Shown piece after piece: positions 1-64,000 of a stretch of 64,000 bases of DNA (position 1 is its first letter; every line of letters begins with the position of its first letter). Origin of the DNA: Harmothoe impar (lineage: Eukaryota > Annelida > Polychaeta > Phyllodocida > Polynoidae); the NCBI GenBank assembly GCA_947462335.1, contig OX381708.1, positions 2,542,001-2,606,000 on the forward strand. Reading direction: 5' to 3'. The notes below the pieces were generated by a model. That model was not told the DNA's origin. It worked only from the letters and a program-made list of their open reading frames with translations, and searched no databases. A program made the translations under genes and the position numbers.

Positions 1-598
1 AGCTGTAGTATTATATAGGAAGGAACCCTTTCAAACTAAAAGCGTTTCAGGGAAAGAAATCCCGGGGGAAAGATAGACAACCATGCAAACTGAATACATC
101 CTAGAGGAAGGATCCCGGGGGAGAGGGGCTTGGAATTTTGGGGGTTTTCTGACAGTGTAAAATGACAAAGTGGGCGACCTATATACCATTTAAGGCGACC
201 TATATTTGATATAGACAAAACCTATTCCAAACAATCATTGAATTTTTTTTTGCATACTGGTAAACTGAGCCAGATAATTAAGAACTTATGTTTAGATGTA
301 ATTGACATGAATTAAATGATTGCCTTTATTTCGTTGATAAGCTAATTTCCTCATTCAGTCTAAGCAGTAGATCTATAATAACGAAATAAAGGGAATAATT
401 TTATCCAGATCCGTTTAGTATATATCATGGTATATAGCAGTTGCTGAATTATTTCACCGAGTTTATGCAACCTATTAACTAAATAAAGGAAACAATGGAT
501 ATCCATTTCTTTCATAGCAAATAATGGATTTCCATTTCTTTCATTATGATTCCACTTTTTACTTCAAAAATACAGGCGACCCAATACAGTAGATAGCC
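1..598. other. AT-rich flank without a recognisable gene
   Basis: No convincing coding region is visible. Two short direct copies of a sequence reading ATGGAT(A/T)TCCATTTC lie at about 493-514 and 522-543, a local tandem duplication. Short GC-rich patches containing CCCGGGGG occur near 60 and 113. Confidence 0.6.
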
Positions 599-836
599 AG
601 GGAGTGATCATTTTTTAACAACAAAATTTTTACTCCCCCTCCCCCTTACGGCGGAAAATCGGCTCGCGCACGGGCCCTTTGAAGCATAGTAACCCCGGGA
701 TAGTAACACGCAGGCTTTTTGGCTCAAAACAGGTTAAATTTTTTTGCCCCCCCCCCCCCGGTCGAGGGGTCCAAATTTGTTTCCCCCCCCCCCCCAACCC
801 ACCACCCCCCCTGTTGTTAAAAAATGATCACTCCCT
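599..836. mobile_element. MITE with AGGGAGTG ends, G/C-homopolymer family
   Basis: The terminal inverted repeats read AGGGAGTGATCATTTTTTAA on the left and its complement on the right. They enclose runs of C and a core containing GCATAGTAAC and CAGGCTTTTT. The same ends and core recur at 18544-18811 and, split by the Polinton, at 3734-3926 and 14426-14553. There is no coding capacity, so it is a non-autonomous DNA element. The superfamily cannot be named because the target duplication is unclear. Confidence 0.75.
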
Positions 837-883
837 TAAACTATTGTATTGTTACGTTTTTCCAAAAGTCCCCAGCCCAGACC

Positions 884-2119
884 GCTTATATAGTTTTAAT
901 GTCTCCCTCACCTGACAGACTGCAGAGGCAACTCGACAAACTATTTCAATATTGTAGGAAATGGCATCTGATGGTAAATATGACCAAGTCAAATATTATG
1001 ATATTTAACGATAAGAGAAAGAAGAACACATGTAACTTTAAGTATGGAGATGCAACAGTAGAAAAGGTAGAATCATATAAATACTTAGGTTTTATACTAA
1101 ACACTAGTCATAAGGATATTTTCTTCGATACCTATGACCAGCTATGGGATAAGGGCAGAAAGGCAGCCTATGAAGCTAATTCATGCTGCTATCAACACAT
1201 AGGAAAACCTGATCCGAGAATGTCCCTTAAAGTATTTGATAGTCAGATTAGGCCCTGTCTAGATTATGGTTGTGAGATATGGGGCATGAACAAGGGTAAC
1301 AAGGTCCAAAAGCTTGAAACTATACAACTAAAATACCTAAAGTCTATGCTAGGTGTTAGAAAGCAGACCACAACAGCTGCAGTATACGCTGATACAGGGA
1401 GAGTACCTCTCAAAGTACAATGGGAAATTCAGGCCCTACGGTACTGGGAGCGGGTTATTAACCTTCAAGAGTCACACATCCTGCATAAATGCTACATGAA
1501 ACTAAGTGCTCTTGAAACCGCTGGCCAGGTTAATTGGTGTAGAAACATTAAGTGTTTACTGACCTCATTAGGTTTAAGATATGCTCAACTCTGGAACATG
1601 CAGGCAACAGGTGATGACCCTAAAGCTATAAATGGAGTAACGGAAGTAATAAATTGTAAATATAGAGAGCAAGTAATGAATGAGGTATTGTTAGCCGGGG
1701 AAGGCAAAAAACTTAGAACATATAAAATATTCAAATCAGAATTTAGGCTTGAACACTATCTGTTTTGTATCCCTAATCAAAACCATAGGATTGCACTCTC
1801 ACGGTATAGACTCAGCTCACATAACCTAGGTATTGAGACAGGAAGGCACTGTAGGCCTCCTAAGCCTGTTTGTGACAGGATTTGTTTATATTGTTCTAGT
1901 GGTGCTATAGATGATGAGATACATCTCCTGACAACATGTGACTTTCATAGTGTATCAAGAGAACATTTTATGACAATTATAAGTGTTACGATACAAAACT
2001 ACCAAGAAATGTCAAACCTAGATAAATTTATCTCAGTTATGAAAACTAGTGATACTGTTGCTATAAAGGCACTTGCCAAGTTTGTATGCACTGCATTTAC
2101 GCAAAGACAGCAGGTTTAA
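884..2119 (+). pseudogene. LINE ORF2 fragment, C-terminal reverse transcriptase half
   Basis: This is the remnant of the retrotransposon polymerase. The frame begins with residues that normally follow YADD (a degraded form reads AYIVLMS). It continues through the LDKL..YC..W, TKS..M.F and YKYLGF segments that end the reverse transcriptase palm and thumb. It finishes with a connection region and a Cys-His cluster near the C-terminus (spacing C-x2-C-x9-H-x4-C, with IDDE between). The endonuclease and the catalytic part of the palm are absent, so it cannot mobilise itself. About 410 codons remain open without a stop, so the insertion is not very old. The nominal ATG at 824 lies partly in the neighbouring MITE and is unlikely to be a biological start. 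Confidence 0.8.
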
Positions 2120-2452
2120 TTGAAAGTAAAAATGTACTTGTATACTATTTTATGTAACTGCAAAGAGGAAAGACTCTCAAAACCCACATGTGGGTATGTA
2201 TGCCATGTCCGTATATTCTAGTATGTGTGACTATGAATGTGAGTATATATGTGTGTGACTCTGTGAGTGGGTGTTTTGTATACTTCATAACTGTATATTG
2301 CCTTAGATATTGTGTTAAAACTAGTAGATAGATGTAGATATGTAGTACTTAGCTGTAGAGTAGAAACATATACTGAATGTATGACACATAGGTCAGTAAT
2401 GACCTCCTTTTTGTTGTCAATAAAAGATTATTATTATTATTATTATTATATT
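884..2452 (+). mobile_element. 5'-truncated non-LTR retrotransposon (CR1/I/Jockey-like LINE)
   Basis: An open frame runs to a stop at 2117-2119. It is followed by a roughly 300-bp 3' UTR, an AATAAA at 2419-2424 and a terminal (ATT)n tract at 2427-2452. The 5' end breaks off at about the catalytic YADD box of reverse transcriptase, which is typical of incomplete target-primed reverse transcription. Short 3' tandem repeats in place of poly(A) occur in CR1- and I-type LINEs. The clade cannot be assigned without a search. Confidence 0.8.
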
Positions 2453-2872
2453 ATTGCTTTAGGTCGAAAGTCGCCTCCAAAACAGCCCAGGTCGCCAGGT
2501 AGTTTTTGATCCATCTGCAGCCAAAAAGGTAGGGCCTCCGCCCCCCCCCCCCACCCTCCCCTTGCACCATTATCCCCTTATAGACCCCTGAATTCGACAT
2601 GGCGACATGGGCATTTCTTAAATTTGACATGCGACATGAGGCCTAGTGACATGCGACATGAGGCTTAAAAAGATAGTGACATGGGACATGGACAGTTCTT
2701 AAAATCGACATGGGACATAAGCATTTTTAAGCGACATAGACATGCGACATGGCCATTTCTTAAAATCGACATGCGACATGTGGACCCCTCCATGTGGCTC
2801 CAGAGGGGTCAAAAGCGACCTGGCGACTTGGGCCGTTTTGGAGGCGACTTTCGACCTAATGCAATAATAAAA
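2447..2872. repeat. Palindromic repeat with GTCGCCAGGTCGC arms
   Basis: The left arm (about 2447-2522) and the right arm (about 2792-2872) are inverted copies containing TTAGGTCGAAAGTCGCC and CAGGTCGCCAGG. The centre holds degenerate tandem GACATGCGACATG units. A further arm copy lies at about 16700-16800 and a weaker one near 22680-22760, so this is a dispersed family, probably a MITE. Confidence 0.65.
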
Positions 2873-3733
2873 GTGACCTGGCGACTTTTAGACAAAATTG
2901 ACAATACTTAAGGGGGTCCAAAAAAGCGACTTTGTGACCTGGACCCCTTAATTTCGGCGACTTTCCGACCCCAGGGGGGGACCCCTCTGCACCCCCCTCC
3001 ATGAAGCCCCCCCCCCCCCCCCCTTGGTATAAGATATGTGATGAATAGTCAATAGATGTCTGCGTCGAGAATCTACCCTTTTCATTGACTAAGATCTAGT
3101 CTAACATTGACTCCACTCCAGTTCTTGACCCGGTTGAGTTGGAGTTTCAGTTTGACTTAGAGTGAGACGGCGAGCACTCGGAGGCGCGGGAAATCGGACG
3201 GCATTTGCCCCACATTTGCCACTCACTTCTAAGTTGCTTTTTGCCTTAGTAGCTTGACCCATACATCATAACACGTTATCTGTAGGTAGAGACAATGTTC
3301 CTTTTACACTTACCCTACTTAGGACAGTTGACAGATCGAATTATCGCCAAATTCCTCCTTTTTCTGACATGAAGTTGTTGTCGTGGTGTTGCCTCAGATC
3401 GCACACAGGCGGAATTGGCGGGCAGCTCGTACCCGTGCACACTGCCCAGCTGTAGTTCTAATTTTACACACCAGGAGGCTGGCGTCACTTTCCCGCCACA
3501 GAAACCCACGTTGTGGCAGTGAGAAACGCTCACCAGGAGCTATACAAAGGAACCAAGAAGCCTTGCAAAAGGTGTTATTTGATATATCAATGTTTGATAT
3601 TATAGAACCTCAGACAGAGAACTCCTCCAGCATTTCTCAACACGATTCCAAAGGAAAGGGTCCGTTTTTGGGGCACTAGTAGTCAAGGTCGTGAAAAATT
3701 GTGCTTTATAGGCCTACTGACCCTACTTTTATA
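2873..3733. other. Non-coding spacer with poly-C tract
   Basis: More copies of the GTCGC/GCGAC motif continue to about 2965, followed by a C18-class homopolymer near 3007-3024. The rest is unique sequence. Short open frames at 3315-3679 overlap on opposite strands, have no recognisable motif and are not called as genes. Confidence 0.5.
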
Positions 3734-3926
3734 AGGGAGTGTTCATTTATTAATTACAGGGGGGGTGGTGAGATTTCGCGTGGACGCGTGAACATTTTTT
3801 TACGCCCCGCCCCCTTCCAGAGAGCGCGTGAAACGTTTCGCGCCCCCCCTCACCGAAGGCAGCGAAAATTTTTCGCCCACCCCCCTTTGAACTATAGTAA
3901 CAGGCAGGCTTTTTTGCTAAAAAGGG
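3734..3926. mobile_element. Left half of a MITE split by the Polinton
   Basis: It begins AGGGAGTGTTCATTTATTAA and carries the G/C-homopolymer body and the CAGGCTTTTTTGCT core of the 599-836 family. It stops exactly at the Polinton target duplication. Its other half is at 14426-14553. Confidence 0.8.
3921..3926. repeat. Target site duplication AAAGGG, left copy
   Basis: The six bases AAAGGG abut the first base of the left inverted repeat and recur immediately after the right one at 14426-14431. Six-base duplications are the hallmark of Polinton/Maverick integration. Confidence 0.9.
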
Positions 3927-4025
3927 AGTAGTATAGTATGTATCGGAACGGGACTATAGTTAAGTACTGTTTATTACTCAATCGATATGCAGCCAATCAG
4001 AGGCCTCCATTGGGTCACGTGACCC

Positions 4026-4039
4026 GTTGCCATGGTAAC
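4026..4039. promoter_or_regulatory. RFX X-box-like palindrome in left TIR
   Basis: GTTGCCATGGTAAC is a complete match to the palindromic X-box bound by RFX factors (known consensus GTNRCCNNRGYAAC). Function here is inferred from sequence only. Confidence 0.5.
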
Positions 4040-4137
4040 GTGACCTACTTAGGGCTCTCAGCCAATCAGAAGCCAGCATTCTGGGTGACCTACTGACCTA
4101 CTTAGAAGCTCTCAGCCAATGAGAGGCCGGCATTCTG

Positions 4138-4151
4138 GTAACCATGGTAAC
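4138..4151. promoter_or_regulatory. Second RFX X-box-like palindrome in left TIR
   Basis: GTAACCATGGTAAC again fits the X-box palindrome. A weaker relative, GTAACTAGGGTAAC, follows at 4211-4224. Each sits just before a GTGACCTACTTA block, so the spacing is regular. Confidence 0.5.
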
Positions 4152-4435
4152 GTGACCTACTTACGTCACGTGACCTACTTAGGCTCAGCCAATCAGAAGC
4201 CGGCATTCTGGTAACTAGGGTAACGTGACCTACTTAGGGTTCTGTTTGTAAACAACACCACGTGGCTCTCTTGTTTGTAAACAACACCACGTGACACGTG
4301 ACTGTTTGTAAACAAACAACGTATATATAGAAAAAAACACAACAAGTTCCATCTTATGTTAAAATTATATTTTCGAATAAAAAAGCACATCTGTAACAGC
4401 GTCTATGTGTAACTACGCGCGTTCTCATTCAAACA

Positions 4436-5068
4436 CTATAACACTATCATACCGTAGCAGCAGCAGGTAGGACTGGAAGAAAAGCAAGCGCACGAGCAGA
4501 AGCGACGACACCATTTGCACCATCCGGTCGTCGCGTTGGTAGCCCTACTACTCGTCGCGCGTTCAACTGGAGGTTTAAGAGTGACAAATGACGATTCTTT
4601 GTCGACGCGACTGCTAACATCAGCAGCATCAGCAGCATCGGCAGCATCGGCAGCAGCATCGGCAGCAGCGGCAGCAGCCTCGGCAGCAGCGGTAGCAGCA
4701 GTAGCAGCAGCTGTAGCAGCAGTAGCGTGAGCATTAGCAACAACAGCAGCAGCGACAGTAGCAAGGGCGGCAGAGCGGGCACTAGTAGCGTTATCAGCGG
4801 CGTCATCGGCAGCCGCAACAGCATCAGCAGCAGCAGCGTCGGCATCGGTGGCATGAGTAGCTGCATCGGCGGCAGCAACAGCAGCAGTCACAGCCGCAGC
4901 GGCAACAACAACAACGTCATCACGACCCGCGTCACTAACAGCCGCAGTAAATGCAGCAGTAGCACGCTGAGCAGCACTAGCAGCAGCAGTAGCAGAGGCT
5001 ACAGCATCAGCCTCACATCCGCGAGCAGCTTCGTCATTCCGCTTCATGTCACGGTAGCAACTTTCCAT
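4436..5068 (-). CDS. Unrecognised Ala/Asp-rich protein with Cys-rich tail (Polinton left arm)
   Basis: I do not recognise this protein. The start at 5068 is the first ATG after a minus-strand TATA box (5183-5189). It has G at -3 and G at +4, a strong context, and gives 210 residues. The frame also opens upstream, but only from a GTG too close to the TATA box. The middle (roughly residues 20-150) is almost entirely Ala with Asp, Val and Thr, encoded by imperfect GCN/CAG-type trinucleotides. The last 30 residues are Cys- and Trp-rich (CKWC, CSCAC, TCCCY). Because the trinucleotide tract is open in several frames, length alone is weak evidence. The promoter, start context and unique tail are what favour a real gene. 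A possible poly(A) signal on this strand lies inside the TIR (3970-3975). Confidence 0.45.
   Translation of the reverse strand: MESCYRDMKRNDEAARGCEADAVASATAAASAAQRATAAFTAAVSDAGRDDVVVVAAAAVTAAVAAADAATHATDADAAAADAVAAADDAADNATSARSAALATVAAAVVANAHATAATAAATAATAAAEAAAAAADAAADAADAADAADVSSRVDKESSFVTLKPPVERATSSRATNATTGWCKWCRRFCSCACFSSSPTCCCYGMIVL
4619..5003. repeat. Imperfect CAG/GCA trinucleotide tract
   Basis: Interrupted CAG, CGG and TAG triplets keep several frames open on both strands, giving Ala-, Leu- and Ser-rich shadows. A pure (TAG)n run follows at about 5106-5140. Replication slippage is the likely origin. Confidence 0.75.
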
Positions 5069-5098
5069 CACGAGGATCTGCAAATTGAGGCGCGCTGC

Positions 5099-5140
<42 letters not shown>

Positions 5141-5182
5141 CGTGAACGATGATGACAATGCTGAATGTGGTTTCACTCCCCC

Positions 5183-5189
5183 TTATATA
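5183..5189 (-). promoter_or_regulatory. TATA box for the leftward gene
   Basis: On the minus strand this reads TATATAAG, preceded by a GC-rich segment. Transcription starting 25-30 bp downstream would meet its first ATG at 5068. Confidence 0.55.
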
Positions 5190-5691
5190 CCCTTACGCCC
5201 CGCCTTTTTTCAAGCCACCGGCCAGCTGCCCCTTCACGGCAGGTCTTTAGATCAGCCTTAAGTCGCTTACTACGTGGCTCATCATCCCTCTAATCGCATT
5301 TTCCAGCCGCCGGCCGGCTGTCTGCTGACGACAGGCGAGGGTGATTTGTTTTTCTTTAGATATAAGCCGCTTACCACACGCGCACCCTCTAGTCACAGAC
5401 AGAGTGACAGAAAGGGAGGGGGTCGCTTTGTTCACGCTACCTGTAGTTGTTTTTCTATACACACGCTGAGCCCATGACCCGTTAATCCTTTATACAGGTA
5501 ACACGCGTTCAACTAATTACCCTATTGTATGACAGTCGGTACACGGATTTAATTTTAAACCGCCTTCCCATCTGGATCCATGTCTGGCGGGGTGGAAGGA
5601 TCCAGCTGAAAAGTGTGATTAGGGCTTTTGTTTCTCTTATGATAGCAGCAGGTCAGCATGCGACAGCTGAAAATGTCACACTCGCCGCTCC
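5190..5691. promoter_or_regulatory. Divergent control region between the two left-arm genes
   Basis: About 500 bp separate the leftward TATA box (5183-5189) from the rightward one (5692-5698). Two diverged copies of a roughly 100-bp block, marked by CCGGCC(A/G)GCTG and AAG(T/C)CGCTTAC, lie at about 5216-5276 and 5307-5378. Open frames here overlap on both strands and look like chance. Confidence 0.45.
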
Positions 5692-5698
5692 TATAAAA
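5692..5698 (+). promoter_or_regulatory. TATA box for the rightward left-arm gene
   Basis: TATAAAA is followed about 25 bp later by a pyrimidine-rich stretch (CTCTCTCTTTCC). No ATG occurs from about 5710 to 5933, where a 216-codon frame begins. Confidence 0.55.
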
Positions 5699-5932
5699 GA
5701 CTGAGATGCGTCTCTCTCTCTTTCCACACGCCCTTCTACTACCATCGCCGCCGACACCGCCACCGCCCATCGCCAGCCGACCGCCGCCACCGCCTGCAGA
5801 CACCGTCATCACGCCGGCAGGGAATTTCGAGCTGAGTCTGCTTATTGCTTATTTTTTTTTCTTTGAGCTTTTTGTTTTAAATTTTTTTTTAATTTTCACT
5901 CAGTCTTTTTTTTTGTTTCGGAGGAAAGAAAT

Positions 5933-6583
5933 ATGGCACTGCAGAGGGCGCGAGTTTCTAAAAGACGATCGCGCGAACAAAGGGCCCTCCTCAACTGCCC
6001 GGCTATTTTTTTATCTCAAAGGAGAGAGCGTCACGTAGTTGAGGTTCACGCATCTCTTGAAGCGTACCGAATTCTCGAGAAAAGCAAAGCTGAGCGCCAT
6101 CGTCGTTATACAAGAGCGGAAAAGGAAAACGTAGCGACATGGCCGAGAGCCGTCTTCTCAGAACCGTATTTACTCTACCGTTGCATAATATCCGCTCTCA
6201 GCGCCCCCACTCGTTGGGCGTTTCATGAACAGAAAGAGCGCCGCCACTCTCCTCACCCCGCCTCTTCTTATATAGTGAGAATAAGCGCTATGAAACGATT
6301 CCGCAAACCGATCGGATTCTTGGGAGTGACTGCAGCTCCCACTCGGTGGGCGCGCGTTGTGGCCGACGTGAACACGGTAACTAAAAGTTTCGACGTCGTC
6401 ACTTGTTATCCCGCTTATTGCAACGCAGCCGAATGGAAGAAGATAGGGACGCACTATTTCATACCATACGCACCGATATGTGTTTGTCACCGCCGCGCTC
6501 ACACACCTTATTGCTTTTTCGAGACGATCCTGTCACAACACAGAAATAGAAAAGAAAGCGGCAAAGCGACGAGCTTTGCCTAA
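5933..6583 (+). CDS. Unrecognised basic protein with two APTRWA motifs (Polinton left arm)
   Basis: I do not recognise this 216-residue protein. The start is the first ATG after the predicted transcription start of the TATAAAA box at 5692. It has A at -3 and G at +4, a strong Kozak context. The N-terminal 50 residues are very basic (RARVSKRRSREQR). The motif APTRWA occurs twice, near residues 91-96 and 136-141, each encoded by a small CCCACTCG(T/G)TGGG hairpin. The C-terminal part is rich in Tyr, Cys and His (CHRRAHTPYC), which might bind metal. It sits where other Polintons carry replication or accessory genes, but no polymerase, primase or helicase motif is visible. A short TATATAG followed by an in-frame ATG at 6290 could give a shorter product. 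An A19-class run follows the stop almost directly. Confidence 0.6.
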   Translation: MALQRARVSKRRSREQRALLNCPAIFLSQRRERHVVEVHASLEAYRILEKSKAERHRRYTRAEKENVATWPRAVFSEPYLLYRCIISALSAPTRWAFHEQKERRHSPHPASSYIVRISAMKRFRKPIGFLGVTAAPTRWARVVADVNTVTKSFDVVTCYPAYCNAAEWKKIGTHYFIPYAPICVCHRRAHTPYCFFETILSQHRNRKESGKATSFA

Positions 6584-6585
6584 AG

Positions 6586-6632
6586 AAAAAAAAAAAAAAA
6601 AAATTAATCTGCGCTTTTCTCCTCCTCCTCCT

Positions 6633-6663
<31 letters not shown>

Positions 6664-6672
6664 TCTCTCTTC
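6586..6672 (+). repeat. A-tract and pyrimidine microsatellite
   Basis: A run of about 19 A's lies just after the stop of the preceding frame, followed by (TCC)n and (CTTCCT) repeats. It may be slippage, or the trace of a retro-copied poly(A) tail. Confidence 0.7.
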
Positions 6673-6685
6673 TTTTTTTTTAAAA

Positions 6686-6726
6686 AATAAATATTTGTAT
6701 CAGACTCCTCTGGAGTCTGATACAAA
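6686..6726 (+). terminator. Poly(A) signal followed by a perfect 15-bp hairpin
   Basis: AATAAA at 6686-6691 is followed at 6694-6726 by a perfect inverted repeat with 15-bp arms (TTTGTATCAGACTCC) and a 3-base loop. It lies between the left-arm gene and the ATPase block, where a transcript end is needed. Some large DNA viruses process 3' ends at such hairpins; that comparison is inference. Confidence 0.5.
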
Positions 6727-6824
6727 ACATTTATGACTATTGAGTGAAAATAGAATTTTATCGCAAAAAATAAAAAGAAAAAAAAGACACTTCTGCCGCC
6801 GCTACTGTGACACCGGCCGGAATC

Positions 6825-6840
6825 AATAAAAAGGTCGGCG
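6825..6840 (+). promoter_or_regulatory. Candidate promoter of the ATPase block
   Basis: AATAAAAAGGTCGGCG resembles the region before the major capsid gene, which has AATAAAAAG and GGTCGGCG about 7 bases apart. The first ATG downstream is that of the ATPase at 6934. Confidence 0.45.
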
Positions 6841-6933
6841 GACTTTTCTCCACAACTATTCACCACCGACCGTTCGAGTGAGAAACACAGCAGACAGTCA
6901 CACACACAACCGCTCTCTGACGCGTCCTGAAAA

Positions 6934-7653
6934 ATGTCCAGTAGTAAAAGCAAACTCTTCACAGAAATTCATTTCGACGCTCGACTACAAGGACCCTTTA
7001 GTTGTATCATTAGCGGTCCGTCGGGTTGTGGAAAATCGCGCTTGGTGGATCAATTTCTGAGCGACGTGAACAATTTGGTCACGCCGCCGGTGGAAAAGAC
7101 TTTTTACCATTACGGCGAGTGGCAACCTCTGTTTGAAAAAATGGAAAATCGGTACGGTGTGGAATTCAGAGAAGGTCTTCCTAGCAAAGAGTCTATAGCG
7201 GGAGACGTGGAAGTAGCAGAAGACGCTTTACGACCCCACACTCTACTGATATTGGACGATCTGATGAGCAGTTCCAATCAGCAAGTGGTAGCCGACATCT
7301 TTACTAAATACTCGCATCACTGGAACGTGAGCGTCATATACATCACTCAGAACCTCTTCCAGAAATCACCCGACTTTCGAACTATGAGTCTGAACGCTCA
7401 CTACATGATCGTTTTCAAGAACCCGCGCGACATGGGGCAAATAGCTAGTCTGTCTCGCCAGGTGTTTCCGTCCAACGCGGCGGCTCTCTCTAGTATATTT
7501 ACCCATGAACTCAAGCGACCTCACTCATACCTCCTCCTGGACTTCAAGCAGTCAACACCTGACGATCTGAGAATACGCTCCTCTTTGACGGCCATACACT
7601 CTCAGCTAGTGTTCGTACCGCTAGACAAAAAAAAGAACAACAGAAAGCAGTAG
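6934..7653 (+). CDS. FtsK/HerA-type genome-packaging ATPase (A32-like)
   Basis: This 239-residue protein is expected to drive the element's DNA into preformed capsids. Walker A reads GPSGCGKS (residues 28-35). Walker B is LLILDD (104-109), with two acidic residues as usual in this family. A sensor-like TQN follows at 138-140. Length and motif spacing fit Polinton and adintovirus packaging ATPases. The start is the first ATG after the predicted promoter, with A at -3. It is the first gene of a plus-strand block: the next frame begins 10 bp after its stop. Confidence 0.92.
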   Translation: MSSSKSKLFTEIHFDARLQGPFSCIISGPSGCGKSRLVDQFLSDVNNLVTPPVEKTFYHYGEWQPLFEKMENRYGVEFREGLPSKESIAGDVEVAEDALRPHTLLILDDLMSSSNQQVVADIFTKYSHHWNVSVIYITQNLFQKSPDFRTMSLNAHYMIVFKNPRDMGQIASLSRQVFPSNAAALSSIFTHELKRPHSYLLLDFKQSTPDDLRIRSSLTAIHSQLVFVPLDKKKNNRKQ

Positions 7654-7663
7654 CAAAAGAAAA

Positions 7664-7996
7664 ATGTCTTCTCATCTACTCGAAAGACACTTTGGTACTC
7701 TCAAGCACTTAGCTAAGTGCTCGCCAAAGGACTGCTCGCATCTAATAGACTCTGGAAGCGACGAGCTGATCGCAGCGTTGAGTGAGATCTGTCACAATTT
7801 ACTGGTAGGGAACATCCCGCTCAGCGACAAACAACTGGACAAGCTTCGAGAATCGGCTGACGTGTTGAGGGAGGTCGGCAAAAAATCTACGCCCATCAAA
7901 AAAAAGAGACGCGTCTTGGTACAAGAGGGAGGTTTCCTCATTCCGGCTCTCATAGGGATGGCCTTACCGCTTATAAAGAGCATTCTCCGTATATGA
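7664..7996 (+). CDS. Small conserved Polinton protein with basic and hydrophobic C-terminus
   Basis: A 110-residue protein of a family repeatedly found beside Polinton capsid genes; its function is not established. Residues 34-72 form a helical segment (EICHNLL.GNIPL type). They are followed by a nuclear-signal-like KKKRR (79-83), then QEGG (87-90) and a hydrophobic stretch to the end. The GG-x could be a cleavage site for the element's protease, releasing a membrane-active peptide as in adenovirus-type maturation; this is inference, and P4 is Gln rather than the usual hydrophobic residue. Its stop overlaps the next frame's ATG as ATGA. Confidence 0.75.
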   Translation: MSSHLLERHFGTLKHLAKCSPKDCSHLIDSGSDELIAALSEICHNLLVGNIPLSDKQLDKLRESADVLREVGKKSTPIKKKRRVLVQEGGFLIPALIGMALPLIKSILRI

Positions 7997-9168
7997 GACA
8001 CGTCATTCGACACCTACTCGCCGACAGCACCACCACTACCGCCACCACCAGCGTCATTGCCACCGTCGTCCCCATGACGGACTCAGAGCAGCAACAACAC
8101 TACAAACGTTTAGCGCTCGTGGATCCTGAGACGCTCTACAAATCATCACGAGCAGGTCTACTTCATCATGTGCCCGCTGCTGCTGCTACTACTAGCGCTG
8201 CTACTACTGCAGTCGCTGCTGCTAGTACTTCTACTGCTCCAAACCTTCCTCCTCTTCCTGATGAGCGCACTGAAAAGAACGAGAGTTCTGCTCCTGCCAC
8301 CGCCGCCCGCCTACCCGCCGACATGGCCTATTACCACAAGCAGGCAGAGCAGTCCCTTCATCCCGACGCGGCCTTGCACCAGGTGCTACAGTTTATCTAC
8401 AGGGACTTGGATTTAGTGTTGAACGACCCCACTTTGGAATCGCGCGAGAAAATGTTGAAATACCGAAGGTTGTTGAATAGATTGCAATTTTTTCTCGCGA
8501 ATCCCCACAACAGCAACATCTCTTCGTCCTACTCTTCTTCGCCCCCGGCTCACCTCCGTCAGTCTGCTGAAGAGGCCAGCGCGTCCCTACTCGAGCGGTT
8601 GGCGAACCAAGTTCCCAAGAGGAATCGCCGCCGGACCGTGGAGCTGTACAAACAATTGGAGAAATCCGGAGTGATCAAGTGGAACGAGGACGGGGCGGTG
8701 CGCGAGATGTCGGGTCGGAGAATACCACCTGAGCATCGCATCAACATAGTGGACTTACTGAACGACGCCGCCAGGTTCAGGAAGACGGCGCCCAGACCGG
8801 CGGGCTACTCGCCGTTCACGAAAGCGCTGCGCGAAGCGGTTCCCACCACAGACGCTTTGATCGGAAACCATCTGTATAAAGCGAGCGGACCTGGCCAAAG
8901 TTTGGACACACGGCTTGCTGACAGAGGTCGGAAACGACCGAGCTTCGAATCGGAAGAAGGAGAAGCAGCAGCAGCAGTAGCAGCAGCAGACTCTTCTCTG
9001 CAGGTGGTGGACGATCAATCCTCTGACGACGAGGAGGACGACCGTGAACTTTTCCAAACTCCGACTTCCTATAGGAGCGTGCCACGTAAGAAAAGGAAAG
9101 GGCGCAACCGCCTAGCGGCGAGCTCGTCTTTCACGCCCTCAACAGACCCGCGATGGGCAAACCAGTGA
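7993..9168 (+). CDS. Conserved Polinton protein of unknown function, 391 aa
   Basis: This belongs to a conserved but uncharacterised family usually encoded near Polinton integrase and capsid genes. Visible blocks are HYKRLALVDPE (residues 36-46), a helical segment with REKMLKYRRLLNRL (151-164), VELYKQLEKSG (216-226), and INIVDLLNDA (250-259) followed by ALIGN (288-292). The N-terminal 100 residues are Thr/Ala low complexity. The C-terminus has an acidic SSDDEEDD patch and a basic RKKRKGR stretch that could be a nuclear signal or bind DNA. The first ATG overlaps the previous stop (ATGA). A later ATG at 8074, just before the conserved block, is an equally likely start. The end overlaps the integrase start by 16 bp. 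A structural or core role is likely but unproven. Confidence 0.75.
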   Translation: MRHVIRHLLADSTTTTATTSVIATVVPMTDSEQQQHYKRLALVDPETLYKSSRAGLLHHVPAAAATTSAATTAVAAASTSTAPNLPPLPDERTEKNESSAPATAARLPADMAYYHKQAEQSLHPDAALHQVLQFIYRDLDLVLNDPTLESREKMLKYRRLLNRLQFFLANPHNSNISSSYSSSPPAHLRQSAEEASASLLERLANQVPKRNRRRTVELYKQLEKSGVIKWNEDGAVREMSGRRIPPEHRINIVDLLNDAARFRKTAPRPAGYSPFTKALREAVPTTDALIGNHLYKASGPGQSLDTRLADRGRKRPSFESEEGEAAAAVAAADSSLQVVDDQSSDDEEDDRELFQTPTSYRSVPRKKRKGRNRLAASSSFTPSTDPRWANQ

Positions 9169-10289
9169 AGAGACTGACCAAGAAGGAAAAAGAAAAGAAG
9201 CGCGTAGTAGCTAGATATACCGACGTCAAAGCGCCCTCCAGTTTCACTAGCGTGACTAAACTCCAGAAACAGCATTTTCGCCACCTGAACCCGGCCGTCA
9301 TCCGAGATGCTTTAGTGTCGCTGGACGCCTACACTAAACATAAACCCATTCGGAGAAAATTCGCAAGGAACAAGACTATAACCGGCGCAATCGATCAGCA
9401 GTGGCAGATAGATCTTATGGACATGCAAGCTTTGGCGTCTCACAACGACCGCTTCCGGTACGTGGTGACGGCGATCGACGTTTTCTCTAGGTACGCGTGG
9501 GCCGTTCCCATTAAATCCAAGAGCGGCGCTGATGTCACCGAGGCCTTCCGAGAGATGACAGGCCCTGGCGAGAGACGACCGCGCACTGTTCAGACAGACA
9601 AGGGGAAAGAGTTTTTGAACAAGATCTTTCAAGATCACTTGAAGAGCGAGGGCATAGAGTTCTTCACTGGCAAGAACGACGACATCAAAGCTAGTCTAGT
9701 GGAGCGCTTGAACCGCAGTCTGAAGGAGAAGCTGTGGCGTTATTTCACACACAAGCGCACGTATCGCTACGTAGACGTACTGCACCATGTAGTGTCTTCT
9801 TACAATCGCACTCACCACAAGACGTTGAAAATGGCGCCGGCTCAAGTCAGCTCGGAAAACAGCGAAACGGTTTTCTACCGACAAGATCTCCCAACTAACA
9901 AACAAATCGACGAAATATGGAAAAAGAAGAAAAAAACAAAGACGTCCGCCGTCGACGTCATCGCTCCGGGTGACAGAGTGAGGATGTTGAGAACCAAAGG
10001 CGCCTTCGACAAAGGGTACGAGGGAAACTGGCGCGAGGAAGTGGTCGACGTTGCTAAGACGTTGGGAAGCAGAGGGTTCGAGCTGAAAGACGACAAGAGC
10101 GAGGAGATAAAAGGCGTCTTCTACCCGGAAGAGGTTCAGAAGGTGTACAAGAGTCGTTACGACAAGAACTACCTGATAGACGAGGTGTTGCGCCGCAAGA
10201 CCGTCGACGGTAAAGAGTTAGCTTTCGTACGTTGGTTAGGTTACGACGACAAGTTCAACGAGTGGATCCCCGTCAAAAAAATAACGTAA
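9153..10289 (+). CDS. Retroviral-type integrase with C-terminal chromodomain
   Basis: A DDE-family integrase that inserts the element and creates 6-bp target duplications. In this 378-residue protein the rve core shows IDLMD with Asp87, TDKGKEF with Asp149, and VERLNRSLK with Glu184, so the catalytic triad is complete and the last spacing is close to 35. The N-terminal part lacks a clear HHCC zinc motif and is strongly basic. The last 40 residues (339-378) form a chromodomain with the aromatic residues of the RWLGYD and NEW motifs. Such chromodomains read histone marks and can guide insertion in other elements. The start at 9153 overlaps the upstream gene, and the next gene follows after 4 bp. 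Confidence 0.95.
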   Translation: MGKPVKRLTKKEKEKKRVVARYTDVKAPSSFTSVTKLQKQHFRHLNPAVIRDALVSLDAYTKHKPIRRKFARNKTITGAIDQQWQIDLMDMQALASHNDRFRYVVTAIDVFSRYAWAVPIKSKSGADVTEAFREMTGPGERRPRTVQTDKGKEFLNKIFQDHLKSEGIEFFTGKNDDIKASLVERLNRSLKEKLWRYFTHKRTYRYVDVLHHVVSSYNRTHHKTLKMAPAQVSSENSETVFYRQDLPTNKQIDEIWKKKKKTKTSAVDVIAPGDRVRMLRTKGAFDKGYEGNWREEVVDVAKTLGSRGFELKDDKSEEIKGVFYPEEVQKVYKSRYDKNYLIDEVLRRKTVDGKELAFVRWLGYDDKFNEWIPVKKIT

Positions 10290-10293
10290 CAAA

Positions 10294-11412
10294 ATGAACA
10301 TCACTCTACCTAGCAACAGCTCTATGGAGTATTATCCTGACAACAGCTTGACGTCTTTCCGAACTCACTTCGACTCGCCGCTCCTTCTGCCCGAAGCGTA
10401 CGAAGCGGCTCTGACTGAGATCATCCTCCCTACAGAATGGACTAACGTGCACGACGACGACTTGATCATCGTTGTTCCTCTGCGCACCAAGGGTTCGCTA
10501 GAGGAGGCGATCCAGGTTTTAAAAGACACTAAATTCGCCGAAGGAAAAAAACCACAGGTGGCCTGGCGGGAAATGAGAAACGCGAACGGTCTGAGCAAGC
10601 TAACGTTCAGCTCAGACTTCCCGCTGAGCTGGAAGGAAGCGAGCTATGTAACGGTGGAAGAGATATCAGACACGGCGGAAGAGCAGCAATTGAAACCGGA
10701 AACAAAAAGGTTCAAGAGAGAGGTCGACTTGAGACAGACGAATGCCGTATACAAGAAGTTCTTGTCCCCGGCGGTGAAGAAGAAGGCGATCAGCGATCAA
10801 GCAAGACATATGATCGAAGAGATGGAGAAACACATGGGCGTGCGCAGTTTCATGCCAAACATATTCCAGATACCTCCTATTTTCACCGGAAGCAACCACA
10901 CCCTAGTCGAGCGCTTGAGTGAGACGATGCGAGATGACAGACTAGAGGGCGAGAGCTTCTTGCTCAAACCGATGCGGATCTTATCGTACGACGCCAAGAC
11001 GAAACGCGTCACCATCAAACCGCCGAGACACTGCGCTGTCCTGCTGATTCCGCATCTCGCATGCGTTCTAGGCTTCGGAGAGAAGACGCGTTTCGCGTCG
11101 CCGACTACCGGCGCCTACTCGATGGATGTTTACGGAGACGTGCACTCTGTGTACATATACACCGACATGATCCAAGAGAGACGTGTGGGCGACATGCAAG
11201 TGCCGCTGTTGCGCTGCGTGGCGGTGGACAGAGGCGGAAAGCGTCGAGGTGGCGTGCAAGCTATCAGTTTTCCCCATTTGGATTATTTCCCCTTGAAATC
11301 CAAGAGGTTCACCGAGGTCGGCATCTATTTAAGAGACCGATCCGGTCATTCCATCCCATTCGGTAGAGGCGAGGTGACCGTGACACTTCATCTGAGACCT
11401 ATTGAGCGCTGA
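10294..11412 (+). CDS. Penton-like minor capsid protein
   Basis: The 372-residue protein matches the conserved Polinton minor capsid family, predicted to fill the capsid vertices as adenovirus penton base does. Family hallmarks are the N-terminal LPSNSSM.YYP.NSLTSF block (residues 5-22), the LGF segment in the C-terminal half, SVYIYTDMI followed by VGDMQVPLLR, and the terminal FGRGEVTVTLHLRP strand. These strands fit a jelly-roll fold. A charged segment in the middle (about 125-185) is variable in such proteins. Only 4 bp separate it from the integrase and 11 bp from the next gene, so it probably shares a transcript with both. Confidence 0.85.
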   Translation: MNITLPSNSSMEYYPDNSLTSFRTHFDSPLLLPEAYEAALTEIILPTEWTNVHDDDLIIVVPLRTKGSLEEAIQVLKDTKFAEGKKPQVAWREMRNANGLSKLTFSSDFPLSWKEASYVTVEEISDTAEEQQLKPETKRFKREVDLRQTNAVYKKFLSPAVKKKAISDQARHMIEEMEKHMGVRSFMPNIFQIPPIFTGSNHTLVERLSETMRDDRLEGESFLLKPMRILSYDAKTKRVTIKPPRHCAVLLIPHLACVLGFGEKTRFASPTTGAYSMDVYGDVHSVYIYTDMIQERRVGDMQVPLLRCVAVDRGGKRRGGVQAISFPHLDYFPLKSKRFTEVGIYLRDRSGHSIPFGRGEVTVTLHLRPIER

Positions 11413-11423
11413 AAGAGAGAAAA

Positions 11424-11855
11424 ATGATGCGTCAACGCGTTCCGTACTTTCCACCCAGGCGCACCGACTTCGGCAGAGGGTACAGCGATTACTACAACGC
11501 GCAGCTGGGCAACGGCGTGACCGTGTACAGCGGGCGCTCTTTCCAGAGCGGGCACGGTTTGGGCGGCGCTCTGTTAGGTCTGATGCGCTCGGCTACCCCG
11601 CTGTTGAAGTCGGTGGGAAAAACGCTGCTCCGCGCCGGTGTGGGCGTAGCTAAAGATGTGCTGGCGGGTCGGACTTTAAAGAGCAGCGTGAAAGACCGAG
11701 GCGCAGGCGCTCTGAAGAGACTGGCGAGTACGGCGTTCTCGGGAGGAAAGACGACTGTCGCGTCTAAGAAAGGGTCGAAACGTCGTCGTGGGCATTCCCC
11801 TCAGACGGGTGGTGGCTCTTGCAAGAGACGTAGAGGGGATGTATTCGACCGGTAA
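11424..11855 (+). CDS. pVI/pX-like small basic virion protein
   Basis: A 143-residue protein of the glycine-rich, amphipathic and basic type found next to Polinton capsid genes and compared with adenovirus pVI/pX. Residues 43-50 read GHGLGGAL, a candidate protease processing region. Residues 50-80 form an amphipathic helix (LLGLMRSATPLLKSVGK). KDVLAGR.LKSSVKDRG follows at 77-93. The C-terminal 30 residues are clusters of Lys and Arg (KRRRG, CKRRRG), suited to packaging DNA. The ATG-ATG start at 11424 has a good A-rich leader. The stop is followed by the capsid gene promoter. Confidence 0.75.
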   Translation: MMRQRVPYFPPRRTDFGRGYSDYYNAQLGNGVTVYSGRSFQSGHGLGGALLGLMRSATPLLKSVGKTLLRAGVGVAKDVLAGRTLKSSVKDRGAGALKRLASTAFSGGKTTVASKKGSKRRRGHSPQTGGGSCKRRRGDVFDR

Positions 11856-11872
11856 GCGCCTAGGCGTTCAGG

Positions 11873-11908
11873 TATAAATAAAAAGACTGGAGGCGGTCGG
11901 CGTCAGTC
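11873..11908 (+). promoter_or_regulatory. Capsid gene promoter overlapping a poly(A) signal
   Basis: TATAAATAAAAAG contains a TATA box (11873-11880) and AATAAA (11877-11882) in the same bases. A GGCGGTCGGCGTC block follows. The first ATG downstream is the major capsid start at 11935. The upstream block could end here while the capsid transcript begins. Confidence 0.55.
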
Positions 11909-11934
11909 TGTCGGCCGCGTGAAGAGAGAACACA

Positions 11935-13242
11935 ATGGCTTACGTACACGAGAGCAGTAACGAGTGCGCGCTCTCTGAGCTCGACCTGCACACCGTAGCG
12001 CCGACTCAGACTACTATCTTAAAGTCGTCTTTCCTGGGGATAGAAACAAAAAACTCTTTAGAGGATGGAGGTAACATAAATTTCACCATCAACAAGTCGC
12101 AAGAGTACACAGACCTCAACGAGAATTACCTTCATCTGGAATGTCAAGTGCTGAAAGCGAACGGAACGGCGATCGATGACACCGACGCAGTCGCTCCGGT
12201 GAACAACTTGGCTCACTCGCTCTTCAAAGACGTGCAAGTCTCCATCGGCGGTTTCAAAGTGTCTGGCAACACCGAGACCTACCCTTACCGAGCTTACTTG
12301 GAAGGGTTACTCAACTACAACAAAGACGTGAAGGACGGCGTCATGAGCGCCCAGGGGTGGCATGAAGATACGCCCGGTCAGTTTGACACGTTGACTGACG
12401 CGAATGCGGGGTACAAAGCGCGCAAGAAGCTAATCTCCAACAAGCGCTTTTCGCTGATGGCGCGACTGCACTTTGACCTGGCTCATCAACCGAAGCTCAT
12501 CGTTGGAGAGACGGAAATCAATCTCACTCTGAAACAGGCGGCGCCCTCTTTCTATCTGATGTGCGCCGCTGACGGAGGCTACAGCTTGAAGATCTACAAA
12601 GCAAAGCTCTACGTGCGACGCGTGTTGGTGGCGGACGCTGTAGCGGAAACGCACGAGAGAGCGGTGATAGAACACGGACCCTTCGACTACCCGGTGAACA
12701 GAGTGGAAGTGACGACGTACGCCATCCCTCAAGGTAACAGAGATCACAGCTACACGCACTCCAACACAGGCCAGCTTCCCAAGTCGATGATGATTTGCTT
12801 CCTGGACCACGACGCCTTCAACGGTAGCTTCACCAAGAACCCGTTCGAGATGAAGCATTACGACATCAGCTCGCTTCAAGTGATAGTGAACGATCAGAAA
12901 GTGCCGAACGACGCGTATGTGCCCGACTTTAAGACCAAAGCGGCTGTGAGAGAGTACTTGGCGCTACACACGGAAACGGGGATGTACGAAGGCGCGCGCT
13001 CCTGCGGTATTTCATACGATCAATTCCTGAACGGTTACACGGTGTTCCCCCTCGACTTAACCCCAGACAGATCGCACGACGGGTGTCGCGTGAACCTTAT
13101 AAGAGCGGGTCAGCTGAGGGTGGAAGTCAGTTTCCGCTCGGCGCTACTAGCGACAACAACCGTGCTACTCTACTTGGTGTACGACAACGTCGTCGAGCTG
13201 ACCCGAGATCGACACCCCATCACCGACTACCACATGAACTGA
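11935..13242 (+). CDS. Double-jelly-roll major capsid protein
   Basis: The shell protein of the predicted icosahedral virion, 435 residues, of the family long annotated in animal genomes as F54H12.2-like. Recognisable blocks are LDLHT near the N-terminus, NNLAHSLFKDV..SIGG (residues 89-106), the central ARLHFDL segment, FLDHDAFNGSFTKNPF.M.H (about 288-306), and a C-terminal FPLDLTPD followed by LVYDNVVE..R. Length and block order match complete Polinton capsid proteins, and the frame has no break. It has its own promoter (11873), so it may be transcribed separately and more strongly than the upstream block. The protease follows after 29 bp. Confidence 0.93.
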   Translation: MAYVHESSNECALSELDLHTVAPTQTTILKSSFLGIETKNSLEDGGNINFTINKSQEYTDLNENYLHLECQVLKANGTAIDDTDAVAPVNNLAHSLFKDVQVSIGGFKVSGNTETYPYRAYLEGLLNYNKDVKDGVMSAQGWHEDTPGQFDTLTDANAGYKARKKLISNKRFSLMARLHFDLAHQPKLIVGETEINLTLKQAAPSFYLMCAADGGYSLKIYKAKLYVRRVLVADAVAETHERAVIEHGPFDYPVNRVEVTTYAIPQGNRDHSYTHSNTGQLPKSMMICFLDHDAFNGSFTKNPFEMKHYDISSLQVIVNDQKVPNDAYVPDFKTKAAVREYLALHTETGMYEGARSCGISYDQFLNGYTVFPLDLTPDRSHDGCRVNLIRAGQLRVEVSFRSALLATTTVLLYLVYDNVVELTRDRHPITDYHMN

Positions 13243-13271
13243 AGACAAGACCGCGGTACTTGGCGTATCGT

Positions 13272-13724
13272 ATGAACACGCTTGAAATAAGCAGAGTGTT
13301 GAAGGAAAACGTTCACACAAAACATCGTTTCCTGGGCGTTTTCTCTTGTGACACTATTCCGAAGCACCCTATCAAAGACACTTGTTTCGTGAGCAACACA
13401 GATCCGCAACATTTACCAGGTCAGCATTGGGTGGCGTTTTACGTGTCGAGCACGGGTGAAGTGTACTACTTTGATTCTTTCGGCTTACCGCCGCTGAGTG
13501 CGGAGTTCTTGTCCTTCGTGGAACGCTCTGCTCCGTTCAAGTGGCAAAGAAACCGCATTCAACTACAAGACACTTCTGCTGACACCTGTGGACCTCATTG
13601 TGTTCATTTCCTAATTGAAGCATGTCGAACAAGAAACCCCAAGAAGTGCGTCATGCGCATGAGCAGAATCCCAAAGCTGAGCGACCGGGTCGTGAGTCAG
13701 AAGCTATCGATGATGCTGTTGTGA
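13272..13724 (+). CDS. Adenain-like cysteine protease (C5/Ulp1 fold)
   Basis: A maturation protease expected to process virion precursors. The ATG at 13272 gives 150 residues; upstream codons in frame overlap the capsid gene and lack a good start. The catalytic His is His52 in GQHWVAFY. The acidic residue is Asp68 in FDSFG. A Gln follows in the IQLQD segment (97-99). The nucleophile is Cys106 in DTCGPHC, the typical CG-x-x-C box. All core residues of the fold are present. The C-terminal third overlaps a second frame (13622-13921). Confidence 0.92.
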   Translation: MNTLEISRVLKENVHTKHRFLGVFSCDTIPKHPIKDTCFVSNTDPQHLPGQHWVAFYVSSTGEVYYFDSFGLPPLSAEFLSFVERSAPFKWQRNRIQLQDTSADTCGPHCVHFLIEACRTRNPKKCVMRMSRIPKLSDRVVSQKLSMMLL

Positions 13725-13921
13725 CGGGTTGTTGCGATGGCGGCCGTTTCATGGAAGCAAAGATTCTCTGCCTTGCCGAAATGGTGTTGGATTTATCCAA
13801 AGTCGTGCAATGTCTATTGGAGAGAACTCGTCCGGGGTGTGGTGGTGCGAGTGACGGCGGCGTGAGACTTTGCGGCCTGTTGAGTTGCTGCAAATCGAAG
13901 AAGCAAGCTAAAAAAGCATAA
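13622..13921 (+). CDS. Unrecognised small Cys-rich protein, last gene of the element
   Basis: I do not recognise this 99-residue frame. It starts inside the protease gene in another frame (103-bp overlap) and ends 30 bp before two AATAAA signals. An internal ATG at 13751 would give a non-overlapping 57-residue version that keeps the more protein-like part: a helical ILCLAEMVLDLSKVVQCLLE segment, a glycine patch, and a CGLLSCCKSKKQAKK tail. The Cys pair beside lysines could suggest lipid modification or metal binding, but nothing proves it. No other gene could occupy this interval, so a short real gene is plausible. Confidence 0.4.
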   Translation: MSNKKPQEVRHAHEQNPKAERPGRESEAIDDAVVTGCCDGGRFMEAKILCLAEMVLDLSKVVQCLLERTRPGCGGASDGGVRLCGLLSCCKSKKQAKKA

Positions 13922-13950
13922 ACTTGTGTGTTTTTTCTGATTGAAATGAA

Positions 13951-13963
13951 AATAAAGAATAAA
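13951..13963 (+). terminator. Tandem poly(A) signals ending the rightward genes
   Basis: AATAAA occurs at 13951-13956 and 13958-13963, just downstream of the last right-arm frame and before the right TIR. Confidence 0.6.
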
Positions 13964-14200
13964 ATGAAAAGAAAAGAAATTATCTTGTTGTGTTTTTATT
14001 TCTATAATACAAGCTACATAACTTTTTTTTCGTTTGTTTGTTTACAAACAGTCACGTGTCACGTGGTGTTGTTTACAAACAAGAGAGCCACGTGGTGTTG
14101 TTTACAAACAAACCCTAAGTAGGTCACGTTACCCTAGTTACCAGAATGCCGGCTTCTGATTGGCTGAGCCGAAGTAGGTCACGTGACGTAAGTAGGTCAC

Positions 14201-14214
14201 GTTACCATGGTTAC
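14201..14214. promoter_or_regulatory. RFX X-box-like palindrome in right TIR
   Basis: GTTACCATGGTTAC is the mirror copy of the site at 4138-4151. Confidence 0.5.
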
Positions 14215-14312
14215 CAGAATGCCGGCCTCTGATTGGCTGAGAGCTTCTAAGTAGGTCAGTAGGTCACCCAGAATGCTGGCTTCTGATTGGCTGAGAGCCC
14301 TAAGTAGGTCAC

Positions 14313-14326
14313 GTTACCATGGCAAC
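14313..14326. promoter_or_regulatory. Second RFX X-box-like palindrome in right TIR
   Basis: GTTACCATGGCAAC is the mirror copy of the site at 4026-4039. Confidence 0.5.
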
Positions 14327-14425
14327 GGGTCACGTGACCAAATGGAGGCCTCTGATTGGCTGCATATCGATTGAGTAATAAACAGTACTTAACTTTAGTC
14401 CCGTTCCGATACATACTATACTACT

Positions 14426-14431
14426 AAAGGG
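14426..14431. repeat. Target site duplication AAAGGG, right copy
   Basis: Identical to 3921-3926 and directly abutting the last base of the right inverted repeat. Confidence 0.9.
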
Positions 14432-14553
14432 GCTAAACTTTTTACGCCCCCCCCGTCAAGATGGGTCAGAATTTTTACACCCCCCCCTTCAGGAGGGTCC
14501 GAATTTTTTGCGCCCACCACACCCCCCTGTAAATAATAAATGAACACTCCCTA
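14426..14553. mobile_element. Right half of the MITE split by the Polinton
   Basis: Ends with the complement of AGGGAGTGTTCATTTATTA and carries the matching C-run body. Together with 3734-3926 it restores one MITE of about 315 bp. Confidence 0.8.
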
Positions 14554-15144
14554 AGGGCCCCAGACCGGCAGACAGGGGTCTTGTCACTTGTCATTGACAC
14601 TGTGAAAATGTCACCAGCTCTCATGTCACTTGTTGATTTTAAAGGCGCGCTGAACCCACGACGTCATTTGCGTACAAAATTCGGCAGGGTTAGGTCCTGG
14701 GTTCAGTGGGCCTTTAAGGAATGCCATTTGTCCCTTGTAGCTCCTTGTCACTAGGCTCATGTTGATTTCTCGATTTTACCCGTTTGGGGCCCTTTCATAG
14801 GCAAGTTTGCAACAAATTGCTGTGGGTCTGTTGTTTATTTATGAGCCAATAAACCCCGTCTCTAAGATATAATACTGAAAGCACACAGGCAACATACCAA
14901 CATACCGATACACACAGGGGGAAACACCAGTAAAGGGGAGGGGTTATTTCGCCACAGGAGGGGAGCTGGGGAGGGGGAGGAGTGAAGAAAAATGGAGGGG
15001 TTAACAAAAGAAATCGAAGGAGGTGGAAAGGGGGAAGGGGGTCCACATGTCCCCTATCAATTTTAGGAATGTTCAATAGGCCTAATACTCTACCCCCCCC
15101 CCCCATTTTTATATAATGATTGCACTCTGGCATACTATGCCAAC
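14554..15144. other. Spacer without recognisable gene
   Basis: Mixed unique sequence. A G/A-rich strand bias runs from about 14930 to 15040, and a short poly-C run lies near 15093. No protein motif is seen. Confidence 0.5.
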
Positions 15145-16270
15145 CAGGGGCGGATCCAGGGGGGGGGGGTCCTGGAGGTCCGGACCCCCCCCCCTTTTGG
15201 TCTGCCCATAAGGCTGTTCAAATACACTTTGCCGAGGGTGGACCCCCCCCCTTTTGGTCCACCCCCAGATGTGCTATAAAGTGCATCAATTTACATCAAT
15301 ATTTACAAAATTTTCTCACGCTTGGAGTATGCTAGAATGCTAGAGAGTGTACCAATTGACATCTATATTTCAAAATTTTCTGAACCTCCACTCCCAGATT
15401 TCCACTCCCAGATTTCCACTCCCAGATGTCCATTTAGAACCTGATGCAGGGGCAGATTCAGGGGGGTCGAGGGGGTCCAGAACCCTTCCCTTTTTATACA
15501 TGTAGACAGCTGGTAGATCCATAAGGATGTCCACCAGAAAGTCAGTATACAAACACAAAACTTGTATGTGCAGACTCATGGAATGGGACTGTCCAACTAC
15601 AGAAGGTGGCAGGGAACATGAGGTGGTTACTCCTAGCATGTTTACACTGTTATAATCACCATTTAGGGAGGTCAGTAGGGGCCATATAAACCCCCTACCC
15701 CTGGACATCTACCTACTAAACTAAACATAATTTTGGGTACATCAGAATGCTATGAAGTGCATCGATTGACATAGATCTACATTTTTTAAAGTTTTCTCAA
15801 CCTTGGGGTATACCAGGATGCTTTAAATTGCATCAATTGACATTTATCTTTTCAAATTTTTTTTCAGCCTTGGAGTTCACCAGAATGCTATAAATTGCAT
15901 CTATTGACATCTATATATTTCAAATTTTCTCAGCCTTGGGGTTCACCACAATGCTATAAAGTGTATCAATTGAAAAACATATTTTTAACATTTTCTCAAT
16001 GTTGGGTTAGCCCAGAATACTTTAAATTGCACCAATTGGCATCTATATTTTCAAAATTTTTTTCAGTCTTGAGGTAGACCAGAATGCTATAGATTGGATC
16101 AATTGATATCTATATTTTCTAAAATTTCTCACCCTTGGTGGCATGCCCCCAAACCCCCTAAAATGTTCAAAGCATGTTGCTTTCGACGCGCGCCGCACGG
16201 ATAATTTAGGTGTATTAAACTTCATACTTCTGGGGTGGACCCTCCCCTTTTCAAAATCCTGGATCCGCCT
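15145..16270. repeat. CAGGGGCGGATCC-ended element with internal ~70-bp tandem repeats
   Basis: The ends read CAGGGGCGGATCCAGG on the left and its near complement on the right. Inside, a unit of about 65-70 bp with CCAGAATGCTATAAA, GCATCAATTGACATCTAT and TTTTCTCAGCCTTGG recurs at least seven times (mainly 15730-16140, with partial units at 15255-15390). The coding frames within it are chance. Confidence 0.6.
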
Positions 16271-16287
16271 AAGCCTATAGGCCCTAT

Positions 16288-16583
16288 CAGGGGCGGATTC
16301 AGGATTTTGGGAGAAGGAGGAGGGGCGTGAAATACCGTAAAACCTTGCGTATAAGCTGCGGCAAGTACGCAAATCAGATCGGCAGTGCGGCTTATAGGAT
16401 CGGCCAGGGTCGGGGTGCGGCTTATACACGAGTTTTTTGCCACAATGATACAGTACTAAAATCGGCACATTCAGATCGCCAGTGCGGCTTAGAGGATCGG
16501 CCGTAGCTCAGGGTGCAGCTTATACGCGAGGTTTTACGGTAGGCAAAAAATAGGGGGGCGCACGCCGGGTCCGCCCCCCCCCC
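16288..16583. mobile_element. Second GGGGCGGATTC element carrying a nested MITE
   Basis: Begins CAGGGGCGGATTCAGG, the same end type as the 15145 element, and ends in a C run near 16583. Its interior is mostly the 16333-16541 insertion. Confidence 0.45.
16333..16541. mobile_element. Tigger/pogo-like MITE, TACCGTAAAACC ends
   Basis: Inverted ends TACCGTAAAACCTTGCGTAT and TACGCGAGGTTTTACGGTA, with TA at both tips, fit a non-autonomous Tc1/mariner-Tigger relative. GCGGCTTATA is repeated inside. A degraded relative starts at about 56862. Confidence 0.65.
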
Positions 16584-16689
16584 CTATTAGGCCTATCCTA
16601 TTTAAATCTGATGACTAGTAAGGCCATTTAAGTGGTTAAGCGAACATGTATTAGGCCTATACATTTTCTTCAAAGAAAAAAGACAGAGA

Positions 16690-16805
16690 AAAAGAGATAG
16701 GGCCCTAAAAGTCGCCAGGTCACTTTCATCATTGCATTAGGTCGAAAGTCGTCCCAAAAAAGGCCCAGGTCGCCAGGTCGCTTTTGACCCCTCTGGAGCC
16801 ACCAA
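16690..16805. repeat. Arm copy of the GTCGCCAGG palindromic repeat
   Basis: Contains AGTCGCCAGGTCACTTTC, TTAGGTCGAAAGTCG and CCAGGTCGCCAGGTCGC, matching the arms at 2447-2522 and 2792-2900. Confidence 0.65.
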
Positions 16806-17189
16806 GGTGAGACCCTTGAGAGACTGATACTCATTCTGTCATGGTAGGCGCAGGGGGCCAGTGTAGCTTCATAATGCAGAATGCAGAGCACACGCAACGA
16901 CGTGCTTGGTTACGTCAGAGCGTAACGCTAGATACGTAGTTAGTTACCGTCTCAACGAATAGTCAGACCGGTCTCCTTACCCAGTAGTCAGTTCGGAAAA
17001 GATAGGTAGACACCCTGTACAGAAAATAACCAAATGCGGAGACCCCTCCCCCCCCCCCCCCCGCCGCGGTCCAATTCCCAATAAAAAGGGTCGGGAAGGC
17101 GTGTAACGTAGTGATGGTCCAGGATTCACGTTGGCTGCAGAGACGTACTGCTCGACCTGACGAGTCTGGTCGTCATGACTCCGTGCGCG

Positions 17190-17223
17190 TGACGTCACCA
17201 AACATGATAACGTTGTGACGTCA
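17190..17223. promoter_or_regulatory. Two CRE palindromes in a short duplication
   Basis: TGACGTCA occurs at 17190-17197 and 17216-17223, each followed by ATGATAACGTT. The surrounding 100 bp are CpG-rich. They lie 40-70 bp upstream of a candidate start codon at 17262, as expected for a promoter. Confidence 0.45.
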
Positions 17224-17261
17224 CATGATAACGTTCTCTGTGCGCCGAGCGTCAGAGGAAG

Positions 17262-17347
17262 ATGGCGTTTATCTTTTTTGAAAGCAACGGTCGGCATCGA
17301 GTCGTTAATATCAAGGAAAGCTACGCCCTGAATTGCTACACATCTGA
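17262..17347 (+). CDS. Candidate first coding exon of an unrecognised gene
   Basis: ATG at 17262 has A at -3 and G at +4. It opens a 28-codon frame (starting MAFIFFESNGRHRVV) that runs into a good donor, GTGAGT, at 17348. It lies just downstream of two CRE palindromes in CpG-rich sequence. Without splicing the frame stops two codons later, so it is only meaningful as an exon. I do not recognise the protein family. Confidence 0.4.
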
Positions 17348-17783
17348 GTGAGTATTGTGTTTGAAGTCACGAGTAGACTATACTGTATACATAATGCGAT
17401 ACTAAGTTTCATTTCAGGCTGAACATGTCTTTTGTTTAGAGGAAAAAAAGTCTGGCGTCAATTTAAATTTTCGTCCGTCATACTAACTTTTATTCAAACT
17501 CGAGCCCAGTCCCACTCGGCGAGGCCGTAAGACTCAGCCTGTCGGCTTCGCTGATGTCTTTGGGATCGAGTGTGACTTTTATTGCTTTAAATGGCTATTT
17601 TTGCACTATTAAAACTCTTGAACATTCTTGAATGGAATGGATCAAGGAAGGCCTAAGGCGCTGGATTGACTCTTTGTAGAATTGTAGGCATCATCATTTG
17701 TGAAAAGCCCGGGTGGAAAGACATTGGGACGAAAATAGAAATCGGTTGAATTCTGAGGAAATTTGTTTCGATTCTTGCTTTAG

Positions 17784-17837
17784 GTTCAGGCTGTTTTATG
17801 GCCTGTGGCGCAAAATTCTTGGAGGGAACAGTTGCAG
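17784..17837 (+). CDS. Candidate second exon of the same gene
   Basis: A pyrimidine-rich acceptor (CTTGCTTTAG) precedes a 54-bp segment that is open in the phase required by the 17262 exon. The segment ends at a GTAGGC donor and adds about 18 residues (FRLFYGLWRKILGG). Later exons were not found in the repeat-rich sequence downstream. Confidence 0.3.
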
Positions 17838-18543
17838 GTAGGCCTAGACTACACTATGGGTTTGATTCTATTCCGGGATTTTATTACAACTAACAGCACC
17901 TTGCAGACTACTTGCAGTTGCAGGCATAGTTTCCCGTCAGAATCGTATCGGCCATACTTTCTCATTACAATCCTACAGTTTCCCAGTTCCCCATCCCACA
18001 GTCTCCCGTTAGAATCAATGGGCCACAGCTTCCAGTGGAAAGGGGCCGGAAAGGTAGCCACTTCCTCCGGATACAGACTGATACTCATTCTACCGGAAAG
18101 GGGGCACCGTTTGACGTGGAAAAGGAGCACAGTTTGACGTTAAACTTGGGCCAAAAAAAAAAAAAATTGTTTCCCGTCACCCGACCGAGTCTAGCAAAAC
18201 AGGGCCGGTTCCCCCTCTTTTTTTTTTATTTCTGGAAAATTTTGCTATTTGCCGTTTTTTACGGTTCGTAAATCGGACAATTTTTAAGGATTTTATGGCA
18301 AAAACCCTAAAACCGGGCCCTAAAAAGGTAAAAAACAGAAAAAAAAAGATTAAAAAAAAAAGAAATCCGACCGGCCGGGCCTAGCTTGTCAGACCATGTT
18401 ACCTTTTTTTTTTGGCCTTGGTCCCGGAACATGGTAGGGGGCCTACAGTTGGCGTGGAAGAGGAGCACAACTTTGTATGGGCATTGAACTAGATGGACAA
18501 CGTTTACAGTTTGATGTGGAAAATCGCCGCAATATTTGTTGTT
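17838..18543. other. Repeat-rich spacer or intron
   Basis: Contains A- and T-homopolymers near 18154, 18218 and 18350, and diverged repeats of TTCCCGTCA / GTTTGACGT. No coding segment is recognised. Confidence 0.45.
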
Positions 18544-18811
18544 AGGGAGTGCTCATTTTTTAACAACAGGGGGGGGGGGTAAAAAATTTGGACCCCTTGA
18601 CCGGGGGGGGGGGGGTAAAAAATTCAGACCCCTCTTGGGGGGGGGGGGCAAAAAAATTCAACCTGTTTTGAGGGAAAAAGCCCGCGCGTTACTATGCTAC
18701 AAAGGGGCACGAATGCGCGCAATTTTCGGCCTGCCGGGGGGGGGGGTAAAAAATTTCAACCCCTCTAGATCTCACCGCCCCCCCCCTGTTGTTAAAAAAT
18801 GAGCACTCCCT
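18544..18811. mobile_element. MITE with AGGGAGTG ends, third copy
   Basis: The ends AGGGAGTGCTCATTTTTTAA and complement enclose G/C runs and the TGCTACAAAGGGGCACG variant of the core. Same family as 599-836 and the Polinton target. A deleted derivative lies at about 62899-62985. Confidence 0.75.
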
Positions 18812-19090
18812 TATTAATCGGCAGTGCCATTGTTTTTAATTTGGGCCTAATAATAATATGGCATCGCAAGGGACTGGTGCATTGATTAACGTTCTGAACA
18901 TTGATCAACGCTATATGAAGGCCCGTATGAAGGCTTAAGCAAATACTAACGTAAAACGCCACACTATTGTCATATGACACATTGTACGCCACGGATCCAC
19001 AAGTGGCTTTATATTAAAGCTGTAGAATATTGTATTATTTCATCTTCATGTATTGCACATTGCAATGTAGGGGCGTGTAAGACATTAGGC
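18812..19090. other. Spacer
   Basis: Unique AT-rich sequence. Nothing recognised. Confidence 0.4.
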
Positions 19091-19340
19091 CAAAAAAAAA
19101 GAGTTTGTTTCAGGTAACATGGGCAGAAAATGTAGGGCCGGTAGGTCGGATTTTTTTTTTTTTTAACTTTTTTTTTTCTGACATGAAAGTACTAGCCAGC
19201 CTCTCCGAAGACCCTAAAAATGACCAAAAAAAGGGTAAAATAACTGAAATTTCTTCAAAATTAGATAAAAAAAAACGTAGGGTCGGCCCTATTTTGATAG
19301 GGTCGGTCGGGGTGACCTGAAACAAAAACCTTTTTTTTTT
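19091..19340. mobile_element. Palindromic MITE, GTTTGTTTCAGGT ends
   Basis: The ends GAGTTTGTTTCAGGTAAC and GTGACCTGAAACAAAAACC are inverted copies. The interior is also partly self-complementary (GGTCGG / CCGACC), which is why similar frames appear on both strands. Confidence 0.6.
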
Positions 19341-19346
19341 ACCTTA

Positions 19347-19672
19347 TTATCATATTATATCAAAGTGCAGCCTATGGCTTCTCATACAGGGTTTTCAGTC
19401 TTGCACACATAAAGAATGCCCTTCTAGAAAAATAATTCTGTCCATACAGTCCACCATGTTGTGTGTAGGCTGGTAGAGGAGGCACTGGTTGCTACAACAC
19501 AGGCTGCCAAGTCCCATCTCACTCAGTGGTAGGTGCAGTGGTAGGTGGGACTAGGGTAGGGGAAGTCAGCCATGACCCAATGAGTCCTTATACTAGCATA
19601 CACTAGACTCATGTATACTGCACATTATATCAAAGTGCAGCCTATGGATTCTCATACAGGGTTTTAAGTCGC
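19347..19672. repeat. Direct duplication of a ~50-bp block
   Basis: ATATCAAAGTGCAGCCTATG with CTCATACAGGGTTTT occurs at 19351-19392 and again at about 19626-19667, each followed by CCCTTCTAGA. It is a local duplication with a 275-bp period. Confidence 0.65.
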
Positions 19673-20200
19673 CCTTCTAGACAATGTATACATTGTTGAT
19701 GAACCTTGTCTATACCAAATAAAAACAATTGAAACTTGAAAAGCTTACCACCACCTTCAATAGTTGGGTAAAAGCTGAGTCGTTTATTACCACCTGTGGG
19801 TGAGGGGGGGGGGGCTTGGTGGATTTTCTCAAAATCGTTATTCCGACCCCCCACTTGATAGCCAAAAGATATCTCCATCCACCACGACTACATTCAGATT
19901 TTGATAGACGCCCCTGGAAATGCAGCTGTGGGATCATGGGCATTTTTATATTTTGATCCCCCCACCCAGCATAAAGGCTTTTTCAGTTTGTGCTCCCGAG
20001 GGCCTGTTTTTCATTATGACTCCCCTATATCCACCAAGCTGTCGAAAGATGACTCAGCCCTAAGATGTTTTGTTGCGAGAAAATATGCATTTAGATATAT
20101 GTGCCTCAGTAACCATGCATCCATTTATTTTGCCAAGTTCCAGCATCAAAATCGTTTCTGGGTAGAAGTACATATATAAACCCTTTGTTTTAATGCGTAC
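19673..20200. other. Spacer without recognised gene
   Basis: Several overlapping short frames on both strands. No domain, splice structure or motif supports any of them. Confidence 0.4.
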
Positions 20201-20275
20201 AAGAACTTTAGGGGGGGGGGTGGGGGGGAAATTTCTGGAGAAAATTTGCGTACATACTTTATGGAAGGCCCCTAT
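20201..20275. repeat. Half copy of the GTACATACTT(C/T)ATGGAAGG MITE
   Basis: Reads TTGCGTACATACTTTATGGA then AGGCCCC, matching the right end of 21299-21467, next to a G run. Confidence 0.6.
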
Positions 20276-21140
20276 GTACCAAATGAAAGCCAATCTTGGG
20301 ATCACTGCAATTCTTACTAAAGCTGTAGTCATATTGCACCTGTGGGTTCCCCTCTGGAGGTGTAGAGCATGAGGTGACTGCCATCTTAAAGTCCAGCTTA
20401 GCATGCTATTGGTCTTTAATTTGTAGATTTGCATAAGAAAAAGAATGGACAAGGTGCAGGCTGTGTTATCATCGGTTTGGTTTATTCTTATTCACCTAGT
20501 TATGTTTCACAATCTGAGTGCCCCTGCTGTGTCATAATCCATACAGCTACAGAAAAAAACAAGTCCCTATGTTAAACCTGCCGTGTTACAATCTTCAATA
20601 AGCACCTGTCTATACAAAACATACCGGGGCCTCTTCACTTGGTCCACTTCCACCTGCCTCGCGGGCACGTCACGAGGTCACCTATCCTGTCTCCACACGT
20701 CTCTCCACAACCCCACCGTCACTGCTACTACATGAGCTATTTCATATTGCAACTTAAATACTTTTCATCAGGATACAGCGGCAGATAAATTACGAAGCAA
20801 GGGGGTGATGTACATTATATTATTGGATAAATAGCAAAACACTTTCGCATTCACAAATACTCAATGAAAACATGTTTCTATATTCGGGAGAATGTCATCT
20901 AAAAACAAAGAGCTCCACATCGCACGAGACACAGTAGTTTTTCTTATTGTTGTAGAACTTTGGCACTCTAATCTCGGGAGTCTGTCGGAATGGGTTCCCT
21001 GTTTACGCGGTGGTCTTCAAGTCATCAAAACAAAGCCACCGACAATACCAGTCAGAAGCAAAATATATATCACCAAGCTGAACACATAACTGGATGTGGA
21101 AACTTTGTTTACCAAACGACACATTGGGAAACGCTGTTCT
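20276..21140. other. Spacer without recognised gene
   Basis: AT-rich sequence with no supported frame, apart from chance frames under 70 codons. Confidence 0.4.
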
Positions 21141-21255
21141 AAGGGGTCGTCCATAAATGATGTCACGCCTTAGGGGGGGAGGGGGGGTCAGAAATTTGTG
21201 ACAAAACGTGACAAGGGGGGAAGGGGGGGTTGGCAAGTGCATGATGTCACATTTC
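21141..21255. mobile_element. MITE fragment with CGTCCATAAATGATGTCACG end
   Basis: Starts AAGGGGTCGTCCATAAATGA and contains GTGACAAAACGTGAC with G runs. The same family, oppositely oriented, lies at 23425-23541. Confidence 0.6.
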
Positions 21256-21298
21256 CAAAAAAAAATTGATTAGTGTTATGTAATAGACTACAGCTAAA

Positions 21299-21467
21299 GG
21301 GGGCTTCCATAAAGTATGTACATACATTTTCTCCAGAAATTGACCCCTTCAACCCCCCCGCTAGGTAAAGTTCCTGTACACATTAAAATAAAAGGTTTAT
21401 GTATGCAAAGATTTTCAGAAAATAGACCCCCCCCCCCTCGTGCGTACATACTTCATGGAAGGCCCCC
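21299..21467. mobile_element. MITE with GGGGGCTTCCATAAAGTATG ends
   Basis: The left end GGGGGCTTCCATAAAGTATG and the right end CATACTTCATGGAAGGCCCC are inverted. The body has C runs and TTCTCCAGAAATTGACCCC. Confidence 0.65.
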
Positions 21468-21691
21468 AAACCAGTGTAACCCGAGAAGTCTGTCACTGGG
21501 CCATTAAAACTTATAGATTGAATACATGTGTAATAATAGTGAAAGTTTCCAATCAGGTATGTTGGCTTTTCTCTATGGAAGGCAATTAAAGATGAAGTAA
21601 ATATTGTGTTAAGAGCAGAAAAACAGAAAAGCACCTGTTTGGTATATGGGAGAGACTGTATATTACAGATGAAGATCCCCTTTTGCAAGCA

Positions 21692-22400
21692 GATACAGTA
21701 AAACTTGGTTACAACAAACTTCGTTACAACGAATTTTGGTTACAACAAACAAATTGCTCTTCCCCGATTTTTGCCCATACATTTCTATAGTAAATTGACT
21801 TGGTTATAACGAAGTGCTGTTCGTATTAACTTGTTTATAACAAACTTTTTTTTTTTACATTCAAGAATATAATTAACAATTTTAGGGGGATTATGTCCTG
21901 CACCATAATGTCCTTACACTAGGGAGATGTCCCTACACTAAGGAGATATCCCTACACTAGAGAGATGTCCCTACACTAATGAAATTGCTTCTCTGGGCGG
22001 CTGTATGAGATGGTGGGTGACCGTGGTAGGGGGAGGTCTTCTGCAGCTCCCCCCCCCCCCATCCTCTGGGCGGCTGCGGGGGGTGTTGTGCGGCTGTGGG
22101 AGGTGCTGGGCGACGGGGGGAGGTGCTGGGTGAGTAGGGGAGGTGGTGAGAGTCTTTGGGAGATGAAGGGCTTCTATAACCTGCCTCCCCCACCCTCTGT
22201 GCGGCTGTGGAAGGTGGTGGGCGACTGGGTGGGGGGCAACTGGGGAAGGTGGTGGGCAACTGGGGGAGGTGGTGAGCGACTGGGGGAGGTGATGGGCGAC
22301 TATGGGAGGTCCAGGGCCTTTATGACTGGCCTCCTCCGCCGCCTAGGCGACTGAGGGAGGTGGTGAGCGAATGTGGGGAGTTGAAAGATATCACTAAACC
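21692..22400. repeat. Tigger-like left end plus minisatellites
   Basis: ACAGTAAAACTTGGTTACAA begins a Tigger-type end. Tandem TCCCTACACTAGGGAGATG units follow (21908-21978), then degenerate GGGCGACTGTGGGAGGTGGT units (about 22000-22390). The same two minisatellites sit inside the complete MITE at 35960-36632, so this is a related copy without a recognisable right end. Confidence 0.55.
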
Positions 22401-22456
22401 AAAAGGTCATCCCTGTGATTTGTGCAGATCCAATAAAAAAATATTTTAACATTAAT

Positions 22457-22476
22457 GGGGGGGGGGGGGGGGGGGG
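22457..22476 (+). repeat. G20 homopolymer
   Basis: Twenty consecutive G's; potential G-quadruplex and sequencing-error site. Confidence 0.9.
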
Positions 22477-22479
22477 TTG

Positions 22480-23424
22480 GGGTCTTAAGTCTCTAGAGGC
22501 CTTCATGCCATGCAATGTATACAAAATGCCCGTCTTTTGGCTGCTTTTTGGATTTTTCTTCCAAACCCAATCCCATGCCTGTTTTTAGTGGTGCAGAGGG
22601 CTCCCCCCTTAAGGTCAGAAAGTCGCTGAAATAGAGGGTCCCAAGTCATAAAGTTGCTTTTTTGGACCAAAATTCCTGCATTCAATTTTGTTCAAAAGTC
22701 GAAAAGTTGCTAAAAATTTGTGTGCCAGGTCGCCAGCTCACTTTGACCCTTCTGCAGTCACCTTTTTCAAGAGAGTTGGTTATTCAAGGTCCTGCTTTAG
22801 CACTAAGGCTACCTCATTTTGATAATGTGGATTATGTGCCTTAAGAAAGGCTTGAAGCCCCTTTAATACACTCCCAGCACTTATACAAGACCAGCGCTAT
22901 TAAAAGCAGGTGCCTGATCACAATGGTAGAGTATAAGAAAGGTACGAGGAGACCCTTTAAATCTTACTAGGGGTCTGATTATGATAGCGTAAATTCCTGC
23001 ATACAACCCAACCCGTATCTTGTGTATAACCGGCACCCTCGACTTTGGTAGAACCGTAGGCCTATATCACACACCAGGTCTGGAAATTGCTGTATTGTAA
23101 TATCCTGCTAAAACCCCTCATAAGCAAATCCTCCCTCTAATGGCTTCACAAGGTTTTATGATAAATCAAACATAAATTTTAAAAAAAGGAAGAAAATTCC
23201 TTTTTTGGGGGGAGGGAGAAACCTCCAAATTCTTTGATTTTATACACATGAAGCTGGGTCTGTTTCTTTCGAACTTTCTTTGTTATGAATTATCAATTGT
23301 ATTCTTTCTTCTCTCTTTAGAAGTGTTTGCTGGTATCAAGTATAGGCCTATTTTGTAATTTCCTCATGGTACCCGGGTATTGTTTTCATTAAAGATCAAA
23401 GGGGGGGGGGGGGCGGTACCTGCT
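22480..23424. other. Spacer without recognised gene
   Basis: A diverged copy of the GTCGCCAG repeat lies near 22680-22760. A TTTGGGGGGAGGG segment lies near 23204 and a G14-class run near 23400-23413. No coding evidence. Confidence 0.4.
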
Positions 23425-23541
23425 TGTGTGACGTCACGCCTAGAGGGGGGGTCAAGCAAAACGTGACAAAGCGTGACATGGGGGGGAGGGGGGGTCAAAA
23501 AGGGCCCAAAAAAGCGTGACATCATTTATGGACGGCCCCTA
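23425..23541. mobile_element. MITE, GTGACGTCACGCC to GGACGGCCCCT
   Basis: The right end GACATCATTTATGGACGG is the complement of the 21141 element's left end. The left end GTGACGTCACGCCTAG is shared in part. Confidence 0.6.
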
Positions 23542-24309
23542 AATGTTGTCTCACTCTTTATCAAAACCCTACACCACACGACAGGCCTCTGACGGACATG
23601 CTGCCAGAAACATAAATTAGAGCTATTATACATATTCATCACTGGCACAAATATTTACTGGTGATGTCACTGTCCCCCGTGCCTTCGTTCAGTCATGCGT
23701 CTAACCCATTCTTCATCATTGGTCTACAAGTACACATTGCTATACTCGCCGTGATCTTAAAGTCTCTAGTGTTTAATACCAGAAAGAAGGCCATACTAAG
23801 TGTTCCTATCTCTTTACATGTTTAATTCAGCGTCTATTGCCTAGTTTGTTTATGACAACACTTTCTATGTGGTCCATGCGAGACACTTCTAAATATATTT
23901 TTTGTCGACTTGCGCTGATATGTTCATGGATTGATACATTATGATCACTTTGATTGCCAGATATTCACCAAGTGCAGTTTACTGCTTTATTTTAGTCTCC
24001 ACTTCAGCCTCTTTAGTATGACAAGTCAATCTGCTGCAATTAAAAGTACTGAACTATTAGATACAGTGGGCAGAGGCGCATACTTAACAACGGTATTGTA
24101 CGGCATCTAATACCTCACGTATAGAACAGTGGAAATGGCACTATCTTTCATGTCCAATAACCTTACATGTAAACATGGCCACAATCTATATCTGGGATCA
24201 CAACACCTGCATCTTCAGGTAACGTCTAACCTATCCGCCCTAGTGTCGTACTTTACACATCATTTACACACAGCAACTTCTATAGATACCACTCAACTAT
24301 GAATGCACT
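23542..24309. other. Intergenic AT-rich sequence
   Basis: No supported coding or repeat feature. Confidence 0.4.
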
Positions 24310-26265
24310 GAAATCAGGGTTCAACTATTGTTTTATTTGATCACTCTCACAGTGCTGACATATTATAACCACTATACGGTGCAATACATTTTCCTTGTCT
24401 TACTAGATACCTGATTTCTCTGTCGTTTATACAAATGTACACAAGAGTGGGAATCTGCTGGACTACAATAGAATCAACGGTTTTAAAATTTCTGAATTTT
24501 CGCACATTGTTTTGGTTAATTTCTTCATCGAATGAACTTGGAATAGCACCCTTTGCAATACTGCACATCAGTTAAGACTATGCACGTAGAGAGAATACAA
24601 TCAGATACATGCAACTGAAACACTTTGATTTTGACCAACAGAGACTTGAGTATTTGCCTGGCCGTGTGGTTTGTGGCGGTTGTGTGCATAGCTAAGACAG
24701 CGAGTAGTGGACACTTACCAACGTCACAAAGTACAAAAACAGGTTACGCCTTGCGTAGCAGGCACTGCTGCCGTTTTACTCAGTAGGGAGTCCCTCTACA
24801 CACATATACACATGTTCCAGCGGCAATGTAAATCTCATAGGAAAACAATGCATCACCTAGCTTCTAGGTGTAAAATAAAACAACTGAGGAAAAACCACAT
24901 CTACAGTTTTTCTGCATAGAAACCTCTTGAGTCATCTTTCCAAAAGCTTCCTCTGTGCTTGACTTGATTGATCAAAGTTAGCACAATGAACTGTAATTTA
25001 GACGGTGCAACAAGCAGCATACGGTACTTCCCCTAATATACACAAAGTATTAAAACTTAAAATACACAGTATATCATACAGTGAAATCATCTCAAAGATA
25101 GGCCATCAAAATCCAGTTTAGAATTTCTGATGTACAATAATAAGTATAATATAATATAAGATAATACATTTTGTACAAAATATACACTACCTATGATATA
25201 CTGGTACCATTCTATAGGTCTTTCTCAGACACACAAAAGAATTTGTTACACATTTTGAATCCACCAATTTGATAAAAGAACACAACTTCTCTCTCAGCCT
25301 GGATACCAATATATTTATATCGGTGCAGTTTTCTTGTTGGGCATTATACGGTTTTGACGTAATGAGTTTTTCAGGAAGACTCTTTAATAGTATGCAGACT
25401 ACACACCCCTTCAGTATCAAGGTAAACAAACTTCAGTGTTTCTATAAATGTCGAATGAAGCCTGACACTAGAAACACTTAATGATCAAATTCTCAATATC
25501 TTTTGTAAGACTTTGTTGCTATTCTTTGTCAATTGAAGTTGATAACAGGTCTCTATCATTTAAGACACTTGATTCTAAAATGACTCGAATTAAACATTCC
25601 TAACCTAACAGTTTATATTGTTTACATACTGGTCCACGATGAGTTTTGATTTGTGTAAAAAGATTAGCTTTCACGTTAGGTTATTCCTTAAACATGAAGG
25701 TATATGACAGAAGTCTGCCCGGTTGTCACTTGTTGGACAGGCTCTGTGCATATAAATGTGACAAAGGAGTGTTTATCAACAAGAGCCGGGTGGCTGTCTG
25801 GACACTGTAAAGCTGGGGCTGGGGTTGAGTTGGTGCCACACGGTGCTATAGCAGCACAGACTGAGTGTGAGGACACCTGTCTGCTACATGTCCACACACC
25901 TACAGCTGTACATGGTGCTGCAGTGCTGCAGCTGGTAGTCAAACACTGCTATATACAAACACATGCTGCCCCTGCTGCTGCTGCTGCTGCTGCCTGCAGG
26001 GGTGGCAGCTACAGTGTAGTATGTATAGGGGCAGCAGGAGGCTGGCAGTCAGCACACAGCAGCCACACACACAATGTCTGTCACCTTCTCTGGGGCACCA
26101 GCCAGCGCTTGCTGCACATCAAGCTAGATGAAAAGGGTGCCGTATGACTAGCAGTGGAAAAGCTTCCTGTACAGTAACTTGCTGGTGGTATGACATAAGT
26201 CTGTTGTTGACAGCAGGCTCACTTGGGCAGTAGTCTATCTTCAGAGGTAGCTGGATATACGGGTC
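24310..26265 (-). other. Probable 3' UTR of the RabGAP gene
   Basis: Downstream of the RabGAP stop codon there is no further open frame on this strand. The first AATAAA on the minus strand is at 24332-24337, which would give a UTR of about 1.95 kb. A TGC/GCA microsatellite lies at 25973-25993. The extent is a guess without transcript data. Confidence 0.35.
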
Positions 26266-27900
26266 TCAAAGGTAGATGGAGCTACGGTATATGGTGCGGG
26301 TGTCTTCTGTGGGGGTGGTCACCTGCTGGACAATGCCCCCGGTGGAGCGGGAGTGCACCACGCCTGTCCTGGTGGGGGAGCCCACAGGCAGCCCGTCCAC
26401 CACCTGGCCGTCAGAGGCCGAGTGAGACATGCCCACGGGGGGCGGGGAGCGGGAGGGGCTCATGCGGATCTCAAGGCTGCCCTCTGGTGGGGGTGGAGGG
26501 GGCGGCGGCAGAGGCAGGTCCGGGTAGCCGTTGAGCTGATGCTCGCTACTCCCGTTGACGTGCACTGTGCGGGTGGGCGACTGCTGCGGGAAGTGCCATG
26601 TCGGGGACTGCGCAGCGCCTGGGTTCTGGGTGGGAGAATGTACATCAGGGTTGTGGGCTGTAGACTGCCACGTCGGGGACATGGCCACAGGGAAGACCAC
26701 GCCATGCCGCGATGGGGACGTTGTCTGTCTGGGTGAAATGTGCCCGGGCGACCCATGACCTGGTGACCTATGACCTGGTGACATCTGACCTGGTGACCTA
26801 TGACCCGGTGACATCTGACCGGGTGACCTGTGACCTGGTGACCTGTGACCTGGTGAGGTGGCCTGCCTTGTGGGTGAGACACGTACTGGGGATATTGCCT
26901 GCTGGGGGGAGGTGGGCGACTGTGAATGCCGCGTAGGTGAGTGCACGGTGGGGAAGAAGGGTCCGTTAGCCTGCACTACAGTCGACTCCTGCATCCTGAC
27001 CTCCCTATGGACCTCCCTTGACTCCTGCCTGATGTAAGACACACTAGATGCACTGTGCACCTCTGAGGACTGTTTGGTTTGTTGGCCTTGGTAGCCGTTG
27101 ACGGTAATGACGGTGACAGACTGGCCGGCAGCAGGGGCCTCCATGGCCTCCAGTGTGCGGTCCAGGTCCTGCTCGTACACCTGAGAGCCCCCGTTCACAT
27201 TGTCATACTCTGAGGTTTGTGGGGAAGTCCGTTGTGCGGGGGTGTTGGTGGTGGGTGAGAGGGCGGGCTGTGTGGGTGAGAGGAGGGGTTTAGAGGGTGA
27301 GACGGGTGGCAGGGTGGGTGAGAGGGAGGTGCGTGAAGGTGAGCGTGCACGTTGGTCTGAGTGCTGCACCTCCAGCTGTACGCCCCCACCACCACCACCA
27401 GCAGCAGCAGCAGCCACACCGGGACTGGTCGCCTCAGGCTCAGGGGACGGCTCGTTCAGCGTCCCCCGACTCCGGCTCAGGATCCGGCCTCCTGCTCCCG
27501 TCACTACATTAGCTACCTCCTCCAAGAAGGACGTCTTAGAACTACGGTAGTCCGCGGTGGACGCACGTGAGCTCTGTCCGTCCGTCGTGGCTGACAGTGT
27601 CATGGCATCATAGTCCCCTTCAGCCGACGACGACCGAGCCCTCGTCTCTTCCTCCTCCTCTGCCACCCCGTCTAGCGGGATGAGCGCCTTGCCGCCGTCG
27701 GCAGGAATCTCGGGTCGCATCTCCTTGATGCTGCGCCGCTTGCCGCTCACGATCTCCTTCTCTGTCTCTAGTGTGCGGCGCCCTATCAGCTGCTCCACGC
27801 TCGGCGGCACAAACAGGCCGAAGGGAATGGTAGGCAGCTCGTCTATCTCGCCCTTAGGAGGAATGTCCATCTTAGCTTTCCGTAGCTCTTCAAGACACAC
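26266..27900 (-). CDS. RabGAP terminal exon: disordered Ser/Pro-rich tail
   Basis: Codes residues 322-865. The acceptor TCTAATTGCAG lies at 27901. The first 35 residues (to PFGLFVPP) end the family's conserved region. The rest is low complexity: a 15-bp coding minisatellite giving (GHRSP)n/(GQMSP)n, many SPT and SP sites for proline-directed kinases, and a [10 protein letters not shown] run that could bind SH3 domains. It ends YRSSIYL. Tails of this gene family vary greatly, so little function can be inferred. Confidence 0.9.
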   Translation of the reverse strand: MCLEELRKAKMDIPPKGEIDELPTIPFGLFVPPSVEQLIGRRTLETEKEIVSGKRRSIKEMRPEIPADGGKALIPLDGVAEEEEETRARSSSAEGDYDAMTLSATTDGQSSRASTADYRSSKTSFLEEVANVVTGAGGRILSRSRGTLNEPSPEPEATSPGVAAAAAGGGGGGVQLEVQHSDQRARSPSRTSLSPTLPPVSPSKPLLSPTQPALSPTTNTPAQRTSPQTSEYDNVNGGSQVYEQDLDRTLEAMEAPAAGQSVTVITVNGYQGQQTKQSSEVHSASSVSYIRQESREVHREVRMQESTVVQANGPFFPTVHSPTRHSQSPTSPQQAISPVRVSPTRQATSPGHRSPGHRSPGQMSPGHRSPGQMSPGHRSPGHGSPGHISPRQTTSPSRHGVVFPVAMSPTWQSTAHNPDVHSPTQNPGAAQSPTWHFPQQSPTRTVHVNGSSEHQLNGYPDLPLPPPPPPPPEGSLEIRMSPSRSPPPVGMSHSASDGQVVDGLPVGSPTRTGVVHSRSTGGIVQQVTTPTEDTRTIYRSSIYL

Positions 27901-30900
27901 CTGCAATTAGACACCCCTTTTGAAACACAGCTGACACAGACAAAATATATTTCTTTTAAAACACAGCCGGGAAAGAAAGTTTTTCTTTCATGATCTGAAT
28001 TAACTCTACAGGAAACATTTAATTTTACTGTTAATAGTTTGTGCAACTTCAGATATATGAAGGATCTCTGTGTTCATTATAACTACTGGGACTTGTTTGA
28101 CACTGATCCATCCAACCACATCTAACATACTCTAGGCACACTAGGGCCCAGGGAATAAAGTTACGTACCTGTAACGACTCCATACATTGGTCGTCTGTGT
28201 ACCCAAAGTCTTGTACGAGGTACGTCTGGAAGAAACTAAGGAGCTCCTCCATGTTTAGTTTCAGAACTCGCTCTGTGAGAAAAAGAAACACAATGTGGTT
28301 AATGCTGCATTGGGGACAGGGGGCTGTTGGTCTGAATGTTGTATTGGGATAACATATTAACACTACAGGCAGGTAATATGTTACTTAAAGAAAACCACAG
28401 GTAGGGAAATCAGATGATGACTGAATTTGTCAAAAACTTCTATTAAATTAAAATTTGACAACCACCAATTCTGAGCAGGATCATAGCTTTGTGTGAATGT
28501 AGCAGGTGAGAATTCTCTGTCCTCGGCTATCATAGTATCCTAGACTTACTTTTGTGCATCTTGAGGAGGTTGTAGGCCATGCCGATGAGCAGTCGCTCCC
28601 CCTCCAGGATGTAGACGTCCCAGAGCCGCAGGGTGAGGGTGAAGGGCACCCGGTCCAGGAAGCACTGCAGGAACCACTTAATGGTGTAGATGCTCGACAG
28701 GATCTCATTCCTCTCCTGCAGCAGGCAATGGAGGCAATCAGAGCTCATGTGCAGCAACAAAGTTACTATGTTTAATGCTAAACTCTGCAGAAACTGGATC
28801 TCCTTCTCTGTGGATGCATTCTCCACCAGCCTGTTTATTAGAAGTTATTAAAAGAGCTCATGTGCAGCAACAAAGTTACTATATTTAATGCTAAACTCTG
28901 CAGAAACTGCCAAAGCTTCAGGAGTGTCTCATGCCAAACCTTCAGGAGTGTCTCAACTCTGTAGTGTTGGCATGATACTTGAATGCAGTACTGGTGAGTT
29001 ACTCACCAGAGCTGCATGGATACATCATGACGACCATGGCCATGATGCATTAATGCATTATGCCACCCCTAAAGGGTTAAGTGCTGAGGAAACTACAGAA
29101 ACTGGATCTTGTTCTCCAAGGGCCCCTTTTGAAAACTTTCCCAAAACTCATCAACAATAACATGAAATAGTTGCATACTTAATGATAAGCCATTTGGATA
29201 GAAGCTGGGATACTTTCCTTAAATCTTTTAATGATGTCTCAAGATTCATTTGACACAGGACATCAGGATGCAGTGCTACAGCTGCATTCATGCATCATGA
29301 TTCCAAAATGGTACTTTAAAGCACTATGCTGCACTTACAGGGTTTAAGTACAGAGTACCAGCAGACCTACTCACCAAGTGTTTCCTGATTTTGGGCAGGA
29401 ACTTTTTGAGCACCTTGTCGTGATGGTCCTGAAACCGGAGTAACTTGGGGAAGCCGGGGATGAAGAAACCTAAGTACAGAACAAGGTACATCTTTATGTC
29501 TCACATGTAGAAATGTACTTCATGCTACCTGAAGTCAGTGATAATACTTATATATTTTGAAGATATTGTGCTGATGTTGCATCCATTGTATGGTTTAAAT
29601 TGAAGTCTACGTTGTAACAGTGAATCAGAATAACATAACTCTTCCAGAAACCGCAATGTGGCCTTGGTGAGTAATTCACTGGTGTTGCATTGGTGCATCA
29701 AGCTGACCCATTGTGTCTCAACTCTCTAGGGTTGGCATGATGCTTGAATGCAGCACTGGTGGGTTAATTGCCAGGGCTGCATTCATGCATCATAATGACC
29801 AAAGCTATGAAGCATTAAGGCATGATGCCATCCTTAAAGGGTTAATCCACACTCATTACATATTTGACGTCTTTAACATTGATGCTAGCACAGCTGGATG
29901 TGTGTAAGATGTGTGTCCATGTCTAGTTGTACTCACCGTGCATACAATGAGGGTCGTTACTGAGCAGCGCCGACAACGCCCAGAACGCATCCTGAAACAA
30001 CCACACACAATATCTATATGGTACTGACAATATTACATTCCCTTTAACATCTAAAGATGAAGAGAGATTCATCTCCTCCTGCACAGTTATTATAAATGAA
30101 TACTTTACAATTTTAGCTACTGGATTTTGCATGTGAAAAAAGTGTACTTTGCTGTGGCATGGCTTTCCTCGCAATCAAGGGGCATTAAAAGTGTTGTTTC
30201 GCTGTGGGTTTTGAGTAAAAAGTCTTGGTTCATGAGGCTAGTGAAATCATTAAGAACTGATTTATTTCTATTAAAATGATTATAGACTGTGAGTGTACAT
30301 ACCTCTTCCCCCAGAAACATGAGTAGTAAAGCAGCGATCTGACTCATGCCCTGACAGTAGCCGACCTCTGTGTTGTACATGGAGTAGGCTGCCAGCACGT
30401 GGAACAACGCCTGCTGTCTGTGAATAATGACAGGGGTAGGGTGAGTTATAGCGGTTAAGCCTTTAAGGGTGGCACCCTGCATTCATGCATCATGTCCTTG
30501 GCCAGCATGATGCATGAATGCAACCCTGGTAAGTAACTTTCCAGTGCTGCATTCAAGCATCATGCCGATCCTTTGGGCTCGAGAAACTCCCAAAGGGTCG
30601 GTATGATGCACCAATGCAGCACCGGCGAGTTACTTCTCAGGGCTATATTTGGGCATCATGAAGACAACTGTTATCTTTTAGCGACATGCCATCTTTAAAG
30701 GGTTAAATCAAAGAGAATATATATCTTACTGGGCTACAGTATCATGCTTATTACAATGTTAGAGTGCACTTAGGATAGCTTCATTGGTTCTGAATATTCA
30801 CTGAAGGGGGAGCCACTGCTCCACAGCACCCACTAAGGCAGCTAGTTTAGTTTGGTATTTAGTACAGCCACCACATCCCAGGTGGCACCACTAGTCCCCC

Positions 30901-33900
30901 TGCTGCAGCCTGAGCTAACACAGCCTGACGTCGAGTGCCTGTAGGGGACTGACAATATCTGTGAGACATGAAACACTTGACACTGAGAAGCTTGGTTACA
31001 GCTGCTTCTTGTATAACTGAGTACTTACTTAACGTCATAGCGCTTCCTGAACATGATGTGGTCACGGTAAGTTCTGTTGACGTCCAGGTCAATCTGCCGG
31101 ATGTCAGGAGACAGGCGCCGTGCACGTTCCTTCATCTCCTACAACAAAACACAGGGCCAGTGTTTGGTAGTGCATCTAGCTGATTAACGTGAATCTGCCA
31201 CAGCGACATTACAACTTATTGTGAGCACTACAGTGGAGAATGGTCTCTGTAATGTGGTACTAGAGTTAACTGTTGATGTCTCTAGGGTCTGAACTGGCCT
31301 ATCACATCTTGAGGTCTACAATTATAGTTTGATGTTAAATAAGGATACAATAATTTTACAAAAAGTAAAACTACATTCTGACACCACTGTACAGGTTAAA
31401 GATAAAGTCTTAAGCTAAATGGATTATCAGACACGCCTGTCCATGATCTACAACTGAGCTATTACTATGTCATGTTACTGGATTACTACAGACACGTCCC
31501 TTGGGTGTATAGGAGATGACGACAGGAGGTGATGCCATTGCGTGGGGTTCAGGACAATTACTACCCTAACTGTAGTATTATTTCTGGAACTATGCTTTTT
31601 ATATTTAACTATGCCTACACCATGTGCCATGTTAATGTTTTATAGAAGGTTTGGTAAAGATCTCTCACCGACCAAATCACGAAGAGAGGAGTCATGTGGC
31701 AGCATCAAATAATAACAGACATTGACCACAAGTTGACAGGAGCCTTGATAGTAGCTCCAATCTCCTCTTCTACCAAACCTTGGTCACACTCAGGTTTTCT
31801 AGGGCAGGCTACATTCATCACTTACATGTGACTCTTAGTAATTCTTCATGACCTTTAACACATCTACTACACCAACACCAACACACACTGCACACATCCA
31901 TGTCACACTGATCTGCTAACTTCCATAAAACCTTGGTTATGAGCCAAATTATGAGCCACCTAGCTGAATTTACTCCAATCCTTAAAACTCAATCACAGCA
32001 TATAACTGAGGTTTTGATGTATAAGAATACATATTGAAAACTATTTGCAAACATTTTCATTATACATCCCCTTTTTTCTCACATTTGGCTCATGACTGAG
32101 TTAGGCTTATAACCGAGGTTTTCCAGTTGCACAGCGGTGTAAGGCTGCAAGCACCGAGCGCAACACGCCAACTTAAACATGTCCATGTCTTAACCTTAAT
32201 CCAACTTACAAACTAAGCTGCAAGTGTTAAGCACCAACACCATCCACTTAATGTGTATCTTGGTTAAATTTGATTCCTCATGAAGCATTGACAACAACCC
32301 GCTTCATTCAGCAAGCGGCAAACATAAAGCAGGATGATGTGTATACATAGAACCTCATCTTGTTGTATTAAAGCCCTCCTGTCATATAACCTGCACCTAA
32401 ATAACCTATAGGTCAATCTCCTGGTGAAGTTCACCAAACAACATATCACCTCATCTACTGGTTTTAATCTATGACTTATAGCAGTTCACAGGTTTGAATC
32501 TATTCAAAAAAACTGTTGTACAGGAATGTTGGGGGGGGGGCAGGATTTTAAAACTGTTTTTACCCCTGTCGGAAAGAAAAAACCCAGCTCACTTAATGAA
32601 GGCAAGCTAATTGTAGTTTTGTGTTATTGTACAACTAGAATCACCATGTAATGAACTTCCTAGGAAATCCTGCTGTATTATGCTAGTTTACGCCATGCTA
32701 TGTTATACTTTAGATACCCCTTCCATGTTATAAGTTAGAGTAGGTTCTAGACCCATGTATACGGTGGTCAAGCCTAAAAGAAAAGTTGTATTCAGGTAAC
32801 CCAAACCACCCTACTTCTTGGGCTTACCCTAAAGTTTATTGGGCCTTTCCTTTGGGTACAGTTTTGTTATGGTTGCAAATGGCAAATTATTCATAAAGAA
32901 ATTGCAAAAGAATTAAAATAATTTGTAAAGAAATGTTTTATTTTTTTTGGCCATTACCTGAACACAACAATTTGGCGGGTTGGCCTTGTAGAGGAGGCAT
33001 GCGCTGCTGTCTAACCTACCTGTGCGGCACACACTAGCTACACGTGGTGGGGGGACGCCTTAGGTGACCTACCTCGTACAGACCTACCTCATAAACCCCA
33101 GCCTGCTCCTGCTTTATACGACTGAGGTCTAGGAGTCTCATCCACACTTCTCCACGCACCGCGCGCGGGATGCCTTTGTAGATACGCCGCGTCATCTGTG
33201 TACAACGGGGTATAACATGGGTGAGTTAAACAGGAGCACATGGTGGGGAGGCAGGAACTAGCCCCTGGGTTGTCATTTGTAGAGCGGCACATGGGGGAAG
33301 GTTAAAGACACAGGGCTATCGACCAGCTAAACAGCACTCATGAATTAAGTGTTCTCACGGTAGAGTCAATGTGGGAAAAACTTAGTGAATGAAGATATGC
33401 AACATTTAGGAAATTATATGTCCTATTGAGAAGTTCAAAACGTTGAAACTAAATTGTGGCACAAAGAAAGGGAAAGGTCCATATATCAGTTCATGACGTA
33501 AGGCTTAGGGGGTCTTGTTTTGGGTGGCTAGATGAGATGTGTTACTTAAGTTGGGTGACTGGAGGTAGGTTGATGAGGGTTAACTTGTAGCAGACATGAG
33601 GGGTAGCTACCTTCTCCTCCTTGCTGTACTTGTCCCACTTCTTTAACATCTTCACCCATTTGGACGTCCGCTCAATCTCCTGCATCTTGGCCTGCACAAA
33701 CACAACACGTGATAAAGATACATGTTGTGTCAGCACACGAGGAAGATGGGTTACGCTATCTGTGATATGTACACTCATGATGCATGTATACCGGTCAGTT
33801 TGCAGCATTATGGGCCTACTTCATGACAGAGGGAAGTATCCTCAGACTTGTAAAATAGTCTAGTAGATAGAGCATCATATTGGACCAAGTTTGGCACTTC

Positions 33901-36900
33901 TGGCAGGAAGCATGAAACTTTGCTTATAGGGGTTTTTCAATGTGCTGAATCCATTTCTAAGTGGAAACATCATTTTTGAAAATTGTTTCTACTTCAAAAA
34001 TGACTTTGAAAAAAAAAATTAAATCATTTTTTAATTACTAATGTGCAGGCTTATAATGCAAATGCAAGTATTTTCAGGGGGTATATTCATGACAAACTGC
34101 TTAAATCTGACAGGGAAAAAGTGCTGATTATGAATTGTGATGTCGTCTTTTTTTTCAATTGACCCCAATCACCGAAAATCCAAGATGGCCGCCAAAAAAT
34201 CATAATATCATCTCCCACAGCCTAACTATACATCACAAAACCGATCTAACATTACCAACCCCCTCTAAATCATACCCAAGGAATCCAATGGTGTTATTGG
34301 TTTATTGCTAGGACAAGCAGTTGCCTAGCAACCAGGATTTTGCATAGCAACCAATGCCGAATAATCATAATATCATCTCCCATAGCCTAATTATGCATCG
34401 TAAAATCAATCTAGCATTACCTAACTCCCTAAATCATACCCAAGGAATCTAATGGTGTTATTGGTTTGTTGCTAGGACAAGCAGTTGCCTAGCAACCAGG
34501 ATTTTGCATAGCAAGCAATGGCGAATAATCAGAATATCATTTCCCCTAGCCTAAGTATGCATCATAGAACCATTCTAACATCACCTCCCCCTAGATCATA
34601 CTCAAGGAATCCAATGGTGTTATTGGTTATTGCTAGGACAAGCAGTTGCTTAGCAGTCAGGAGTTTGTAAACATAGCAACCAGTATTGTTTTGTTGGTTT
34701 GCCTAGCATCTATAAAGACCTGATAACATTTAAATAGCTAACACCCCAAAGTTGATTTTGACACCATGACCTCGAATCAGAACCTAGTGGTCACCTAGCA
34801 GCCTTCATCCAATGCATTGATATGCCTAGAAACTACCTATCAATGGGACCAAATACAGTGGTCATATAGGTGCCTTCTGAGCTAGCCCTGCTAACAATAT
34901 ATTCCATATTGATCATTGCATAGCTCCCTCAATAAATTGAATCCAAGGAACCCATTGATGCTATAGGTTTATTGCTATTGCAACTGGTTGCCTAGCAACA
35001 GGTATTCAATGATAAGCTTGATGATGACCCAACGTAATCACATTGACTACCTAAAGTCCTCACATTTCATGTATTTTCTATGAAGTATTCTGACCAAAAG
35101 TCATGTTAAAATCAATAAAAAGTGTTATATTATCCATCATTATGTATATATATATATATTAAAGAAAAAGGTTTGGGTGGTCATATATGATGCCCCTAAT
35201 GATTATAGGGATAAGTCCTGTCCACACCAGAACAGTGATCACCCTAAAGTATTCACTAATAACCTCAGAACCTAATATGATTTTCAGTGTATTTCAATAA
35301 CTAACTACCCAAAACTGATTGGAGTCTTGATTGCAAATACCTTAAATTTGAAAAGAATAGTTTTGGTCACTGAGCAAAAGTTATCCAACTTGTTGCTAAA
35401 CCTATAAAGGACAGTTTACAGTAGTTATATGTGAGTGTTAAGCAGGGATAACACTTCTTCTGCCATTATTTCTCCCATGGGATTATGCTACCCTTAAAGG
35501 GCTGCAGGGTTTTTCATTGTCATCTGCCTTTATTGGCAAGCAGATATGCAATGTATCGTACTTGCTTCATAGTGACAGTTGTAAATGCATGCTGAAGAAA
35601 GCTTACTGTATGGTTACCTGTAAAGAAAGGGCGAGGGTCGTTGTTATCAAAAGCCTTGGAGGTGGAGTTGGCAGGAAATGAGTCAGAAGTTTGCATTAGC
35701 ATAGAAATTCACCAATCCCCTGTTCTCTGAACAGAGGTTATTTACACTAGTTGCAATAAATGACATTGCTTTGGACAACCAAAAAGTAACCACAAGAGAA
35801 AGCTGAGGGCACTGGAATTGGCAAGCTTACAGCCATGCACTCTTCAGGAAGCAGTCATTCCTTAGGCCTTTAGGAGGCATCAGACAGAGGGTTTGATATA
35901 ATTAAATATAGAAGCCACAGAAACTGATGTAGTAGCTATGGCCTTAGCAATTGTGAGTACAGTAAAATCTCGTTATAAGGAGCACCTTTTGGCAAGGCAA
36001 ATTTTCTCCTTATAACCAACCTTCCTTATAACCGATTTTGCCTCCCCTGTCAGCTGTGAGAGTTGTCCCTACACTAGGCAGATGCCCCTACACTAGGCAG
36101 ATGCCCCTACACTAGGCAGATGCCCCTACACTAGGCAGATGCCCCTACACTAGGCAGATGCCCCTACACTAGGCAGATGCCCCTACACTAGGCAGATGTC
36201 CCTCCACTAGACAGACGTCCCTCCACTCTGAGAGGTGTATGGATTCTGAACCCGGCCTCCCCACCCCCTAGCTGGCCGTGGGAGGTCATGAGCGACTGTG
36301 GGAGGTGATGGGCGACTGTGGATGGTGCAGGGCTTCTATACCCGGCCTCTCCCACCCCCTAGGCGACTGTAGGAGGTGTTGGGCGACTGTGGGAGGTACA
36401 TGTGCTCCTTGTATCTCTGCTCATTGTAGCCAAGTTTTTCTGTAATCATAGTGAAAAAATACCCCATTCGTGGCCCAAAAGTGCTCCTTATAAACGATTT
36501 ACCATGATAATTGCTCCTTCTAGCAATGTTTTTTTTACTATAGAAATGTATGGAGAAAAAATGGCAGAGTAAATATGCTCCTTATAACCGTCTGCTCCTT
36601 ATATCCATCCTCCTTATAACGAGGTTTTACTGTATTTATGAAGAAGCCAAGCTATGATTAGCATATGGAAGCACTTTGGATATATATAGTAGCACACACA
36701 TCGCTCATTGACTAGGGACTATTTTGTCAATTTTGCTATGCTGCTTTTCTGGCTGCAGCATGGTGATCTTCCTCTTAGGGATTGGTAAAACAAATATATT
36801 TGATGCTTAGAGAACAAATGAGTCAAGAATGAAAACCCTGAGATATTTCTAATGTTTGGAAATTAGCTGAATTCATCCAGAATCAGTTACCACAACCATT

Positions 36901-39539
36901 TTTGGAAAGTAGCGACCTTTTGTCCATTTAGAAGGCCCTCAGCCACCAGTGGTCAGAGCTGAAAGTGACAAAACAGCCCTTACAAACCTGACCAATTGTC
37001 ACAGATTTAAAGGGGCAGAAGGCTCCTCAAACACCTTACTTGTGGTTGGAGATGAGAGTGACAGAAGCCCCCTATACATGCCTGAACAGTGGCCAGTCAC
37101 AACTCACATTACTGGTCAGGTGAGTACTGGAGCTTCTGTCACTTACAACTCTGACCACTGGACAGGTAAGTGACAAAGCTTCTGGCCCTTACAACCACTG
37201 CCCAGGTCAGCGATAGGAACTTCTATGAACTTATATTCCAAGCTGCTATCCCTCATATCATGACCAACACTCCACTTTCAAATCCCTAACTCCCAATACT
37301 CCGACCACCCAGCCATTGCGACTACTCTAAGATAGTCTCAGGGTGGTAGCAATAGAGGGAGTTGACTATTACTACTGGCAATTGCTTCCTCCCCACAGGC
37401 CTCCTCTTTATGCTAACACAGTAGGGTTATTCCTGCAATAACCTTTGTCAAATAATAGGAACACATGTGATGGATGACTATGTAACAGAAGCCTAGAACA
37501 TGTATTCTCATCCCTCAAAAAGAAATAAGAGCAACGGTTCAAAATAAAAGAACGACAGTCTTATAGCCTGGCCACATATAGGGTCAGTGCCATATCAAAC
37601 GCGCAATAGTACCCTCACTGGCTGAATTGGGAAAACAATCACTGTTGCTAGGCAAGCACTTCTAGCAACAAACCAATAACATCAATGGGTTGCTCGGGTT
37701 CAATTTAGATAGGGAGCTATGTAACAATATATGGAATATATTGTGAGTGCTCAGAAGGCACCTATAACCACTGTATTTGGCCCCATTGCAGTTTCTAGGG
37801 ACATTAACAAATTGAATGAATGTTGCATGTGACCATTACGTTCTAGAATGCTGCCATACAGTCAAAATCAACTTAACTTGGTGCCATTAACTATTCAAAT
37901 ATCATTAGTCTATATGGATGCTAGGCAAATCAACAAAACAATACTGGTTGCTATGCAGAGTCCTGGTTGCTAAGCAACTGCTTGTCCAAGCAACAAACCA
38001 ATAACACCACCTTCCTTGGGTATGGTTATGGGGGAGGGAGGCAGGTAATGTTTTTTATGGTTCTATGTTTATACTTAGGTTATGGGAGATGATATTCTGA
38101 TTATTTGGCATTGGTTGCTATGCAAAATCCTGGTTGCTAGGCAACTGCTTGTCCTGGCAACAAACCAATAACACCATTGGATTCCTTGGGTATGATCTAG
38201 GGGGGAGGTGATGTTAGAATGGTTCTATGATGCATACTTAGGCTATGGGAGATGATATTCTGATTATTCACCATTGGTTGCTATGCAAAATCCTCGTTAC
38301 TAGGCAACTGCTTGTCCTAGCAACAAACCAATAACACCATTTGATTTCTTGGGTATGATTTAGGGGGATAGGTAATGCTAGATTGGTTTTATGATGTATA
38401 ATGAGGCTATGGGAGATGATATTATGATTATATGGCATTGGTTGCTATGCAAAATCCTGGTTGCTAGGCAACTGCTTGTCCTAGCAACAAACCAATAACA
38501 CCATTGGATTCCTTGGGTATGATTTAGAGGGGGTTGGTAATGTTAGATCAGTTTTATGATGTGTAATTAGGCTGTTGGAGATTATATTTGATTTTTTGGG
38601 GGCCATCTTGGATTTTCGGTGATTTGGGCCATTTAAAAAAAAAGAGGACATCACAATTCATAATCAGGAATTTTTCCCTGTCAGATTTAAGCAGTTTGTC
38701 ATGAATATACCCCCTGAGAATACTTATATTTGCCTTATAAGCCTGCATATTAGTAATTAAAAAATGATTTTTACTTTTTTTTTTCAAAGTCATTTTTGAA
38801 GTAGAAACAATTTTCAAAATTAATGTTTCCACTTAGAAATGGATTCAGCACATTGAAAAACCCCTATAAGCAAAGTTTCATGCTTCCTGCCAGAAGTGCC
38901 AACCTCAATGCTCTATCTACTAGACTAAAACAGCAGTGTTAAAGTATTGGTATCATACATGCACTATTTACACACAAGTCATCATTTGGTGCTGTAGACA
39001 CATTGTAATCATCAAGTAACACTGTTATACAGAGCTCTAACTGTGGTGTGTCATATTCATTCTGTGTACAGAGCTCTAGCTGTGCTATGTCATGTTCATT
39101 ATGTATACATGGGGCTATTTTATTCAGGATGAGGTTCTGAGGGTGTCTTACCTTTGCCTCCACGGCATCAGGCGTCTGTGGCAGTGCATGGTCACTGAAA
39201 CACACACACCACAAAATCTTTAACAGTGCTCACATCAAACTTCAATGATCTTTTTTCACTCAGTTTTTAAGTGCGCACAAATATTATTTTGTTATTGGCC
39301 TCTGGGTAATATTGGTAATCAAATTGGGAGAAAATAGGACTTTTAATATTTACCCCGACCTCTAGCTGCCCAGAAATTTAGTATTCAAACCCAATAATAC
39401 TTGTTTTCAAAATAAGATTGCCTAAGGTAAGGACAAGAGTAGTGTGTGCTTACTGTATGAAGCCATGCTGGTCTGTCACGTGGTAGAGCTCAAACACCGG
39501 GTCCTCCCAGGGGTCGATCTGCGCCCCCTCCTCACGCCC
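26266..39539 (-). CDS. USP6NL/RN-tre-like TBC-domain RabGAP, 11 exons, N-terminus missing
   Basis: A Rab GTPase-activating protein of the RN-tre (USP6NL) group, whose vertebrate member acts on endocytic Rabs. Eleven coding exons join in frame: 39454-39539, 39152-39194, 33611-33691, 33088-33195, 31029-31138, 30303-30417, 29937-29991, 29375-29469, 28550-28715, 28169-28272 and 26266-27900. They give 865 residues plus stop, all with GT-AG introns and matching phases. The order [62 protein letters not shown] and [19 protein letters not shown] is that of the family. Both catalytic fingers are present: Arg128 in IDLDVNRT and Gln165 in YCQG. The start codon exon was not found and should lie above 39540, possibly beyond the window. 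Confidence 0.93.
26745..26865 (-). repeat. 15-bp coding minisatellite in the RabGAP tail
   Basis: About eight tandem units of a GACCTGGTGACCTAT type on the plus strand encode [10 protein letters not shown] pentapeptides on the minus strand. The period is a multiple of three, so copy changes keep the frame. Confidence 0.85.
28169..28272 (-). CDS. RabGAP exon 10
   Basis: Acceptor CTTTTTCTCACAG, donor GTACGT. Encodes [15 protein letters not shown] and [14 protein letters not shown], the C-terminal end of the TBC domain; it joins exon 11 in phase 0. Confidence 0.92.
28550..28715 (-). CDS. RabGAP exon 9
   Basis: Acceptor TGCCTGCTGCAG, donor GTAAGT. Encodes [19 protein letters not shown] and [20 protein letters not shown], the conserved TBC helices. 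Ends with one base of a Lys codon. Confidence 0.93.
28741..28912. repeat. Tandem duplication in intron 8
   Basis: AGCTCATGTGCAGCAACAAA and the following TGCTAAACTCTGCAGAAACTG occur twice, about 112 bp apart, near the exon 9 acceptor. Confidence 0.7.
28917..29080. mobile_element. TTAA hairpin MITE, partial copy in intron 8
   Basis: Contains GGCATGATACTTGAATGCAG, the CTGGTGAGTTACTCACCAG hairpin centre and the CCCTAAAGGGTTAA end of the family described at 55313-55538. Confidence 0.65.
29375..29469 (-). CDS. RabGAP exon 8
   Basis: Acceptor TGTACTTAG, donor GTGAGT. Encodes [19 protein letters not shown] and [12 protein letters not shown]; the first Gly codon is split with exon 7. Confidence 0.93.
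29655..29845. mobile_element. TTAA hairpin MITE in intron 7
   Basis: Carries GGCATGATGCTTGAATGCAG, GGCTGCATTCATGCATCATA and the right end CCATCCTTAAAGGGTTAA. The left end is degraded. Confidence 0.65.
29937..29991 (-). CDS. RabGAP exon 7
   Basis: Acceptor TTGTTTCAG, donor GTGAGT. Encodes [19 protein letters not shown], a standard TBC segment. Its 55 bp keep the frame. Confidence 0.93.
30303..30417 (-). CDS. RabGAP exon 6 with the catalytic glutamine
   Basis: Acceptor TTATTCACAG, donor GTATGT. Encodes [19 protein letters not shown] and then [15 protein letters not shown]; the Gln of YCQG is the glutamine finger of TBC GAPs. Confidence 0.94.
30455..30706. mobile_element. Full-length TTAA hairpin MITE in intron 5
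   Basis: Begins TTAAGCCTTTAAGGGTGGCA and ends TGCCATCTTTAAAGGGTTAA, with TTAA at both tips, 252 bp. Two internal palindromes of the GCATGATGCA(T/C).AATGCA type. Confidence 0.8.
31029..31138 (-). CDS. RabGAP exon 5 with the catalytic arginine
   Basis: Acceptor TTTGTTGTAG, donor GTAAGT. Encodes [18 protein letters not shown]; the Arg of DVNRT is the arginine finger that completes the Rab active site. Confidence 0.94.
31139..33087 (-). other. RabGAP intron 4
   Basis: About 1.95 kb without coding evidence. It contains a palindromic Tigger-like MITE at about 31925-32126 (AAAACCTTGGTTATGAGCC versus GGCTTATAACCGAGGTTTT) and a G10 run near 32531. Confidence 0.75.
31925..32126. mobile_element. Tigger-like MITE in intron 4
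   Basis: Inverted ends AAAACCTTGGTTATGAGCC and GGCTTATAACCGAGGTTTT. The interior is AT-rich and has no coding capacity. Confidence 0.6.
33088..33195 (-). CDS. RabGAP exon 4
   Basis: Acceptor GTTGTACACAG, donor GTAGGT; a second GAGGTAGGT follows 20 bp downstream as a possible alternative donor. Encodes [20 protein letters not shown], the start of the TBC domain. Confidence 0.93.
33611..33691 (-). CDS. RabGAP exon 3
   Basis: Acceptor TGTTTGTGCAG, donor GTAGCT. Encodes [19 protein letters not shown], the conserved segment before the TBC domain; 27 codons, phase 0. Confidence 0.92.
35960..36632. mobile_element. Tigger-like MITE with internal minisatellites
   Basis: The ends CAGTAAAATCTCGTTATAAG and TTATAACGAGGTTTTACTG are inverted, and TA lies at 35958-35959 and 36633-36634. 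Inside are eight 19-bp units (ATGCCCCTACACTAGGCAG, about 36067-36210) and GGGCGACTGTGGGAGGT repeats. It resembles the copy at 21692-22400. Confidence 0.8.
36930..37240. repeat. Diverged repeats of CAGTGGTCAG / AGAAGC type
   Basis: Several loosely repeated segments combining GTGACA(A/G)A, CTTACAA and CTGACCA(C/A)TGG lie in the foldback centre. Too diverged to define a unit. Confidence 0.4.
39152..39194 (-). CDS. RabGAP exon 2 (by order found)
   Basis: Acceptor GTGTGTTTCAG, donor GTAAGA. Short 43-bp exon encoding [14 protein letters not shown]; it links GFIH of the previous exon with AKMQEIER of the next. Confidence 0.85.
39454..39539 (-). CDS. RabGAP exon 1 (first one found)
   Basis: Acceptor GTATGTTACAG, donor GTAAGC. 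Encodes [20 protein letters not shown] and VTDQHGFI, the N-terminal family signature. An acceptor precedes it, so at least one upstream exon with the ATG exists. Confidence 0.93.
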
Positions 39540-42500
39540 CTGTAACATACAACATACCACAGTGTCAGACATCTACAGGTAGTGTGGGATCCACAAGTCT
39601 CATAGGGTATCAAACAACACAAAACAACCCTTAGTGCAACCACTGCTGATGTTGAGTGGTATAAAGTATTTCAAGAGAATGTTATCTGCGAAATTTCTGG
39701 AACAAAAACAGATTTTTCATGATTAGAGTATGACACAGACATGAAATTATTTATTTGGAATATTGCCAAACTGGAATAACCTTGACTATATTTCTAATGA
39801 ATATATGCATGTGCCTCTACAGCAGTGTTGGTCAGACATGTATCTACAGAGCAGGACTTGAAGGGGCTGTAGCTGAGGCCCTGGTCTGCACAGATAAGCT
39901 TTGTCTGTCTGAGAGATCACCCCCCACTACCCCTCACACTGCTAACCCACCCTAACTCTAAGTCTCAGGGTCTACTTTATATCTCCTCTTTCCACTTGCC
40001 TGCTCCTCTAACCTTCCCCCTGCCCCACCTGCCTTTCTATCTAATGTCCTCTTCCTGCCTCTGCCCCTTCCCCACCCTCCCTGTTACTTTGCTGACGGTC
40101 GGGTACCACATACGGTATTCAACACCAGCACAACGCCATGTACCCTAATAAACACACTTTCAACACGGCAACCCGTTACAACGCTGCACGGTTACTGGTC
40201 CCTACGTGAGTCAGGACTGGAACGAGTCTACATGCACACAAGACATGGTATTTCTACCTCACCAGAGAAAGTAATCAAGGCATCAATATTTAAACCCCAC
40301 TTCCACCCCACATCCCGGGCACTACCCAGACACTCGGGAGGGAACACCCGGCCAACACGGGCTCTCTCCAATCAGGTATCCACATGATATATACCGTAAA
40401 GTCTCAGTGTGTAGGCCCTGCACCTGGTCATTGATGATGTTGTATAACACAAGCTGAAACTGTCTACTCAAGACCTGTACTGTACCTCAACAAACCTTGC
40501 TGCCTTTACAGGGTTAACTAGAGACGTCTCGTAGCCTGTGTTTGGTGACAGTGTGTGGTATTGGTACAAGGCCTCAAACTGCAGGAACCTGGCACCAGGC
40601 GGCTACTGGTGTGTGGCGTTAAACCTCACCATACTGCAGCACCATAGGCTGGACCCTCTACGATTAACTACCAGACAACTGGGGACATTTGTCTATCATA
40701 TAAAGCCCATATATGGGTCTCCCTATGAAACAGTGGGGTTAATAACCCATGTTTTGGCGCATGTTAAAGGGCCAACTCTTGCCACCCTTAGAGTAAGGTA
40801 AGATAAGCTGCACCATACATGGTTTGTCCCTATGTAACCCCACCTGGTGAGTAGCAGGTGGGGCCGGGTGCCCGGGGGCAGCTGCAGTATTAGGTTACAT
40901 GTAGAGGGGGAGTACCCGCGGGGTGGGAATGCTCCACAATTGGAGTTAAACATACCCCGGGGCAGTGCGTGCAGTCAGGTAGCACCATATACGGGACTAG
41001 CACATCCTGGTACCTTAGGTAGTCAGGGGCTATACCCCTATCTCCTTATCAGGCTAATCCCCTCCCCTCACACCTAGAACAAAGGTGCTGATAAGAAATT
41101 CACCCATGATGCACTGCTCTGGAGTCGGGGGCCTAACCACAATGCATTGCTCTGAGCCAAGATGGCGGCCCCCATAGCATAATGCGCTAGTCCCGTATAT
41201 ATAGTGTGGGTGGTACACATGTAAAACCCCCGGATACAGTTACTTAACTTAAGCCTTTAAAGGCCACATAGTGCTTACATGCGTTATACCCTTTGGTGTC
41301 ACAAGGCATGGCTGAAGCGTAGGTGCAGTATAGTGACATGTGTCTGTATAAAACCCTGCAGACAACCCAAACCACAAGTACACTTGTACCTATCCCTACG
41401 TACCTACAGCTTCCTGCGGCATTCTTCCAGCCCTACACACATTCACTCTGCTACAGAGACATGCCACAGGCTCCTCTTCTAGCCTTCAAATAGGTTCCTT
41501 GTGATGTTCATACAGGACGGGTACCACGTCTACATGTGGATGGGTACAGATATGGCATACTTGTTAAACACCTCGCTGACATACCTCGTCCATCTACCAC
41601 AGTGAGCCTCCATACCTCATCCCACTCTGCTGCCACACACACATACTTGTGTCTGGTATCTCTGCCCCAACCTCATCCCACTCTGCTGCCACACACACAT
41701 ACATGTATCTCTGTCCCAACCTGGCTGCTCCTATCAGAAACATTTACTGCTGTTAACAGGCAGTGGGTGCCAATTGTTTTGGGATGGGGGACAAGGAAAT
41801 GTCAAACCCTCAAACATATTTGAGTAAAATATCATTCTTCAATAAGACAAGATTAGTATCAACATGGGTGAAACTTAATAATGTAAGATACACTAAGGGT
41901 GTACTGCATGATGGTATTAGGAGGTAGCTCACCTTAGTAGATACAAGTTTGGTGCAGAGAGCCTAATGAGCACGGGTACCTCCTACCTGTGCTTACCGCA
42001 TGGGGCCTGGACGGCAGCCAACCAGGTCATGTTGACAAACATGACTGTTTACCAACACCTCATGTATTCTCAACATTTTAATTAACAACTCAACATCAAC
42101 TAAAGCTAACAGATTGGTGCTCAACATCTGTTAAGTGCAATAAGAAAGGACTGTTTATAAACTTGTCAACTGCCTTCCTGTCTAGCCTCATAGACCCAGC
42201 CACCCTCACTGCCTGCTTTCCTGCCTCACTTCATAGATTCAGCCACCCTCACTGCCTGCCTGCCTTGCTGCCTCACCTCATAGATTCAATCACCTAGTGA
42301 TGGCTCTTAGATGGGGACTGCAGCATGTATTCCACATGTAAACACAGAGTCCAGGTCTGGGTACAGGTGTATTAACATGGGTATGTCTGTGTGGTGCCTG
42401 GTGCGCGGGGCGGTGGGAGCATGTCTCACCCAGCTGTAGGCCCTACACACATTCCTGACCTAGTTCTACCTGCACCCACACCTCACCCACAACAGGAGCT

Positions 42501-43474
42501 GCTCTAGAGCAGGTCTAAGTAGGGGGAGCAGCTCAAGGCTTACAGGCATGTTAGTGAGCAATAGCCCTATTCGAATGGAGGTATTCTATGAGTTATTGGT
42601 TTTGTGAGCTATCTAAAGAAACTTTTGCAATCCTGGAAAATATTGAAAGCTTTCATGCCTGCCTTGCTGTCCTACAGCCCAGTTCACATCTCTAGTGGCC
42701 TCAGTCAGGGGCAGTACATGGGATTGAACCCCAGAATGCTGGCAAGTTTCATGCACACCCCGACTAGTTTGTGGATCTGATTTACTACTTCCCCATATCA
42801 ACTGTCGACATGCAAGGCCTCCCCGCCCTTATGCTGGTTATGTGATTGCCGTATAACCGACAACTCCAAACACCATCAACCACCACCAGGGTAATTGTTG
42901 TAGATGTTCCACAGGGTCATGTAGGTCACAGAGGTCATGTAGGTCACAGAGGTCATGACCTGTGTAATCAGTTGGCTGGTGTGTGGCCAGAGCTGGGTGC
43001 AGTTGGTGGTGCTGATGATGACTGGCAGTCCCGCTGCCACCGTTACAGCGTACAACCACTATTCTACGGGGCTGCCACCGTTACAGCGTACAACCACTAG
43101 GTTCTGGAATATAGAAAACATGTGAAGCAAGGCCTGAGATATGAGTATTTACATGTTTCAAATGTGTGCCAAAAGCTAAAACCACATTAGTGATGGTGAA
43201 TTTCATTTAATTTGAGATTGAGTTCAGAGGATCGCACCTGCATTGCCTCTGGTTAGTATGTCTACCGTCTTGGTAGTCCAGCCAGGTAGCTGCCCCCCCT
43301 CCCGCTGCATGTCTACGTTGTCTGCTAGCACCACGCTAACACTAACTCTGATTCGTTAGTTGTAATCAGGGAGCAGCAACAAGGATTGAGTGATGGGGTT
43401 TCTTTATTCTGTGTTTTTGGTGTGAGATAAGGCAGCGCGCCCACAGCCTGTCTACCTGTCCCCCTCATGGATTC
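39540..43474. other. RabGAP 5' intron or flank, no exon recognised
   Basis: The missing start exon was looked for by eye and not found. Tandem duplications are present at 41612-41715 (CCCACTCTGCTGCCACACAC twice), 42905-42958 (GTCATGTAGGTCACAGAG) and 43033-43098 (CTGCCACCGTTACAGCGTAC twice). Open frames here are short and unsupported. Confidence 0.45.
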
Positions 43475-43678
43475 TAACCTTTAATGGGCGCATGATGCTA
43501 TAACGCTTAGTGAGTACTCGCCAGGGCTGCATTCATGTATCATGCTGACCCTCCAGGGGTGTGTCTACCCTGTAGGGTGGGCATGATGCATGAGTGCAGC
43601 ACTGGAAGTTACAGAGGGCAAAACGAAACAAACGACAAAACGTATAAAAAAAGCCAACATGCCGCCTTCAAGGATTAA
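43475..43678. mobile_element. TTAA hairpin MITE, degraded
   Basis: Left AACCTTTAATGGGCGCATG, the hairpin CTCGCCAGGGCTGCATTCAT, GGGCATGATGCATGAGTGCA, and a diverged right end at 43678. Confidence 0.6.
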
Positions 43679-44194
43679 GGTGCTTGTGAGCCGCACGCGA
43701 GCCGCACAACTCAAAGTGTTTAATGGCCACCCTTTGATGTAGTCACAGTGGTGGAGAAGAATACCTCCCGTTAGGTATTTACTTTTGTTTCATTTAAATG
43801 GTATAAATGGTTAAGGTGGAGGGTTAATCTGAAAACCCATCATTGTAATTGGAACAGGCAGTTTTAGTTGCTGAACGGTTCACTTAGGTTACCATTATCT
43901 TATATAACTAATTGAATAAACTCTGTAGGACCTAGGGCCATGTTGTATTCATGTTTAGTTGTCAAAGTCAACCTTTACAGATTAACTATCCAATCTAATT
44001 TAATATTTCTAACTGTTCATGCGTATGATACCGCTCACTACTGGTCACTAATACTGGGAAACCTGTAGGGGGCTACAACTTGTTGCCAATCAGCATCACA
44101 TGACCCAACCTCAGCCAATGAGAGTCTAGGGAAATCTGCCACAGCAGAAAATCACAAATGTAAATGTTATTGCACTGTGCACGACAATAAACAA

Positions 44195-44360
44195 TTAACC
44201 CTTCATGGACAACAAAGTGATAGAATGCACTATGTTCTTTGTAGCCAGTGCTGCATTCATACATCATGCAGACCCTACCGGGTTGGTACACTCCTGACGA
44301 GTCGGCACGCTCCATCAGCAGCTGGCATTCATAGGTGCATCATACATCCTTAAAGGGTAA
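44195..44360. mobile_element. TTAA hairpin MITE, shortened copy
   Basis: Begins TTAACCCTTCATGGACAAC and ends CATCCTTAAAGGGTAAA, with CAGTGCTGCATTCATACATC inside. Confidence 0.65.
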
Positions 44361-45424
44361 AAGACCAGGGTCTGATCAGTAACAACTGGACCGAACATAC
44401 ACAGGTCCCTCACACCACCCGCTGACTGACGGTCTGTGTGGCTAACCTTTAGTAGCGGATGTTCAGAGGTCATTCCAGAGAAAGGATCAGCACATGATTT
44501 GTTTGTTGGTCGTTTCCTGGTAATACAGACGGGTCTACCTGAGGGGTTGGAGCAGGAAGGATGTTTCTTGTCACACCTATTTATCTGTAACTTTCCCACA
44601 TCAGGGACCAAACTGACCAAGCTAAAATAGAATCAAAGTTGAGGTCCCTCCCTCTGTAGTTAATTATAGGTCTTCACAACATGAATAACTTAAGTTGACT
44701 AGGGTTAACAGCAGCAGCTCCTAATATCCTACGGCATCCATTAGGATACCCGTAACCAAAGTTGACTAGGTTTAAAACCAGCAGCCCCTAATACCATGGC
44801 CTTAAGCCCCCACCCACCCACCCTATATAATAGTGTTGAGTGCCTGTCCTACCTCTACTCAGACTCTTACTGTAGGGGTACCAACATGTGGGCCTTACCC
44901 TCAGCACATCAGGCCTGCACCCAGGAGCCCCTAATCCCCGTACAACAATGAGATCCTGAGCTACTCAGCATCTTAACAGACGCTCAGGTAGCTGAACGCT
45001 GCAGCTACAGATCAATCACTAATTACTGCCAGCACTTAACTACCTAACCCTCTCCCCCCACCATGTCAGGGAACAGATCCAGGTGCCTCCTGGCAGACTG
45101 AGATAAACACTATGTAGGGTTCCACTATTGACTGGTATAAGGTGGTCATAGTTATGTCACAGTTAGTTAGTTAGCTTTAATTATGTGAGAACTTACGGTA
45201 GTCTTGTTGCCCACAGAACCATCCCCTCACAGATCCTATTAACATATTACCTGTCTGCCTGTGAAAGGGAACTCTCAGAGACATTTATTATTTTTCCCTT
45301 TGCTTTGTTTTTCCCCTCCTGCCATGAGATGGCTTCAAAGACCCATTTTGTCTATGTGAACCCTTTTAGGGCAGCATGGTGCTCTAATGTACCATGCCTG
45401 TTTGTTATCATGATACCTAAATGA

Positions 45425-45545
45425 AGCTGTGGCATGTAACTCACCATTCATGCATCATGCTGGCCCTGTGGGGTTGATACACTCCTGCAGGGTCAGCATG
45501 GTACACCGATACACACACTGGGGCGTTGGTGCATGATGACAACAA
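45425..45545. mobile_element. TTAA hairpin MITE, fragment
   Basis: Contains CATTCATGCATCATGCTGGC, TGATACACTCCTGCAGGGTC and GCGTTGGTGCATGATGAC. Both ends are lost. Confidence 0.55.
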
Positions 45546-45561
45546 CTAAACAATAAACTTT

Positions 45562-45695
45562 GAGACTTGTGTGGGCTGTACAGGGTTAACGGGTTGGTTG
45601 CTATAGGAGTGGGGAGCAGGGGGCAGACTGAGACATTGTGTGGGCTGTACAGGGTTAAAGGGTTGGTTGCTATAGGAGTGGGGGGCAGACTGACA
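45562..45695. repeat. Tandem duplication, ~69-bp unit
   Basis: TGTGGGCTGTACAGGGTTAA and GGGTTGGTTGCTATAGGAGT occur twice in a row. Confidence 0.75.
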
Positions 45696-46530
45696 TGGTC
45701 TTAGTGCACCAGGCAGGGTAGGCGCAGGGCTTTAATTATTAACACTGTTAGAAATAACCGTCCAAGAAGCATGTCTAACCCTGCCACCTGTAACACCCAG
45801 TTCTCATGTAGGGTCAGACAGTCTTACAGTGGCTGCCAATAGAAGGCTCACCCGCGTCATTTAACACCTTACCGCTTACAGCAGATTTGACCATAATTCC
45901 AACTGCTAAATTGAAACGTGATTGTGCAGAATGGTATCTTTTTTGTAGCAGATTCACAGTTTTATGTTGCACATGTTGCAAAAATAGGGTCTAGGTATTA
46001 AGTTTTTACTTTGTAATAGGGAAATCCTTGGAAAGCTTCACTTAGTTGCATCTTTAGAAACTACCACTGACATGCCATTCGTGTATCAGGGCAGGGGACC
46101 AAGGTTCAAAGCCATTTTAAATCTCTCTCTTGCTTCTGAATTTTGCAGTACTGCCTACACACCAATCACCTAACCTAAGTTGTATCTGTGGCTTTTGAAT
46201 AAAACAATGTCCCCGGGCCCCATGTACTGTCTGCCGGGTGCCAAACCATGTCCTATCTGTATTACATGAATGTGTACCTGCTGCCTTCTATGATTAAGTA
46301 ATAAGGGCAGCATAGGGCTTTTATGAACTTTGCTGCACTTATATGCTGCCCGAGATACAAACACATTGGCCACTCCCCAGGCCCCTATAGTTAATGTGGC
46401 TGACCCTGCCTGCTCTAGCTGCCTGACACCCACTCTAAATGTCACATGTAGACTGATGTGTGAAGTGCTGGACTTTGACACATGAACTCTGTGCTGTGTA
46501 AGGTACAGCCCCTCCCCCTCTACATGACTG

Positions 46531-46668
46531 CTAAACCCTGGGATGATGCAGAGTGCTTTAATGCATCATGCCCTTTCTTGTCATGATGCATGGATGCAGC
46601 ACCGGTGAGTAACTCGCTAGGGCTGTATTTGTACATGACACTGACAAATGTTGCTCAAAGGTAACTAG
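46531..46668. mobile_element. TTAA hairpin MITE, fragment
   Basis: Contains AGTGCTTTAATGCATCATGC, TCATGATGCATGGATGCAGC and GTGAGTAACTCGC. Confidence 0.55.
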
Positions 46669-47521
46669 AATGACACCCCGTTTACAAACAAACTTTCATC
46701 CAGTGGATGGGAAGTGTATGGGAGCCACATGACTGAGGGCTTAATGCTACTCTACACTTAGCTAACACAACATGGTCTACAAAACCCCGTCCTGCTACAT
46801 GACCTCACCATTTAAGTCTGGTGTGAGGTGCATTATGGAGGGACTAAGTGAGTGACTGGCTGTAACAGCACCACTCGCACTGACCCCAGCACCGGTCAGC
46901 ATTACTACAGACATCCGGATGGCAGAGAACACGGAATGCTGAGCACCCGACCCTCTATAGGAGCACAGTAGTAGGAGCAGCAGGTCACACCTCTGTAGTA
47001 GCACAGTGCTACCAGAGCAGCAGGTCAGACCTCTATATGGACATTACCACAGTAGTAATAACTGCCGGTCAGACAGTGGGTTAACCACCACCAGCGCCAT
47101 AGAGGCCCAGAGTATGGGTCCTGACTCTTAGATAAGGGGCAGTGAGAATATTAAGCAATAGATCTTGGTACAAAGTGTTTATGCAATACAATGGTTATTT
47201 TGACATACACTGAGTCTATTACTTAGACACGGACACAAGAGAGGCTGTCTACATCATATATAGGGACACCTGTGGTTCTGATATCTGGGACAGCATTACG
47301 ACACATGTCTAGTGGGTAACAGAGCCTATACCACTCTCTCCCTAGCTGCATTACACATGAATTCCTTTAATCATGTTATACAATGGGTGAGTAGCAGAAT
47401 GCAGCAGTGGCACCTGACTCTAAGCTGGATGAGATCCTTGTTTTTATCTCTGTCCGTAAACTAGATTCCAGCTGCATAATTTATGAGCAGCCATCGCTCT
47501 ATTCTCTGGCTGGTTTACCCG

Positions 47522-47762
47522 TTAAACCTGTGAGGGCCGCAGAGAGCCTTAATGCAGTATGCATTTGTCGTCAGGATGCGTGAATGCAGCCCTGACGAGT
47601 AACTCACCAGTGCTGCTTTCATGCATCATGACGATCCTGCAGGGCTGATACACTCCCAAAGGTTCAGTATGATGTACAAATGGACTGACCAGGGCTGTGT
47701 TGGTGCATCATGACTACAAATGATGTTGCCTTTTTGATGACATGTCTTCCTTACAGCGTTAA
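47522..47762. mobile_element. TTAA hairpin MITE, full length
   Basis: TTAA at both ends (TTAAACCTGTGAGGGC ... CTTCCTTACAGCGTTAA), 241 bp, with both palindromic centres recognisable. A second, partial copy follows at about 47800-47966. Confidence 0.7.
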
Positions 47763-47799
47763 CCACTTATTAAGCAATCCTTGTTGCCTCAGAGCAGTA

Positions 47800-47966
47800 T
47801 TTCCTGTCATGATGCACCAATGCAGTGCCAGCAGGCAACTCCTGACCACTGCATTTGTGCATCATGACAAACCCCATAGGGTCAACAGGATATCTCGGGC
47901 AGCCCTGGCGAGTAACTCACCAGGGCTGCATTCATGCATCATGACTACAACAGGCATAGTGTATTA
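47800..47966. mobile_element. TTAA hairpin MITE, partial
   Basis: GTCATGATGCACCAATGCAG, CTCACCAGGGCTGCATTCAT and GCATCATGACTACAACAGGC mark it. Confidence 0.55.
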
Positions 47967-48907
47967 AGCAGCATGCAGTCTTACACCGGTTAATGGCGGG
48001 ACGTTATGGCCAGTGTCGCGAGTCAACACTACGTCTCCTTTATTACAACCGTAAAGCCATATCTTCACTCTCCAGCCACTGTTTAGCATCCAGCCCCTCT
48101 ATAATGAGCGGACCTGAGTGGTGCTGGGAGAGGGACACAAGGTCAAGGTGATAAAGAACCAATCACTCTCCAAGCACCATCTCTATACAGGTTCTGATTA
48201 GAGTTAAACATGGCACAATGCCTGTGCATGGAGAGCTAGTTGTTAATGTGCTTCTGTTTAAGTGTTACTGTGTTTGAAGAGTGATAACTGTCCTTCCCCA
48301 TATAGGACATTTATTACTGTCACACATCAAGGCTTATAGCGATGACCAGGTAACTGTCACAGGTTAGTAGACCTGTACTGCCTCAGGCCAAGTCAGCATG
48401 GATGCTACATGGCTGACTGGTTGAGTGTGCCATACATCAACATTCCCATGATATTAACCAGCATGTTATCAGGTATTGGCTGTTCATAGAACCCATTTTC
48501 TGCATCAAGTGTACTTCAGAGTAGATACGGTTTCTGTGAGAAGCTTTGTGCAGCAGTTAGGGGGGTAAATGCAGGGCAGATGACAGACCTGAAACACACC
48601 GGGGATTACACTCAGGGCACATCACCTGCAATAATCACCGGGAAAATGATGCCACAAGCAAATCAAAGCAGCTGGGTTATTTCCCAATCTGCCGGCTCCC
48701 TAAATATTCATAATTGAATCACGAGGACTGTAGCAGCAGCAGGTGCCTGGTAGTGTGCACCCTCAGGGTCTTGATGACACCCACCGTTCTGTCCAGACCA
48801 GTCTCACCCGGCCAGTTGGCTCTAATGACAGCACAGTCAATAGTGTTCTAACACGTTAAGGGTGGCACCACCTGTTGGCACACATCAGATCTAAATGGTA
48901 GGGCAAG

Positions 48908-49138
48908 ATATCAGGGCCTAATAGAGCGTATTGCCAGACAGGTATTAAAAGATGGTCTGGGAGTGCTTGCAGCTGTAATGGAGTCTGAGACTACAGGGTA
49001 GACTTCATGGTCTGAGGCTATTCATGTCAGGGCCTAATAGAGCGTATTGCCAGACAGGTATTAAAAGATGGTCTGGGATGCCTGCAGTGGTGATGCAGTC
49101 TCAGACTACAGAGTAGACTGCATGGTCTGAGAGTCTGG
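48908..49138. repeat. Tandem duplication, ~116-bp unit
   Basis: CAGGGCCTAATAGAGCGTAT, CCAGACAGGTATTAAAAGAT and GTCTGAGACTACAG recur in the same order in two adjacent copies. Confidence 0.8.
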
Positions 49139-50224
49139 GGGTGCCCAGACAGGCCCCATAGACATGTGTGTGAGTAGACTAACAGGGCCATCTAGTGGCT
49201 GTATGAGGAACCAATAGCAGTCATTAGGGGCGTCCCACAGCCCGAGTGACTACCACTGCTGGGGGTGTGACTGTTAGAACCTGCCACACACGTAAATCCC
49301 AACACGGCTCCCCAGGGCTTCCACAGCGTGTTACAAGCCACCCCGGTCCTAGGAGCGGGATTTCTGTCTTCAGCTCATCTCATAGATTTGCTCATCCTCG
49401 ATACGATCATCCAGGGTAGAGAGCCTACCATTACTTGTGAAAAACTTAACCTAATGGTAGTTTGGAATGCAATATGCCCTCCGAACAATCAATCAATCAA
49501 TGATAACCAATCACATGAACTCAACTATCGAGTTGTTATCCTGAAAGTCAGCACAAGGCCTACCTGGACAGCATTCAGTTATATGTCTCACCTGAAAAAG
49601 ACAAACAATACATTGTAATCATTTACACAGAAAATGTAGTTAATTAGTCGCCCAAAACTTAATTAAAACTTGGTTATAACAAAACTTGTTTACATGATAT
49701 CATACACATTTCTCATCATTCCTATCATTCCTTTGTTACAAAAAGAACAATTTAATTTGGTCTCAATTTTCACATGTAATGGATGCAAAGGCCCACTTTT
49801 GCAGTCACTCGGCCTATGTTCTCGTGTGATACGATCCAGGTTCAACTCATAGAGAACAAGATGACATAGGTAGACCACCTAGAGTTTATCACATCATACC
49901 ATGATACATCAACGCCTGGTCTGGCCGATAGTGGTTCATACTGCTATAGTGCTGTCCCCTATCTCCTACTGCTATGTTGTCCGGCACTGATGGTTGTCTG
50001 TACATATATGGTATAGGAAGCCTCATCTTTTTGATACTGTGTGGGCAAATCTGACATTTACAAGGTAAACATATACATGCAAACTCCCAGACCAAAGTAA
50101 TACAATTGCTATTTTCAATAGATTAAATCTGCATGAAATATATGAAAAAATGAGAAGTTTGCATGAGCAATAACTTCATCTGTTTCATTCTTTTACTGAA
50201 CCTTGAAGGTTGCAAAGTGCTTGA

Positions 50225-50400
50225 AATTAATGCATTATGCCCTTTGCTGTCATCAATCAGTGAGTCTACAGCCAGGGCTGCATTCATGCATTTACATTTT
50301 ACATTTACAGTTTACATTTCCAAAGGGTTGCCAGGAATACAGCTCTGGCAAGCAGACTTATAAGGGATGCATCACTGCATTTCTGCATCATGACAACAAG
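50225..50400. mobile_element. TTAA hairpin MITE, partial
   Basis: ATTAATGCATTATGCCCTTT, CCAGGGCTGCATTCATGCAT and TTTCTGCATCATGACAACA are present. An ACATTTACA tandem run has grown in the middle. Confidence 0.5.
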
Positions 50401-50478
50401 AGGCACTTTGAACAAAGAAGAGTAGCCCTTACATGGTTCTACATCACCCTACCTCCACAGGGCATAGTCAAAGTGCAG

Positions 50479-50802
50479 CAGGGTTCCCACTATTTTTCAG
50501 TCACAGTTTTAACTGACATTTAACTGACTTTTATCCGACAAATAGTTCTTTCAATTGACAAGTTTAGTACCATAATTTCCCGCTTACAACCCACATTTTG
50601 CATATAATGGCACACAGAATCTTTCGAAAATATAGATGTGAAAAGGTGAATTCTGATGCCTCTTGTAATATTTTGAAAACTATTTTGAAAACTATTTTTT
50701 AAACTGACTTTTAACTGACATTTTCTCAAAATCTATAAAATAACTGACAAAATATGCCAATTTCATTTTTAACTGAAATTTAAATGATAGGTGGGAACCC
50801 TG
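50479..50802. mobile_element. CAGGGTTCCCAC-ended MITE with 6-bp target duplication
   Basis: Inverted ends CAGGGTTCCCAC and GTGGGAACCCTG, flanked by GTGCAG at 50473-50478 and 50803-50808. The interior repeats TAACTGAC and TTTTAACTGACATT. A diverged relative begins at about 57262. Confidence 0.75.
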
Positions 50803-51031
50803 GTGCAGCCCCCACATGTCTGCTCCCCCCTCACCCCCCCCCCCCCACCTCTGCAGCTTGTTAGTAAGGCTCCTACCACCACCATGAGTTACACCAGGCA
50901 GGAGGCATAAAACAGGGCCCTGTCTCAGGCACAGGCCACAACAACCTGGGTGCCTTTTTATGCTGCTAGCCACACCCCCGTCCTTCCCTCCCCGCGTCCC
51001 CATCCCTCTCCTGCTACAACTAGCCCACCCC

Positions 51032-51225
51032 TTAACCCTGCAAGGCCAGCACAGTGCTTTAATGTCCATTTGTTGTCATGATGCACAAATGCAGACCTGC
51101 CGAGTCTACTCACTAAGGATGCAGGGTTGAGACAGGCTCCAAAGGGGCATTAATGTACTGTCTGGTGAGTTGCTCCCCAGGGTTGGTTCATGACAACGAC
51201 CGATGCGACATCCTTCTAGGGTTAA
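51032..51225. mobile_element. TTAA hairpin MITE, 194 bp
   Basis: TTAACCCTGCAAGGCCAGCA at the left and ACATCCTTCTAGGGTTAA at the right, both with TTAA. The centre has lost one hairpin arm. Confidence 0.65.
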
Positions 51226-52867
51226 CCTCCATGCCTCTACTAGACCTGCCCCCACATCCCCCTGCCATCTAGCTCTGCCTGCCACCCCTCAGACCCTTAT
51301 CTACGACCTGTCCCCCGCCCCGCCCCCAGACCTACCTCCGGCCCCTACCTGCCCCCTGAGGGTGGGGGATTATCAATGAGCCCGGCGTGCAGTCTCCCGG
51401 ATCAGGAGGACGAATTATGGATGACCGTCCCCCCACCCTGCACATGAGCACGGCCAGCCAAGCCAGACCCACCCCCTAGTTAACAGCCACAAAGGCAATG
51501 GCTGCCTGTGGGAAGCAGGCAATGGGGGCCCAGGGGGAGGCAGGCAATGGGGGCCCAGGGGGGGGCAGGCAAAAGAAGCACTGTCAGTGTACATACTACA
51601 CACTGGTTAGCAGTCTAGGGGTGCCAATTAAACTGGTGAGAGTCTGCACCATAAAGCCTCTATGCTAAGCTGACCTATCTTTTTTGACTTGGGGTCTAAT
51701 TTGACTTATAAAGTTGGCTCCAATGGGGAGGTTGGCTAATGGGAGAGGTTTTACGGTATGTAGAGCAGCAAGAGGTGGCTACTGCGGCATGGTTCTTGTA
51801 CTACAGAGTGCTGTCCATGTGTACCCAGCCCACTCTAGTCTGTAGTCTGTATGAGGCATTTAGCATTTATATCAACATGAGGCACTTTAGTTATGAAAGG
51901 TAGCTATTAAATGAAGGCCATATTAACCTTTTCAGGGAGATTTCAAAGCAATAACAGAAAGTGTTTATGTATTTGTCGCCCCTGGTACGGTCATCTCGGT
52001 GTATGGCTATGCACCAACTGCATTTCTATCCATGTTTTTTTCCCTCAATGAGCTCGCAACATAATGGCATTTGTTGCACAGTTTCTGGTGGGGCACAAAG
52101 ACAATGTTATGTACAGAAATGCATGTGATAGACATGTGCTGGTGGCAGAGTCAATGTTGTAGAGGTGAAGCCTGGCTAGATGTCAAATCAGCGCTGTGTG
52201 AGGATCGCGGCTGTCAGGGCTGTGTGCTACAGCAGCTTTATCACACAGAGAAAATTATCAAAGTCTATAACTCCCTTGCCAGAGTGAATTGGGTTTAACT
52301 CTTTTACATGCTCATTTGACTCTACTAATGTAAGGTGTCAATACCTATTTAACTCTTTTATCACTATAGACTCCCTTGCACTTCAGAGTTTAAGTTGGTT
52401 TTCAGCTAAAGATTGGATGGAACTGAATCCTTACTCTTCTGGAGGGGAGAGTCAATGATGGGTTAACGCTCCACTTTTAAGGGGTCAATCCTACTTTAGC
52501 TCTGATAATGTGATTTAAAGGGTGTCAAATAGGTTTTTGACTCCTTACAATCAGAAGTTGAGTATAGTATAACTCCAGCAGAGAGTCAAATTGAGTTTGA
52601 CTCTCGCCTATTAAGGAGAGTCAAAAAGAGCTTGGAGGCACCATGTGGCCCTAAAAGGGTTAATCGCCAATGGCTGTGCGGCTAAATCTGGTCCCTATTT
52701 GTGAAGTCTGTGAGGTTGGTGATTAGTGAATTATGTTGCCATGAATATTCACCCTCCTGCACCTCCTCAATCACCCGGTCTGTGGACGGTGCGGCTCACA
52801 TGGCGCCTCAGGAAGTACTCCACCATGACCATCAGCGCACAGTGCATCCACTGATATGTATATATCC

Positions 52868-53119
52868 TATTGGCTGTGTCTCACAAGATCAGGCCAATGT
52901 GAAAGTCTTTGACTGGGTGCAATCTTTGACTGGATAGAAAATGATTTATTTAGGGTAGATGGAGTAATAAATGGGCTATTAATTACTATTTAAAGTGTCA
53001 TAACATCAATTAACCTTTTCAGCCCATTTATATCTTCATCTGCCCTAGAAATAAATCGTTTTCTATCAAGTCGATCAAAGACCTTGACATCGGCTTGATC
53101 TCATGAGACACAGCCTATT
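52868..53119. repeat. Foldback with ~110-bp arms
   Basis: TATTGGCTGTGTCTCACAAG, AGTCTTTGACTGG and TAGAAAATGATTTATTTAGG on the left have inverted, diverged partners on the right (AAATAAATCGTTTTCTATC, GAGACACAGCCTATTG). Confidence 0.7.
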
Positions 53120-53211
53120 GACACATGGTATATGGGACAGTAGGCATGTAGAGATCAGGGATGTAAGTCAGGAGAGGTGAAAAAGTAGGAACGATCCCAG
53201 GACGGGGCCCC

Positions 53212-53570
53212 TGTCCCCCTGGCGCCCTCCCTGCCTCCCCTGCAGGCCCTCCAGGCCAGCAGAACGCCCCGAGGCGGTCTCTTTCCCCTCCTGGAATCTT
53301 TGATTTTGATTTTATTTGATTTTATTTGTTAAACAGGTACAGACAGCATCTTGGGTAAAGAAACGCTGGTTTCCATCGTTCACCAGTTGGGCTGAACAGG
53401 TACATTGCCCAGTGGTTAACATTGCAACATCAAATGTGTAAAGCATGCAATAATTGACCTTCGAGGATTGTACCTATACAGGGGAAGCTTCCAGGAGGGT
53501 GAAAGAGACCTTGGGGCGTTCTGCTGGCCAGGAGGGCCTGCAGGGGAGGCAGGGAGGGCGCCAGGGGACC
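53212..53570. repeat. Foldback with ~87-bp GC-rich arms
   Basis: The arms 53212-53300 and 53485-53570 are inverted copies: GGCGCCCTCCCTGCCTCCCC versus GGGGAGGCAGGGAGGGCGCC, and CCAGCAGAACGCCCC versus GGGGCGTTCTGCTGG. The AT-rich loop is about 185 bp. Confidence 0.8.
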
Positions 53571-54280
53571 CGTACTGGGGTTGTTCTGCTGGCAGGGAGA
53601 GGCTGGGAGCGCCTAGGATTAGGTGGAACGGAACTTTTTCTCAATGCTAGCACAACAAAGTACAGAAATATAGAAAAGTTTCATGAAAGTGAGATTCCAG
53701 GAATTCTTGGAATTTCAGCAGCAGCAGCTGACGGGGTAGCGTGTGATGCCACTTGTAGTGGGTTTGAGGACACACGATATCAAGCAGCAGCTGAAGGGGC
53801 AGCGTGTGGAGTGTCGGGTTGTCTGGCGTTCTGCTGCTAATATGCTGCAGCGGCAGACAGACATGATGAGTCAACCTCACAAGACTATATAGGTGAGGGG
53901 AGGAGAAAAGGGAGGGGGTATTCGGTGCCTGTCTGGTACTACCTACAACACTATAGGGGAGGGGAGGGGGTGGGGGTATGGGGGGTAGAGTAGAGTAGTG
54001 GTGAGGGTAGCACCAGCCTAGCTGCCTGTCTAGTGTCCCAACCCCTCATGTTCTTTATGGAGCTAATTACTAGTTTTATGGTATTCATTAGAGACAGATA
54101 GATGTACTACCCGCAGACTGATTTACGTCAGTGCTCCATCCTCATGCATCTCCTGTTGGTTTTTTTACACAGTGGATTTGATTAATTAAAAACTGGTGAG
54201 AGAATGCCATCAACATAAACCTACATGTAACATTTAATTGATTTTATTCTGGCTGCTTCAATTTCACCCTACCTACTGCT

Positions 54281-54530
54281 GAACCCTTTAAAGGACGCCC
54301 ATAGTGCTTTAATGTCCTATGTTGTCATGATACATGAATGCTGCTCTCGCAGGTCTACTTTTGTGCTACATTCATACATCAGGCCAACACTTTGGGAGGG
54401 TATCAATCCTTGAAAGGTCCTCGTCATGCATAAATGCAAACGTAGTGAGTAACTTGCCAGGGCTGTGTTCGTGCATGCTGATGACAAGGGAAATGGCACA
54501 TTGCAGCATAATGCAGCCTTATAGGGTGAG
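54281..54530. mobile_element. TTAA hairpin MITE, degraded full-length copy
   Basis: AACCCTTTAAAGGACGCCCA at the left, TAGTGCTTTAATGTCCTATG, TTGCCAGGGCTGTGTTCGTG, and a diverged right end GCCTTATAGGGTGAG. Confidence 0.6.
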
Positions 54531-55129
54531 ATGCCTACCACAGTATCTTGTTGCTTCCTCCCTGGCTGCCACACACAATACTGATACCTAATGATATTGT
54601 CATAACTGTCTCTCACGCCAACCATGCACACCATGTCCGGTAACCCCTTACGTCAAGGTTAGAATCTCAGTAGTTTATAGGAGGGCAAGGGTCTACTATG
54701 AGCAATATCATTGGTGAACTATAGTCAATCATATATGGAAAATTGTCACTCATCTTTAACGCTAATGGGACGACAATTATTGACTGTGGTCAATGCCATG
54801 GCTGAACCATAGGGCAGCTGTTAGGCAGTATTCTAAAGGATGCAAAACATTGGAATGGCATGTCTTTGGGTTGTTGGTGAATTCTAATTGTTGTGTCTTT
54901 GCAATCTTTGGACAGATAATTCAGATAGCAAATAAAGTATAGGTGTCAAAATATCATTTTGATTTAAGTAAACTAGTTTACAACACATTAACCTGCGATA
55001 AGTCTATAGGTTGTACATGTTGTTATTGATTCTCTTTTCCTTTGTTCTCTTTTTCCACAGAATCAAGAAGAACACCAATACATATCTGACAGTCCAGATC
55101 AGCAGCACAAACAGGACTACACAGATCGA

Positions 55130-55262
55130 GTAGAGAGTAATACATCATGCCCTTGGTCATCATGATGCATGAATGCAGCCCTGGCAAGTAACTCGCCAGT
55201 GCTGCATTCATGCATCATGCTCTCCCTACATGGTTCATACACTTCTGAAGGGTTGGGTCCAG
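55130..55262. mobile_element. TTAA hairpin MITE, hairpin core copy
   Basis: Shows the cleanest palindrome: CATGATGCATGAATGCAGC, then CCTGGCAAGTAACTCGCCAG, then GCTGCATTCATGCATCATG. The two outer 19-base arms are perfect complements. Confidence 0.7.
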
Positions 55263-55312
55263 ATTAGCCACAAGGAGTCACAAACAGGCTACACAGATGG
55301 AGTAGTGAGTAA

Positions 55313-55538
55313 TTAACCCTTTAAGGATGGATGATGGATCATGTCGGCATGATGCACCCCGACAAGTAACTAAACAGTGCTGCACTGGTGTATCCTGCCA
55401 ACCCTTCTGGAGAGTCTGAAGCCTCTAGGGTTGGCATGATGCTTGAATGCATCACTGGTGAGTTACTGGCTGGTGCTGCATTGGTGCATCATGCCGACAA
55501 TGTCATCTTTTAGCGGCATGCTGTCCTTAAAGGGTTAA
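55313..55538. mobile_element. TTAA hairpin MITE, reference full-length copy
   Basis: 226 bp from TTAACCCTTTAAGGATGGAT to GCTGTCCTTAAAGGGTTAA. TTAA tips with CCCTTTAAGG inverted ends fit a piggyBac-type non-autonomous element, because that superfamily duplicates TTAA. Two internal palindromes are present. Confidence 0.75.
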
Positions 55539-55875
55539 TTAACAAGACGGCAGAACAATGCTCTCTATTAGAGACGAGGTATGAAGACTGATGGACGTGC
55601 CGTGTCAGAGAAACAGAAGGACCGCGTCGTCACCAACCGCTTTTATCAGGACGCTTGGTTTGGGGCAAAACATTTGATTGTAATTTGATTGTGATTAATG
55701 CACCGCGGCTTGTCCTTGGACAATTTACGTGATTTGTACCGATGTGACCTTGGTCGCTGCATCCTGAAACTTTGCTGTTCAATCCTAATTGGTCGCAAGT
55801 TTTTTGTGTAAGCTTTGAGGATTTCCTTATCATGATCTGTTTAAAGTATTTTGAAGAAATGTGTTGTATGTAGTA

Positions 55876-56004
55876 GTTAAACTACATCCAGAGGGTTGCA
55901 CGTATTATATTGGTGACAGTCAAGGCTGATCACGAGCCGCAGGCGAGTGTGTTCAGCCGTGACTAAGCCAATATAATAGTGCAAGCCTCTGAATGTTGTT
56001 TAAC
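55876..56004. mobile_element. Small palindromic MITE, GTTAAAC ends
   Basis: 129 bp. The arms GTTAAACTACATCCAGAGG and CCTCTGAATGTTGTTTAAC, and TATTATATTGG/CCAATATAATA, pair over about 55 bp. Confidence 0.7.
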
Positions 56005-58190
56005 TAACTTATGCCACACAAGTGGTGAGCGTTTTTCTCACCTTTTGTATGTAATATACAGTCCGGTCATTTCTTTTGTTCTTCTTGGCAAGTGTGGTAT
56101 AAAGTTCTATATATCTATCTGTAGTGTCAATGTACATGTACACACTGTAAGACCTCTTAACCGACCTTCATTATAAGCCGAGCCCTCACTTCGGGAAAAT
56201 GCTGTTGCCTTAGTCACAGTAACTTTCAGTGAATTAGGCCTAGAATTCCAAAATGTATCCATCTTCTAAGAGAGGTTTTACACATATCATACATGTTTAA
56301 CTGCCCCAGCATGTACTCATCAGGTCTTTTTTTCCATGACACCTGTTTGAGACCAGCAGTTACACAAAAACATATTATGTAATATGGTATGGGAATGTGG
56401 TGGTTTGTAAATCCCTGGACATGATTATGTCAGAGACATATCCCAATAATCCTGACTACATTAAGCCACTGAATGCCAGACTGAGATTTATCTCCTACAT
56501 AACTCCACCCCACTGTCTGCGGCCTTGTATGCCAATTGTATAGACAATCTGTACCGGGAATGTTATAACGCCATAACACATGGCCATGTGCTCGGGCAGT
56601 GGATATGGTGGCAATCTCCCAGCAGATTCTTCCATCTGTTTGTACCGGCATTACTTCATTCTCTGCTAAAATGTAGCGGATCATCCTGAGAACTTGCCTA
56701 CGCCATGCTTGTAAAATATCCCTATATTCAACTATGATTCAATATTTAAAGGGATGTATGAAGAACAAATACATTACAGAAGTATTGATGATGTATCTAT
56801 GGTGGCAATCTTTTGTGTATTGAGATGAAAGTGTGTGATGGCTTTAGTAAAGCAGACAAGTACCGTAAAGCCTTGTGTATAAGCCTAACTCATGTATAAG
56901 CCGCACTCCTAACTTTCACAGATTATATAAGCCGCAGAAGGGGTCTGAAAACTGTTAAAAGTGTGTGATGGCTATAGGGGAGCAGACAAGTAGTACAGTT
57001 TTCACAAAAGATTTCTCGTAGTCCAAGCGTCTTGGCAGAGTTGTATCTGAGACTGTCCTGGGAGAGTGATGTGGAGGTATGAATGGTGTGGGTATGAATG
57101 GGTGGAGTGGGATGTACAGAGCCATAAAGCACAGACTCATGAATATTTCAGTTTGAAAAACTGCCCTGCTTCCCAGCCGCATGGTGCACTGTATAATCCG
57201 TATGTATGTATGTGAATAAGGTGTTAAAAGTATAGATCTCAGTTTCTGCTGTTGTATGCACAGGGTTCCCACTATTTATCAGTCGCAGTCAACTGACATA
57301 TAACTGACATTTTTTCAAATGGTCCATTTGTAAATTATGCTAAAAAAAATTTCTAATTGACTTTTAACTGATATGTTATCAAAAATCTAGAAACTTACTG
57401 ACAAAATAAGACAATTCTTATCAAAATTGGATCTAACTATGTGCAGTATTACAGTGTGTACTTTCTGAAGCTATATCGGCTTACAGGGACATTCATATGC
57501 ATCAACCTTTATTGTCATGAAGTTTGATAAACTGTGGACACCCACGACTAATATCTGCTGTCTGAGCCTTAAGCTGACCACTCTTTAATCAATGTGTGGA
57601 ATTAGAGTCGGTAAAGGTCAGCGCTAAGACCGAGCTCACATCATGAATAAATTGGAGCAATTAACAAGACTTGTGTAGTAAAAGTTGCCTTAAAGTGTTC
57701 CCAGTGGGTGGCCGCTGTGTGAGAGCTGAACACTGCAGTTTTATACTGACCAACTAGAAAACTCTATAGACCAATGCAGCAAGAAAGGATGACAATTTCA
57801 TAATAAAGTTTTTATCGTTGGTTTTAGTAGAATCCTCATGACAATGTCTGTAATGGCTATGTTTGCAAAAATCAGGAGATTCACAAGGATGTTGATCTTG
57901 TAAGGAATATACAAGAAATACAATCTATAATGGTTATGCATCTCCTCAGGATAAAAATAAATGAATCAACAACAACAACAACATATATTAGAATGCAGAG
58001 TGTTGAGTTTATGTTTATGTATTTGCCATTTATGCTTCATATATGTTCACAAACTTTATAAAAAAAACTTTTCTGAAAAGTGACCCTTTCTTGCCGCATT
58101 GGCCTATAGCTAATGTGGATTTCTCTATCATAGATGTTGTTACAAACAGAGACTTGAGGAGCTGTCCAGCTGTGTGTCATCCATGTTATA
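56005..58190. other. Non-coding spacer
   Basis: Holds Tigger-like ends near 56860-56940 (TACCGTAAAGCCTTGTGTAT) and a diverged CAGGGTTCCCAC element from about 57262 with TAACTGACAT repeats. No supported gene. Confidence 0.4.
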
Positions 58191-58194
58191 TCCA

Positions 58195-58290
58195 AGGTAT
58201 CAGCAAGGTATCATGCCTACATTACCAGGTTGATACACTCCCAAATGGTCAGCATGATGCACCAATGCAGTGCCAGCGAGTTACATGGTG
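58195..58290. mobile_element. TTAA hairpin MITE, fragment
   Basis: GATACACTCCCAAATGGTCA followed by GCATGATGCACCAATGCAG and TGCCAGCGAGTTAC. Confidence 0.5.
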
Positions 58291-59655
58291 TTTTAGGTAT
58301 CATGTAGGGCGTTCAGGCCATTTTTATTGAGTGCAGAAAAGTTGCGTTTTTTGTACAGGATAGATAGACAGGATCTTAACTAAGAGAATTCTGAAAGAAT
58401 TGTGAATCTACCACCACTAGAATATAGTTAAATTGGGTTTTCTTTGCAAAAGTAAGGTGTTTTGGGAGGACAAGAGAGCCCTGTCTAACCATGCAGTGGA
58501 TTGGTCCTGAAATAGCACTCCCCTGCTACAGTGTGAGTGGCAGGGATCCAGGTGCAGTGGAGGGTGACTTACATAGGGAATGTACTACTCCTAAGAAAAG
58601 GTAGATCCACATAAGTGTAAATATGGGAGCCAATTCTTTTCCAATCACTTTGTTCTTCAGACAGGAGATAGTAAACATATATGGGAATCAAATGTATGAC
58701 CCCACATTTTTATGCCCCTCTATTTTAAATGTGATTCCATGACTTTTAGGAAATATTTTGCTGTAGATCTGGATCTGGTAGTCCATATAACATGTGGGGT
58801 ATATGTGAATGTAGGCCTATATCTTAGCATAACAATCCAATCAATTCTGAATTGACTGCACAAATAGCCTCTCCCAGAAATATATTCTAGTACAGGTCAG
58901 CTGCTGGGCAGCTATCAATTACTAGTGCCAAATTGTGGGCCTACACAGGGAGCACACACTCCCCAGTTTCTACTTACTCATTCATATAAAACCACTAGTG
59001 GAAATGTACAAATCCTTGCATAACCCATACATTGTGTAGAATGAAACCATAGCTTTCCAATGGTATGACCATATCTGTAGTTATTGGAGTCAATTAGCCA
59101 CGAATGGGAGATGAGTGTAAATAGAGGGGAGAACAGCTGGTTGTCTGGGCCGTGGCAGGCCGCTCTGAACACCCTATATCATGCTATCCGTTCCCATTAA
59201 AGCTTTACCAGGCTCGTCATCATCAGTCAGTAGGAAACCCCGGTTCCGTTCAGGATATCCGCACCTGCGGGTTTTATATTCTAAAAGGCCCTGTGCTAAA
59301 TGGCCACAGGGGGTGTTGGGGTGGTTTTCTAACAATATAAGTACTACGTGTAGGGGCAGTGTAGAGTGGCCAGTGTCGGGCGGGTTTTGTAATGACTTCA
59401 ATACTTTTGCAGGCAGTGTAGACCGGGCAGTTTATCCACAGTTTATTAACATCCTTGCCGGCCAGTTTATCAACATGACTGACCATCCATCATTTTGTGT
59501 CAAACGGTGCGTGGATCTAATTACGCCATCAGCGTGCGGCCATATCTACACTGGGCCCTGTCACCACCGCTCACTACAGCCATCCATCAGTACAAGCATC
59601 CATCAGTATGGGGCACTCAGCACAGGCTCAACACAGGGCAAACCCAAAAAGGAGC

Positions 59656-59770
59656 AGCACAGGGCCACCCGGCACAGGGCCACCCGGCACAGGGCCACCC
59701 GGCACAGGGCCACCCGGCACAGGGCCACCCAGCACAGGCCACCCAGCACAGGCCACCCGGCACAGGGCCA
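59656..59770. repeat. 15-bp minisatellite
   Basis: About eight tandem copies of CACAGGGCCACCCGG. Frames in it are open on both strands by chance. Confidence 0.9.
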
Positions 59771-59786
59771 CCCTAACCCTAACCCT
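59771..59786. repeat. Short telomere-like repeat
   Basis: CCCTAACCCTAACCCT, two and a half units of the animal telomere repeat, directly follows the minisatellite. Confidence 0.8.
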
Positions 59787-60175
59787 GAGTGAGCTACTTG
59801 CAAGTGCTTTGGTCATACATCATGACAACCCTACAATCCAATGATTCACCGATGCTAGTACCGTCACAATGACAAATAAAAATGGGTAAGTGAATGCTTA
59901 GGACACCACACCCAGACTCTGGGATAGTGTCAGTGTCAGTCAGTCTGGGTGCTGTAGTCTGGGTCCTGCAGTAAGAAAGCTGCAGCTCCCGCGGCCATTC
60001 ACCGCCTCCCAGAGAGATAAGGCGTGCTGCCCGCTGCCTCATAATGGTACATCACCCGCCCCATTACCCCGACCGGCCGGCTCTCTGTGTGCTGACATAA
60101 CACTGCACAGACAGGGGCTGACCAGGGACCTCAGCAGCTAATCTGTAAAGGAAGCCTGAGGTGGGCTCTAGCTCT

Positions 60176-60399
60176 TTAACCCTTTAAGGATGGCATGTCA
60201 GTAAAATGTGTCTTTTGTTAGCATGATGCAAGTAACCAAGGCGAATAATTGCACCATGACTGACGGCATTGGTGCACCCGGAGTGTCTCAATCCCGTAGG
60301 GTCAGCATGATGCTTGAATGCATCACTGGCGAGTTACTCGCCCGGGCTGCATTCATGCAGAAGGACGCCAAAGGGCAATAGTCATCCTTAAAGGTTTAA
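60176..60399. mobile_element. TTAA hairpin MITE, full length
   Basis: TTAACCCTTTAAGGATGGCA at the left and GTCATCCTTAAAGGTTTAA at the right. The second palindrome (GCATGATGCTTGAATGCATC) is well kept. Confidence 0.75.
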
Positions 60400-60735
60400 G
60401 GGCCACATAGCGCTTTAATGTTTCTTTGTCATCGTGCTACCCCTCCAGGATGGTATCAACTCAACAGGGTCAGCATGATTTGGGTGTTGGGTTGTTTTAT
60501 GCCCTAATTAACAGCTGAAGCCATTTCAAGGTCGGCGATGGTCGGTGATCAAATCTATGAGGTGAGTAAAAGTAGAGAGCATGCCCCTACACTTTAACCA
60601 AAGCAAAGGTTCTTTTACATATGGGGTCAGCATGATGCTTCAATGCAGCTATATTCACCAGGGCTGCATTCATGCATCAGGACACCAGAGGGCGTAGCAC
60701 ATTAAATCACGATGTGTCCGTTAAGAAAGGGTTAA
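60396..60735. mobile_element. TTAA hairpin MITE, interrupted copy
   Basis: Shares its left TTAA with the previous copy. GCGCTTTAATGTTTC at the left and CCGTTAAGAAAGGGTTAA at the right are separated by about 110 bp of foreign sequence (60490-60600). Confidence 0.55.
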
Positions 60736-61428
60736 ACACTCGGGGAGCTCACTAACATACTACTGAGGGGAAGACGCTTTGCCTGAAGTGTTACCGCTTA
60801 ACCACTTTGGTTTCTCGGGAATTACATTTGTATCAATATTGATGGAATCCCTAAGAAATGTCAGAATTTCAATTTCCACCTCTTTTACTTTTGCTCCATC
60901 TGAAATTGTGGTATTTCTTGCCAATATCATAAAACTCCATAGACAACATTTTGGCTACTGGAACCAATGAGAATTGAGCTTAATCTGCACCAATCAGAAT
61001 GCCTCCTCCCCGAGGCCCTTTATCCTTCCCCTGCCACCGCCCGGCTCCCCTAACCGCACAAAACCACCCATAACTCACAATGTACCACCACGACCTGCCG
61101 GGTGTCGCTGCCACTCCCAGCATGCATACAGCAACCGACACAGGCAGACCTCGGTAATCCCACCACCCCTGTTTCAGATGAACCCAGATGGATGTTGAAG
61201 CTGCTGGAATATTGAAGCATATTTATATGCTCATGTACTGTTACTGTCCAATGTATAGAACAAAGCAGCTGGATAATCTAAGGTGTCAGATTATTGAAGG
61301 CAGGATAATCGAGGTCTAACTGGTACCACAGAGACACTTGAGTCTTTTTGCTAGCCCTCTTGAAAATTTGTGTAGTAGTTATTTCACAGTTGACAGCACC
61401 GCTTATGTCACATCCAGCAACCTCACTA

Positions 61429-61839
61429 TTAACCCTTTAAGGATGGCAGAGTGCATTCACGCATCATGCCCTTTGTGGAGAATTGTACCAAAGTAATAAT
61501 TACCACCATTATTGGTAAGGCAGGAAGTCTAACGAGGGGAAAACTAGACATCACAGAGTAGAGTCTCATTAAAACAAGACGTGAAGCCGCCTCTGGTTCC
61601 TGCAGCATACTGCCGGGCGTTCTGGGCTGAATCCTGCTCTAATGCATCATGATGACAATGCAGCCCTGGTAAGTCTACTAATGAAGGCTAAATTCATGCA
61701 CCCTTTGAGAGTAAATTAACCACACAGGGTTAAGATAATGCATGAATACAGCACTGGTGAGTTGATTAGCAGGGCAGCATTCACACATCATGACACCAAA
61801 GGGCATATTACACTAAAGCACCGTGCGGCCCTTACAGGC
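61429..61839. mobile_element. TTAA hairpin MITE, interrupted copy
   Basis: Left TTAACCCTTTAAGGATGGCA then CATTCACGCATCATGCCCTT. Related sequence resumes at 61637 (CTAATGCATCATGATGACAA) and ends near GGCCCTTACAGGC. Confidence 0.6.
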
Positions 61840-61954
61840 TGACTGAGGGCTGTGTGAAGAAGTCCCTGTGTAACCCGGGAGGCTGCGGCTTGTGACTCGG
61901 GTCTGGTAGCGGCTTTACAGTCGGCACGGGTTTTATTGCAGAACTGAGGCTTCT

Positions 61955-62225
61955 TTGGGAACTGGGAACTGACTCATTGTACCGGGTCAACCAGGGGACA
62001 TAATGGAGGAGAGGCACGGAAGGAAGTAGGTAGGCAGTGAATGGAGGCAAGAAGGGAGGTAGGCAGACAGGGGATGGCAGACAAAGGAAGGGAGAGGGAA
62101 ATAGGCCAGCAGGGAACATAATGGGTAGAGGGAAGGAGGCAGCGAATGGAGGCAGGCAGACAGGGAAGGAGGCAGGTAGGCAGTGAGGGATGCACGCTGC
62201 ACCAGGCACCTTATGAGGGAGCTGA
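61955..62225. repeat. GGCAGG/GGAGG purine-rich degenerate repeats
   Basis: Loose tandem repeats of GGAGGCAG and GGGAAGG types. Leu/Pro-rich frames on the minus strand here are low complexity and not called. Confidence 0.5.
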
Positions 62226-62898
62226 GCCCCATAGGTTCAAACATTGCGAGTAGAAATACTACAATTGTATTTTTTTTCATCTGTGTTCATCTCTGTGGTC
62301 ATAATAAATACTCTTTATCCACTACTCCTCCTTTTACTGTTCCCTTGGTCTTCCTATAGTCCCTACACCACTTTCCCTTTCTGTTCTGTATGCATTACCA
62401 TTTCACATCCTGTTGCTTTGATATGAAATTGTCCATACCCTGCATAGTTCAATGTTGTAGGCTACTGGCATTTCCTACACATACCATCATATCGCCCACA
62501 CATACTGTTATGCCCTACACACACATATAATTTCCAACGCACCGTGTTTCCTACAGATACCATCATTTCTGTGTGAGATATCGGTTTACGAATTGGAGAT
62601 CTGGGTCCCTAGAAAACGGCCCTCTAATTGCAGTCTGTGATGTTGCATCGTGAGAGGGGATAATGCTGATTAGGGGTGAGCTGTGATTACCAGGCTGACC
62701 TCTGATCTCTCCTCAAGTACATGTATGGGACTGAATGGGGCCTTATGTAAGGTCACACTATGAGCATGAATCTAGCACCTCACTATAGTGCTGTACATGT
62801 ATCCAACAGGCTCATCTTCCACGGGTATCCAAACAGCTGGTTCATTTCCAATTTCACTCTGTAGACTGCATTTTGCATATATTTTATAAGTGTTTTCA

Positions 62899-62985
62899 GG
62901 GAGTGCTCCCCTTGACCGGGGAGGGGGCAGGGGTAAACGATTTAACCTGTTTTCAGTGAAGAAACCCCGTTACTATGCTTCAAAG
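62899..62985. mobile_element. Deleted AGGGAGTG-family MITE
   Basis: Starts AGGGAGTGCTCCCCTTGACC and continues with AACCTGTTTTCAGTGAAGAA and ACTATGCTTCAAAG, the family core. The right end is missing. Confidence 0.6.
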
Positions 62986-63074
62986 CACTTAGCACCAATG
63001 TTTTCCTTTATTGTGAAATAATCTGTAAAATAATCTTTCATCTAGATCCCTTTCCTTAAAAGTCAGACTGTCTA

Positions 63075-63315
63075 TAACCCATTAAGGATGGTATGATACC
63101 CTCATGCATCATGCCCCTGGTCATTATGATGCATAAATGCAGCTCTGGCAAGAAACTTGCCAGTGCTGCATTCAAGCCTCCTATGAGATTGATAAACTCC
63201 CGAGTGGTCGGCATGTTGCACCAATGCAGCACTGGGGACTTACTCGCCGGGGCTGCATTGGTGCATCATGATGACAAATGTCATCTTTTAGCGACATCCA
63301 TCCTTAAAGGCCTAA
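63075..63315. mobile_element. TTAA hairpin MITE, full-length diverged
   Basis: ATAACCCATTAAGGATGGTA at the left, ACATCCATCCTTAAAGG at the right. Both palindromic centres (GGCAAGAAACTTGCC and GGGACTTACTCGCC) are visible; the tips have lost exact TTAA. Confidence 0.7.
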
Positions 63316-63390
63316 CAGAGTGTGTAACTGACACCATATTATAGACCTGCATTGAAGTACCTGCCACTAAGCACTGAGTAGACAGCTACT

Positions 63391-63735
63391 TTAAGATGGG
63401 TTAGGAGCTAATTTGAGGTCAATTTTTATTTTTCATTATTTCAACGTATTCATGATCATAATGTCCATATAAATATGTGTGTAGCTTTTTAAATCATTCC
63501 GATACTTATAAATCCATAAAAGGTAGAGCATTTCATGATCAGAATAGGTCAGGGGACCCGGCTCGATTAGAGAAAGGGGTCCCCTGACCTGGTTTTCTCC
63601 CTTTTTTCTGCATTTACAAGTATCAGAATGATTTAATAAGCTACACACACCTTCACATGAACATTATGAACACAAATACGTTGAAAAACTGAAAAATTAA
63701 AATTGACCCCAAATTAACTCCTAACCCATCTTTAA
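63391..63735. mobile_element. 345-bp near-perfect palindromic MITE
   Basis: The arms run from TTAAGATGGGTTAGGAGCTA to its complement at 63735 and pair almost throughout. The centre carries GGTCAGGGGACCC / GGGTCCCCTGACC. TTAA at both tips again suggests a TTAA-targeting superfamily. Confidence 0.8.
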
Positions 63736-64000
63736 TCCACCCTCATTCACCTAATTCACGGGTGTACCAGATCTAATTCTAAGCTGCATGTCCGGTGCAG
63801 GCGGTAGTTGTAATCCCCCTGAGGCTTCGTCTTTACGTTACACACAGACAGATAAGTCAGCCACAGATACAGGATATCCCAGATTTATTCTAAGGCTCAG
63901 GGGCCTTTTATACATCCACTCCAACACTGAGGTATAGCCTACTGTAAACTCCCACATATAAGCTGCATCTCATGTATTGCCAGCACCTGGACCTTAGGAG

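Follow-up and report, generated by a model that had tools for sequence, protein, structure and literature searches.

A multi-copy Polinton-like element with capsid and integrase genes and no recognisable polymerase in the annelid Harmothoe impar

How is an element copied that keeps an integrase, a capsid and a packaging ATPase and carries no DNA polymerase? Polintons were first described as self-synthesising on account of their own polymerase, and a retrovirus-type integrase inserts linear DNA and does not excise it, so that new copies need DNA replication. The question is raised by a polymerase-free Polinton-like element of 10,499 bp that occupies positions 3927-14425 of the window, the 64,000-nucleotide stretch of DNA that was analysed. 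The reading that we favour, with a probability of roughly 0.6, is that the element belongs to a stable, multi-copy, polymerase-free Polinton-like lineage, and that this lineage is a satellite whose DNA is copied by the polymerase of a relative acting in trans.

The ends of the element agree with the original prediction, which had claimed a perfect 6-bp target duplication and nearly identical terminal inverted repeats (TIRs). The hexamer AAAGGG can be read on both flanks (3921..3926 and 14426..14431), and the left TIR (3927..4319, plus strand, 393 bp, with the tip AGTAGTATAGTATG) differs from the right TIR (14034..14425, minus strand, 392 bp) by 4 mismatches and 1 gap over 393 aligned columns. 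Target duplications of 6 bp are also found in two other elements of this genome, L032 and L033, and AGTAGT is the start of all three elements for which both ends were read. The tip of the window element equals the (AGT)2 of the (AGT)2//(ACT)2 end motif given for Mavericks in the available text of PMC8097293. The motif comprises six bases and is general to Mavericks.

The genes to the right of the left arm all lie on the plus strand, and begin with a packaging ATPase of 239 aa (6934..7653; Pfam Adeno_IVa2, 4.7e-5, above the cut-off). The 110-aa product of the next gene (7664..7996), which we take to be a PM/pX-like small protein, has a tblastn match (E 3e-10) in L029, a polymerase-bearing Polinton resident in the same genome. 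The name comes partly from the gene order in the accessible portion of PMC8097293. A PZ-position protein of 391 aa (7993..9168) is named by gene order only; tblastn found no match for it in L029, and its frame is open in 15 of 20 copies. The same fraction holds for the rve integrase (9153..10289, 378 aa), in which Pfam finds an rve domain above the cut-off (2.9e-13) and a C-terminal chromodomain-like region below it (0.0013), and in which the conserved residues D87, D149 and E184 occupy invariant columns of a 20-row alignment. The candidate minor capsid (penton-like) protein (10294..11412, 372 aa) is identified by gene position and weak similarity only, having no Pfam match and a weak tblastn match to its L029 homologue (E 1.3e-7, residues 285-371). 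Its frame is open in 19 of 20 copies, and there is no clear purifying selection on it, with a dN/dS of about 0.93 among copies and of 0.76 against L032, the latter over 49 codons. It is followed by a PW/pVI-like protein of 143 aa (11424..11855), with a tblastn match in L029 (E 6e-14) and a frame open in 18 of 19 fully covered copies.

In the case of the major capsid protein (MCP; 11935..13242, 435 aa), neither Pfam nor a search for sequence relatives in the PDB gave a match. The fold predicted by AlphaFold2 (pLDDT 84) is a double jelly-roll, with Foldseek matches to MCPs of the same fold from PBCV-1, mavirus and Sputnik at E 1e-14 to 1e-15 and TM-scores of about 0.5-0.6. The MCP frame is open in 18 of 20 copies, with a dN/dS of about 0.20 among copies; for the adenain-like cysteine protease (13272..13724, 150 aa; Pfam Peptidase_C5, 4.9e-5, above the cut-off), the corresponding values are 18 of 19 fully covered copies and about 0.11. 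A 99-aa frame that overlaps the end of the protease (13622..13921) is uncertain as a gene, with full coverage in only 3 copies and a dN/dS of 0.49 against L032. Relatives of the ATPase, PM/pX, integrase, pVI, MCP and protease are all found in L029 by tblastn, and a relative of the minor capsid protein weakly. The predicted uninterrupted genes are seen for the ATPase, integrase, MCP and protease, all of them open, and the identities of the minor capsid, PM/pX, PZ and PW/pVI genes are likely.

Polintons typically encode a protein-primed polymerase B (PolB) at least about 1,000 aa long, whereas the window element does not. This absence had been predicted, together with profile searches of the left arm as a check. 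All 18 stop-to-stop frames of at least 60 aa that overlap 4320-6933 were accordingly compared with Pfam at E values up to 10; none of the 18 matched a polymerase or a primase, and the helicase matches were confined to the P-loop of the packaging ATPase and fell below the cut-off. In addition, two pieces of a resident PolB gave chance-level tblastn matches to the window (best E 0.57). We reject a polymerase, primase or helicase hidden in the left arm on the basis of these 18 frames and of tblastn.

Two TATA-driven genes had been proposed in the left arm, and one of them is reasonably supported. The weaker one is an Ala-rich frame of 210 aa on the minus strand (4436..5068) with a TATA-like box upstream and no Pfam match; the frame is open in each of the 19 copies that cover it fully, with a dN/dS of about 1.1 among copies and of 0.62 against L032. 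The better one (5933..6583, plus strand, TATA-like box near 5691) encodes a 216-aa protein with no assigned function. Of 18 copies that cover it fully, 16 have the frame open, two further copies being without part of the gene, and three full-length homologues of the protein are 75-88% identical. Its dN/dS of about 0.50 among copies (0.43 against L032) is weak evidence alone, since frames taken as spurious gave 0.44-0.60 among copies. That the 216-aa protein may act in replication without being recognisable as such counts against the satellite reading: as an initiator or terminal protein, acting alone or with host polymerases, it would replace PolB and make the element autonomous. Its conservation and its left-arm position, next to the ATPase gene, speak for such a role. 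However, 216 aa is far below the length of a polymerase, the protein has no Pfam or PHROGs match and an uninformative structure model (pLDDT 32), a 1-base gap interrupts its frame in L032, and the need for a processive polymerase from another source would remain; we regard autonomy by this route as unlikely.

The copies of the element bear on whether the polymerase was lost once or is lacking throughout a family. Thirty-three copies were located in the genome and 20 were fetched, most of these being read at one end only; they are 96.0-99.7% identical per aligned piece, and the polymerase-free layout is colinear in all 20. It is likewise without polymerase in L032, an older subfamily copy at 89-93% identity. 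A private deletion in a single copy is ruled out by the 20 copies and L032. The original prediction had named two outcomes as contrary to it, a PolB in the interval and a single private deletion, and neither was found; the search for further polymerase-free copies that it proposed instead yielded a family. Divergence in the MCP is only 0-1.3% among copies, some being 0.0-0.2% apart, which indicates that the spread of copies was recent and repeated. Another 84 MCP matches score about equally, and 79 of these run without an internal stop; L032 is the only one of the 84 that was read.

Against L032, the dN/dS is 0.11-0.24 for the ATPase (0.11), PM, protease and MCP, as compared with 1.3 and 1.7 for out-of-frame controls in the MCP. 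These values show purifying selection on the MCP, protease and ATPase genes and bear on a further explanation, that the element is an ordinary deletion derivative, a hitch-hiking non-autonomous transposon with relic capsid genes. Internal deletions do occur, L032 having lost its integrase along with the larger part of the minor capsid gene and copy L021 being without part of the left arm, and the integrase and PZ frames are each broken in 5 of 20 copies. Yet the structural genes mostly keep open frames, and purifying selection acts on them across subfamilies; we consider a deletion derivative very improbable. By the selection tests, capsid genes as relics are unlikely.

For its DNA copying, then, the element probably depends on a helper. 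Under the satellite reading, integrase, capsid, packaging ATPase and maturation protease would be made by the element itself, and its linear DNA would be copied, beginning at the (AGT)2 ends of the TIRs, by a protein-primed PolB acting in trans, the donor being a polymerase-bearing Polinton or a related virus. The copied DNA would then be packaged and/or re-integrated with 6-bp duplications. We infer copying in trans, virion formation, packaging parasitism and the identity of the helper. In favour of the predicted copying in trans are the polymerase-free family, the (AGT)2 ends and the many PolB genes of the genome, which has at least 68 PolB-encoding places (a lower bound), 54 of them with a frame of at least 1,100 aa and no stop in the match. 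Against it, no helper with matching ends was found. Forty of 1,075 first-look TIR candidates were scored, all at 99% or above and including the left TIR of the window element itself; none of the 40 lies within 30 kb of any of the 68 PolB places; the PolB-bearing relatives expected from a TIR search did not appear. With 20 of 33 located copies read, mostly at one end, and 40 candidates scored, a copy that has these TIRs along with a polymerase may have escaped notice. Compared with the TIRs, 33 kb of sequence from around one PolB Polinton, in four pieces, and four further PolB loci gave chance-level matches, with a best E of 0.39, and the tips of resident PolB elements were not located by inverted repeats, pairwise copy comparison or DNA search. 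A bipartite genome with a polymerase-only partner that shares the TIRs finds no support in the same 40 matches.

The helper may also not be resident, being either a lost polymerase-bearing parent or an infecting virus from outside, with the resident PolB elements as bystanders. Such a variant overlaps the satellite reading, and the probabilities assigned to the different readings therefore do not sum to 1. It fits the lack of a PolB place near any scored TIR match, as well as the distance of L029, the resident PolB Polinton that was read (26% in the MCP, 34% in the integrase). On the other hand, the near-identical MCP genes of some copies point to copying machinery that was recently active, and many open PolB genes are resident; a non-resident helper is thus possible and somewhat doubtful.

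Among known systems similar to the element are Polintons/Mavericks (Polintoviricetes, including adintoviruses), with which it shares the rve integrase, ATPase, predicted double jelly-roll MCP and adenain-like protease, the candidate minor capsid by position and weak similarity only, and, as far as the available text of PMC8097293 describes them, the TIRs, 6-bp duplications and (AGT)2 ends. At 10.5 kb it is shorter than the intact vertebrate Mavericks of 12.7-24.6 kb in that text. Searches of IMG/VR by MCP and by integrase found no relative. A public protein cluster does include a 99% identical integrase, and its longest contig measures 10,510 bases, a lead towards linear molecules of the element, although collapsed repeats could produce that length too. 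Polymerase-less relatives are already in print, and the window element is a variant of these. For instance, the accessible part of PMC10120064 describes endogenous viruses without detectable DNA polymerase that are likewise capsid-coding and integrated, their hosts being protists. Meldviruses, in the sections available of PMC11071296, combine adenovirus-class virion genes with no recognisable PolB, as here, and also lack a recognisable integrase, whereas the window element keeps one; the legend of Figure 7 gives a primase-helicase for one of them. Virophages (Maveriviricetes), two of whose MCPs are among the Foldseek matches, are small capsid-coding DNA viruses that depend on another virus, a dependence that for the window element would be of a similar kind. 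According to the accessible portion of PMC11071308, virophages, which are hyperparasites of giant viruses, carry a gene for pPolB or for a PolA-helicase fusion. Polinton-like viruses (PLV), on the same account, mostly have neither pPolB nor an rve integrase and encode replication proteins of other kinds, in contrast to the window element, which has the integrase and no other recognised replication protein.

In the literature searched, no animal Polinton with integrase and capsid genes and without polymerase was found, which leaves absence from print unproven. The capsid-lacking Polintons in the available text of PMC4028283 are the opposite case to a polymerase-free lineage that keeps capsid and integrase. 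Selection on capsid genes in an element that does not copy itself is best understood if particles, or products that act in trans, are important, and the satellite reading, if true, makes virion formation and co-infection by Polintons testable.

The window family is not the only such element in this genome. L033 is a distinct element of 7.9 kb that keeps capsid genes and the ATPase, and in which no polymerase, integrase or protease was recognisable. As a tentative proposal, not far short of an even chance, the genome may hold graded Polinton satellites, with the window family and L033 as virophage-like parasites copied by polymerase-bearing Polintons. Both have (AGT)2 ends, and MCPs of the L033 kind occur at 8 places in the genome, one of which was read.

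The Polinton at window positions 3927-14425 is 10,499 bp long, and is bounded, as the original prediction had it, by nearly identical terminal inverted repeats (TIRs; 393 versus 392 bp, with four mismatches and one gap) and by a perfect 6-bp target-site duplication (TSD), AAAGGG on both flanks. From the left, the gene order is an Ala-rich minus-strand frame, a gene for a 216-aa protein, the packaging ATPase, a PM/pX-like gene and a gene in the PZ position, followed by the integrase, minor capsid, PW/pVI-like, major capsid protein (MCP) and protease genes. The names PM, PZ and PW are assigned from gene order (PMC8097293); pX and pVI are putative designations. The predicted integrase, ATPase and protease genes all have Pfam matches above curated cut-offs. 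For the capsid genes, the MCP has no Pfam match and stands on its predicted structure (pLDDT 84), for which the matches are MCPs with a double jelly-roll, from PBCV-1, an iridovirus, mavirus and Sputnik; the minor capsid gene is a weaker call. Outside the element's ends lies a 31-bp inverted match (3734-3764 versus 14522-14552), which suggests that the element inserted into another small inverted-repeat element.

The claimed absence of a polymerase was borne out. All 18 stop-to-stop frames of at least 60 aa overlapping 4320-6933 in the left arm were screened against Pfam at E values up to 10, and none matched a polymerase or primase; nor did any frame except the ATPase match a helicase, the ATPase's matches to RNA_helicase and Viral_helicase1 both falling below cut-offs and reflecting the shared P-loop. 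Outside the ATPase, the best match among the left-arm frames was PRIMA1 (6.4e-4, below cut-off), in a repeat-rich frame. Two pieces of protein-primed polymerase B (PolB) from a resident Polinton matched the window at chance level only (best E 0.57), and no polymerase was found in L032, a diverged subfamily copy.

The element is multi-copy and not a private deletion. Querying the genome (a 1.51-Gb assembly) with the TIR gave 40 scored matches at 99% identity or more, the window's own left TIR included, drawn from 1,075 first-look candidates; by pairing, these represent the window element and 33 others, with six pairs enclosing elements of 10,348-10,736 bp. Twenty of the 33 located copies were read, most with only one end inside the stretch covered. 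Every one of them follows the layout of the window element colinearly, at 96.0-99.7% identity per aligned piece, and three (L014, L021 and L025) have internal gaps or an insertion. Searching the genome for MCPs with the relative P0019 yielded 96 matches, which is a minimum because the list lacks the MCP of the window element itself: four adjoin PolB places, eight are of the kind found in L033, a distant element, and 84 are by score of the window-family kind (L032 being the one read), with no stop inside the match in 79. In databases, the window MCP has 33 relatives, including six at 73-95% identity from public assemblies and, at lower identity, named ones from Holothuria leucospilota (34%) and Patella caerulea (32%), which would point to a marine invertebrate host; the 216-aa protein has three homologues (75-88%). 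The integrase has 308 relatives at E values up to 1e-10; among the 120 matches listed, one cluster is 99% identical, its longest contig being 10,510 bases. Searches of IMG/VR with the MCP and with the integrase gave no relatives.

Open frames were counted in fully covered copies only, from the 20 read, and the among-copy dN/dS values are approximate and not independent, each copy being counted against the window copy. The protease is open in 18 of 19 copies, with a dN/dS of 0.11 among copies and 0.18 versus L032, the MCP in 18 of 20 (0.20 and 0.24, respectively), the ATPase in 19 of 20 (0.37 and 0.11), PM in 17 of 19 (0.44 and 0.17), pVI in 18 of 19 (0.30 and 0.43), PZ in 15 of 20 (0.20 and 0.40), the 216-aa gene in 16 of 18 (0.50 and 0.43), and the integrase in 15 of 20 (0.41 among copies); a 99-aa frame gave 0.49 versus L032. 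Among copies, a pair of overlapping controls read out of frame came to 2.7 and 9.2, and the MCP in two wrong frames gave 1.3 and 1.7 versus L032. Three left-arm frames taken for spurious gave 0.44, 0.57 and 0.60 among copies, so values close to 0.5 are weak evidence on their own. The minor capsid gene (open in 19 of 20; 0.93 among copies, 0.76 versus L032 over 49 codons) and the Ala-rich frame (1.1 and 0.62) count against a reading of purifying selection. L032 is 89-93% identical in DNA to the window element. Its integrase gene is gone, as is the greater part of the minor capsid gene; a 1-base gap interrupts the 216-aa frame and the PZ frame is truncated, but the ATPase, PM, MCP and protease genes are open.

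No polymerase was recognised in L033 (locus C12:7106501-7116500), a 7.9-kb element at L033:98-7973 with AGTAGT ends, TIRs of ~890 bp (98%) and a longest frame of 582 aa. Its MCP is 24% identical to that of the window and its ATPase 35%, with a C2H2 match below cut-off in the latter; the minor-capsid match is weak, and no relative of the window integrase or protease was found at E values up to 0.01. All eight MCP places of this kind, L033 alone having been read, are without a stop inside the match. The tip AGTAGTATAGTATGTATCGG starts the window element and 20 of 20 copies, the corresponding tips being AGTAGTATATATTG in L032 and AGTAGTATGGGG in L033. The TSDs are GACATG for L032 and AGTACT for L033, and that of L021 matches at five of six bases. 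According to PMC8097293, vertebrate Mavericks, elements that encode PolB, most often end in (AGT)2//(ACT)2. The shared AGT end motif, only six bases long, is consistent with protein-primed copying.

Candidate helpers reside in the same genome. The PF03175 profile gave 129 matches that merge into 68 places, with a frame of at least 1,100 aa at 59, a stop inside the match at six, and such a frame and no stop at 54. The proposed TIR search for relatives turned up no PolB-bearing copy among its scored matches, none of the 40 being within 30 kb of any of the 68 places. The 84 window-family MCPs are likewise all farther than 30 kb from a PolB place, the nearest being 40 kb off, and the four MCPs inside that distance are those of PolB elements. 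One PolB Polinton (C3:73500001-73533000, covered as four stretches) has, besides PolB, genes for integrase, ATPase, PM, pVI, MCP, protease and a protein resembling the minor capsid, the integrase and MCP being 34% and 26% identical to those of the window element. Its TIRs were not found in the stretches searched; in a search with its right arm, four of nine long-match copies (itself counted) still match where the query stops, which places the end of the element beyond that point. The same arm holds a high-copy 340-base repeat (L030:9442-9779) that also occurs at many unrelated genome places. Two other pairs of PolB loci revealed no ends of PolB elements, and blastn of the window TIRs against eight stretches around PolB loci gave nothing above chance (best E 0.39; 25 columns at most). 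A pair of PolB loci stays 96% alike as far as an ATG (L034:1929 / L035:3397), probably the start of the PolB frame, and diverges abruptly there.

Retrovirus-type integrases are not known to excise elements. The insertion route of the copies is shown by the integrase and 6-bp TSDs; with such an integrase, new copies need replicated DNA, and the window element has no recognised enzyme able to replicate DNA. PolB would be supplied in trans, acting at the AGT ends, and the capsid genes would be retained because they package and spread the element. PolB in trans at these ends, together with self-packaging, is the simplest account. PMC10120064 describes many protist elements in which no polymerase is detectable, and PMC11071296 describes virion modules that lack both a recognisable PolB and a recognisable integrase. 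The window family differs from those published elements in its integrase-plus-capsid set, canonical ends and purifying selection, and in its many young copies within one genome.

Elsewhere in the window, a 546-aa stop-to-stop frame without a Pfam match occupies 26266-27906 on the minus strand. Positions 33888-38905 hold another inverted-repeat structure, ~5 kb long, whose several arms measure 130-400 bases and match at 90-97%; AGTAGT is not seen at its ends.
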